Part shown: piece by piece, positions 1 through 64,000 of the stretch | Layout: every line of letters starts with the position of its first letter | Numbering within the stretch: position 1 is the stretch's first letter | NCBI GenBank assembly: GCA_007449985.2 | Contig: VIIQ02000031.1 | Coordinates: 1 to 64,000 of the forward strand | DNA length: 64,000 bases | Source of the DNA: Desmodesmus armatus | Lineage: Eukaryota > Chlorophyta > Chlorophyceae > Sphaeropleales > Scenedesmaceae | Direction: 5' to 3' | Program-made: the position numbers and the translations under genes | The notes under the pieces: model-generated | Database searches by the model: none | What the model saw: the letters and a program-made list of their open reading frames with translations, nothing else | What the model was told of the DNA's origin: nothing

Positions 1-160
1 TGCATGCTCCAGCTCTGCCTGCAGCTGCTGCCCCAACCTTCTCACCTCCGGGACTGCCCTTCCCCACCTCTCCCCCTACCCCCTTTCTTCACTGTCCCCC
101 TTCTAGGGGACATCCACTGTCCCCCGTCTAAGAAACAGTGAAGAGGGCACACGATCTCAC

Positions 161-1822
161 CCTTTGTGCGTCCACATGCTCCAGCTCTGCCTGCAGCTGC
201 TGCAGCACATCCTCCTGATCAGCAATGCGGTGCTGCAACACCTCAGCAAGAGCTGCTTGGCGGGACAACACATCAACCTGCGTGTGTTGAACACGGGCAG
301 CAAAGGCACAGCAGACAAGGATGCAGAAGAAAGGATCAGCCAGTCAACTGCCTTGCTGAGGTGGCAACGTCACGTGTCGAGTTACCCCACGAGCGTCTGG
401 CTCCCTTGTGGGTTGCACGCTTCGCCGTGCCAAACTTCTGTAACTGCAACTGTTATCACACACACACACCTACCTGAGCCAGTGCTGCCTGCAGCACCAG
501 TGTCAGCTCCTCCAGCTCCTTCTTAGCTGCCGGCTCCAGGGTGGGCCGAGCTGCCAGGCTGGCAATCTTGGCGGCTGCCTGGGCCCGATACTCACTCAGC
601 TGGTTGGCCAGGGCCAGGGACTGCACAGCACGACACAGCACAGCACGACACAGCACGACACATCATCGTATCTTGGAGCCTTGCAGAATTTGGGCTGTGC
701 CCAGGTTTCGTTTCTCGTTCTGGAGTGCCTTGGAGTCGGAGACACCACACAGCAGCGCAGGGCAGCACAGCAAGGCAAGGCATGCCTTGGCCCGGCCACA
801 CGCACTCCCGCTTCTGCTGCTGTGAACCTCCCTCCCCCCCCCCCCCCCCCCGGTCCCCAACAAGCAGCTGCAGTCCCACACACCAAGCTCCATGCACCGC
901 ACATCTCATCCCACTCACTCAGAAGCATACATACACACAGGATTACATACATGTCTGTCGGGTATCATCTGTCGAACACGCAAACAAGAAGCCTCGTTGC
1001 CAACAACCGGATCAACTGCTTACGACCTTCACCCTCCATAGGAGCCCCCTGCAGCTGCGACCTCTGCTCCACTGAGACACACAAGCGGGGCGCTGCCCAC
1101 CCACCCCTGCCTTGCAGCACTCAAAACATCCCCTCAAACACACACTGTTGCTTTGCCTATCTAGTAGGACAGCCTTAGTGAGCTTGCATGTATCCAAGTA
1201 CTCCCTCTGTCGACACACAGAAAAGCAGCCAGCCCAGCCTGCCTGCCCGCCCGCCCGCAAGCTCCCCCCCCCCCCCGAACTCCAAACACACAACAGCGCC
1301 GGCCCGCCTACCTCCTGCTGCAACTGCTGCACCCAACTGGCCAGCTCCGGGTCTGTGGCATCCTCAGCAAGACCCTCAACACTGGCAACACTCTTCTGCA
1401 GATAACACCCCCCCCCATATTCCACATCCACGCACAGTGTACAGCAGCCAGCCAGGCAGCCAATAGCCAACCAGCCAACCAACTCCCCCCCCCAAAAAAC
1501 CCACATAACACTGCCGGCCCTCCTACCTCCGCCTGCAACTGCTGCACCCAACTCGCCAGCTCAGGGTCTGTTGCATCCTCAGCAGGACGCTCAACACTGG
1601 CAACACCCCCGCCACTGCTGCCACTGCCGCCGCCACTGCTGCCGCCACTGCTGCCGCCACTGCTGCCACTGCTGCCGCCTGCAAGGTTGAGTGCCTCTGC
1701 TAGGCCGCTGCCTGCCCCTGCTGTTGCGGTGGAGGTCCCGGGGGGTGGCAGGGCGCCTGCTGCTTCCGTTGTCGACAGCTGCTTGGGGGCATTGGGTCCT
1801 GCTTCTGCTGCTGCTTCTCGTC
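161..1822 (-). CDS. Partial gene of unknown function, Ala/Gln-rich helical protein
   Basis: Four exons join with good splice sites on the minus strand: 1822-1527, 1395-1312, 620-474 and 277-161. The first is Gly/Ser-rich, with a run of GGSSG-type repeats at about 1680-1610, and ends in DATDPELASW. The second repeats that same block (KSVASVEGLAEDATDPELAS), so the two look like an exon duplication. The third and fourth read as amphipathic helix: LANQLSEYRAQAAAKIA, then ADQEDVLQQLQAELEHV. Donors are GTAGGA, GTAGGC, GTAGGT and GTGAGA; acceptors are TGTGCAG, TCTGCAG, TGTGCAG and ACACGCAG. The start lies upstream of 1822 and was not found. The gene continues beyond base 1, where a degenerate copy of the last exon end is visible at 1-40. 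I recognise no family; a coiled-coil role is inference. Confidence 0.5.
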
Positions 1823-4278
1823 CTGCACATCTGATATAATCGCTATGCGCTTCTGCTCATTCTGCGCGATGATAGCACAGCACAGCACACGACAGCAGCG
1901 CGACACAGCATGACGTCAGTACAGTGCAGGATGAAAGACTTGGCACGGTGGGATGAGGTGCAGCGGGGTTTTGGGGGGTGCAAAAGGGTTTGAGGGTCTT
2001 CCTGCTGCTCCCTCCTGCGACTTTGCTGCTGTGTATATGTATGCGTTTCTGATCCTTCTGCATGTCAGCACAAGCAACTGCATGACACACCCTGCGGCAT
2101 GGAGCACAGCACGTGACAACACGCCACAGCATGTGACAGCATGCAACGACGCAAGGGGGCGCAGCACAAGATCATACAACAGCTGTTTTGGGAGGCGCCG
2201 TGCCAGGCAAAGAGAGTGAACGGGGCTGTGGAGACCTGCAGCAACTGCAACAGCATTTGTGACAGCAGCTGCTGTCGTGGGATGCCTAAAAAAGCTAAGA
2301 GTGTAGAGGGGTGGGTGACGGCGCAGGGACACACGTGAACGACACCACTGGTGAACGATGGGCAGCGTGGGTTCAGTCTATGGGAACTGCTGTAGAGGCA
2401 AAGACTTATGCGCTGCTGCCGCAACCAGATGCTTGTTTGCAGGACCAGCTGCTGCAAGTGGAGTATCATCACTGCTGGGTGACTAGCTGTCAGCAGCAGA
2501 TGTGCTCCGCTGGCCATGCTACTTGTCCTGCAAGCCGGCTGCTGCGGTGCTGGTGCTGTGTGTGTGCTGATGTTGCTGGTGGTCCCCCTGCTGGGTGCAA
2601 GCACCCCCAGATCTTCTGCTAGGACTGCCCCAGCAAGCAGCGTAGTGCAGCATGGGCAACAGACTGTGCTGCGCATGTCCTAGATTGCTGCCGTATGTTC
2701 CCGTGGGCCTGCTGCTGTGGGTACTCTTGCAAGTTGCTGCTATTGTCCCCGTGTATGGGCGGCACCATCTGCTGTGATCGCTGGTAACACAGGCTGGCCG
2801 TCCTTGAAGGCACTGCAAACGCAGCTAGCTGCCCCAGCACACGACCGGTAGACACAAACACGACGCCACCGGACAATTGCAGTAATCTCCCTCCCCCACA
2901 GCGCTGGCTTTGCTGTTGTGGAGAAAGGAGCTGACCATACTGTGTTGAGTGCCAGATGCACCCTGGCAAACACTGCCACACACACAGTGGTACAGAGGAA
3001 CTACAGAAGCTTATGGAAAGCTTTCGGCCTCCAACAGACCCCAATGAACAGCCCAGGGGAAGATGCACAACAGATGCTCACTCCACTGCTGTGCTGCAAC
3101 CGCACTCACCAGCGAGATGGGCTCCAGGTCCTTGCCTGCAACACAATTGGCGTTCTTATCAGTTGTTTTGTGAAAGCCACCCTCTTTCTAGAGCTTCGTC
3201 CGAAGCAAATCACTTACGTCCAGCTTGAACGCGAGCCGAGGCCCTGGCGTGGTGGCCAGCTGCATGAAGCTGCTGACTTAACGGCTGAGCACGCACATGT
3301 CGACAACTTCGGCCTGGATGTTGATGGAGCAAGGCCCCCTGTCTGTGTTGAAGCTGATGCATGCTGACGACGAATCCAGCCACGGTGCAAACGATTTAGC
3401 CAAGGCTTGCATGCAGAACGGAGGCGTCCTGGCTAGTTTGGCTACTCCCAGTCAAGCACAGGGGTACGTAATCGCTGAAATCGAGCAATTGCGGTTGTTG
3501 CAGGGCTCCAAACAGGCAATCCTCTTCCTACATGGTTTGAATGCCGTCAATGGAGCTGCTTTGAGAGGGACACGTGCAGAGAATGGGTCTGAAGGGGCGC
3601 TGCTCTTGATCAAGGCTGGGTGCTCATCCTCAGACTGGCGATCCGCCACCGTATCCCACCCAACAGCGTTTCCTGCTAGCTAAATAACCAAAGAGGTAGC
3701 TAGGAGCGTCCTAGCGGTGGTCCCTGGCGCACAGCAGTAGCAGTGACCATGAGGTGCCTACATGCCCCAACCAGCCTGAATCGGCCACAGCTCCGCCCTG
3801 CTGCTGCGACGGTGTCACCAAGGCACTCAATCAATCGGCCCAATACCACTTCCCGCTCCCAGGTGCGCAGCTGAGCAGCATGCATTTTCCAAGCTGGCCT
3901 GCCTCAAAGGTTTTCTTTGCTGTCGCACCTCTGAAAGGTCAAGGGAGCACACAGTGCCTCATACATTTGAATATGCTTGCATTGTTATCTACTAGTCAAT
4001 CAACAACAGCAGTACACGCCTACAGGCAGCATGATACCTTTTGGCCAAGCGGCACAGCTATCAGCAGATGCAACTTTGCTGCGCAACGCTATGCATTTGC
4101 AGCTGTGTCTTGCTATTTGACAATTTGCCGTACACCCCTGCTTTTCGTGATGCTGAATGAATGCTGTTGGGGCGCAGCCTGTGTCTCAAATTTCCAATGT
4201 GTGCGCACTGCTGCGTTCTGTTTACACCCCCCCCCCCCCCCCCCGGGTGTGTGGGCACACAGACCCGACTGTTGTCAG
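1823..4278. other. Stretch without a recognised gene
   Basis: No reading frame here resembles a known protein. It must hold the 5' part of the leftward gene ending at 161 and, on the other strand, the first exon(s) and promoter of the starch synthase, but I could not place either. Repeated CACAGCACAGCACG-type strings (about 1875-1915, 2100-2140) look like the pyrimidine-rich intron ends seen elsewhere in the window. Confidence 0.4.
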
Positions 4279-5429
4279 CAAAGGTAGACGAAGCAAAGGC
4301 AGCAGCAAACAGCAGCAGCGCCAGCAATGCAGCGCCAGCACCAGCGCCGGCACCAGTCGCTACAGCCTCCACAGAGGAAACAGAGCAGATGTTAGCTCAA
4401 CTCGATGCCCTGCGGCAGGAAAATGAGCGGCTAAAGCAGGAGTTGGAACAGATGAAGCTTCAGGTTGCAAGCCCCAAGGCAGCAGCAGGTGGAAAGGGAG
4501 CGGCAGCAGCAGCAGCAGCAGAGGCAGAGGCGGCGGCAGCAGTGGAGGCCCCTCCTGCTGCTGGCTCTGAGGCCTTTCTGGTGAGACTGAGGCGATTGAG
4601 AGTTTTGTTGGGGGAGGGTGTGGGTTGGTGGTTGGGGGGGGCTGTGCGGTGTTCTTGGGGGAGGGTGTGTTTGTGTGTGTGTGGGGGGGGGGGGGGGTGA
4701 AGCAGGAGTTGGAACAGATGAAGCTCCAGGTTTCAAGCCCCAAGGCAGCAGCAGGTGGAAAGGGAGCGGCAGCAGCAGCAGCAGCAGAGGCGGAGGCGGC
4801 GGCAGCAGTGGAGGCCCCTCCTGCTGCTGGCTCTGAAGCTTTCCTGGTGAGAACAAGGGGTTTTTGGGGGGGGGGTGTTGGGGGAGGGTGTGGGTGGGTG
4901 GGGGGTAGAGAGTGGGGGGGGGGGGAGCAAGAGCTTGAGCAGATGAAGCTGCAGGTAGCAAAACCCAAGGCAGCAGTGAGAAAGGGCGCAGCAGCGGCAG
5001 CAGCAGCAGAGGCAGAGGCGGCGGCAGCAGTGGAGGCCCCTCCTGCTGCTGGCTCTGAGGCTTTCCTGGTGAGACTGAGGGGTTTTGGTGGTGGTGGGGG
5101 GGGGGGGGGGGCTGTGAAGGTGTTTGTTGGGTGAGGGTGTGCAGATACAGGAAGTGCATCCAGCCAATCCGTCAATCATCCAAAGTAGCGACGTTCCGAA
5201 ATGTCATGAACAGTAAGGATACATGACAGTACACGTGTCTGTGTCTGTGTTTTGGGGGGGGGGGGGGCAATCGTGAACGTGTGTGGGGGAGGTGTGTGTG
5301 TGTGTGGGGGGGGGGGGGTGAACAAGGTATCTATCAGGACGATGAGGTTGCACAGGCTCAGCCACCGCAACCACAGCCTGGTTGATGCTTGCACACCCAT
5401 ATGTTGGGAGTTGCCCACTCGTGGCATAT

Positions 5430-5460
<31 letters not shown>

Positions 5461-8400
5461 AATGCTCACCCCCCCCCCACCTCATCCTACCCTGTACCGC
5501 CCCCTCCCCCCCCCCCCACCCCACAGCGTCAGTTGGAGCGCGGTCTTGCATGGCCCATTCCGGCCACCAAGTTCTGGCAGCTGCTTCCTCGCCCCCCCCC
5601 CCCCCCCCAAAAACACACAAGTCCATAGTATGCTAGCTACACAAGTAATCGCTGTGCCAACACACACCCTCTTGCTGCCCCCTTGAGACCAGGGGTGTAC
5701 CGTTTCACGATTTCTGCAATTTCACCTTTGAAATTTCAATGAACATTTCATGAACATTTCACACCCAAAACCCCCTTGGTTTCTGTGAAATGGTGAAGAG
5801 GGTGGCCTGCCAGTGCTGAGGCAGTGCTGCAGCAGCTGATGCATCCCCTAGCAGGCCCTGAAACTACTGTTGACACTGTTTCATTACTGTAGAGGCGTTA
5901 CCAACCAAGACAGCCTGCTCTCAGCTCTTGGTAGACCTGGCTGGGGCCCTACCAGAAGTGATCTGCAGCTGCTGCTGCTGCCTGCCGCCTAGCGTTTCAC
6001 CGTTTCACTTTCAGAGTGAAATTTTCATGAAATTTCAAATTTCACTGTAATCTCTTTCACGGACCCCCAAAACCATGAAATTGTACACCCCTGCTTGAGA
6101 CCCTGCCCCTCTTGTGATTCACCTCTTACTGCCGTCGCTCCCCCCTCCCCACCACCACCACCTGCCGCCCACAGCGTCAGCTGGAGCGCGGTGTTGCATG
6201 GCCCACCCCCGGCACCAAGTTTTGGGAAGCCCCCCCCCCCCCCCCCCCCCTGTGCTGGCCCCCTCAGACCCTGCCTCTCTGGTATTTACTTCGCACTGCC
6301 TCCCCCCCCCCCCTCCCTGCCCCCACCCCCATCCCACCGCCCGCCCCCCGCCCCCCCCCCCTGCCCCTCACAGCGTCAGTTGGAGCGTGGTGTTGCATGG
6401 CCCGACCCCGGCACCAACTTCTGCGAGCTGCCCACTCGTGCCCCCCCCCCCCCCCCCCGTGGCCCCCTCCAAACCCTGCCTCTCTGGTGACTTACTTCGT
6501 ACTGCCTGCCCCGCCGCCGCCACCCCCCACAGCGTCAGCTGGAGCGTGGTGTTGCATGGCCCACTGTTGGCACCAAGTTTTGGGAGCTCCCCACTCGCGC
6601 CACCCCCATGCCTGTGGACGTGGGTGCAGGCAAGAGCAGCATGGTGCAGCCACGGGACAGCAGGAGCCTCGACATTGTGCACTTCACAGCAGAACTGGCA
6701 CCCATTGCCAAGGTGTGTGTGGGGGGGGGGTGGAGGTGGGCAGGGGGCTTGGGGGGGGGGGGGGGGTTGGCAGCTGCAGTGAAGCGACAGTAGAAGCAGG
6801 ACAAAGTTAGCACTTCACCGGAGAGCTGGCACCCAGTTTTGGGGGGGGGGGGCGAGGGAGTAGGGGAAGGGTGCAGGCAAGAGCAGCATGGTGCAGCCAC
6901 GAGACAGCAGGAGCCTCGACATCGTGCACTTCACTGCAGAGCTGGCACCCATTGCCAAGGTGGGGGGGGGGAGCAGGGAGGTGTTAGGGGGGGGGGGGGG
7001 GGAGATCGGCACGGGGGGGGGGGGGGGGGGGGCTTGGAGTTGGTTGTTGGCAGTTGCAGCCATGCGACAGCAGGAGCAAATGACATCATGCACCTCACCG
7101 GAGAGCTGGCACCCGGTTTTGGGGGGGGGGGAGGGATGGTGCAGGCAAGAGCAGCATGGTGCAGCCACATGACAGCAGGAGCCTCGACATTGTGCACTTC
7201 ACAGCAGAACTGGCACCCATTGCCAAGGTGGGCGGGGGGGGGGGGGGAGGGGGGGCAGGGGGCTTGGGGGGGGGTTTTGGCGGCTGCAGTCACGCGACAG
7301 TAGAAGCAGGACACAGTGAGCACTTCACCAAAGAGCTGGCACCCGTTTGGGGGAGGGAGTGGGGGATGGTGCAGGCAACAGCAGCATGGTGCAGCCTCGC
7401 AACACCAGGACATTGTGCCAAACTGGCACCCATTGCCAAAGTGGGTTGAGGGTGGATTTAGGCTTTACGGATGGGGTGATGGTTGAGGGTCATACTTGCA
7501 ACCACGGGCGCGCTCCTCCCTTGCTTGCGTTCACAACTTGATTGCAATCAGTACTGCCCAAGTGCGTGTGTCTTTACGTGCCGTGCTGCGTTGTACGATG
7601 CACAGTGGTTCACGGCCTTGCACGCATCTCCCTGGCGTGCAGTCACAGCTTGACTTGCAATCAGCACTGTCAAACACCGTGTTTCCCTTGTGTCGTGTGG
7701 CGCGTGTGGCGTTCCCCACAGGTCGGTGGCTTGGGCGACGTGGAGCATGGTCTGGCGCGGTCACAACTTCCGTTGCAAGCAGTACTCCCAACCACATTGT
7801 CTTACTCGTGCCGTGCTGTGCTTGTGCTGTGCACACAGGTCGGAGGCTTGGGCGACGTGGTTCATGGCTTGGCGCGCACTTCCCTTGCGCGTGGTCACAA
7901 CGTGACATGTATCACTAGCAGTTTCACCAAACACCGCATTTTGCTCGTATCGCGCTGCGTTTGTGTCACTTTTCACAGGTCGGAGGCTTAGGCGATGTGG
8001 TTCACAGCTTGGCGCGCACCTCCCTGGCCCAAATTGATCTCGCGAAAGTGCATCTAACACTGACAAAAACCATGTTTTTGTCCGTATCGCGCTGCTTTTG
8101 TGTGATTCCCCACAGGTTGGTGGCTTGGGTGACGTGGTGCATGGTCTGGCGCGCACCTCCCTTGCGCGTGGTCACAACGTGACTGTGCTGATGCCCTTCT
8201 ACGAGTGCCTCCCACAGGACCAAATTGATGGGCTGGGCTTTGAGATGGAGGTGGACGTGCCTAAGGGATATGTGTGGGATGGGGTGATGCAGGTGAGAGA
8301 GCTTGCAGAGGGGAAGGGGGGGGGGGGGGCTGATGCAATTGGGCAAGGGTTTGGGGGTGTTGTGAAGAGGACCTGTCCCTTGAGGGAGACATGTTGTGCC

Positions 8401-11400
8401 CAAAGGATATGTGTGGGACGGGGTGATGCAGGTGAGACAGGGGTTTTTTGGGGGGGGGGGTCATGGTGATTCAAAGCCACTTCAGGATCAGATTGACGGG
8501 CTGGGCTTTGAGATGGAGGTTGACGTGCCCAAGGGATATGTCTGGGATGGGGTGATGCAGGTGAGACAGGGGTTTGGGTGCCTTGAGGGTTGGGGTGTGG
8601 GCTGGACTTGCGCACACAGGGTTGAGGTAGTAGGACTGAATAGCTTGACGAAAAGGTGGGGGAGGGTTAAAGTGTGACGCCGCGACGCTGCGAAGGGGAG
8701 GTGATCAGGGGAGGTGAATAAGGGGAAGTGAATTGTGGTGATGGCCGTGGTCCCTGGGGGGGCATCTGTGCTGGGCCTATTTTGCTGGTAACCAGGCTGT
8801 TTCCAGCACCATAGTAGGTCTAGCACAGAGCACCGAACTCATCTTCACATCACACCTGATTGTGCCCGCAGTGATTTTGGGTAGGCCAAGCCAATCATGC
8901 TTTCGATATGTCCCCCTAGACTGGTGCTTGCTTGAATCTGCCTTCCAACAGCGATGTGTACACCCATCAGCCACCCCTTCCCTCCCACCTCCATGACTTT
9001 CAACTCACTGACTCTGGTGCTGCTGCTGCCGCCACTGCTGCTGCTGCTGCTGCGTGTGCCTGTCAGTGCGGTTACCTTCGTACCGCAGTGTACCGCGGTG
9101 TGATCGGCGGCGTGCCTGTGATACTGCTGCGGCCTGCTGACTGGGACAGCTGCAACTTGTTCAGGGGTGGCCGCATCTACGGGGGCAGTTACAATGAGAT
9201 GGAGAGCTACCTCTACTTCTGCAGGTGGGTTAGGGTTTTGGTGTCAGGGTTTGGGGCTTAGGGTTTATGGTGTTGTTAAACCCTACACCCCTCTGCAGGT
9301 GATTGTTCATCAGGGGTGGTTGCATCTATCCTCGGAGAAGGAGAATCCTTCGGAGAGCCTGTGGCCCGAGCAAAAGAGTAACAAAATGTGTAATAAAATG
9401 TGTAACGCCGTTTATTATGAAAAAGAGTGGCGACAGCTGTGGTCTTGGAGCACTGGCTGGTTGTATGATTGTATGTCAAGCTCCTTTGCAAATTCGGGCT
9501 GCAGCACGGTCGGAGCAGGCCGGATGGCAGAGGCCGTAGCGTCGTGGACATCGAACTGCTACATGTACGCAAAGAAGGCACTGCAAATAGACAAAGAAGA
9601 CCAACACAAGACGTATCAGGGATGTAATTCGTTGTCTAGCGCAGACTGTAGCATGGCCGCGGGCAGGCCGCTTGGTGATGGCGATCTACTGGTTATGTCG
9701 ACAAATTGAAGATCGTTTTCCACGTGTTCTTGCAAGCATCTACACTTTACTGCCTTATGTTGCATCAAAACATGAAGCTGCAAGGCAGGGGGGCTGTCTG
9801 CCCCCTGGACCCCCGCACCAGTACTGTTGTGCTGCAAGAGAGACAGCAGCACCACACACTTACACTTGCTGGACCTGTAAGGCAGGGGGGCTGTCTGCCC
9901 CCCTGGACCCCCGCCACCAGTACTGTTGTGCTGCAAGAGAGACAGCAGCACCACACACTTACACTTGCTGGACCTGTAAGGTAGGGGGGCTGTCTGCCCC
10001 CCTGGACCCCCGCCACCAGTACTGTTGTGCTGCAAGAGAGACAGCAGCACCACACACTTACACTTGCTGGACCTGTAAGGCAGGGGGGCTGTCTGCCCCC
10101 CTGGACCCCCGCCAACAGTACTGTTGTGCTGCAAGAGAGACAGCAGCACCACACACATACACTTGCTGGACCTGTAAGGCAGGGGGGCTGTCTGCCCCCT
10201 GGACCCCGCCGGCATTGACTGTAGTGCAGCAATTGCACTTCGAAGTGATCGCGGGGGGCAAGGGGGGCGGCTAGCCCCCCTGCCTTGCAGGACCAGCAAG
10301 TGCCTGAATGAATGTTGTGCAGCAAGACAGGCAGTAATCGCGGGGGGCAAGGGGGCGGCTAGCCCCCCTGCCTTACAGGTCCAGCAAGTGTATGTGTGTG
10401 GTGCTGCTGTCTCTCTTGCAGCACAACAGTACCGGTGGCGGGGGTCCAGGGGGGCAGACAGCCCCCCTGCCTTACAAGTCCAGCAAGTGTATGTGTGGAC
10501 ATAGGGAGTGCCAGCTGTGCTATGCACCAAGCACATCAGGGCTTTTCAGCCCGGCCGGGATCCCGGTGAAATGGGCTTTTGGAGCCCCAATCCACAGTCA
10601 AAATTGGCAGTGCTGAACGGGAAAACCGGTCAAAAGAGGGTTTGGCACAGGAGTCACAGGGATGCGTCCCGGTGGGTTTGCCGGCAGCAAAACGGGCATC
10701 CCGGTGAATTTTAGACATTGTTTCCGGTCAGAACGGGGCGTTTTCCCGAAACGCCCCCTGCGGGGCTTCTGGGGCTGTTTGATCTGCTACAGATCAAGTA
10801 CAAACTTCGGGAATCTGCCAATGAAGAGGCTATGAACGACCAGAAGAGGCTAAGAATGACTTTCATAATGCTGAAAAGTGTGGCGCGTGACCCGCATTTT
10901 GCTGCAGCAGCATGTCAACACGCCAGGGAGAGTGCAAGTACTGTATGTAGTACTGATCAGTATGTAGGAGGGGGGGGGGGGCTGTAGGAGGGGGGTTGTT
11001 GCCTTAAACACTGTTTGTTCAACGAACCGTTCCGCCAAAGTGATGTTCAAGCCTTATATACCATTGCAAATATACCACTACACATGTAGGGGCAAATGGC
11101 CATGTTCTGGTATCCCTGTGAAAATTTTGGGGGGCCACCGGGCATCCCTTTGAAAACGGCCGGTGGCTGTGAGCAGACCGGGATGCATCCCTGTGAAAAA
11201 TCAAGGGGCTGACCGGGCACTCCTTCGGGGAAAAAAAGGCCCTGAAAAGCCCTGAAGCACATGACAAGAGCAGATGATGCATGCTGGCAGTTGACATAAA
11301 GTTACGTAGGGCCACGGAAACTGGGCTGCCTGCCCCTTACTTCGACGGGTACGCGGACGGAAGGGAGCCCTGCTTTGGGGGCAGCTACAACGAGATGGAG

Positions 11401-14400
11401 AGCTACCTCTACTTCTGCAGGTGGGTTAGGGTTTGGGTGTCAGGGTTTAGGATGTTGGGGGTTATTTCTGAACCCTTATCCCCTCTGCAGGTGGGTGGTG
11501 TTGAAAACAAGTGTGCGGAGTTTGGTACAGGGCAGGGGAGGGCAGCAATGCTAGCTATGCTTCTGCATGTGGACGGCTGGTTGATCCAGTGGACAGAGAG
11601 AGAGAGAGAGATGACGCGGAGTGCCAGGCACACCGCGTTGTTTAAGGGGGAGAACGTGTGTGATGCTCTGCAGTCGCCACGTCCCCACCATGCCCCCAGG
11701 TGCAAGAGACACCCTAGGGGTCAAGGGGGTTGTTTAAGCTTTCTTCTCTTCTTGTGTGAGGTTTCATTTTGGAGGTGCACTTCGTTTTTCCTTTTGCTCC
11801 ATGTTGATCTGGCGTATGTTTGTGCATTTTTGACGGCTGCATGTCTTGTGTTCCATATTTCTTCCACATGTCTACCTGCCAGGTGGTGCAGTCTTCTCAG
11901 CAGTCTAGGCAATGCTGGTCCTACAACTCCCAATCCTTTCAGCTTTTCTTCTGTGTTTTTATATATGCAGCGGACACTCCTAGCATAATTGTGGTGAGTT
12001 TTACTTCCGCTTTGGGGTCGAATATCTGTAATGCTTTCATCAGACGGTCGTGCTGACGTTCTGCTCGTGTTTCCTGCTGAGACGGGTCTGTATCTCTGCA
12101 ATACTTTATCTCTAGCAGCTCGTAACTCCTGGCGTGGTTCTCTGTCCGTACGAGCATGGCGTCTGGTTTGCAGTGCGCACTGATTCGGCGCTTCATCCCT
12201 ACAGGCATATCTTTCGGGAGGGCGGCGAGAGGGATTCTGCTTTTGCTTTTCATGATCGCGCATCTTCTGCTCAAACCTACATCGCTCATAGCCAGTTCCT
12301 TTGCTCTATCTCCGTCGTTGATCGCCTGTACGATCAGGGAACCCGCGTCGTTGTGCCTCTTGGTGACCGCCCCGGACAGCGCCGGGCAAGCACTCAATGC
12401 GTGGTGTCCGCCATCCTGTTGGCCACAGAGTGGGCAGCTGCAGGTGCTGCTTAGCTTGTATCTGTTTAGCAATTTGTTGGTCGGCAGCAGGCCCCATCTG
12501 TACTGAAGAATGAGTTTGCGTCTTCTGTGCAGGACTTGGTTGTTGTTCATGAAAAGGTGGCTGTATTTTGGGTGTACGTTTTTGGCTTGGTCGGCCCACG
12601 CGCTGTAGTACACAGTTGACGTGTTTGCGCTACCCAGTGCGCAGTCCTGTTTTGCTGTGTTTTCAGAGTTTCTGCCAAATTCGCAATGGGGGTGTGTTCG
12701 CGCCTGGTATCTGTCTTGGTGACAACTTCTTCAATGGAGTACGGCCAGAAGTAGGTTTCTCTTGCATTACTCTGTACTTTGAAGTGATGGTTGGTTCTTG
12801 TTTTTCTTTGGCCACTTGTACCCAGTGGACAAACTTACAGTCAGGGAAGTGGTGGGCAATTCACAGTACGGCATAAGGGGCAGGGCAACTTGGGTGTGGT
12901 TATTGCGTCCATTCAGGGCAAGGCAGTTACAATGGAATGGAGAGCTTCTGCAGGTGGACGGCCGCCGCCCGCGGCAGACTGCTGCTGTTCGATGCTGTAC
13001 TGGGAGGTGTACAGCCCTTGCTTAGACAATCACACCACCTTGCGTCCTCCCGACGCACCTCGCTCTTCGCCCCGCCCCCCATTTCACCACGCCAGTCGCT
13101 CACTGCCACCCCCCCCCCCTTTCTTGTCCCCCCCCCCTTTCTTCTGAATCACAGGGCTGGCCTTGAGTACCTTCGTACCTCAGGCCAGCAGCCCCATGTG
13201 CTGCATCTGCATGAGTGGCAGACTGCTGCTGTGTCTATGTGTACTGGGAGGTGTACAGCCAACTGGGGCTGTACCGCCCCCGTGTCGTGCTCACCATACA
13301 CAACCTGGACAACACTGGGGAGTGCAGGCAGGATGAGTTTGCATACACAGGTGTGTGGGTAGGCGGGGGGGGGGGGGGGCTGGGATGGGGGCTGAGGGTG
13401 GTGGGGTGGGGTGAGGGGTGGGGTGAGGGGGTGGGGGGGGGTGAGAGGGGGGTGAGAGGGGGGGTGATGGGCGGGGGGGGGGGGGAGTGGAGGGGTACGG
13501 CAGTACAGTTGCAACCTTTGGTGGGTTGAGTTCCGGTACTCAACCCATCCCAGAGATCACCACAGCCAACTGGGGCTGTACCGCCCCCGTGTAGTGCTCA
13601 CATACACAACCTGGACAACACTGGGGAGTGCAGGCAGGATGAGTTTGCATACACAGGTACGTGGGTAAGGGGGCCGGGGGGGGGCTAGGGGGGGCAAGGG
13701 GGGGGGGGGCCAGGGGGGGGGGGGCAGTGGGGTTGGGGCCGGGGCGAGGGGTGAGGGGTGTGTGGGTGGGTTGGTTGGTTGTGGAGCCCTCACCCACGGT
13801 TGGTGCGGCCCAAATTGACTCTGGCTGTACATTATCATCACCACAGCCAGTTGTGGCTGTACCGTCCCCTTGTGGTGCTCACCATTCACAACCTGGACAA
13901 CACTGGGGAGTGCAGGCAGGACGAGTTTGCATACACAGGTATGTAAATGGTACCAAACACGGGTGGCCATGGTGGAGGGTGGGGGGGGTGGAGGGCTTAG
14001 GCTGAGGGTGGGGGTGGAGCTGGTTGTGAGGGTGGGAGGGGAGGGGGAGAGTGGGGGGTCAAAGTGGGAGTGGGGGGGGGGGAGGGGGTGAGCCTCACCG
14101 GGTGGGGGGGGGGGACGGGGGCGAGGGGGTGGGGGGGGTTGTCAGGGGTGAGGGTGGGGGGAGGAGGGAGAGGGGTAGAGGTCGGGGTGAGGGCGGGAGG
14201 GGTGGGGGTGCGGGTGCAGGAGAAGGGGTGGTGAATCGCCCCGTGCTGCGTGCAGTGACCTGACGGGGTTTTACTGGGTTCTGTTTGATGCAGCCCTGCA
14301 TGTGCTTGGTGGCTGTTGCTGATGTGTACTTCTGATAGCACGTGAGGCATGTGCTGCAAGAAGTACACATCAGACACAGCTGGCAAGCACATGTGTGACT

Positions 14401-17400
14401 GCATCCCTCAGTCTGTATTCCTGCCCAGACTTGAGTTTACATACCCCGCTACACCATAAGAGGGTTTGCTGCATTTTTAGTGCGCACTGGAGTACATATG
14501 TCTGGCGCTGTACAGGACTGAGGGGAACTCCACAGGGCTTGTATCGAATCTGTCCTGCATGTGCTTGGTGGCTGTGGCTGGTGTGTGCTTGTTGTGGCAA
14601 CAGGCTACCAGAAGTACACATCAGCCACAGCTGCCAAGCACATGCAAGGCTTGATGTGGAAGCCTGTATCCTGGCCCTGCGCAGTCCGTCTCTTATCTGG
14701 GGTCCCGGGGGGGAGGGGGGGGGACTGCCGCCGGCTGGGAACACAGCCAAACCAGGCGAACCCACCTTTTTGGGGCCCTCACTGGCCCTGACTGTATGGA
14801 GACGGACGGTTTTGCATTAAACAGGACAGTCCGCACACTTCCAGCACACTCCACGACTGCTCCAAATACCATTCTTTTACCAGCATGTAGCAGTTGCCAC
14901 GTGCCAAGCTGTGCGCTGCACTACAGTTGAGACATCAAAACAAGGAGTAGCAAATTTTGGTGGCCAGCAATGGTTGCTAGCTAGCAGTCAAACAGCGGTG
15001 GTGCTGGTTTTTGTGCTGTGCTGCCGCATGTCATGCACTCTGCCGCGTCCCCTGCCGCTGACATGGTTTCTGCCGTCATGTCGTGCTGTTGCTGTGCTGT
15101 GTGCAGGTGTGTCTGGTGAGATGTTTGCCACCATTGAGCGTGCGCTGGATGAGCGAACCATTGGACACAACCCTGAGCGACTCAACCTCATGAAGGTCGG
15201 TGCAGCTTGCTTTCAATGTTCTTTCCTGCGTTCCTCTCTGCTTCCCAGGCAAACTTTCGTATTGTTACTGTCAGTGATCTCAGATTCGAAGCGTGCCTGT
15301 AAATGCAGTAGATACTAGTGTTAGAGCAAGACAACAATGCAGTTGTTTGTGTGTATGTGTGTGTTTTGTGTGTGTGTAGGGAGGCATGGTGTACAGCAAT
15401 GCAGTCACCACTGTGTCCCCCAGCTATGAATGCAGTGGATACTAGTGTTCACTAGTGTTCGAGCACGACAACAATGGTTATGTGTGTCCATGTGTGCAGG
15501 GAGGCATGGTGTACAGCAATGCTGTCACAACGGTGTCCCCCACATATGCCAACGAGGTGCTCAATGGGGGCCAGGCAGGCTGGCTGCGCAGCACACTATT
15601 GCGGCCAGAGGTCAAGAGCAAGGTGGGTGGCGAACATGTTTGAAACCCGAGTCGATCGGGTTCGCGCGACCGAATAGCGTAGCACATCTCATGCATTCAA
15701 AGCATCGGTGTGATACAGCATGTGTGTGAGGTTTGTTTCGTTTTCGGCACATGCACTCTCATGTGTGGATACATTAAGACTGTGGGCCTGTGCATACGCG
15801 TGTGGATACGTACAGTGAGGCTGCAGGGTGGTGCTTGTGTGTGGTGCATGGTGCTTTGAGAGCAGCTGATCATGGTCGATGCACAGCATAGCAATGCATC
15901 GAATGCTGACGTGGTGCAGGAAGTAGCGTGTCCTGCGTGGTGGTGCAAGATCCCATCCTGGGTGCCAGGCCTGCACTTTACGCTGCTGCTTATTAGATCA
16001 ACGACTGCAGTGGTGCCATCTGCACCTTTTGTTGTGCTGTGTCGTGCTGTGTTGTCTCATCCCATGACGCACTATGCTGTGCCATGCTGTGCTGTGCTGT
16101 GCAGGTCCGTGGCATCCTCAACGGCATAGATGTGCTGGAGTGGGACCCTGCTGCCGACTCCCTGCTGCCTGCAAACTTCAACGCGCAGTTCCCGGACGGC
16201 AAGCAGGTCTGCAAGAAGTTCCTGCAGAAGGTAAGGCAGGAGTATGGAGATCTCCTAGATCCTAGATCCTAGATCTTAGATCTTAGATCCTAGATCCTTT
16301 GATGAATCTGTGAACTCTTCTAGATCCACTGCAGATGCTGCTAACTCTGCTGATTCACTGAGTGGGAGGCTACACCTGATAAGGCTAGTCCCCTCAGTCG
16401 GGACGGAAATCTGAGCAGGGTTTTGGGTTGGACGAGACCCCGACAAGCCCCTGATTGTTGTCATCATGTTCATAATCAACAGTGTGTAACGTCAACGTTC
16501 ATGTCATCGTCTTGTCTTTCATGCAGGGTTGGGGCTGGACGAGACCCCCGCCACGCCCCTCATCCCTACCATCACAATCACGTCCACGTGACCATTTTCA
16601 TGTCATCATGTTGTTGTTTTTCACGTCATCATGTTTTTCGTGCAGGGTTTGGGCCTGGACGAGACCCCCGACAAGCCCCTGATTGCTGTCATCACACGGC
16701 TGGTGCCACAGAAGGGCATCCACCTCATCAAGGCAGCACTCTTCAGGTTAGTCATTGAGGTTAGTCATTCAGGTTAATCATGTACAGTCATGTGTTCACG
16801 GTGAACCTTTAGGTCTTTGGTCACGTGTTGTGGTGACGTCAGCTTTGAAGTCTTGTAGCTGAGGATTAGCTGATGGGCAACCCACATTTGCCGGCGCAAG
16901 CCATGCAACGCGAGGCCCTGGCTAGGAATGCATGTCATCAGCCTATCTAGCTAGCCCAACTGTCAGCACATGAGCCGAATGGGCCATCCTCAATGGCTTG
17001 TGCGGCTCATGTGTTGGAGGTGGGGGCTAGGTAGCTAGGCTGATGACATCCTCAGCCAGGGCGGGCAAAACAGAAAGTCAAGATGGTCAGACTCTCCTTG
17101 GCACTCAACACCGTTCCTTACTAAGGAATAGAATTACTAATCATCCAGGCGCTTTGTCTTTCAGGTTGTAGCTGTGCAGCAGTACTTAGGTGCTGCGTCC
17201 ACCGCGCCTTGCACACACCCCATTCCGTGTTTCTTCTAACTGTGACTGTTTGGTGTGTGTTCTCATGCCTCCAGGTGTCTTGAGAAGGGTGCTCAGTTTG
17301 TGCTGCTGGGCAGTGGCCACTCTGATGGGGAGTTCAAGGCAATGGCAGAGCAGCAGTTCAAGGACCACAAGGACATCAGGTGGGATGTTATGGCAGGGCT

Positions 17401-18631
17401 TTGACAGTGTTTTTGCTGGGGGTTTTGGGTGTGATGTAACGTGTAGGGTTTGGCCAAGCAGCAGTTCAAGGATCAGAAGAAATCAGGTGGGATGTCATGG
17501 CAGGGTTGTGAAGGTGTTTTTGCTGGGGGTTTTGGGGTGTGACGTAGCGTGTAGGTTTTTGGCTAAGCAGCAGTTCAAGGACCGCAAGGTCATCAGGTGG
17601 GTTGAGTCCAGCAAAGGGGGGGGGGGGTGTTACAAATAAATGCTTTCACTGCTGGGCAGTGTTCTTCACACGGGATGAACTGGGCTGATCAAACGGAAAG
17701 AATGCATGTCTTGATGAGACTTGCAGCAAATCCATAAGAACATATTAGACCCCAAAAAGACGGTGGTGTTTTGCAGAGTCCAGTTGACAGGGACACGTCA
17801 CCCTCAACAACCTTCAGTACCCGACGTAATCCATGCTGACTGTTTGTGGGCACATGTGATTCTTCTGCCCCTGCATGCCGCTAGGTTGTGTGTGATGTAC
17901 AGTGAAGCCCTGGCACATCAGATCTACGCAGCAGCAGACATCATCTTGGTGCCCAGCATGTTTGAACCCTGCGGACTCACACAAATGATCGGCATGAGGT
18001 GAGCCGGCTGGTTGGGGTTTAGGGGTATAGAAAGGGGTTTGTGCGGAAGGTGAGATGAATGTCCGTGGTGCTATCTTGCTGCTTGTGCAGGGGTTGAGTC
18101 TGTCAGCAGCCAAGCCCCTGCACGCAGCGCACGCATACTACACAGATAGTATCCACCACACCTGTGCACAGGTGCTATCTGTGTAGTTGGCCTGGGCGCA
18201 TCAGTGGTGGTTGGCAGGTTGACTTACCCGATGCGTGGGGGGGGCTCGTGCCAGCAAGCAGGTCGCATATGGGGCGCATCCGCAATGCAGCAAGCCCTAG
18301 TCACACCATCCCACACCCACAAACTCACATGTGTGCACATTTGTGTGGTGCATGCAGGTACGGTGCTGTCCCCGTCGTGCGCAAGACTGGCGGCCTCGCC
18401 GACACCGTCCGCGACGTTGAGAGCCACCAGAACGGCGAGGGTAATGGCTACACCTTTGAAGGCACTGACGAGGGCTCACTCTACGCTGCCCTGGACCGCT
18501 CCCTGGCGCATTTCAAGGAGAACCGGGACAGCTGGCAGCAGCTGAGCCTGTGCAACATGAACACAGAGCTCAGCTGGAGTCGCAGCGCTGCCGACTACAT
18601 CGCACTGTACAACAGCATAGCCATGCCGTGA
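4279..18631 (+). CDS. Soluble starch synthase, SS3/SS4 group (GT5)
   Basis: Transfers glucose from ADP-glucose to the non-reducing end of alpha-1,4-glucans in the plastid. Exons recognised: 4279-4580, 4703-4846, 4928-5068, 6533-6712, 8116-8292, 9067-9224, 13155-13350, 15107-15195, 15500-15622, 16105-16230, 16646-16746, 17275-17379, 17885-17998, 18358-18631. All splice phases agree except one missing base in 13155-13350. The first three exons give a coiled coil plus Ala-rich linker. The GT5 domain begins at [16 protein letters not shown], with the ADP-glucose loop KVGGLGD split over the 6712/8116 junction; then [54 protein letters not shown] and the second KTGGL motif; stop at 18629-18631. QFVLLGS followed by EQQF, plus the coiled coil, lean towards SS4; the C-terminal end also resembles SS3. 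Transit peptide and first exon were not found. Copies of exon ends crowd the introns. Confidence 0.92.
4438..5068 (+). repeat. Threefold tandem copy of the coiled-coil/Ala-rich exon
   Basis: The segment encoding [10 protein letters not shown], then PKAAA, an Ala/Glu run and PAAGSEAFL, occurs three times: at the end of exon 4279-4580, and as exons 4703-4846 (48 codons) and 4928-5068 (47 codons). Each copy ends with CTG and a GTGAGA donor, and each of the last two begins directly after an AG. All are phase 0, so any number can be spliced in without breaking frame. G-rich spacers separate them. Confidence 0.85.
5527..6600 (+). repeat. Acceptor-side copies of the RQLERG exon
   Basis: The block CACAG followed by codons for RQLERG(L/V)AWP starts at 5527, 6175, 6374 and 6533. 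Only the last runs on ([17 protein letters not shown]) into the catalytic domain. The first three decay into C-rich tract after about 20 codons. The second and third copies stand downstream of the MITE at 5690-6093, the first upstream of it. Confidence 0.8.
5690..6093. mobile_element. Non-autonomous hAT-type element (MITE) with 8-bp target duplication
   Basis: 404 bp bounded by the terminal inverted repeat CAGGGGTGTAC / GTACACCCCTG, imperfectly extended inwards by GTTTCA-type sequence. It is flanked by the direct repeat CTTGAGAC at 5682-5689 and 6094-6101. An 8-bp target duplication with a CAGGG-type end is characteristic of the hAT superfamily. The interior is AT-richer, full of GAAATTTCA-like palindromes, and has no coding capacity, so it depends on a transposase elsewhere. 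It lies in a starch-synthase intron. Confidence 0.85.
6604..7440 (+). repeat. Donor-side copies of the [15 protein letters not shown] exon
   Basis: After the intact exon 6533-6712, its 3' part (GKSSMVQPR...[16 protein letters not shown] plus GT donor) recurs at about 6877-6959 and 7147-7228, and degenerately at 7376-7440. Each copy is followed by a long G run. All are truncated at the 5' end relative to the real exon. Confidence 0.8.
7493..8200 (+). repeat. Acceptor-side copies of the KVGGL exon
   Basis: Units of roughly 115-140 bp, each with an intron end (CACAG) and the start of the exon coding [23 protein letters not shown]. Unit starts are 7722, 7839, 7979 and 8116, with two more degenerate units at about 7500 and 7610. 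Only the 8116 unit continues into [11 protein letters not shown] and the rest of the exon. The copies differ by substitutions and small indels, so they are not one read repeated. Confidence 0.85.
8394..8562 (+). repeat. Donor-side copies of the [12 protein letters not shown] exon end
   Basis: Downstream of the intact exon end at 8292 (GVMQ then GTGAGAG), its last codons recur twice: a short one (GYVWDGVMQ part) at about 8400-8431 and a long one ([18 protein letters not shown]...) at about 8485-8560. Each is followed by GTGAGACAGGGG. Confidence 0.8.
9780..10500. repeat. 99-bp minisatellite with inverted arms
   Basis: A unit beginning AAGGCAGGGGGGCTGTCTGC repeats at about 9780, 9879, 9978, 10078 and 10176 (period near 99 bp). 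Each unit contains a small hairpin (CAGGGGGG...CCCCCCTG). From about 10220 the same sequence returns in the opposite orientation (GCCCCCCTGCCTTACAGGTC at about 10361 and a similar string near 10460), so the block can fold back on itself. Open frames on both strands across it are by-products of the repeat. Inserted in a starch-synthase intron. Confidence 0.85.
10537..11255. mobile_element. Non-autonomous element with terminal inverted repeats
   Basis: TCAGGGCTTTTCAG at 10537-10550 faces its exact inverse CTGAAAAGCCCTGA at 11242-11255, with GCACAT-like flanks on both sides. Subterminal regions are partly inverted too (CACAGGGATGC-type motifs near 10660 and 11180). No transposase frame is visible and I could not define a target duplication. 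A MITE or foldback element is the best reading. Confidence 0.5.
11383..11493 (+). repeat. Displaced copy of the [13 protein letters not shown] exon end
   Basis: The 3' end of exon 9067-9224 and about 70 bp of the following intron are repeated here after some 2.1 kb of inserted repeats and elements; a third, mutated copy sits at about 12925-12957. The intron parts match (GTGGGTTAGGGTTT..., ending CCCCTCTGCAGGTG), which fixes the duplication as exon end plus intron start. Confidence 0.8.
11725..12631 (-). mobile_element. 5'-truncated RLE-type LINE (non-LTR retrotransposon)
   Basis: Antisense to the host gene. The open part (12631-11939) carries the C-terminal end of a non-LTR reverse transcriptase polyprotein. 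It has a zinc knuckle [17 protein letters not shown], spaced C-x2-C-x7-H-x4-C. It then has a restriction-like endonuclease signature: KPDAMLV, then ELLEIKYC (PD...E-x-K). These two in this order are typical of R2/NeSL/Dualen-type elements. An in-frame stop precedes the fragment at about 12634, and no reverse-transcriptase core is present, so it is a dead-on-arrival copy. 11725-11938 would be its 3' UTR, visibly A-richer than the surroundings. Confidence 0.75.
12960..13945 (+). repeat. Copies of the [13 protein letters not shown] / AYTG exon end
   Basis: The exon 13155-13350 holds HLHEWQTA and then [20 protein letters not shown], ending in FAYTG and a GT donor. Its 3' half recurs at about 13561-13657 and 13846-13939, each time with the donor and a G-rich intron start. 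A scrambled piece lies upstream at 12960-13020. Single-base differences between copies break the frame at different points. Confidence 0.8.
14298..14395 (+). ncRNA. Intronic hairpin, candidate small-RNA precursor or foldback
   Basis: Arms 14298-14334 and 14358-14395 pair over about 36 bp; the inner 15 bp (CTGATGTGTACTTCT / AGAAGTACACATCAG) are perfect, with a 23-nt loop. A relative of the same hairpin lies 258 bp downstream. Function is unknown. Confidence 0.4.
14556..14646 (+). ncRNA. Second, related intronic hairpin
   Basis: Arms 14556-14591 and 14611-14646 are about 33/36 complementary around a 20-nt loop. The left arm begins like that of the hairpin at 14298 (TGCATGTGCTTGGTGGCTGT), so the two are copies. 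Could be a miRNA-like precursor or a small foldback element. Confidence 0.4.
15380..15445 (+). repeat. Acceptor-side copy of the GGMVYSNAV exon
   Basis: A truncated copy of intron end plus [14 protein letters not shown] stands about 120 bp upstream of the intact exon at 15500. It stops after VSPSYE and runs straight into intron sequence. Confidence 0.8.
16413..16600 (+). repeat. Acceptor-side copies of the [11 protein letters not shown] exon
   Basis: Two truncated copies (starts about 16417 and 16530) precede the real exon at 16646, each with GCAG acceptor and roughly 40-50 bp of exon. Spacing is close to 115 bp. Confidence 0.8.
16914..17062. repeat. Long intronic inverted repeat
   Basis: Arms 16914-16976 and 17004-17062 are nearly complementary over about 60 bp (both contain GATGTCATCAGCCTA-like and CACATGAGCC sequence) around a 27-nt loop. 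No coding capacity. Confidence 0.7.
17345..17600 (+). repeat. Donor-side copies of the FKDHKDIR exon end
   Basis: After the real exon end at 17379, the unit CAGCAGTTCAAGGA...ATCAG plus GTGGG donor recurs with ends at about 17488 and 17595. Unit length is near 108 bp, including the same intron start (TTTTTGCTGGGGGTTTTGGG). Confidence 0.85.
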
Positions 18632-20755
18632 GCGCGGTCAGCGTGCTGCAGGTCGGGGGTGAAGCAAGGCCGTGGCAGAGGCTCTGGTCGAAGCTGTAGC
18701 CTTTAGGCTTGAGTCTAGTCGCTGGCCACATGGCATGCCGTCATTGTGAGGGTGTGCAGAGTCTTGCTGGCGAGACGCACAATTGTGCTGTGTACGAGCA
18801 GTCTTGCTGGTGCTTTGTGTACCTTTGATTGCCTGGCTGGTGGGTTGCAGGCTGGAGTGTGGGGACATCAGCAGCGGCATGCCGTGACGGCGCTCAGCAT
18901 CTTGCTGTGCCACACAGTGTGTTGGCAGTTCGGCTGGGGCATGGGCCTCTATCTTGGAGGCTGGTGCGCTGGCTGGACAGTGCGGCACTGTGAGCAGACT
19001 CATTGCCGCCTGCAGCGTTTGAGCGCTGCTATTGCCGTCCAACTTGAGCAGGCACGGGACGGCACCAGCAGCTGTGCGTTGTGGTGTTTGTGCTTGATGG
19101 AGAGCACATGCGTGCCCTGCAGACTACAGGTGCTGTGGTGTGCGTGTGTGTTCGCACAGTGCGAGTTGCGAGTGTGCATGCAGGATGCACCTTGGAGTGG
19201 CGCCCTGTGCATCTGAGAAGGGGGAAGCTACTGTTGTGCAGTGCCGTGTGGGCTGATCACTCACTGTTTCACTTGTGCTGAGATGCTGTGTGATTTTGAG
19301 TGAGGGCAGGAGCACCCCTCGTGTGTACTGCACAGTACAGGCACGCAGGGCGGGCTCTGGCAGGGCTTCGCACAGCACAGCACGGCACGGCACGGCACGG
19401 CACAGTTGCCTATGAAGCATGCAGCAGCAGTTGGCAGGATTCAGATGGGGCACTGGCAGGCGATGAGGTACAGTTGTCATTGCCGTTTTCCAGGCAACCC
19501 AGGACTGCAACAGGTATCGCCCCTGAGCAGCACTTCTGCTGGTGTTTGTTTGAGTTTGTGTGTTGTGTGAGCCTGTGTATGTGTTTGTATTCGCAGACCT
19601 GTACATTGTGTCTTGCGGCTACACGTATGTGGTGTGCATGGCATAAAGGCAGTGGCGTGTATGTGTTTGGGCATAAGGGGGACGGACTGTTTTGCTACTG
19701 TTGATACAGGCTCTTTTGAGTAATTGGCCCTGCAAATTAAAGCATTTTGCCCTGGTGACGGTCATTGACCGGCATACGGTATGCTCAGACTGTTTTTGTG
19801 GGCAGCTTCGCCCACTCTTGCCGCCTTTTTGCTCTTTCAAGTCAGTGACAGTTGCCATGTGTGATGGCATGTCGTTGATGTGTGCCTGAGCTCTCGAGAA
19901 GTTTTCTTTGGGGGGAGGGGGGCTCTGGGTCCACTTGCAGAATGTGCTGGTGGTTTGCATCGGGAAGTGCCAGCAGCAATAGGCACTTTCCTCAGCAATA
20001 CAGCTTGCGCAACCAGTGTGCAATAACCGCAACTGAGGAAGGGCTGGTAAGGCAGAGGCCAGCTGTCATGCTCAACGTGTGCTGCATTATGGAGGCATGG
20101 CACAGTTGACAGCAGCTTACGGGAAATTGTGTACTGTACAGGTGTGCACAGTTGCATGTGTAACAGTAGGACATTTTCCAGCAGTCAAGGCAATACAAGT
20201 GCTAAAGTGCTGGCATCCAGTTGCTGGTGTGGCCTGCATCATTGATACCTATGCAACCATTGCCTGGCAACCGTGTAACTGTTTGAAGTGACGCGCGACA
20301 GTGTGAACGTATGAGTGACATAACGGGTGACAGTGTGAGCCGTCGACCGTGTGGTCATAGTGTGAGCCTGTCACCAGTAATGGGCAGCAAAGGCTTCACC
20401 CGTCCTCAAGTGCAGGGTTGTATAGCAACAGCCTGACCTTGGAGCACGACACCCACACACCCTGCACCTTCACAACTTTCAACAAAGCTTGTACCTGCAA
20501 GCTGTAGTAAAGCTAAAGCAGTGTTTCCAGGAACCCTCCCAATGAAACGACGACGCACTAGAGGCCAAAACCACAAGCCAACTCAGAACAAGTACACCAC
20601 CAAGCACACCACCAGGCACGCCACACACCTTGCAAGGCAACCTTCCGGCTGCCAACCCCAGCACACATTTCTCAACACTGTTGAGGGCGGCCCTCAGCAT
20701 GCCAGGCAGTGCTTGCCACGCTTGAATTCTACCCTTGAGACATACCGTCAAGCAT
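18632..20755. other. Starch-synthase 3' UTR and convergent intergenic region
   Basis: No protein-like frame. Candidate TGTAA poly(A) signals for the starch synthase are at 20159-20163 and 20274-20278, implying a 3' UTR of about 1.5 kb. The remaining sequence up to 20755 would hold the 3' UTR of the leftward MYND gene. A CACGG/CACAG pentamer run lies at 19373-19405. Confidence 0.5.
20274..20278 (+). terminator. TGTAA poly(A) signal (starch synthase)
   Basis: TGTAA is the usual volvocalean poly(A) signal. This is the last one before the convergent MYND gene; the alternative is 20159-20163. Confidence 0.4.
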
Positions 20756-23700
20756 TCAGGTCGCAGGGTGCTGTGCCGCTGCTGACGCTCCCGCTGCTGC
20801 TGCCGCTGCTTTGCGCTGCGCAAGCGCCTTGCACACTGGCTTGTGCTGCTTCCAGTGCTGGTTTTGGCAAGCCTTGCTGCAGTACCGCACCCCAAGGCAA
20901 CCCTTGCACAGCCCCACACCCCCGCCAACCAACTTCAGCTCCGACGGGCCTTGGGACGCCCCACACACTGGGTTGTTGCAGAGGGTCTTCAGCGGCACAG
21001 CGCAGCACACCTTGCCTGTTGCCAGCAGCTGCTGCACCAACTCCTCCACAGCAGCAGCGACTTCACTGGTGCAGTCAGCTGCTGTCTGCCGTGCAGCAAG
21101 CAGCTGCTGCAGCTGCTGCACAAGACCCATAGCATCGCACCCAGCCGCTTCTATGACCTCACTATGTGCTGTGATCCAGTTCTGTATCACATCGACTAGC
21201 ACCTGGCTGTGACTCCAAGTTGGCATGTTGGGTGCATCCTTGTACACACGGTCGAAGAAAAACCAAGCTGCACTGAAGTCCGGCACTGTAGGTGATGGCA
21301 TCTGTAGGCTGCTGAGGCTCCTGGGTCCCCTTCTGCTGCTGCTGCTGCGGTTGCTGCTGCTGCCAGCTCGTTGAGGAGCTGCAAGCTGGGCTAAGAGCCC
21401 TCGTAGACTTTCTCTCAACTCCTGAGCCCACAGCAAGCAGCAGCGCCCAAACAGCACCAAAGTCGGCAGCCGCGAAGCAGGGTCATACCATGTATGGTAC
21501 AGCGGTGCGCCCCGGCTGCGTTGCCCTGCTGTGCTTTTGGGATGCCAGCGGCTTGCAGTAACGCCGCCGGCCAGTGGTCATCCTGCAATAGCGTTACAGC
21601 CACGCGACAGAGGAGGAAGGGCACGTGCGCTGCGCCCGCGCATAGACGGGCTGTGGGTGCGCTGTCTGTCGATAGAAGCTTGAGGCAGCTCGTTGCCAAA
21701 CTGAAGAAAGCTCGGACAGACTTTCCGGAGTCTTGTGCTTGGCAGCAAAGCGACACCGCTGGCAGGGTACCATCCCACGCGCAGAAAAGAAGCCGAAAGA
21801 CTCCGATCTCCAGCAGCTTCTGATCGAAATCCTTCGCAACTCCCGTTGCTGTAGCTCGCACGAACGCCTCGATGACCGCAAAAGCGTCAACAGCGGCAGC
21901 GAGGCAAGTCCTCAACAGCCCGAGGGTTGTTGTTGACTCTGCAGGAACATCAGGCAGGCCGAGCGCCACCCAGCCAGGCGGTATCTGTGCTGCCAGCAGT
22001 GCAGCCCGAGCTGACTCATCAACCCCTTCTGTCGCAAGCTTCATGCATCGCCGCAGGATAGGCCCAAGAGCTGCTACGGTTGCCTCCAAGGCGTGCACGA
22101 GCTGCTGTTTGCGCTCTGTCTCTGCAGTTCCGGCACTGCTGCTGGCTCTTGCAGGGCCGCCCCGTTCTGCTGCTGCCACGTCTGCTGCCACACTGCTGTG
22201 AGGCCCTCGACAACTTTACCCCCGAGCTTCAGAACTGCGGGCAGCATGTCGGAAAGCCACTGCACCGGCAGCTGCTGCAGCAGCCAAGGGTCATCACTCA
22301 CACGAGGCAGGGCCTCTGCATAAGTCTCCCACCATAGGGAGGCCTGCGCACCAACCCTTGCGGCAGTCTTCATCCGCTGCAGGCAAGCAGCACGGCCGGT
22401 CGGCAGTCGCGCAGCGCCATGCAACCCCACGAGCGGCATCAGAAGTGTCAGCTGCCGCTCTAGCTGCAGCTGACCCTCCGGCAGCTGCAGATGCTGCTGC
22501 CACAGCGCTGCCTGCTTCTCTGGAGGGATGTGAGTGCCGGGTCGCAGCATGAGGTCCATCGTTTGCCCGAACACTGTCGCAACGTCATGTAGGGTTTCGG
22601 CAACTGTTATGACACCAAACTGAAAAGGTGTGGAGGGCTGCGCGAACATGACTGCTGCCCACACAGCCACCCGGGGGTCCACACCCAGTAGTGCAAACAG
22701 CTTGCGGTGTGAGCGGGTCAGCTTGGGCAGTAGCCGTACAGCGTCTGTGAAATGGGAAACTGCTTGGGCAGTGTACTCTTCTATAGGAAGCTCTGGAGGG
22801 AGTTGGTTGAGCCGTTGCCGAACTGCTCGGACCTCCAGCTGGGTAAGCCGCCTGCCAATGCTGCTGCCAGCAGCAGTGCTGCCGCTGGCAGCAGCAGCAG
22901 CACCACTGCTGCCACTGCTGGCGATGCTGCTGGCAGCAGCACCGCCACTGCTGCCGCTGCCGCTGCTGCGCCCAGCAGCAGCAGCGCCACTGCTGCTGAT
23001 GCTGCCGTCGGCAGCACTGCTGCTGGCAGCAGCACCGCTGCTGCTGCCGCTGCTGCGCTCAGCTGCATTGCCAGCCCCTGCGTCTCCCTGCAATGCTGCT
23101 GCACCTGCAAAGTCATCCTGCCTCACGCCCTGCCGCTCCTTGATCATAAGTGCAAGGGCCAGCACCGCACCGTTCAAGGCCACCGACGGAAGGAAGTGCG
23201 ACGAGTTGATCACTTGCAGCAGCGTGGGGTTGTCTATCAATGCCTGATAGTCCATATGGATGGGCGCACAGCCCTGTGAAAGCCATAGATCGTTGCTGAG
23301 ACCTGCAAAGCCCTGTGGAGGAGTCCTTGCATGCGCAAGGCTACATCCGGGTGCGGCTGCTGCTGTCCGATGAGGAGGTTGCTGACTAGGTGGACACTGG
23401 CTAAGGCCATGTGACACACTGGCCCTGCTAGCGAGGCGACCATGTGCTGCCGGTGCACACCAGCAGGCCACCAGGGTAACAGTAGTGTCACAAACAGCAG
23501 CAGCATTTCAGCATGGGCGACTGTAGCTTCGGGGTACTCCATGCTGCTGGTGCTGCTGCTGCTGGGTGCTGTTGGTGTGTTGCTGCTTGCCCCTGCGGCG
23601 GCTGCAGCAGCAGCAGCTTGCTGTGCCGCCTTTGTCATATCTGCTGCTGTGTCTGTAAGCACCTCTGGTAGGGTGCGTAGCAGGCCTGACTGCTCTAGCT

Positions 23701-25119
23701 GCTGCCGCATTGCCTGTTTAATCCTGCTGCTGGCGGCCTCCCCTGATGCGCAGCCATCAACGTCGGCGTTTCGTAGGAACATGCATAACGCCTGGCTGGA
23801 GAGGTTGACCACAGTGCTGTTGTCTGGGTCCTGCTCTGAAACGTTCACGAATGCTGTGGCAAGCGTCAAGGGGACCTGCAGGAGCAAAGGGAGCACATTT
23901 TAGGGTAGGATTCAATGCAAGAAGTGATTGAGGCTGGATGAAGTGGGACGGGCATGACCAATGCCTGTAGGGCTTTGTTGGGCACAACCAAGCTTCAAGG
24001 GGACCTGCAGGAGCAAAGGGATCACGTACCAGGGTTGAGGTGTTTGATTGGTGGTTCAGGGTCGAGCTTCTGGTGCAGCCGGATGGTGTGGGTGCCCATC
24101 CCTTTTCATCCGGCTGCACCAAAAGCTCGACCCTGAACCCCAGCATCTCAACCCTGATACGTGATCCCTTTGAAAGGACCCTGATGTTGGGCACCCACAC
24201 TATCAGGGCTCTGTCAGGCACTACCATACCTCTTTGCACTAGAGCATGGTTCCTGAGCATATTGTACCAGGTGACCTGGAGTCATGATCTGGGTTGTTAG
24301 TGGTGCTCAGGTCGCATTCAACAGCAGTTGATCAACAGGTCCCCACCAACGTGGCGGACGCCACTGGCAGTTTTAAGAATGCGTCTGGTGTGGTGAGGTG
24401 CAGCTGTTAGGCATTTGAATGATAGTACCGCTACAGAGCTAGTCACCCTGTTGTGATCCACACCTGCATATACAGCACCAGATGATCAACAGACCCCCCA
24501 CCCCCCACTCCCACCCCCCAACTTGGGGGACGCCACTGGCAGTGTTGGGGATGCGTCCTGTGTGGGGTGCAGCTGTTGTGCGTCTGAACTTATTCAGTGC
24601 TAGTGCTGCAGCAGCTGGTCACACTGTTGAGAATCACACCTGCAAATTCAGGCAGCTGTTGTGTGTTTGAATGCTAGTACTGCTGCAGCAGCTGGTCACA
24701 CTGTTATGAGTATCTTTGGCTGCATATGTTGAGATTCACACCTGCATATCCAGCACCAGCTTCTTCCATGTGGCCTTGGGGCAAGCCTCCAGCGCTGATA
24801 GCTCCCTCACAAGCTGTTCAGCACTGGCAGCTTGAAGTTCAACCTCATGGCGAGATGATTCAATGGCATCTAGTGTCTGGAGGCAGTTTGCCCACAGTTT
24901 CACATGGTGGGTGCCCATCTGTCCTCCAACCTGGCAGCAGCAGGTGGCAACAACATCACATGCTTTACCACACAGCGCAGCAAGCTGAATAGACTGACCA
25001 TGACGTGGACATACGAAGTGAATGAAGGCACTTAGATGATTTCTCGGGAGGCAAAGCAGGTGCGTGCCACACATGCAGGACAGCAGCAGCAACATGTTTT
25101 CAGCAGATAATGCACACAT
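20756..25119 (-). CDS. MYND-finger protein with long helical N-terminal region
   Basis: The C-terminus (about 20960-20810) carries a MYND zinc finger: CGASQGPSELKLVG, then LCKGCLGVRYCSKACQ and NQHWKQHKPVC, with the expected Cys/His ladder. MYND domains bind proline-rich protein partners. Upstream lie several hundred residues of helical sequence with Ser/Gly/Ala runs (about 23090-22870). An exon ending KKLVLDMQ at 24742 (CAG then GTGTGA) joins in phase to VPLTLATAFVN at 23875 (CTCCTGCAG). The body 23875-20756 is otherwise read without introns but changes frame three times: near 23280, within 22190-22075, and near 21509 where one extra base restores WYDPASRLPTLVLF. The first exon is uncertain; ATG at 25119 is only the first available. 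Large MYND proteins of this build are common and uncharacterised in volvocalean algae. Confidence 0.75.
23985..24650 (-). repeat. Copies of splice junctions inside a MYND-gene intron
   Basis: The intron 24741-23876 contains a second copy of its acceptor boundary (GGGGACCTGCAGGAGCAAAGGG at 23998-24019 on the plus strand). It also holds two copies of its donor boundary (CACACCTGCATAT near 24461 and CACACCTGCAAAT near 24628). Donor copies lie on the donor side and the acceptor copy on the acceptor side. Confidence 0.7.
24014..24172. repeat. Long inverted repeat in MYND-gene intron
   Basis: Arms 24014-24084 and 24107-24172 are about 90% complementary over 66-71 bp (CAAAGGGATCACGTA... facing its inverse) with a 22-nt loop. 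One arm starts inside the duplicated acceptor boundary, so the fold may have arisen from it. Confidence 0.75.
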
Positions 25120-25736
25120 GGCCCCAGGCAGTCACAAGATCCAATGTATTCGAACGAACCTTTGGATTTTCTTGTTACAAACCAGCCCGCAGCGTGATGG
25201 CATACATGCACGAATCGAAGCAGTGTTTCCCGCCTTCAGGCCTGGAGCGCGCTTCCTTCTGATGTGATGTCAAGTTTTGGTAAAGTAAAGCCTGAAAAAA
25301 AGCCGAGCATATGAAACGCGGCCGCTGTACACTTACGGCTGAGGTGCATGCATGTGCAGACACACAAAGTACCTGACCCCAGGGGCCCCCATATGTGGAG
25401 AGTCACACTTCCTCTGTGCAGCCCTTGGTCTGCGCAAACATATACAGCACATACTCTCACATCTACTTGTTTGTTTTGTTTGAATGCCGTGCTGGCATGA
25501 GCCACCGCCAGTAAGTAGCAATCCAGCTGGCTCACCCATCGACTGTGAAAAGGTGCCGACTCTCTCTGGCTGATTAGTCATGTCTGTGCACTTGCTATTT
25601 GAACAGTTCGACTGCACATTTCACCTGGCTGTCACAATGAACCATTGTCAGCAACTGAGACATCCTGGGAGCCCTGCTGTTGCTTGATCAGCAACTGCCA
25701 ACCTCAAGCCTACTGCTATTCCACGTTTCACAGCCT
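25120..25736. other. Intergenic stretch
   Basis: I see no convincing gene. It should contain the promoter and possibly a first exon of the leftward MYND gene. Confidence 0.4.
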
Positions 25737-25741
25737 TACAT
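25737..25741 (-). terminator. TGTAA poly(A) signal (thioredoxin-like gene)
   Basis: TGTAA on the minus strand 345 nt after the stop at 26086, so the helical-looking frame at 25648-26073 is probably 3' UTR. Confidence 0.45.
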
Positions 25742-26085
25742 GTTTTCAAACGGACCTCAGCCAGTGAATTTGCAGCAACAGATGCAAACATTGCAACAAG
25801 CTGGTTCCTCTGCTTGCAGAAAACTGCCTGACAGACGCAACAACACTGTTTCATGCAGCCTAGCTGCAGCAGGAGCAAATCAAAGCAGCACAATAGAGAC
25901 CAAGCAGCCAAGCACACGGCCAACCTTGAATACTGAGCAACATGTACATCAGACCAGGCTGATCTACGCATGACCCACTCCAGAAACACAACACCACTGT
26001 CCCAGCTCCACCGCAGTGGCATCACGCCCAAGAGCCTATCAAAAATCTTATTGAGGTGATAGGCTATCACCATTGATCATGACTA

Positions 26086-28973
26086 CTATTCGTAATCATC
26101 GTCTGCATCATCGTCATCATAGTCATCCCCTGCCCTGCCTTTGGTACGCCTCTCTTGGGGCTTGCTGCTGGGTAGGCTGAAGCCCTTCAGGTTGGCGGCA
26201 ATGTCAGTGATGAAGGCCTGTCGGGAACAAGGGGTGGGGTGGGGGCGGGGGGGGGGGGGGGGGGGTAGCATACAAGGCAACACGGGGCGATGTCGGCATG
26301 ATGACAAGGGAGGAGTGCTCCGCGCCAAGAGCTGTGACTGTGTGTGTATAGGGGGGGGGCTGACGCCCTTCAGGTTGGCGGTGATGTCAGTGATGAAGAC
26401 CTGCGGGAGGCAGGGCGAGGGGGGCGGGGGCGGGGGGGGGGGGGGGGGCAGCACACAGCATGAGAGAAAGGGCGAGAATGCCACGGCACATGCCGTGTAC
26501 TCGCTAGGGCTATAGGTGCTGCATGTCGGAGGCGGTGAGAGAGTGTGTGGGTTTGACGCAGTCGGCACATGTCCAGCATGCACCCCTCCCTAGTGGGCCA
26601 CCGCAGTAAGCGAGGGGGCGTCGTGCAAGTGATGGTTTTGTCCCAGTTCCCCCATGAGCCTCTGGCTCCCTTGTGGGTTGCTCAGCTTTTGCTGAGCCAA
26701 TGACTGTCACTGTAACTGTAACTGCAAGAGTGCAAGACTATCCGTGCCAAGGGCTGTGAGAGCAAGAGCGAGTGACTGCGCAGTCGCACTGCGACAGCGA
26801 AGCTGCGCACACGTGCTACATCCCCACCGCGCTCACACCGTGTCATTGAGCGTCGGGCATCCCTTCAGTGCTGCTGCCAGCCTAGACTGCTGTGGAATTG
26901 CCAATTCAGTGGAGTGTGCAGTTGAACCAGCGTGATGGATGCACATGCCTTGTCAGCTCCGCACCAGATCCTCTTGGTACAGCAGCCACGTGGTCACGTG
27001 ATTATCGGATAATCAGCACTGCAGATACAGTCACTGCATTGATGCACACTGTGCAGGCTGCACCGACATATCCTGAAGTACAAGCAGCTGCGCAGGACTG
27101 GAAGCAGGAAAATGTACTTGAAATTTGGTGCACTGCAGGTGTAGCGGCCACGTGGCCAAGTGCACTTGGCCAGCCTAGCCGAGGCTGCACAGCACGACAA
27201 ACACTGCTGCGATTATTCTTGAATAGCCCACTCCCTTGCTTGCCAGCCGCTCACCTGCGCTGTGTCAAAGAAGAAGAAATCTACGTTGTAGTCCATAGCC
27301 TTCTTGCCTTGGTAGTACACCTGAAACACAACAAGCAGGGTGTTGAAAGCATCCGCGGTGTAACAGCAGCACCTCTCACAGCATACAGTGGGCAGCGGTG
27401 TGGGTTACAAATGGCTGCACGCCTACCATGCAGGACCAATTTTGCGCTCCGTCCGGGACGACCGCCCAATGCCGCTGCAGGCATGCACGCAGCGTGCCGC
27501 ACGAACGGTGTGATGGTGACAGCAAGCTCCCAGGAGCCACTCTAGAGCCGCACATGCATGCTGTACATTGTATGTTCCGCTGACCCACCTTGAATGACGG
27601 TGTTCTCGAGATCTTGATGACATGCGCACAGAAGAACTCTGCTTCATGCTCGCAGTTGATGCGCCCCACCGCTATGTCTGGGTGTGTCTCAGCCAGGGCG
27701 TCTGCCAACATGGAGACATGACCGGCAATGCGCTTGCACCTGCAACACATGCGCAAGGCAATGCAGCGGTTTGGCAATGACAAACTTGTGACTGATGGGT
27801 CTCGGCCAGGGCGTTTCAAACGCTGGGCCAGCATGGACACATGACCGGCAATGCGCTTGCACCTGCAGCACATGCGCAAGGCAATCGGGCGGTCTGGCAT
27901 TGGCACACTCGTGAGTGAATTTGACACCGCCTCCCGGGGGGGGGGGGGGGCTTGACAACCACACTGGCAGTAAAAGGCTTCACACGCGGACGGTGCTGAG
28001 CGCTTGCGTATGCAACAAATGCCAAGCCAGTCCGTGTCTCATAAATCTGATGCTGAGCGGTCACGCCACATGTAAGGTTGCAATGGCATGATGATGGCAC
28101 CCCTGCTGTTGGGTCTGAGTCAGCGCATTTCTTCCCCTTGCTGCTGTGCAGCTGCAGTGCGGAATTTGGCAGGAATTTCTGTAGAGTATTGTATCATACG
28201 AGTCAGTGACTGCATTCACCACACAGCATGCCGTATGATGTGCATACAGCAAGATGGTGGGCTGGTCCTAGGCCCTGTCTCAATGCTGCTTGGTGCAGTT
28301 GTAGTGCGCTGTAATGTCTCTGAGAAAAGTGCTGCTGTTCACAAGCCCGCCACCAGATGCACATGTACATGCCAACGCCACACAGCATGCTCACCCTCTG
28401 CAGAAGTCTGCACGCAAGAACAGCAGAGCAGCAAAGAGGCATATCAGGCAGGCGTTATGAATGCACAACACGGGTCCACTTGGCTCAATTAGTAGTGCCA
28501 CCATGCAGCTCTACTTGGCTTTATCATAAAGTCAAGGCATGAGCACACATGCTATAATGAGGAGGACTGTGTAGCTGCAGATGGCAGGGGTGCCAATGCA
28601 AGTGGTCCTGACTGACACCAACAGTGCGCATGTGAAGGAGGGGCTACAAGCTTCCACAACAGCAACGGCACCACACTGCCGCTATGCAGCATGGTGTGCC
28701 CGTCACTGCCTTGCCATTGCGCATGCATGCACATGCGGCTGCTGTGGCTGAGTATTTGGTACAGATGCAGTCCCCACCTGCATAGAACTCCACCAACCAT
28801 ACCCGTCCGTCTGCTATTCTGCCCCAGAAAGTGAGTTCTGTCAGGTCGGTGACATTGGTACTGGCTGGGATTTCGACTGGCGGGCAGAGGTGCGGGTTGA
28901 ACTGCATCTGCTGTCCATTACATAAGGTTGCTGTGCATATGAACAGCAAGATGCACAGCTTTGCGAGCTGCAT
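26086..28973 (-). CDS. Secreted thioredoxin/PDI-like protein with acidic tail
   Basis: ATG at 28973 opens a signal peptide (MQLAKLCILLFICTATLCNG); exon 1 (28973-28778) ends in WLVEFYA, the usual strand before a thioredoxin active site. Exon 27739-27589 gives CKRIAGHVSMLA, AVGRINCEHEAEF and SRTPSFK; the cis-proline TP is present. Exon 27320-27255 gives VYYQGKKAMDYN. The last exon (26217-26086) gives FITDIAANLKG and the acidic end DDYDDDDADDDYE. These exons join in phase. The exon expected to supply the first active-site Cys (P-W-C-G-H) was not found between 28777 and 27740; phases require an exon there whose length is 3n+1. A role in disulfide exchange in the ER is inferred from family. There is no KDEL-type end. 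Partial exon copies are present. Confidence 0.7.
26340..26405 (-). repeat. Acceptor-side copy of the last thioredoxin-gene exon
   Basis: A truncated copy reading VFITDITANLKGV with its acceptor lies upstream (in gene order) of the real last exon at 26217. It is followed by a G/C homopolymer tract. Confidence 0.75.
27740..27900 (-). repeat. Acceptor-side copy of the CKRIAGHVSML exon
   Basis: About 125 bp (intron end GCGCATGTGCTGCAG plus CKRIAGHVSMLA) is tandemly repeated. The downstream copy starting at 27739 is the complete exon; the upstream one decays after QRLKRPG. Confidence 0.8.
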
Positions 28974-29499
28974 CGTTCAGTTTCGGTGGAGCAGTGTGGT
29001 CAGCTTGCAACTGCTGCAGATGGCAGTTGACCTGTCAGACTGGTGGTGCGGAGCCTGATCAGCAACAATGACCGCAACCTCAGCAACAAGGAGTGTTGTA
29101 CCACGGGTCATCAGCTTCTGCGCTGGTTTCGGCCGGCAGGCAGGGTCCAAGGTTGCGCGGTCTAAGAGTCACATGTGGGGAGCCTTCTTCGATTGTCGCA
29201 TTGCATTACAGTTTGGTGTGCAATGTTGAATGCGCATGCCCCATGGTGAGAGCCGGCATACTCGCCGAAGTCAATGTTGAGTCAAACATGCAAGGCATGC
29301 TGATACAAGCATCAATGCAGCCAACATCAGCAGCAGATCCAGCACACAAGTGCAGCTGAACTATCACTGCTAGGCAGTTGGTGTGTCTGACTGTCCGAAC
29401 TGGCAGTTGTGAACCGGCCCATCCCCGATTGGGAGATGCTTTTTCCATCTCGTTGCTGCAACAAAGTGCCTGGAAACAAGTGGTGGAGCCTATTTCAAC
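28974..29499. promoter_or_regulatory. Divergent intergenic region
   Basis: Lies between the start codons of the leftward thioredoxin-like gene (28973) and the rightward helicase-associated protein (29500). No conserved motif recognised; it must hold both promoters and 5' leaders. Confidence 0.45.
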
Positions 29500-32095
29500 A
29501 TGCTCGTGCCTGCAGCGTCCTCATCGTGGCTGGTGTCCCTTCCGTCAGCAGCAAGACTGTGTGGGAGCAACCAGCAGATCGTGCCAAGGGTTCCTGTGTC
29601 GCAACAGCACTCTTACAACTACGACAACAAGTATAGCACGCCACAGCTGCAGCAGTGGGCTTCAGCAGGCGCTGCAGCTCTTTCAGCAGCGGCAGCAACA
29701 CGAACAGCAGCAGCACAAACAGCACCAGCAGGACGTCCCAAAGCGTTACAACCACAAGACGCAGACGACGTTAGCACCACTCGAGCTCGCCTCTACGCTC
29801 TCTACAGCTTCTGCGCAGCCCACAACCGCCTGCCGGGCGTACATGAATCCCACGAAGGGGTAGCAGTAGGCCATTGGGCTGAAAAGTGCAGGCAGCAGCA
29901 CCAGCAACAAGCCTTAGATCCAGACCTAGCTTCAGCGTTACAGACCATACCCGGATGGAGCTGGGAGCTTCAAATGGCCGTGCTGGCAGACAGCTTCGAA
30001 ACAGGCCTGCAGCAGTTGGCAGATTATACAAGGCGGTACGGGCTCCCTCCAAGGCGCAGCCCTACAGCAGCACAACGCGGCAGCAGTGGCAGCAGTGGTA
30101 GTGGTATCCGCAGGCCGGGGAAGCCCAGTGATGCTGAGTTGGAAGCTGCAGTTGCTGTGCGCAAGAAGGTAAGGCATCTTGGGGAGTGAGGAAGGAGTGG
30201 CCCGCCCCCCCTGTGTGCGCATGTGTTGGAGGGTGAATGGCAATGAACAGACATGTTTCATCAGCCACAATGGCCACCTTCAGTTCCTCTCGTGAGAGTG
30301 CGAGTGTGTGTGAGGGGGGGGGGGGGGGCTGTCTGTGTGGTATAGCAGGGTCAATGAAGGAAGCTGTAGTGGTTTTCACTACCTCACTCTGTTGACCATA
30401 ACAGCCTCCCCAGTTGTAATTCCCCGGCTCGCTGGCTGGTGCTGAGGTTGGGACCCTGTCCCCAATTACTGTACTGTACTGTACCGTAATTGCTCAGACG
30501 CTGTGTGTGGTTCAGATGCTGTTCGCGCGGTCACTAGGGGGATAACACCGGCAGTGTTGCAACCCGTGCCCTTGCCACACACCCCTGCACTCACCAACCC
30601 CCACTGCTTCGTGCTGTGCGGCTGTCCGCGCTGCTGCTGCCAAATGCGCTGCACCCCCCAATATCAACACAGCTGGTGGAGCAGCGGAAGCGAGGTGTGC
30701 TGACACAGCAGCAGATGGATGCGGTGGAACAAGCAGTAGAAGGTGGGTGCCAAAACAGCAGCAGCCACAGTGGTGAGACCAATGTTTGTCCCCTTGACAA
30801 TCAAACCAAGCTGCAAAGTTGACAAACCTACCACAAGCTGGAAGCTTTATACAGTACAGCTGAGCTCGACCGCTGAGCATGAAAGCTGCAGGTCCTGTGG
30901 TCCCCGGCAGTTGGGTGCGCCAGACCACTTGGGGGCCAGTTGCACATGGACAGTTTTGCATGTGCAAGCTGCTGGTGCTTGTTGATGTTCCAGTGCTGTT
31001 TGCGTCTGCTTGAACCGAGAACCCTCCAATATGGGTGCCCGTGTGCTGGGTGGATTTTTGATCATGCCGTTGAGCAGTACTGCCGTTGAGTTATTTTTTG
31101 GTTTTACCAGGGGGGAGCGTAATCCCACCGGCCGTTTGGTAGCCGTGTGTCTTCACTGATGCAGTGCTTACGATGTGAGTAGTGGCAAGCTGAAGGGGAA
31201 TGAGCTAAACTGAGCTGAGCTGACCAGTTGTTGCATGTGTGTGTGCTGGCGGCAGGTTGGAAGTGGGACTGGCGCGTCCGCTCACCGCCACTGGAGGGGA
31301 CCATTGCCATACTGCAGGACTTCCACCGGCAACATGGGCGGCTGCCAAAGAACAATGAGGTAAGACACACAGGTTCTACAGGCGTGACTAAGATCGATTG
31401 TTTGATTCCACAGACAGACGGTTGTGCTGTGGACCTCAAGTCCAAATTGATGGCGGGGGGTGGCGGGTGAGGGGTGGGGGGCAGCATTTCCATCTGCAGG
31501 TGTGCATCTGCAGCGCTGCTATTTGTTACTGGGTACGTGCCGTAGGCGAGGTACTCATGCACTGCTTTTCCGCATCCAGGGAATTGCCTACATGGGATTG
31601 TGTGCCAAGTGTGGGTGCCTAACTCGCTGCACTAGGTGCATGCTGCTCAAATATCCACAGCCGTCATGCAGCCGACAACATGCTGTTTGTCAACAGGTGT
31701 AATATTGATTGGTTGATTGTTTGTCGACGTTTCTGTCCGTACAGAAGCTGGAGGATGGCTTCCTGATCGGCGAGTGGTGCATGAATCGTCGGGGCGAGTA
31801 CAGTCGCGGCGAGCTCGAGCTGGACGTCGCTGCTGCTTTGGAGAGCCAGGTGCCCGGTTGGCTCTGGAATCGCCAGGATACCGTGTTCGAAAAGAACTTG
31901 GAAGCGCTGGCCGGCTTTGCTGCGGAGCATGGCCGCATGCCCGCGCAGCGAGAGGCGTGGGGGGACGTGCGTGTAGGAGCGTGGTGCAACAAGCGACGGT
32001 TGCAGTATAAAGCGGGGAATCTGCCAGCAGACCGCGTGGCTGCGTTGGAGGCTATTCCCGGCTGGTGGTGGAACTGTGATGAAATGCCGATGTGA
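29500..32095 (+). CDS. Helicase-associated (HA) repeat protein, probably organelle-targeted
   Basis: Four exons join in phase: 29500-30168, 30673-30742, 31256-31359 and 31745-32095, giving 397 residues with no frame break. Donors are GTAAGG, GTGGGT and GTAAGA; acceptors AACACAG, GGCGGCAG and CGTACAG. ATG at 29500 starts a Ser/Ala-rich basic leader that looks like a transit peptide. Four helicase-associated repeats follow, marked by HNRLP...IPGWSWEL, then VEGWKWDWRV, HGRLPKNN...VPGWLWN and HGRMPAQR...IPGWWWNCDE. The HA domain is a three-helix nucleic-acid-binding unit often found beside helicases; no helicase domain is encoded here. Proteins made only of HA repeats are common in algae and functionally obscure. 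Target compartment is inference. Confidence 0.85.
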
Positions 32096-32208
32096 TATTT
32101 ATGATGTGGAGGGCAAGCACAGCTTGCGCTTGAGTGCATGCGCGGGTGCTGACTTTCACCCTCACCAACCTATTTGTCTGAACAAGACGAGACGTGTCAC
32201 TAAGTTGA

Positions 32209-32213
32209 TGTAA
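32209..32213 (+). terminator. TGTAA poly(A) signal (HA-repeat gene)
   Basis: TGTAA 114 nt after the stop codon, the canonical algal signal at a typical distance. Confidence 0.6.
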
Positions 32214-34444
32214 TGCGCAAGCTTGCAGAATGCTCCCTGTTTGAACAGACCTTGCACCCGGCGCCCACAAACGATTTATTGCCTAGAGCATCACGCAGTG
32301 CAAACTGCTGCGCAGCTCATGCACAGCATATACACCCGTGACTGCCAGTGCAACAACACCACATGCTATGTGAAGTCAACAGGTCCACATGGCAGTGTAC
32401 ACTGAGCAGCATAGCCGCATGCTGCTTGACTTGGAACCACAACTGTGTGCAGACAGTGGCGTGAAAACTGCTGCAGCACAATACACCCCTTCAGCGATCA
32501 AACACAGTGGTCTGTTGAAACTTGCCAACTTTGTGAGAGTGACGATCAGCTAAAAGTAACCAGCTGCTTGTGACACTCTGTACATACCACACAAAGACAC
32601 CTTCTGCTTGCCCTCTGTGCCCCAGAATCAGCCGCATCAGGAACCCAATTAATGAAACTGTCTGTGCTGACAAGTGCGCCATCGAACCCATCTGCAGCAG
32701 CTCCCCAACGTGCGCAGCTTTGCAGCTACTAAACCTTAGAACAAAAATTGCATGGGCGGCAGCGCTACTGCAGCACTGTAACGAGGAGCCCTTCGTGCAG
32801 GACCAGTGCTTTGTCAGCTGAAAACTAGTGTTGTTTCATCCGCACACACCACACAATCACTACAAGTAGTACCGTTGAACGGGAACATGATATAGAGCAT
32901 GCAGAGTCAGTGCGTAAGTGCATTCTCTGCATGCTTCGCAGCACGCTAGTCCCATTCCTACTGGCTGCTGCTGTTGTTGCAGTTAAGCACACAAAGCTGG
33001 CCGTGAGCGGCTTGCGGAAAAGGCGGGGCACTGGCCCAACCATGTCGCATGCAACGTCAACATCACGACCGACCACTATGGCCGACACCTGGCGCTCCCT
33101 CCCCTGCCTCCCTAGGTAGGGCAAGGACCATTGCAGTGGGCGAACTTCACACCTTGAACAAGCCAATCGCACACTCAAGCCGCTGATCAGGCAAGCACAC
33201 ACCACTGGCTATGCAAAATGTTGTGCACACCCCAAGGCGCCAAACATTTGCCAACACATACGCAGACATCAAGCAGTACTAGTACCCACCCTCACTCACA
33301 GTAAATGTGTGCACACCAAAGAAACCAAGGGGTGTGATGTCAAGGAAAGGAAGGCTGTGTAAAGCATGGGCAACTTCTGAGTGTGAAGGGGTGGTGCAGA
33401 TGAAATGTGTGCTGCTCACAAAAAAAGGTCAACTGCACACCAAGCCACGGGGCTGGCATAGCTGCTGGGATGAGCACCCACCCACGTCAGGTAACCTCAA
33501 GTCTTGCAGGTGCTGCTGACATCAATATCCGACATAACCAGTGTGCTGCACGGGCAAGAGGCACACCAAAATTCTGTACCAGCAGCTTGGGCCACCACAA
33601 CGACAAAACTTCAACCCCAACTTCAACATATATGTATGCAAAGAACTGCGCGCTTCAGCACAGCCTGAGGCACACACCCGCGGCGACAGTCTTGCAGAGC
33701 CAGACTGGCCCCAAGTTACTACAGCAGCACCGTTGACTGCTCTTGCCTGGCGGCTCAGTCCCCACAGCTTCAACCCAAGCATCATCTGACATCATGTGAC
33801 AACCGTGCCCTCTTTCCAACTGTCCACGCCCCCTGTCAAGCCGCACTCCAGGGGCAACGAGCTTGACTGTACCATTCAATAAAACCTGCATCGACCAAGC
33901 AACGCACCAGCTCCCTCTGCGTGCATCGCTGGTACGACCCCAGCGTCTGCCACGTCAAAAAAAGCCACTCCAGCCCTCAACGGTGCACGTGAGGGCTGCA
34001 TGCCTGTTCAAACCCTCAGCGCCTTCGCAGGTGTGCACCACTCCGAATTCAGGCACAAGCTGCGCTTGTGCCAGCCAAACCAGCCACGCGTCCGCTGGCC
34101 ACCAAAACCCTCATAATGACTGCTGCAAGACTATGCCGCCCGTGCATGAGCCCAAAAGCACAGATCAGCTTGTCCAGCATGCGATTGACGTCACATGCAC
34201 CCACACGGTAAGGCTAGGTCAACGAAACCTTCAAACCACTCCTTGAAACCACATGCCGTCAAAGGAGTCAATCAAACAACCAACAGCGCTCAAACAATCA
34301 ACAGCGCAATCAGCTTGTCCAGCACACCATAGATGTCACATGCACCCACCACGTTGGGCCATGTGACCAAAACCTCCATGAAACCACTCCATGAAACCAC
34401 CCCCGTCCCGAGGGTCCACATCATCAAGGGCAGTACTTGCATCA
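32214..34444. other. Convergent intergenic region
   Basis: No recognisable gene. Low-complexity CA/GC-rich sequence; part is presumably the 3' UTR of the leftward cysteine-rich gene. Confidence 0.4.
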
Positions 34445-34465
34445 TCAAGGGCAGTACTTGCAGTA
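34417..34465 (-). repeat. Short direct repeat across the cysteine-rich gene's stop codon
   Basis: CATCATCAAGGGCAGTACTTG occurs twice in direct tandem (21 bp; plus-strand sense), so the last codons and stop are duplicated just downstream of the stop. Confidence 0.7.
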
Positions 34466-36031
34466 CTGGCAGTATGTGCAGTCAGCACAGGCCTTGTAGT
34501 ACTGGGGGCAGCACTCAGCACAGGACCCGCAGGAACCACAGCTGGCGTAGGATGCTGCCTTACCGCCGCCTGATGTGGGGCAGCTCTGACAGCCAGCACA
34601 GGTAGAGCAGGCGGAGGATGCTCTGTTGAAACGGCAGTGCTGGACCGCTGCAAGGAAACAGGGCAAGGACACAGCAAAAGCAGAGTGCAGACGTGAGAAA
34701 TTTGTTGGTGTTTGTGAGCGTACAGTGCCAGGGGGAGCATGCTCTGTTGAAACGGCAGTGCTGGACCGCTGCAAGTCAACAGGGCAAGGGAGCAGCAGCA
34801 GGCGGCAAGCACAGAGGTTATGACTAGGCAAAGTGCGTGGCATGGAGTGCTGTAGCAACCTAATGCAGAGGGTGAGCAGGTGGAGGATGCTCTGTTGAAG
34901 CAAGAGTGCTGGACCGCTGCAAGCAAAGGTAACAGCAGCACGCAGCAAGTGCAGAGGATGATCACGCGTGTAGTCTGCAGCAAAACGACCTTGTGTGATA
35001 GATTGAGGGAAGGCAGAAGGAAGAAGCCCAGCTGAAGCGGCAATGCTGGACTGACAATTGCATAGCTGAGACAAGGTAGGCCGGCACCGCGCAGGAAAGG
35101 GTGGTGCCATGATCCAGTTTGTGACAGAGTGGTTGAGCATGTGCACATGGAGCAGCTGGAAGAGGCGATGTTGAAGCCACAGTGCTAAACCACTGCAAGG
35201 ATGACCCGTGTCTGTCCAAAAGCCGCTGGATGCAGCTCTTACCTCCTGCACACACAGCACAGCTCTTGCACTTGTCAGCACAACCTGGGCAGTACTTGAG
35301 GTACTGTGAGTAGTCTTCCTGCGTCAAGGCACGCCTAGGAAGGCCGTTGCCTGTGTTTGCTGGGCTCAGCTTGGCCAGATCAGGCAGTCCAGAGGCCTGC
35401 GTGGCACATGCAGCAGCACAGCAAGCCGCGGTTGGTGTCTCAACCTTTGGGTCTCTCGCTGATTGTTTGCTTTGGCACTTGGGTGCTGCTGCTTGGTTGT
35501 TGATGGATGCTTCTTACACGTGACAACGCGTTGCCACACCCCTCCCTGCTGGTTGTTGCGTTGAGCCCTTGGGTCCGGCAGTTGGCAGCTGCCCCCAGGT
35601 GCAGCAGCACGCAGCCCAGCAGAGCGGGTGTACTGACGAGTATGAGCCACAAACAGGCCCAATAGAAGGAACTGAGACTGTGAATGAGGACCAGAACCTT
35701 GCACAACCCTTGTAATGCACGATGATGGAACCCCAGTGGCTGCAAGTATGGTGCTGCAGGCTGGCCAATGATGCCTGCACATGTTCCCAGCAGATGCTGA
35801 CTTTTACGATTCATAAGTGTATATGATGATGCATCTGGGCTGAGCGAAAGTGGCGACTGCTGCACTGCACAGGCCCCACACACAGGAATGATCAGCAAGT
35901 GCAGCACTCACGTTTCGCCACGCGTGATACCAGGACGCCCTGTGGTCTCCAGACACATAGCTGTGTGACGAAGCTAAATCAGCTGATACCAAACCCCACA
36001 ACAGCGCCAGAACCAAACAGCGGGTCAGCAT
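34445..36031 (-). CDS. Secreted cysteine-rich protein
   Basis: Exon 1 (36031-35912) starts at ATG 36031 with a clear signal peptide (MLTRCLVLALLWGLVSA) and ends WYHAWRN before a GTGAGT donor. A middle exon ends at 35243 (GTAAGA donor) and codes for ...RRALTQEDYSQYLKYCPGC then KCKSCAVCAGG; its 5' edge, near 35440, is uncertain. The last exon (34647-34445) starts after CTTGCAG and codes for CSTCAGCQSCP, then CGSCGSCAECC and CTYCQYCKYCP before the stop. The phase-1 join between the last two exons is exact. CxxC pairs every 3-6 residues suggest a disulfide-rich extracellular or wall protein, or metal binding. I recognise no named family. Confidence 0.65.
34615..35205 (-). repeat. Five acceptor-side copies in the last intron of the cysteine-rich gene
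   Basis: The boundary CTTGCAG + CGGTCCAGCACTGCCGTTTC (gene sense) occurs at the real exon and, with growing divergence, at about 34770, 34920, 35050 and 35195. Spacing is about 120-150 bp. Only the 3'-most copy leads into the Cys-rich coding sequence. Confidence 0.8.
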
Positions 36032-36668
36032 GATGTGTGCTGTATAGTTGTCTTCTGTTGTGTATGCGGTCTTGTAGCCTAGGCTTCGGTATAAAACAAA
36101 TGTGCATAATTGGTGGTCAATGTTTGAGGGGCCCAGTCGAGCGGATGCCTTCAGGGTATGCGGTTACGACACTAGTTTCCGAGACCTAGTTTGGTCGCTG
36201 GCCTGTCAATGTTGACTTGATATTATTTCCATCATACCATCTGTTTCATACAAATTGAAAGACGCAATGCGACAAATCCATTCGAAGCCAATCGAAGCAC
36301 GACAGCACACACAGCACAAAGAAGATTCGTCACTGCAGGCCAAGGTGGCTACTTAGGAGGCAGCACATGTCTAGGTGAGATCAAGCTGCGGAGTGGGAGT
36401 GCTTGCAACCCTGTGATGCATGTGAAGAGTGGTGGGGGATTGTTTTAGGTGCACCTGCAGCATGCTACAGCGCAATGCGTTGCGGGATCGCCCTGCAGAG
36501 TGGCTATGCCACCCAGCCTACTCACTATAACATATAACTGTTCCCAAAATCAGTGTAAAACGTTGCAAGGGACGAGTGCACTGCTTTCATGTTGAGGCCA
36601 GGCTGTGCTGTCACATGGGGTGCGATGTCCATCCCATCAATCCTGCGCAGGATCCAGCTGATCTGTTG
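36032..36668. promoter_or_regulatory. Divergent intergenic region
   Basis: Lies between the start codons of the leftward cysteine-rich gene and the rightward beta-helix surface protein; AT-richer than its surroundings (for example 36225-36275). No specific element recognised. Confidence 0.45.
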
Positions 36669-39600
36669 ATGCACAGCCAATCAGCGGCACTTTATCAGAG
36701 GACACTTCAAGTCCTCTTGATGCTAGGGGTGCTGCTGGCTGCCACCCCGCTTACACCCCTACCAGCAGCAGCAGCACCCACACCAGGCCGAGCAGTAGCT
36801 GCGACAGCGGGTTTCCAGCAGCAGCTGTCAAGACCTACGACAGTCTGCAGGCTCTTTATCCAAGGCAGCACTCCCCTGCTACCTACAATCCCATTCAAGC
36901 AGCAACAGCAACAGCAGCCCCTGCAGGCCAGCTTGTCATGCTCCGGGGGTCCTCCCATAACAGTAGCAGCTCATAAGGCACTCTCCGACGTCCTCAAGAA
37001 GCAGCAGACGACCAAGGGAGTCACCTGGGACCCTTCGAACTGCGAAAACCTGGGCTGCTTGCTCACCATCTGCGGCAACAGCTCAGCTGTGTTCAAAGCG
37101 CCTCAGGTGGTGGGCGTGCATGACCAGCGCCTCGCAGCAGCAGTGTGCATCACGGGCAACAGTAGGGTAGAGGTTCAGGACGGGCAGTTTTCCCGCCTTT
37201 CTACCAGCCAGGGGGCTATCTTGGCGGTTGGTGCTGCGAAGGTCACACTTTTACGCACCAGGGTGACTAACAACCGCGCCAACGGAACCCTGGGTTTTGT
37301 GACAATGGGTGGCGGGCTGCTAGTGCAGGAACGAGCAGAAGTTCACATCCGCGACAGTGTGATCTTGGGGAATCGTGCTGACGGAAGCGTAGCAGCACTT
37401 GGAGCAGCGCTTGCAGTGCAGGACAGGAGCAGGGTAGTGGTGTCAAACAGTACCTTTGCAGACAATGCTGCTGTTGCGGCTGGGGAAGGCGTGGGTTACA
37501 GCTCCGGGGGAGCTATGTTTGTGGACGGCCGAGCTGTTGTGAGGTGCGCAACTGTACATTCACAGGCAACGTGGCTAACGGGACAGCATTGGGCTCTGCT
37601 GGGGCTGTGAATGTGATGCATAACGCCACTCTGCAGCTTTTAGGCTGCAGGTTTGTAGGGAACTCGGCTAGGTCTCTGGCAACAGCTGTAGGAGGGGCTT
37701 TGATCGCGATGAATTCTACAGCTGTCAATATTACCAATACTACGTTTGCGTCCAACGCTGCACATGGCGGGAGTGGTTTTGGTGCTGGGGGCGGTGTGTT
37801 TGCTGCCAATGAGGCCGTTGTGACTGTTGTCGGCGGCGGTTTTGTTGACAACTTTGCTAATGGTTCGTTGGCCGGGACTGGTGCTGGCGTGGTTGCCTTT
37901 GACAACGCTAGTTTGGTCCTGGTTCGTACTGTATTCAGCGGGAATCAGGTCGCTTCAGTTAGCTATGTTGCAGGGGGTGCTATTGGGTTGTATAATGACA
38001 CCAGTATGCACATGGCGAACAGCGCTGTGTCAGCCAACTATGCGAACTCCTCTACTGCTTCTGCAGCAGGGGGTGGTATTGGGGTGTTTGGCCAAGCTGC
38101 GGCGCACATCCTGCACTGCAATATCACACAGAACTGGGTCAAGGGGTCCGGTTCCGTGGCCGGGGGAGGGCTGTTTTCACAATGCACGACTGGTTTGCCG
38201 GATGAAAGTGGGAAGTCCACGCTGTGCTCTGCTGCCGCAGGCAGCAGCAACACCAGTGGGACGAGCTTGATTGTTGAGGATAGCCTGTTTGAGTCAAACA
38301 GTGCTGCTGCTTACGAGTTGACCGGCGGTTTTGCGGGAGGTGGGGCGGTTGGGGGTCAGGGCGACGGACGTGTCACGTTGCGGCACAGCCGCTTCGTGAA
38401 CAACCACGTAGCAGGAATCAGTGCTACAGATGGTGGGGCCGTGTATGGAGCCGGTGCTGCCGTTATCACCATAGATGCGTGCCAGTTCAGTGGCAATACT
38501 GCTGCTGGGATACACGGCTACATGACTCCAAGCCTGGTGTCATGTGGGGGTGCTCTCGCTGTTCAGGAGCATTCAAGTATCACAGTCAACAGCAGCAGTT
38601 TCGAATTTAACTTTGTGGATGGTATCCAGACGTGCGGGGGCGCTGCGTGTGCTATCAACAATGGCACTCTGAGTGTCTACAGCTCCCGTTTTGTGGGGAA
38701 CAACGCAGCAGGGGCTATGACATGTGGTGGCGGCGTGTGTGCGAGCGGCATGGGACTGTTGCATGTTGAGGGTGTTGTATTCGAGGGAAACCAGGCGTCG
38801 GGTGTTAGTCAGGGCGGCGCCGCATGCGCGACTGCGTCTAGTAACGCCACCATCACCCGTTGCATGTTCCTGAGCAACAAGGCTGGGTGGGCGGGTGGTG
38901 CTGTTGGTGTTGGGGACGGCTGCGTTGTAGAATTGTCTCACAGCTCATTCGTCAACAACAGCGCAACAAATGTTGAGGCGGGGTGCGGCGGTGCGATTTC
39001 TATTGGCTTTGAAGCACTAAAGCAAGACTTTGCTTCATGCTCCATTGACAGTAGCACCTTTTCTGGCAATAGTGCATGGGGCCGGATGGGATCTGGTGGC
39101 AGTATCTTCACAGCGAATGCCGCTGTGAAGATTACTAATAGCATCTTCACGGCGAATGTTGCGCAGCAGGGCGGGGCGTTGGGAGGGTCTGGGGTGTCCT
39201 GGGAGATATGGAACAGCAGCTTTGCGAATCACAGCGTTATTGGACCTGGCGGGGCGATGTTCACCTCGGGAAGTTTGAATGCGAGTATCTCACACAGTAG
39301 CATCACACATAACAGGTGGGTACGTGGCTGCAGTGTTAGGCTAGGTTAGCGCTCAGGGGCGGGGTGCTAGTGCTGCGCAGTATGGCATGGCAAGTGAGCA
39401 GTATGGCTTGACCATCTGTTGCAGACTTCAGCCTTGCCTGCTGCATGCTGACGTGTTGCAAGCTGCAGGCCGCAGGTTAGTACGACTTTGCTTGGTGCTG
39501 CTGCTAGTAGACGCCTGCTGTGAAGCCGCCAAGCCAACTCTGCTGCCACTGCTGTGCGTGTCTGTGTATTGTGCACAGGGGCAGTGAAGGTGGGGGGCTC

Positions 39601-41842
39601 TATGCAGCAACCTCCCTGGGCTTACAGACCTTTCACCTCTCCATCAGGGACACTGTCATTAGCGGTAATGAGGCACAGACAGGCGGCGGAGTCTTCCTTC
39701 GCGCTGGAGAAACACACATTGGACCTGGCACCCTCATCACCAACAACAGCGCCTCACAGCAGGCAGGGGGTCTTGGTTGGGTTGGTAGCTGTGGCAGTGG
39801 GGAGGTGTGCACCTCTGTGTTGGAGATTTCCTGCGATGCAGCTATCAGCAGCAACACTGCAGCGGTGGCAGGTGGCGGGTTGTTTGTTGGACAGGCACTG
39901 AACATGCACCTAGAGGCGCCTGGGGAGGATTGTGCTGCAGCAGCTGTGCGCAACAATAGTGCGGCGTTTGGGGACGCGGACGTGTTTTTTGTTCGGGGCG
40001 TGTGCAAGGCTGGGGAGGTGTCTCGGGGTGGGTGGTGTGATGTGTGTCCCCCGAATATGGTTGGGTTTGATCCCCAGGCGGGAAAGTGTGAGGTGTGTCC
40101 TGATCATGGGGTCTGTTTGGGCGGCGATGTGTTGCTGCCAGAACCATTCTGGTGGCACTCTTCCAACAACAGTACGCAGATGCATGCTTGCCCAAACCCG
40201 CCGCATGCAACCACAGCCTGCATGTGCTGAACGCACATCGGCCAGTTGACTGGCAGTGCTCTGACGGGTACTATGGGCATGTGTGTGGCAGCTGCTCTCA
40301 TGCGGGTGGCTACGGCTTTACAGCCCCTTTCAAGTGCGGCAAGTGCATGTCGCCTGGAAGGGCGATCGCACTGTATCTGTCAGGGTTGCTGGTGCTCGTT
40401 GCGTTCCTAGCATACTCTGCTCAGGCCACGTGGGTGGACAACCAACAACCGAGGGTGGCGCCCCGGGTGTCAGACACGATCAAGTGTCTCGTGCTATACC
40501 TCAACATGGTGCTTATTTTGAGTAGTGTGAGGGTTGACTGGCCGAAGTCGCTGGGTGTCTTACACACAGTGACTGCATGGCTGTTGTCAACTGCCTCTGG
40601 GCAGGTCTTGTCTGTTGATTGCCTCTGGCCGATGCACAAACAGGGTGCCCTGCCTCGCGCAATCTGGAGGCAGGTTGTGTACTTGATAGTGCCTGTGTTT
40701 GTGACTATGGGTGTGCTGCTGGTTTTTGTTGCGTTCTGGGGTGCGCCTGCGCTGCTGGCCAGGGCATGTAGGCCCTTTGGATGGAGGAGGAGGCGCAGGG
40801 CGTTCTCTGCATTTGTGGCAGCCAAAGTGCCGACAGCTGTGCTGGTCTGCTTGTACCTTTTCTTTGCAGGGTTGGTTAGGGTTGCATGGGGCATGTTTGC
40901 TTGCCTGAAGTTGGACCTTGCAGGACTGCAGCCCTTCCCTGAGTTTGCAGTGGCGACAGCGGCTTATGGGTACTGGGTGCAGGATATGGAGCAGGCTTGT
41001 TACGAAGGCTGGCATCTGCCTTGGAGCTTGGGGCTGGGTGTTTGCTGCACGGTGGTTTTCTGTGTGGGCTTGCCGGCTTGCTTGTTCTGGTGGTTGAGGA
41101 GGAACAAATCACGGTTGAATGAGCTGGCGTTCATGAGGCACTATGGCTTCCTTTACGCTGATTTCAAGCGGGATCGCTACTGGTTCGAGGCGGTTGTCGC
41201 TGCACGCACCGTGGTGCTGGTGTGCATTGCTGTCTTCTCGAGTGTGATCGGGGCGTACTATGGAGTCGTGATGTTGGTCGTGGCGTTTCACGCGAGCCTC
41301 GCGCTGCAGCTCAGTTTGAGGCCGTTCGCTTTCACACAGCTGCATCGTCTGCACTGGGAGCACTCGGGTGCATGGATTTTGCAGCGTGTGTGACTTTGAC
41401 CTTTTTCACGGGATATGTTGGTGTTGCTGCCCCTGCGCAGATCTCGATCTACAAGGAAGTTGCGGGCGCGTTGGTGCTGACGGTGCATGCTCTGTTCATC
41501 TGTTGGTGCTTGTGGGTCATGTTGTCAGGGGTGCGGCTGCCTTGCTTACGCTCCTGCACACACGCTATCGCACAAGGTTTGGGCAACGCATACAGTAAGG
41601 TGCGCCGCCAATGCGCGGGGGCGATCGTGTGCTGCTGTCATGGCAAGTTAGCGCAGCGGCATGCAAGTGCAAGTGGATTGGTCCCCACGATTGTTGTGCC
41701 GCCTGGTGTTCAATGCATGCCAGCAGCCCGCAAGGGTGGTACGCCTGTCAGTGGTGCTGGCACTCCTGCTGATGGCAGCAAACTGAAGGGGCTAGTGCCA
41801 GCCAGCTTGCACTGTGCTGATGACTTGTCAAGCCAACCGTAG
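36669..41842 (+). CDS. Beta-helix (Pmp-like) surface protein with Cys-rich segment and multi-TM C-terminus
   Basis: ATG 36669 opens a signal peptide (LLMLGVLLAATPLTPLPAAA). About 1,000 residues of Pmp-type parallel beta-helix follow, with recurrent GGA/GGG and SxFxxN motifs (NSTFADNAA, NTTFASNAAH, SSFEFNF). A Cys-rich stretch (WCDVCPPNMVGFD, CEVCPDHGVC, DGYYGHVCGSC) leads into at least six hydrophobic helices, including ALYLSGLLVLVAFLAYSA and VVLVCIAVFSSVIGAYYG, with YGFLYADFKRDRYWFE between two of them. This domain order is typical of a large algal surface-protein family of unknown function. An intron at 39316-39578 (GTGGGT...GTGCACAG) joins in phase at HNR|GSEGGG. The frame breaks near 37543, 40200 and 41370; each needs one base. 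ATG 36618 is an alternative start. Confidence 0.8.
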
Positions 41843-43820
41843 CTCTCCCACTGGACACACTCTGGCAGAAAGGGGCACTGGAACCCATGCCAGTTTAGTG
41901 CTGTTGGTTGCTGCCAGCGCAGCATGTCCGACTATGGTTGTATGTCAACGTCTTCACTGTATGTCACAGACAGTGTGCAGGTACAAGTTGCAGACAGCTG
42001 CTGTGACTCATGATAGCAGCTGTCAGGTCAGTTGTGCTGCAATGTTCAAGCCAGGCTTTGTTTCACCTTCCCTCCCGAGGTAACGACGTTGTTGTACTGC
42101 TCAAGACAGAGACATTGGCCCATTGCAAGCTGTTGTACTGCCATTGGTTCTAATCGCCACGTACTAAGCAGTACATGCTGGGTTGTGCTTGCTGTGGCAA
42201 TCTCCTGTTTGAGTCATGTGTGCTGATCTATCGGCAGCACGCTGCTGAGCACCACACTGCTCATCAGTACTGCTGATCAGGTTCATCTTGTGACCAACCG
42301 ACCCAGGCACACAGGGCTAGCCCGCGCTGCTGGCATTTGCCCACCCTCTCGGCAGTTGCTGCCTGGGGTGGTGCAAAGTTGGCATTGCTTCAGCTGTGGC
42401 ATGGCATTGCCTCTGCCGGTGGTGAAATGTTGCTTGTAGGTGCGGCACAACTGCTTAAGCTCGCCTGAAGCTGAGCTGAGCCTGAGTTTGAAGTTCTGTC
42501 CTGCATGACGACAGATGCCATGCTATGTCAATGGTGCAACATGCTCTGGACGCTGTGCTGGACGCGCAACTTGCTCAACTTGAGTCATGCAATGGAAGCC
42601 TCAGCTTTGTCAGAAGCCTGCCAGCCTGCAGTGCTGCCCCAACACACCTCTGCTGCTTGAGAGGCTTATTGCCCACATGCGGTGTATGGTAACCCGTACG
42701 AGCACCCCGGCTGCAATAGGATGCACACAGAAGCCAGCATTTCTTGCGCGTGGCTTTTGTTGCAGGAAACGTCAGCGTTGCCCAAGATATCACCGAACCA
42801 CCAACCATGTGCCGTGCCTTCACTCCCACCACATGTGTACAGTTGCATGACAAACCTGATAATCATGCATTGAGCACCAAACATACGCCGTCCCGCAAGT
42901 GTACTGCTGCTGCAGTGCATTGGCTCATCAAATGAGCGGCCATGGCATGGCATCTGGAAGTGCCATCAGAGCTGCACTCCAAAACACATGGCACCTTGGC
43001 AAGCCAGGCAGCAGCTAAAATACGCGTACTGTCGCACTTCTTCGCAGCTGGGGTGCATGCAACTGCGCAAATCATTTGACATGGCAGGACACGCATCAAC
43101 AACTGCTGAACGCCATGACCAATATTCATAATCAACATTGATCGGTATTGATGCACAGCTGGGCAGAAGCGAACCGTTCACCGTGACAAGCCCCAGCCTG
43201 GACAAACTATGAAGTGCCTGGCCAAAGTGGCCACTGACCAAAGTGGGTTTGGTTTCTTCAACAACTCACGCAGCTATGATGATGTACATCAACACATGTG
43301 TGGCGGGTGAAGAGCTGCGCATGGAGCATATGAAACAGGTTGGCAAAACCCATCAGTAAGTCATTGCCACTGAACCGCACAATGGTCAGGGTTGCTGTGG
43401 AAAAGCAGAGAGCCCTTGGAAGACCCACTATGCCACGTGCGTAACATGAATTGTGTATGCACACTTGCTATGGCCAAACAAAGATACAGAGTTTCAACAA
43501 CCACCATGGAAAGAGTGCCACTGTATTGCCGCCATTGACCAAGGTTTGACATACAAGAGGGTGAGATGCACTGCCGTGGTGAAAACGCACCATGCACTGC
43601 ATGCCCCATGCACTGCCGGACATGTTTCACAAGCTGCTCAAGCCCATATGGCCACAACTTTACTCTGTGACGACACCCAACAAATGGGCAGTATGGCTAC
43701 ATGCGGCTTCACTGCTAAGAAGGACCCACACAACCAGCACGACCATTGCACCGTTGCGAGACATCATCAAACATCACCACCGCACAGTGCCGCCGCGAAG
43801 TCCGGCGCCACTCTGTGTGG
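41843..43820. other. Convergent intergenic region
   Basis: No recognisable gene between the surface-protein stop and the TNL stop; it should hold both 3' UTRs. I found no clear TGTAA near either stop. Confidence 0.4.
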
Positions 43821-46800
43821 TCACAGGTGTTTCACACACAGCCTGGCCAGTGCCTCCGGCAGGTCTGGCAGCTGGTGGCAACCATGAACCCACAACACCT
43901 GCAAGCACGTGAGCTGCACAAGTGACGTTGGCAAGCTGGACAGCTTGGAGCAGCCGGACAGGACCAGCTCCTGCAATGCAATCAAGCCCCCAAGGGACTC
44001 GGGCAGGCTTGTCAAGCCAACGCAAGCTGACAGGTCCAGCACCTGCAATGCAACCAAGCCGCTGAAGGACTTGGGCAGGCCGAGCAAGCCACCACAATGT
44101 GACAGTGACAGGCCCTTCAGTGCAGCCAAGCCCCCAAATGACTCAGGCAAGCTGGTCAAGCCACGACAACAAGTCAAATCCAGAAAGGTCAGTGCAGCTA
44201 AGCCCCTGAATGACTCATCTTTCAGGCTGGTCAAGCCTGTGCATCCGTACAGCTGCAGCCGTTTTAATGCAGTCAAGCCCCCAAACGACTCAGGCAAGCT
44301 GGTCAAGCCTTCACTTCCTGACAGGTCCAGCTGTCTCAGTGCAGCCAAGCCACCAAACGCCTCCGGCAGGTCAGCACTGGAGAGACACACATGCAGCACT
44401 TGGAGTGCCTTCATGGACTCAAAGGGCAATGGCAGGCTGCTTTGTCCCCAGCAGTGCAGCTCGCGCAGGGCTGTCAGCTCACCAAAGGTGTTTGGCAACT
44501 CGCCTGAGTGATCCCACAGAAGAAACTGCAGGTCAGGCCAGAGAAACTGCCCCCAACTCTGCCTCACTGTGGCAGAGTTGGAACGCATTGGCTCTGCGTC
44601 GTGAAGGAGAAGCTGCTGTAGGTGTTTGCAGGAGCTGAGGGTGCTGAAAAGAGCTTGCAGCTTGTCCTTATCAAGCAGTCCGACATTGATGTCGAGTGCC
44701 CTCAAACAAGGCAGTGCTGTCACTGCAGCCATGGCTGCTGCTAATCCCCTCCAGCAGGGACATCCTATGCCGCTGCGGGGGCGCACCCATGCCAAATCCT
44801 GCATGCAACATGTCAAACAACAGAAGCACGGTTGCAGAGCCCATTTGCACGTAATTGTCGAATGGCTGTGTGGTGGTTGCAGAGGGATACTCAGTGGCGC
44901 ATCAAGCAGAAACAAGTATGGTTTGTTGTGATCACTGGGGAGACATCATGGTAGTGCCTTAGGCCAGTCACTCCATCTCAGATGGAAGGGTGACCCTGCT
45001 TTGGCTGGCTCCTTTCTCACTGCAGTTTATTGCCACAACGCAACTGCAACCGTATTTTGCAGAGTAGCTTGTGAGTTGCTGTCGCCTCTTTCTCAAGCAT
45101 ACGGCGCCGGGTGTCTGTGCTCCTGGTATCCACTCTGTCGCAAACCACTCACCGACAGATCCAGCACCACCAGAGTTTGCAGACAGGGCGCATTATCAGC
45201 TTGAGCAGCTGCCGGCCACCAAGCTGGAAGCTTGTGCGGGCTCGTATTGTCACTGCAGAAACCGTCGATTGCCCTATCAGACAGGCTGCCGAGCCACATC
45301 AGGTGCGGTGCGTGGTGCTGCACGCCAGGCGGCAGGTGGTGGCTAATGAAGATGCGCACAGCGCTGAAGTTGCAGCCCTGCAGCACGCTGTAGGCATCGG
45401 CCGATGTGCACCCACTCAGGTTGACCCCCACTGGTTGCTTCCCCTGCATTGGCAAACAACATCAATTGATGACACCCTGTAAAATGCTGCTTCTCTCTGG
45501 TGGCTGCTGTATAGGCAGCCCACTGGCAGGCGGTCATTGTTGCCGCAATAACAATCGCTGGGCGCTGGATTGTCAGCTGGATTGTCAGCAATTTGCATCG
45601 CGCCACCTGGGCGGTAGCGGTCTATGCTTGCAGGTGCTAAGCTGGCACACACAATCGCATGAAGACCAGGCCCGGTGTGCAGATATACACCCGGCTGCTT
45701 GGGTGACACACACTGGCATGTCACGTCAGTCTGGTACAATGGTGGCACTCGTCGGATCTTGCCGGGTTGCCTAGTCTATTTCCTTACCTCGATTAGGCCT
45801 CGCACTGCATGGTCACTGTTCACCCATACGCGGCTGCCGACGTACTCGGCGGCTTTATGGAGGATGGACTGGCCCAGCACCCTGATTACGTCAAGGGCTG
45901 TGAGACGCTCATCCAGGACGCCATGTGGATCATTGCTGTAGGCACTGACTGTCTTTGTGCTGATGAGGGACAGCTGCTTGAGCTTCCTGAGGGCTTGGTG
46001 CGCCTCACCCGGCCACCACGCCTCCCACACCAGCATGGCCTTGGACAAGGGCTGCCCCTGCAGCACACTGATGCTGTCCAGGAACATGTTCTGTGCTGCC
46101 TGTGAGAGCCTGCTGAAGCTGTGGTACACCACACCCTGCAGCCGGGCCTCTGAAGAGCCCATGTGGGTAGGTGTCCACTCTCCGTGACTGAAGGCACCCA
46201 CCTCCTGTGTGTAAGCAGTCAAACAGGAAAGCAGCAGGCGACCAGTCGTCTACTGTGGACGAGGCTGAGATCGTTTGTGGATGGGCCAGCTGCACACCTT
46301 GCAACTATTGCGATGAAGGCTGACTGCACAAACGAGATTGAAGGCAACATAAGCAGTATGCTATACCATGCTACAGGTGTAGCTTTGATTTGATTTGATT
46401 TGATCTGGTTTGATTTGGTTTGATTTGATTTGTGCTTCCCTGCCACTCCAAAACAGGTCTTGAGGCCACCTCTCACCTGCCACAGCTTGCGAGGGTCCCA
46501 CTCTTCCTCCACCCACAGGGCGCCCCCTATGACCTGCAGGGCGAGGGGCAGGCCGCTGCATGCCTGCAGCAGCTTTTCCTCCAGGTCACACATGCCCAGC
46601 TGCTGGAGCTGCTGCTCACCAACCCCATGGCACTGCCTGAACACCTGCCGTGCTGAGGCTTCGTCCAGAGTGTCCATGCTGTGGTGGCGCAGGGCAAGGG
46701 CGTCCTTCCTGACAAGAGCCTGCAAAGCAGCAGCAGCAGCAGGTTGCGATGTTACCTGGTGTGCTTTCAACCCTGTTGGGTGGCGAATGCTGGCTCGTCT

Positions 46801-48404
46801 ATTACTGATGTCAAGGGCGGCCGGTGTACAGGCTGCGCGCCTGCATGCATGCTGGTGTGTGCGTCGATGTGTGTGTGGTGGGCTGAACCACTTCAGCAAT
46901 GCACCTTCTGACCTACACACTGAGCAGTATTGCTACAGATACACCCTGCACCGTGGTCCACCTTGTAGACCGTGCTGCCGGGCAGTGCCTGCACCCTGCT
47001 TGTGATGATGACCCTGCTGCCGCTGCTGAACACCGGGGGCAGCAGGCCATCCAGCTGGTGGTCATGGTTGACGTTGTCCAGCAGCAGCAAGACCTTGTGC
47101 TGCTGCACCAGCTGCGCGAGAGACTGCAGCAGTTGCGCGTTACTGCCTTCAGGCTCAGCTACTGCAAGGCCCTGCAACAGCTGCACCAGGTGCCGCTGAA
47201 GCTGCTCGCTGTTGCTGCCTTCAAGATCAAGCTCCACCATCACCGCCTTCTCAAACTGCTTGGTGCTGCTGAGGGTGTTGAACAACAGGTGTGCCAGCGT
47301 TGTCTTGCCGAGCCCGCCTGCACCCATGCAACATTCACAAAACACGCACAGACACAGCAGGGCGTGACCCACATGGCATGTAAAAGGAAGGCACGTTCTC
47401 TGGGCGATTGGTTGACTTGGGGAATAAAAGCATCGGCTAGCTTGCACAAGCACACTTAGACAGCATGTAGACATCCTGACTTCCCCACAAAGCGGGCCGC
47501 TGGCCTGCTGGTCAAGTCATGGTGCGTGATTTTTTTCAACCTGCCCCACCTGGGTCCATCGCAACATATATCTGCCCTCACCTGGTCCGTACAGCCACAG
47601 CCCCAGTGTCCCGGGTTCATCCACCACCAGCTGGGCTGTCAGCTCTGCCAGTTGCTGCTCATAGCCGACAAGCCCGGGAGGGACGTAGGCCAGCCGCTGC
47701 TTGGCAGGCAGCTGCTGCAGCGCTGCAGCAGCCACCCTGCGCGCAATCTGCCATTCCTCGTCCATCGGCGGCGGCACCGCCGGGCCCCTGCTGCTGCTGT
47801 TGCTTTGGAACAGCCCTGCTGGCTGCTGCTGTTGCTGCTGCTGCTCCTGTGGCGTCGCGTAAAGATGTATTGCTTGGTGCTGCCTGCGCGCACCCTGGAC
47901 GTCTTTCAGGTCCCGTATGTTGCGCAACATGCGCTCAGGGTTGACGCGCTGCAGGTCCCGCCATTCGGCCGAGTCCTCATCGCCTGCCAGCTCACCCATG
48001 CGGCGCTGAATGTCGCTGCGCAGCTGCTCGACTGTGAGGTGCTGCAGCAAGCTGTGGTGGTGCATGTACACGGGAATGATGTAGGGCTTGGCGCCCCCTG
48101 TGGGGTGGTCAGGGTGGCCGTGCATGACTATGTCAAGCTCCCGCAGGCACCAGAAGCGTGTGGGGTAGGACTGTGTCAGCACCACCACAAACACTGCGCT
48201 GGTGGCTGCTGCTTTCACAAGCTCGGCTGGCCATGCACAGCCCAGCTGCAGGTCAGCGTGGTCGATGTACGTTGTTAAGCCTGCTGCTTTAAGTGCTGGC
48301 TGGACGATGCTGGCAGCAAAAATGCGGCCATGCTCGTCTGCAGATGTGTGGGAGATGAAGACCTGCGGTTGCAGGGTGTTCTGTTCGCCAGCCATGCAGC
48401 CCAT
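43821..48404 (-). CDS. TIR-NB-ARC-LRR (TNL) immune-receptor-like protein, complete
   Basis: Six exons: 48404-47582, 47317-46962, 46719-46477, 46204-45788, 45443-45153, 44798-43821. All join in phase and give 1,035 residues. TIR domain: residues about 13-150, with VFISHTSADEH and, at 85-90, WCLREL; Glu89 aligns with the NADase glutamate of plant TIRs by motif position. A Gln-rich linker follows. NB-ARC: VGYEQQL before the P-loop G273-T281 (GPGGLGKTT), kinase-2 VLLLLDNV at 350-357, RNBS-B GSRVIITSR at 374-382, GLPLAL at 449-454. In the winged-helix part, ALD (577-579) stands where plants have MHD. LRRs of about 24 residues (LPESFGGLTALKRLQLYGC type) fill the last 200 residues; the protein ends right after them. 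Known TNLs sense pathogens and signal through TIR NADase products; that role here is inferred. Introns are short (242-354 nt) and free of exon copies. Confidence 0.9.
46380..46432. repeat. TTTGA microsatellite in TNL intron 3
   Basis: About ten units of TTTGA / TTTGG-type pentamer in tandem. Confidence 0.8.
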
Positions 48405-48701
48405 CCTGCGATCAGGCCAGCACCAGCAGCACCAGCAGAAGCAGAGAGGGTTTGGTGACAACCCCAGCTGTAGCACTGGGCGAGCTGCACTGCTTCTTCG
48501 GCAGGTGGTGGTTTCCAGAGGAAACTTACGGTTGGTGCACGCCTTGAGTCACAGTAGTACTTGGGATGATCTGCCCGGACCAGGGCAGCCTCACAGTTAT
48601 GTTGCTTTTGGGCACATGCACGTGTGCAGTGACGAGGAGCGAGAGCAAGCCTGTCTGAACCGAGGGCGGGAAACACCTTTATCTTTGAAAATTTAACAAC
48701 A
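48405..48701. promoter_or_regulatory. Putative bidirectional promoter, TNL / membrane protein
   Basis: Only 297 bp separate the start codons of the two divergent genes, so both 5' leaders and core promoters must lie here or overlap. An AT-rich patch (CTTTATCTTTGAAAATTTAA) precedes the rightward ATG by a few bases. No other motif recognised. Confidence 0.55.
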
Positions 48702-49823
48702 ATGAGCGTGCGGCTCCCCCTGCTGCTGGAAGAAGATACCGGCCCTTCCGGTGACCTGCTGATCGAGGTTTGCCAGGCTGTTGACCTCGCACTACTTCAA
48801 ACACTACAGGAGGCCGTCAAAATATTGCAGCTTGAACGGCTTGCATCTCTGATGGCGTCGGCTCCTGCATTTCGGATTACTGTGGTGTCCTCTGGCTTCG
48901 AAGAGCACAAAGAATGGCTCAACTTCCTCGTCTCAGTCCTGAACCTTATCGCCACCATATCCATACCATTACTGTTGTGGTGGTATGGTAAGCAGCAGGA
49001 GAAACAGCAACAGCAACAGGCAGCACAGCAGCGGCTACAGGGCCATGTTGGCCAGCTCAGCAGTGCTGGTGGTGCTGCCATAGAAGTGATTGGCTCCTTC
49101 AAGGACGACTGCAAGTCTCTAGGCGTACCATACACGGATGTGTTCAGGTTCAAAAGCTTGCTTGTTGGCCCAGCAGCAGCAATCACCACCCAACAGCTGC
49201 AGGAGGTTGACCGCGCACGCAGGATTCTGCAAGGCATCTGGGACAACATCATGGACGATTACAGAGCTGACATGCTTGGAGGCCCCATCACGGACCCTCG
49301 GCACGGCCGCATGCTGCGCAGGGGCTTGACCTACATGGAGCTGGTGGAGCCTCTCGAGGCTGCAAACTTTGCCCGCCTGCAGGCTGTTAACAGTAGGGTT
49401 GCCTCAGAGGGACTCTATGTACGCCGCGCGCCACCTGCTACTACTGGGCAACACGCCGCTCATGCCCAACAGAGCAGCATTGTGAGAGATGCTGCCATCA
49501 TGGGTCGTCCTGGAGCACGACCCAGCCGCTTCAGGTGGTTGGAAAACCAGCGGACCCTCCAGCTGACTGGCAAGGAGCTGTGGAAGATCGAAACAGTACA
49601 CAATGTCAAGGAGTATTGCGTTGACGCAGCAGCAGCGGTGCTTTTGGAGGCAGGGGGTTCTGCTGAGCGGCAGGCCTGGGGCAAGGCTTTGGTGAGGAAC
49701 TGGGCAGCCCTGCAGCAGGCGTGCACACCCCTCACACCACCCGCAACTTCTGCCACTGCTGCTGCTGCTGCAGCTTCAGGGCCGCAGGTGCAGGTGGTGA
49801 CACACACCCCTGCAGCCCCGTGA
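48702..49823 (+). CDS. Uncharacterised single-pass membrane protein, 373 aa
   Basis: One uninterrupted exon from ATG 48702 (context AACAACA before it) to TGA. Residues 71-96 (EWLNFLVSVLNLIATISIPL, then LLWWYG) form one strong transmembrane helix, followed at once by a Lys/Gln-rich coiled-coil-like stretch. A longer helical domain follows (DRARRILQGIWDNIMDDYRA; NVKEYCVDAAAAVLLEAGG), then an Ala/Pro-rich tail. I recognise no family. It is divergently paired with the TNL gene over 297 bp, so co-regulation or partnership is possible but unproven. The N-terminal 70 residues have no signal-peptide look, so orientation is open. A TGTAA at 50289-50293 could end the transcript. Confidence 0.7.
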   Translation: MSVRLPLLLEEDTGPSGDLLIEVCQAVDLALLQTLQEAVKILQLERLASLMASAPAFRITVVSSGFEEHKEWLNFLVSVLNLIATISIPLLLWWYGKQQEKQQQQQAAQQRLQGHVGQLSSAGGAAIEVIGSFKDDCKSLGVPYTDVFRFKSLLVGPAAAITTQQLQEVDRARRILQGIWDNIMDDYRADMLGGPITDPRHGRMLRRGLTYMELVEPLEAANFARLQAVNSRVASEGLYVRRAPPATTGQHAAHAQQSSIVRDAAIMGRPGARPSRFRWLENQRTLQLTGKELWKIETVHNVKEYCVDAAAAVLLEAGGSAERQAWGKALVRNWAALQQACTPLTPPATSATAAAAAASGPQVQVVTHTPAAP

Positions 49824-51955
49824 TGACTACCAGGCCATCGCAGGGCTGGCAGGACGTCCTGTGTCAACACTTTTTTCAGCCGATGGATGTGACGCATCAG
49901 CGCTGAATGCTTCTGTGGTGCTATAGCATGTCCCGATGCTGCTGGCACTCATAAGATTGACCCCTTGCAGCTTGAGACTCGGATTTGTTGGCCTTGGCAT
50001 GTTGTGGCTGCGTCACTCAAGAGGTATGCCCCGTTGTGATGGTCTGCTTGACAGCTTTGTTACCTGCATCCTGCATGCTCCATGCTGTTGCTGTCAGTGC
50101 ATGCCACATGACATTGACTCAATGTTGTTACTCGGAGTAACAACCCCTGAAGTTGAACCCTGGTATTGGAATCAGTACGAATGTGAGTGTGCATACACTG
50201 CGTTATGGACCATGTGCGATTGTTGTTCTGTTGCTGTGGCACATGCAACAGCCATGTTGTGTTCAGACGCCTTTATGGCAACGTGTTATGTAAGGTGTGC
50301 AGCAGTAAGCTTTTCCAGTCATGTGTACAAATGTCGCTCTTGATGGTGTGCCACATCATGGCATGGCATGGCTCTTGATGGTGTGCCACATCATGGCATG
50401 GCTTATGCATGTGTGTTGTGCTGTCTGTCCTTGCCAGTGGCGGGGAAGGGGGGGAGGGGGCAATAACGTCAATGTGTGCTGCCCTATGGGCCTGGCAGGC
50501 TGTCTGCACAGGCTCGCATTTGTTGCCCGGCTGTGCACGTGCTAGCGGCAGCTAATGCTGTAGGGTGCGCAAGCCATGCTCACCAGCTACGAACTGTGCT
50601 TGTCTTGGCCAACTAAGCGACTTGCGAACCACAAGTCCCTAGAAATCCTCCTGCATGGTTTATTTGGTTTGGCATGTGCTGAGCAGCATGCGCATGGGGC
50701 GGTTGTTGAGCAGCCGTTTTGAGCTGTTCCCCATGCAGTGTACATGTGTTGACGTGGCCACAACCGCCCTAGGCTCTGGGAGGATGCACTGCAAGCACTG
50801 CTTTCCCTTATGTACCTGGTGGCGTTGTTTTGGCCCCTGTGTTTCTTTGTTGCTTATGCAAGAATGCATCTGCTGGCAATGTGTGGAGTGATCGTGCGCG
50901 TGCTAGCCCAGCAGCGCTACAGCACTTCAGCTCCAGGTCGTCATCACTCCAGCTGGGTACAGCAGCACTGGCAGTACACTAGTGCCTGGGTCGATTGGTG
51001 ATGGTGTTCTGGAAAGTGTGTTCTGGGCGCTGCACTAGGAGCCGGACACTGGATGAAGTATTCAATACCCACCCAGCACATGTAATGAGCCCTTTTCATC
51101 AATTCAGCTTGAGGAGCACCCACCTTCAGGGGGGCCTTCAGCCCCAGTGCCCAAAGCCCTTCGCGCAAACCACAGTCCCGCTCAGCGCCCGAGTCCCACA
51201 CCCGACCCTAACTAGTCATACACCCCAATCCCGCCCAACCAGCCCCAACCCCAACCCTGAAACTCCTACTGAGAATTGTCACCGACGGTCCCTCTGCCTG
51301 CAAGTGACACTTTGGAGGCTACAAAAGCCAGCCCCCCTGGCTAAATCATACCGCCTAGCCTATCTTTTGTCTATTATTGGATAAGTCAGTTTGGTGGACT
51401 CCAAAACCATTGGTGGACTCCAAAACGTTTGGTGGACTCCAAAACGTGCGGTACCCATTCAACTTGTGCGTGTTGGTTCAAATAATAACAATACACAAAT
51501 AATTCTCTGTTGCACTCACGAGCATGCATGCAGTGGCATCCTGCACACAGCACCATGACAAACCGCGCGAATGACAGAACCCTCCGTGGCACTCACCCCT
51601 CAAAGGTGTAGCACATACCTCCAAGTGCAATCATTACATGGCCAATTCACTCATGCATCCAGGCCTCAGCAGTTTCTTGAGGACTTGTTTATGTTCACTT
51701 GCAGCTTCTACGACACTACGCAGCACTGGAGCGGAACAGGAGAGCTGGAGGGGAACAGGAGGGCTGGAGCTCCTTCTTTTGGTGAGTTTCCGTGCACCTG
51801 CTGTGCGGAGATGGCGCGCCAGCAAGCAGCAGCAGAGATGATGTCCGCAGCTGAACAGCTGCAGTGTTGGTGTTGCATGAGCCCTCTTGCACTGCTGGTC
51901 TGGTCTTTGAAATTTCCGTTTGCTCGATACATGCAGCCCGTTCCTTTTCTGTGAC
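49824..51955. other. Stretch without a recognised gene
   Basis: Apart from the 3' UTR of the membrane-protein gene I see no gene. Short tandem repeats occur at 50337-50403 (two copies of CTTGATGGTGTGCCACATCA followed by TGGCATGG) and at 51391-51447 (three copies of TGGTGGACTCCAAAAC with variable ends). Confidence 0.5.
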
Positions 51956-51959
51956 CCCA

Positions 51960-53430
51960 GCAGAATCAGCATGTGTTGTGCTGCAGGTGCTGGCACTGCT
52001 GCTGTTCTTTGCTGCTGTCCTTTGCTGTTGCCCCTTTTCTGCTGCCCTTTTGCTGCTGTCCTTTGCTGCTTCTCTTTTGCTGCTTGTGCTGTCCTGCCCT
52101 TGGTGCCATCGCAGGACCCCCCCAAGCTGACAAGTATGGCCACATGCTTCCACTCGTCTTTCGGCACGTGTATTTTTGCATGTGTGGACCCGTTCACACA
52201 TGCACGTGCCAATGACACCTGCTCTCTGCCCGGCCCTGGTGCTGTGGCAGGGATTCAGCAGGGCGCCGGTGTCCAGCAGAGCTACTCAGTGGCTCTGCTG
52301 GCCCCCAAGGCAAGCACACTCCAGCTATTCAAAACGCTGTGTGCTGGCCTTGGGTGGTCACCGGGGGAGGGTGGTAGCATGCGTGGGTGGTGTTGGGGCC
52401 GCACGGGCACGGTTGGCTGCCATAAGACCCCCGTGTTTCAGTTGCTGCGGCACCCCCACCACCCCTGGCCCCTACAGCAGCCTTATTCCACGGCAGCTGC
52501 AGGTGCGGCCTCTCCAGCTGTGACAGCATATGCATGCTGCGCAGCAGCAGCCTCATCTTCGTGCATGCTCGGCAGGCTCTCAGCACACCCACATCACTGG
52601 TTGCGGTTGAACCCGTACATGTTGGAGGGCAGTCTCTGCTGACAGCCACGCCCAAGGCCTTGTAGGGGTCACATTGGCCTGCTGGCCTGGTCTTTGTAGA
52701 TTCCGTTTGCTCGGTACATGCAGCCCGTTCCTTTGCTGTGACCCCAGCAGAATCAGTATGTTGTGTTGTGCTGCAGGCGCTGGCATCGCTGCTGTTCTTT
52801 GCTGCTGTCCTTTGCTGCTGTCCCTTTGCTGTTTGCTGCCCTGCCCCTTGTGCCTTCGCAGGACCCCCCAAGCCGACAAGTATGGCCACATGCTACTACC
52901 TTTCTTTCGGCACGTGTATTTTTGCATGTGTGGACCCGTTCACACATGCACGTGCCAATGACCCCTGCTCCCTGCCCGGCCCTGGTGCTGTGGCAGGGAT
53001 TCAGCAGGGCGCCGGTGTCCAGCAGAGCTACTCAGTGGCTCTGCTGGCCCCCAAGGCAGGCACATTGCAGCTATTCAAAATGCTGCGTGCTGGCCTTGGG
53101 TGGTCGCCGGGGGAGGGTGGTAGCATGCGTGGGTGGTGTTGGGGCCGCACGGGCACGGTTGGCTGCCATAAGACCCCCGTGTTTCAGTTGCTGCGGCAAC
53201 CCCACCACCCCTGGCCCCTACAGCAGCCTTATGCCCCACGGCAGCTGCAGGTGCGGCCACTTCAGCTGTGACAGCATGATGCACAGCAGCAGCTTCCTCT
53301 TCATGCATATGCATGCATGTTGAGCAGGCTCTCAGCACACCCACATCACTGGTTGCGGTTGAACCCGTATATGTTGGAGGGCAGTCTCTGCTGACAGCCA
53401 CGCCCACGGCCTTGTAGGGGTCACATTTGG
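51960..53430. repeat. Tandem duplication, unit about 750 bp
   Basis: Sequence from about 51950-52680 returns at about 52730-53430 with an offset of 747-752 bp and only scattered substitutions and small indels. Both copies contain the same pyrimidine-rich run (TTTGCTGCTGTCC), GACAAGTATGGCCACATGCT and TTGCGGTTGAACCCGTA. Frames are open over long parts on both strands but resemble nothing known, so I do not call a gene. High similarity implies a recent event. Confidence 0.8.
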
Positions 53431-54591
53431 CATTGGCTTCTTCATAGCAGTACCTCCTAGCGCACCAGACGACCCTGCAGCAGTGGCTCCCTAGCCCTGC
53501 TGCAGTGTGCCAGCTCCCAGGGTAGTGCCTTGGGCATCAGGTGAAGGGTGGGGGTGTCTCAGCTCCTGCCCTTGGGATCCTGTTGAAGCTGGTGTGGGCT
53601 TTCAGTCAGTACAGTAGAGCAGCAGCAGCTTTGTACGTCACCAAAGTGCCTGGACGGTACACGCCAAAGCTGCAGAGCGGCCTTGCACCGGTGGCGCCTC
53701 TGCAGGGGAGGGTTACTGTCCACTAGGGTGCGGCGGTGTTCGTTGTACATCCACATGGGTCTTAACCCATCTCCAACAGGTAAAGTGCAGCTGACAGGCC
53801 AGCTTGCTTGCATGTTGCATGCAGTCAGTCAGCTGACGTGTTGCAGCAGCCATCAGCAGGCATGCACTGCATCCTGCATTGGGGTGGCGTGGTGTGGGGG
53901 CCCCATAAGGCTGCCACCCTCGCACCCTTCAGGACTTTTGCCTGGTGCCATGGTGTCGGTGGGGAACCACACACCCGGGCCGTGATGGGTTCGAATCCCA
54001 TACCGTCCGGGACAGAATTGCATGGATGTAATTTTGGAGTGGTCACTGTGTCAGCAGTAACCTGATTGCAAACCATCAGCCTGCGGCGTTGAAATTCACC
54101 AACCTGCATGTGTTGATGGGGCTTGATGGGGGCATGCAATGATCTACAGAAGTGTGTGTGCAGAGGTTGGACTCACTATGCTTTACATGTAGTGGGCATG
54201 TACTGCCCTCTGCTGCTTTGGTGGACATTCAGATCTGCCTTGGTCACTGCTGTGTATGTCATGCGCTGTTTTCCGGACTATGGTGGCATAAGGACATACC
54301 ATGCACCGCGGCTCCATGCATGACCATTACCCACTGACTGCTGCAGGCGACACACCTGTCCTGCTCAGCAGTAGCCACCCTTGCTTCAACCTTCACAAAA
54401 TGCTGTGCAACTACACTCAGCATCGTGCAGACAAACACTGCCTATGGTGATGCACACATGAAAGGGGTGCTTTGGCGCCGCTGATCATGATCACGCCAGT
54501 CTGGACAGCTGTCAGGTGGTGTGCTTGGCCAAAACCATAATAGCAATTGATGCAAGCGCTCCCTTTTTCAGAGAGTGCTGCACGGCTGATG
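53431..54591. other. Stretch without a recognised protein gene
   Basis: No protein-like frame. It contains a tRNA-like segment around 53932-54009 and the poly(A) signal of the OPR gene at its right end. Confidence 0.4.
53932..54009 (+). ncRNA. tRNA-like segment with perfect T-arm / pol III B box
   Basis: ATGGG-TTCGAAT-CCCAT at 53985-54001 is a perfect T-arm including the B-box GGTTCGAATCC. The next seven bases (ACCGTCC) pair only 5 of 7 with GGACTTT at 53932, and I cannot fold a convincing D-arm or anticodon arm. A tRNA relic or a tRNA-derived SINE head is likelier than a working tRNA. Confidence 0.3.
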
Positions 54592-54596
54592 TTACA
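54592..54596 (-). terminator. TGTAA poly(A) signal (OPR-RAP gene)
   Basis: TGTAA on the minus strand 63 nt after the stop of the OPR-RAP gene. Confidence 0.5.
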
Positions 54597-54659
54597 GCTG
54601 CAAAACATGTACACATGATGCTTGCCAACCACAAACATCCACACAAAAACAAGCAGTCA

Positions 54660-57059
54660 CTAGACAGCCTGCAGCTTCAACAACAGGTACTCCTGCTGCT
54701 GCTTCTGTGTCCTACACTGCCGCCATTCAAAATACGGGACGCTCACCACAACATACCCCCGCACCGCAAGCGCCCTGTTCCTGGCCTGAGTAGGCCCATC
54801 GAGCCTATTGCCCGGCTGCAGGAAATGCCATGGCCCGTCAACCTCGATAGCCAGCTGCTTGCCGGCGCTGGTGACAGCCGTTATGTCAAGCCCGTAGTGT
54901 CCATCTGCTGTGTACTGCCCGAGTGCTGGGGGCCGCTGCCAGGCACACTGCACCTCTGGGAGCCTCTGAAGCGCCTCAAACACGGCGAGCTGTGTGTGGG
55001 AAGGCGCGGAATTGCTGTCCTGGTGCTGAAGTTGCTGCTGCCAGCTAGCCCTGCACTGCTCTAGCTGCTGTGCTGACAGCACTGCCTGCAGGCCCTCTGC
55101 TGCATGGGGTCCTGCACTGTCCTGCAGCCATAGGCGCACCTGAAAGAGCTGCAGGAGGTCTATAGAGCCCATTAAGTGCCATGCATCCCTGCATGCAGCC
55201 ACCAGCTGCAGCACGAGTGGAGCGCAGTCCTGCGCGTCCAACACTGCAGCGGCCCAGCACATGTTGACAAACCCCCTGCACACGCTGCTGCTGTCAACAA
55301 CCCGGCCCCCTGCCATTTGGCCCAAGGCAGCAAGCTGCTGCACAGCTTGCACCAGCAACTGCTGCGGCAGGAACTCGCTGCGATGCCCGAGCTGCGCGCA
55401 AGCATAAGCGATGCTCGCGAGGCTCTTGACGTCTGCACTGCAAGCGCCTGCATCGCCCTGCCCAGCACGCAGCAAGGATACTCCATGCTGCTCTAGGGCT
55501 GCCAGCAGCTGCTCCGGCAGGTACTGCAGCTCAGCGCATGCCCAAAGCGCTAGGGCATAATCCTGCAATGCTGGCTGGGCCCCTGGACGCACCAGCGCTT
55601 CCTGTAAGCTACGCAGCTGCGCCTCGTGATCCCCCTGCGCCCCGCGATCTCCCAGGAGGTAGATAGTGCCGCTGCTGCTGCCTGTGCTGAGCTTGGCAAG
55701 CGCCCAGAGCACCATGCTGATGCTCTGTGGTGCTGCATGGGGCGCCTGCAGGACAAAGCGGCCCAAGCAGGCCTGCAGCTGCTCTGGCTGCATCTGCTGG
55801 CCCATGGTGGCAACTGCAGCCAACACGTCCTTTACTGCCTGTGCTGACGCTGTGGGCAGGAGCTTCACAAAAGCCTGCAGGACAGCATGCAGGTCCTGCG
55901 GCTGCAGGGAGTGTCCCGTGCTGGACACTGCGGTCAGCATGTTGCTGATATCCTGCGCGTTGGCAGAGGACAGCAGCTGCAGGAAACGGGCCATGTGCTG
56001 ATCGACATGCTCCTGTGGCAGCTCCTGCTGCAGCTTGGCAAGGGCCCAGAAGCTGGTGCTGACAGCCTGTGGGCTGGCATCCTGCAGGAGCTTCCTTGAC
56101 TGCTCTGCAAGCTGCTGCAATCCTGCGGTCGGCACCTGCTTGCGCATGACTGCCAACGCCCACAGCAGATAGCTGACGTCCTGTGCGTTCGCTGCAGATA
56201 TCTGCGCGCAGAACGCCCCCAGCAGCTGCTGCAGCTGGCAGTCTGTCAGCGCTGCGCCGGACCTTGCGACTCCGTGCAGCACATTTGAGATGTGACGGGT
56301 GTTGGCGTGCTGCAAGCGGTCCTGCTGCAGCAGCTGAGGCAGCAGCTGCTCTATCACACACGGCAGCTTCAGCTGGCTGCATGCATAAATTACCGCTGCT
56401 AGCTCTGAGGCTGGCACAGGGGCGGCTGTGTCCTGCAGGCGCTCAGCACACTGCTGCAGGGTGCACAGCAGCGCCTGCACTTCAGGGCCATGCACCATGC
56501 GCCTGTGCCTGCGGCAGAGCTTGGCTGCTGTGCTGAACGCTGCGCTGGTGTCATAGGCGTCCAAGGAGGCCTCATGCTGCTGCAGGACTACTAGCAGCTG
56601 TTGAAGGCTGGCAGCAGCTCGGATGTCCCTGCTGCGCTCACCGGATGCTGCCTTGCTGCTGCTGTCGTTGCTGTTACTGCCGCCCTTGTCACCCCTGTCA
56701 TGACCAGCCTTGCTGCTGGACTTGGTGCGTTTGTTGCTCCCACAGTGGTTGCTGCCATGCCTGCCAGCTCTGCTTGCAGTGCTGCTGGTGCCATTGCTGC
56801 CGCCACTGCTGCTCTGCCTGCTGTTGCTGCTGCTGTGCCTGGTGCTGTCGAGGCTGCTGTAAGCCTGGAAGGCATGGCGCGTCAGTTGGGAGGGATTCAC
56901 ACCAAGCCCCGACCTGTATGACTGCCCATGCTGCAGTGCCAAGAACTGGGGACTGCTGGGGGTACAGATGCCAGGACCTGCAAGGCAAGCTGGCAGTATT
57001 GGGAGCATTGCCGCGGTTTTGGCCTGGTGCAGTCCCAAATGCTGGTGGCAGGAAGGCAT
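54660..57059 (-). CDS. OPR-type repeat protein with C-terminal RAP domain, 799 aa
   Basis: A single open exon from ATG 57059. The first 60 or so residues are a basic, Ser/Ala-rich leader like an organelle transit peptide, followed by a long Ser/Gly/Lys low-complexity region. From about residue 150 to 640 come degenerate helical repeats of about 38 residues with signatures such as SYLLWALAVM, TSFWALAKLQQ, SMVLWALAKL and YALALWACAELQ. Residues about 720-797 form a RAP domain: LDITAV, IEVDGPWHF, TQARNRALAVRGYVVVSVPY, FEW. Octotricopeptide-repeat proteins bind organelle transcripts and control their stability, splicing or translation; in algae most act in the chloroplast, and RAP often ends them. 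The RNA target is unknown. Intact, no frame break, no introns. Confidence 0.88.
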   Translation of the reverse strand: MPSCHQHLGLHQAKTAAMLPILPACLAGPGICTPSSPQFLALQHGQSYRSGLGVNPSQLTRHAFQAYSSLDSTRHSSSNSRQSSSGGSNGTSSTASRAGRHGSNHCGSNKRTKSSSKAGHDRGDKGGSNSNDSSSKAASGERSRDIRAAASLQQLLVVLQQHEASLDAYDTSAAFSTAAKLCRRHRRMVHGPEVQALLCTLQQCAERLQDTAAPVPASELAAVIYACSQLKLPCVIEQLLPQLLQQDRLQHANTRHISNVLHGVARSGAALTDCQLQQLLGAFCAQISAANAQDVSYLLWALAVMRKQVPTAGLQQLAEQSRKLLQDASPQAVSTSFWALAKLQQELPQEHVDQHMARFLQLLSSANAQDISNMLTAVSSTGHSLQPQDLHAVLQAFVKLLPTASAQAVKDVLAAVATMGQQMQPEQLQACLGRFVLQAPHAAPQSISMVLWALAKLSTGSSSGTIYLLGDRGAQGDHEAQLRSLQEALVRPGAQPALQDYALALWACAELQYLPEQLLAALEQHGVSLLRAGQGDAGACSADVKSLASIAYACAQLGHRSEFLPQQLLVQAVQQLAALGQMAGGRVVDSSSVCRGFVNMCWAAAVLDAQDCAPLVLQLVAACRDAWHLMGSIDLLQLFQVRLWLQDSAGPHAAEGLQAVLSAQQLEQCRASWQQQLQHQDSNSAPSHTQLAVFEALQRLPEVQCAWQRPPALGQYTADGHYGLDITAVTSAGKQLAIEVDGPWHFLQPGNRLDGPTQARNRALAVRGYVVVSVPYFEWRQCRTQKQQQEYLLLKLQAV

Positions 57060-58830
57060 GGACAGTGTGGCCTGACAGCCTGTGCTGGGCTGGGCATGTG
57101 CTATGCAGGCATGTCGTTGCAGACTGCTGCTTCAAATTGATTCAGCACAGCGGATAGGATCACCTGTCGCCCAGCAAGCAGCAGATGTGCTGCTATAAGT
57201 GCCCACAAAGGTGGTCAAGAGGTGGGCAGCTGCAGCACTGGCAAGGCCTGCTGCTGAAGCAAAGCTATCTCTTGATATGGCCCTGAAGTTGCTGTCGGCA
57301 AGCAGTACCACCTCGATGTTCAAGCAGGTAATGTGTCTCCACTGCTGCTGTAGGAGGTGTTGGGACAGCAGCTGTAGCAGCATTTGGACATGAGGTCTGC
57401 TCGCGAAGCTGTCAATTGAAGTCTGATGAAAATTAATATCTGGCACGTTCATCAAGTTATGGGTGCATCAGCATTTACTGTTGGGGTGATTAGGGAGTTA
57501 GTCAGAGTGATCAAGATCCAATCGGTGGTCACCAGCACCAGTTCGCTTTGCCGTGTTTCACATCACCAGCAGTCAGAAACACCAATCAGACGACTCACAT
57601 CGACCATGCATCAAAGCGCAATCTCAATCACCTGGCGTTTTACATGCTCATGTTCATGAGTACTGTCCTTGCCCATGCTGACTTCCCCATTGAGTGAAGA
57701 CGCAGGGACCAACATGCACTGATAAGTGCCATGAAAGTTGTATTACAGACGATGTATCGTAGCTGCTGACCCTGATGTTGACTGCAGGGATAGATCGCAC
57801 TGCGGGGACAGAGGGCATTGCCACTGCTGCACTAAGAGGGAGCACGTAGTGCCAACAACTTAACGCTGGCTGCAGACAGCTGGACCTTTCATTCAAGCAC
57901 CTGCTTGCTGCAAGAGGTGAGTGTGCACACATGCTGCAGCCTTGCAGAGCTTGTTTCGAAAACCTTTGGAGGGGGCAGCAGTAAACATTTTACTGAAACA
58001 ACAAGCACTGCCTGATCCCAACACTGCTGTGGCTGCCCGCTGCCCAAGTACCATTTGCATTGACAAGAGTTGCTGGCACATGGCCTGCACATGCTGCTTG
58101 GCCCAAAATGAGGCAAAGCCAAGCGGCGCATGGCACAGCCAACCCCAACACACGCGCGCACACATGAAAGCACGGCCACACGCAAGCCGTGCGCCTCAGG
58201 CAAGCAATCAGCTGACCAAAACCACGCAAAGGCGGCTTTTCACCCCGCACACTGCATCAGACAGCTGCTGCTGACACGGTACTGCTGGCATGCGCCAAAA
58301 CCGCCGCCAAAGCACCACAAGGCACCACCTCCCAAGCCCCTGAAGTGCCTGGCTGAGCTGCCAGCAGCGGCCTGTTTTCACATTGTATGTAGGGCACTCG
58401 GCCAGCATGCCAAGGCAGTACAAGGCCAAGCCGCAGCTGTGGTTGGATCGCCTGAAGTTAGCTACTCTTGCACATACCCCCACTCTCAGCAAAAGCCACA
58501 AACACTCACACGCCCACAAACACATGCAAGCCCAATATCAACACACCACAAACGTACACACAAGCACAGACAACCTGCTGCTGCTGTACAAGGGCAAGCC
58601 GCCCGTGCTGGTTGGGTTGCTACACCCCCTGCTTGCTTTGACTCCCAAAACCAGCGCGGCAGAACCCCTGCTGTGCGACCCCCATCTCCCCTACATCCCC
58701 TACTGCTGCCCAATATAGGGAAGGCGCCTTGACAGGGCAACCCATGGAGGGTGCCGTGCTGGTAGTGCACAAGGCAAGGGGTGCGGCGTCCGGAGACCTC
58801 CTAGAGATCTCGTAGAGATTGCCTGCTGCC
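57060..58830. other. Intergenic region between OPR-RAP and CK2 alpha
   Basis: No protein-like gene seen. It should contain the OPR-RAP promoter and the CK2 alpha 3' UTR; a minus-strand TGTAA at 57743-57739 is 1.1 kb after the CK2 stop, the nearest one I noticed. Confidence 0.4.
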
Positions 58831-63429
<4,599 letters not shown>

Positions 63430-64000
63430 GATGGTGTCCCCTCCTCTCCTCACAGCACAGCCAACGACGGTTCTCCGATCATGGACGAAAGCAGCGTATG
63501 ATGATCCTAGAAAGCTGCATGCTGGACGTTGCTTAAGTAGACGCTCCAGACTTTGCGGTGCTGTTGCTCAGCAACAAGTGAACAGACAAGTTGGATCAGC
63601 AGCAGCACAGCAAAAGAAGGATAAGAGCAGAGAGCCGGGGGGGTTCGGTCTGGTTGTGCAAGATAATGGATATGAATTCACCACATCGTGAACTGTTCTT
63701 CCTTATTCCTGTGATCGTGTTTGTCATCATGCGCCAAACCCTGGCGATCCCCAACGGGCAAGGAACAACAACATTTGCTGCTGGGCGTCATTGTCAAGCA
63801 GTGGCCCCACTGAGACCCTCCTCAGTGCTGCTTCACGCACATTCAGATCACATTCCCGAGACCCCTTAGTTCACGGCTGGGGGGCAGTGTTGCGTGCGTA
63901 GCAGTCAACATGGGGGTCTATCAAAACTCCTGATCTCTCATTCACTCAAAGGGGGGCTCTGGGGCTCCCAGGCAGCAGCACCGTTGGCAAATGCAGTCGT
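63430..64000. promoter_or_regulatory. Upstream region of CK2 alpha
   Basis: Holds the CK2 alpha 5' leader and promoter. No element recognised, and no further gene before the window edge. Confidence 0.4.

Follow-up and report, generated by a model that had tools for sequence, protein, structure and literature searches.

In bacterial Thoeris systems, the gene for a TIR enzyme stands beside the gene for a nucleotide-sensing effector, which in some types is a membrane protein. In plants, EP domains bind TIR products, and a 2024 survey restricts EP proteins to seed plants. The method given there combined a joint requirement for lipase and EP domains with clustering alongside known EDS1, PAD4 and SAG101 proteins, so that EP proteins lacking a lipase domain may have escaped it; another paper treats the EP domain as the one feature that sets the EDS1 family apart. 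On the receptor side, Shao 2019 and Andolfo 2019 (PMC7145615) reported TIR-NB-ARC-LRR receptors (TNLs) in the chlorophyte Chromochloris zofingiensis, chlorophyte NLRs are credited to Feng 2024, and a single sentence of Andolfo 2019 (PMC7145615) places three EDS1 genes and five NLRs in one ~34 kb region of C. zofingiensis. Given these reports, the TNL described here is not the first in chlorophytes but a new member alongside the published Chromochloris TNLs. In the literature searched, whose coverage excluded most subscription papers and bioRxiv preprints, we found no description of its divergent partner, an EP protein with a transmembrane helix (TM-EP), or of a divergent TNL/EP pair.

The TNL gene lies on the minus strand at 43821..48404 of the window, that is, the whole stretch of 64,000 nucleotides that was analysed. 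Its six exons (48404-47582, 47317-46962, 46719-46477, 46204-45788, 45443-45153 and 44798-43821) join into one 1,035-aa frame across GT-AG introns, exon 1 ending in phase 1 and the remaining junctions lying in phase 0, which agrees base by base with the six-exon, exact-phase model of the first-pass annotation. Because three paralogues lack the first methionine, translation likely begins at the fourth residue (48395), which may leave a protein of 1,032 aa. Pfam places a TIR_2 domain at residues 15-129 (1.1e-13; 48018..48362, minus strand), an NB-ARC domain at residues 249-467 (1.9e-21; 46498..47660, minus strand, with two introns inside) and several LRR models at about 711-1030; exon 6 (43821..44798, minus strand) is assigned to the leucine-rich repeats from its translation and from PDB and Pfam matches. 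The best PDB match is Roq1, aligned in the order TIR (i-Evalue 0.00099), NB-ARC (1e-12) and LRR, so that Pfam and this match both bear out the claimed domain order within a single protein. RPP1 matches in like order, its TIR stretch alone being non-significant (3.8). The translation also contains GPGGLGKTT, spanning the exon 1/2 junction, LLLLDNV, GSRVIITSR and GLPLAL, which we take to be the P-loop, kinase-2, RNBS-B and GLPL motifs, all four of which had been claimed and all of which are there. In place of the canonical MHD tripeptide (typical but not defining) stands ALD, a degenerate form; P0001, a EukProt transcript protein, carries MHD. No Pfam model of the C-JID matched the TNL protein. 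The TIR domain, a candidate NADase, includes a WCLREL motif whose glutamate stands at the catalytic position of plant and SARM1 TIRs. Intron 3 holds a GATTT pentamer repeat (46382-46429), with six overlapping 18-base matches where none is expected in shuffled sequence.

The genome searched (115.8 Mb in 831 contigs) contains at least six NB-ARC matches at at least five places, with which TIR matches at at least five places coincide. The TNL loci comprise one on the window contig (C28), one on C783, two on C209 and one on C337, spread over four contigs of 75-786 kb, and four of the five are close paralogues sharing exon order. Specifically, three paralogues carry exons 1-4 in matching order, 63-84% identical; GT or AG lies at the exon edges or a few bases from them, except where the alignment ended early, and dN/dS for these exons was 0.17-0.56 in all 24 comparisons (for C337 exon 1, over its first piece only). 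This recurrence of exons 1-4, with splice edges and low dN/dS, makes the gene model more than a product of chance, and the comparison of sequences confirms it as genuine and apparently intact. Among the other copies, exons 1-4 of C209b contain two stops, and exon 1 of the C337 copy is split over two frames. At the C209b locus (L009:7580-9418), an antisense frame (8009-8896) that we read as retroelement-like lies between LRR pieces, and a similar frame, given the same label on the same reading, occurs on the minus strand of the window at 11939-12730; neither has a Pfam match at E<=0.001.

That the host is a chlorophyte, as first annotated, is very probable in view of one DUF3707 (pherophorin-type) match, 49 Chloroa_b-bind matches and the Rubisco small subunit. 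The intron-split pieces of the latter have 1ir2, 9hvm, 1uw9, 1gk8 and 7jfo as their best PDB matches (114-115 bits, against 99 for 1ir1 and 1aa1); most of the former are Chlamydomonas entries, and 1ir1 and 1aa1 are from spinach. The first-pass annotation had called the receptor land-plant-type, a reading that is partly supported: it holds for architecture and fails for descent. In an NB-ARC tree of 30 rows (25 of 46 database matches and our five loci), which has several long branches and moderate support, the four close algal copies group with P0001 (92/89); a separate group without algal rows holds the plant TNL and CNL rows plus one JGI row (91/85). The receptor thus falls outside the sampled land-plant TNL and CNL group and is not nested within one land-plant clade, the placement that the first-pass annotation had named as refuting; its relevance to the origin of plant immunity stands. 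The C783 NB-ARC is a long branch of unsure placement. In the trees and alignments the label 'alga' rests on the presumption that P0001 and the 12 metagenome relatives of TM-EP are algal. None of seven candidate matches to TNL exon 1 in viral contigs was confirmed.

The first-pass annotation was right to single out 43821..48404 for its TNL but overlooked the most informative feature, a divergent EDS1-EP gene. This TM-EP gene (48702..49823, plus strand) is a single open frame of 373 aa from 48702; a later start at 48852 is favoured by the N termini of relatives and by the corresponding match on C209, which carries a stop in its upstream part. It stands head-to-head with the TNL across a gap of 297-456 bp, depending on the starts chosen (48405..48701, or 48396-48851 if both proteins use the later methionine), and this stretch is presumed to be a shared promoter. 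The frame matches Pfam EDS1_EP above the curated cut-off. A predicted transmembrane helix at residues 75-93 (48924..48980, plus strand; Kyte-Doolittle mean 2.16) precedes an EDS1-type EP domain (model residues 104-343, 49011..49730, plus strand; Pfam match at residues 131-227), and the predicted structure has one long helix, 67-139, running on into the EP domain. Homology to EP is found by profile comparison (E 3.1e-8), the 14 best structural matches of the predicted fold are all EDS1, PAD4 or SAG101, and Arg276, in RPSRF, occupies the position of EDS1 Arg493. For the shared ligand cavity of EDS1-family heterodimers, the comparison covered the R493 position; the literature searched named no pocket residues apart from this one and those next to it in EDS1. 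That the match is an artefact of Q-rich composition was judged unlikely, since a negative control sides with the profile match and the fold. The lipase domain PF01764 has no match in the protein (35 Lipase_3 (PF01764) matches occur elsewhere in the genome); the transmembrane helix stands in place of the lipase domain, and we file the gene as an EP-domain protein rather than as EDS1. No PADLOC or NCBIfam model matches the protein at E<=0.01.

Elsewhere in the window, 36531-41842 on the plus strand holds the frames of a long gene of beta-helix (Pmp-like) type, with matches to PF13229; a later frame of this stretch, 40104-41393, has no Pfam match and looks multi-transmembrane. On the minus strand, an 823-aa open frame at 54660-57131 has a RAP domain (PF08373) and is perhaps an organelle RNA-binding protein, and a frame at 20756-21577 has a MYND zinc finger.

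Relatives of TM-EP comprise 12 metagenome proteins at 44-66% identity. Each of the 13 family rows in the alignment has an EDS1_EP match at E<=0.1, and one hydrophobic helix is present in 11 of them (the other two begin downstream) and in both paralogues from the same genome; helix means on the Kyte-Doolittle scale are 2.0-2.5, whereas none of 14 plant rows measured exceeds 1.6. Under a strict motif, arginine occupies the R493 position in 11 of the 13 rows and in both paralogues, P0079 and P0081 being left out of this comparison because the motif pattern was not found in them; a looser count also took in the arginine of P0058, despite its diverged tail. The EP tree was built without PAD4 rows; P0056 was dropped as truncated, P0058 for its diverged tail, and P0079 and P0081 because they lacked the motif pattern. 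In this tree the TM-EP rows stand apart from EDS1 and SAG101 at 100/100, with long branches meeting at the TM-EP/plant split. In the viral and prokaryotic collections, tblastn confirmed none of the 97 and none of the 290 pattern stretches, respectively, as EP relatives. Four short metagenome relatives (P0053 and P0060-P0062; 146-234 aa), of which P0060-P0062 have no precomputed Pfam match, hint at a wider TM-EP family in environmental samples.

A genome-wide EDS1_EP search gave three matches, and the TM-EP protein as query recovered the same three, its next matches appearing only at E 0.096 or worse. All three EP genes lie head-to-head with a TNL, the order on C209 being TNL (minus), EP (plus), TNL (plus). 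Intergenic similarity is 69% between C28 and C209, and 48% and 53% with C337, which suggests that at least two of the pairs arose by duplication of a block; the three pairs are therefore not independent. Neither the EDS1_EP nor the TM-EP protein search found an EP gene at the C783 TNL. That TNL has its own head-to-head neighbour about 0.2 kb away (L007:1317-2653, minus strand), a multi-transmembrane frame followed by a helical-looking one, neither with a Pfam match; TNLs may more widely have a membrane partner next to them.

Computation establishes the two genes with their domains, the homology to EP, the head-to-head arrangement at three loci and purifying selection. We consider it fairly likely that these two genes form a TIR immune module in a green alga. 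A trigger would be detected through the LRR of the TNL, the NB-ARC would switch its nucleotide state and the TIR domains would be brought together, whereupon they would turn NAD+ into small nucleotide signals. The membrane-anchored partner would hold in the cytosol an EP domain homologous to the signal-binding domain of seed-plant EDS1 heterodimers; it would probably dimerise through its own helices, bind the TIR product and act at the membrane, either by itself or via a further partner. Self-dimerisation and membrane action are proposed because no lipase half and no RPW8-type helper NLR were found (0 matches of PF05659 at E<=1 in six frames of the genome). These steps are taken by analogy from plant biochemistry, and enzyme activity, ligand binding, membrane orientation and immune output are what we infer from it.

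We prefer this sequence, from TNL through NAD+ processing and EP binding to membrane action, because it uses every part. Head-to-head pairing would suit any obligate partnership, including one in which the EP protein serves as a scaffold for protein binding and anchors the TNL at the membrane or holds it in check there, with no small molecule exchanged and the TNL depleting NAD+ or working by another route; a transmembrane helix beside a long Q-rich helix does resemble an anchor. However, the conserved EP fold and R493 position suggest that a pocket has been kept, and plant EP domains bind TIR products; we regard a pure scaffold as unlikely. The similarity of intergenic DNA between the C28 and C209 copies, together with the EP-less C783 TNL, would also be expected if a single chance TNL/EP junction had been copied by segmental duplication and the neighbourhood had no functional meaning. 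Against this, the searches turned up EP genes next to a TNL and nowhere else, both genes show signs of purifying selection and an annotated association exists in C. zofingiensis; such an accident seems quite improbable.

A land-plant origin of both genes, by recent transfer or contamination, would account for an architecture like that of angiosperm TNLs, but is hardly credible and was judged unlikely from both trees: the NB-ARC lies outside the sampled land-plant NLRs, albeit with moderate support, and the TM-EP clade is separate at 100/100 in the tree lacking PAD4. The spread of the loci over four sizeable contigs and the sharing of the TM-EP form by metagenome relatives argue in the same direction.

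With TIR signalling through a membrane EP protein as the preferred reading, our results suggest that the TIR-EP signalling partnership is older than seed plants. An EP domain in a chlorophyte, tied to a TNL at all three copies found, would shift that partnership towards the base of green plants, and the pair would suggest how a TNL could signal without RNL helpers. More tentatively, and as an idea that may well not hold, green algae could possess a minimal EDS1 pathway in which a TNL gene forms a divergent pair with the gene for an EP receptor that crosses the membrane once, with neither lipase half nor RNL helper, and TIR-made nucleotides are sensed directly at the membrane, much as bacterial TIR/effector pairs do. 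On this view, seed-plant EDS1, PAD4 and SAG101 go back to an ancient EP module to which a lipase-like domain and helper NLRs were later added. The TNL/TM-EP pair allows direct tests of how old the EDS1 pathway is and what form it first had, and would offer an algal two-gene system in which to study the reading of TIR products by EP domains.

Compared with the land-plant TNLs Roq1 and RPP1, the algal TNL has the same domain order and motifs but lies outside their sampled group, reads ALD for MHD and has no C-JID match. The C. zofingiensis cluster belongs to a different genome, about 58 Mb against the 115.8 Mb here; it resembles this locus in that chlorophyte TNLs and EDS1 genes share a region, whereas the available text of Andolfo 2019 describes for those genes no lipase-less EP domain, transmembrane helix or head-to-head pairing. 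The seed-plant TIR pathway uses RNL helpers, of which the algal genome yielded no RPW8-type example. TM-EP shares with EDS1, PAD4 and SAG101 a homologous EP domain and the VEPL(D/E) motif, and with EDS1 the RPxR(Y/F) motif, but has one hydrophobic helix where EDS1 has its lipase-like half. As for bacterial defence, no known Thoeris effector family matches the protein encoded beside the algal TIR gene (PADLOC, E<=0.01), whereas the TIR exon matches the PADLOC TIR models PDC-S66 (2.2e-8), SAVED_TIR (5.3e-6) and ThsB (0.0021), and a further likeness lies in the arrangement, a TIR enzyme gene adjoining the gene for a candidate nucleotide-sensing membrane effector.
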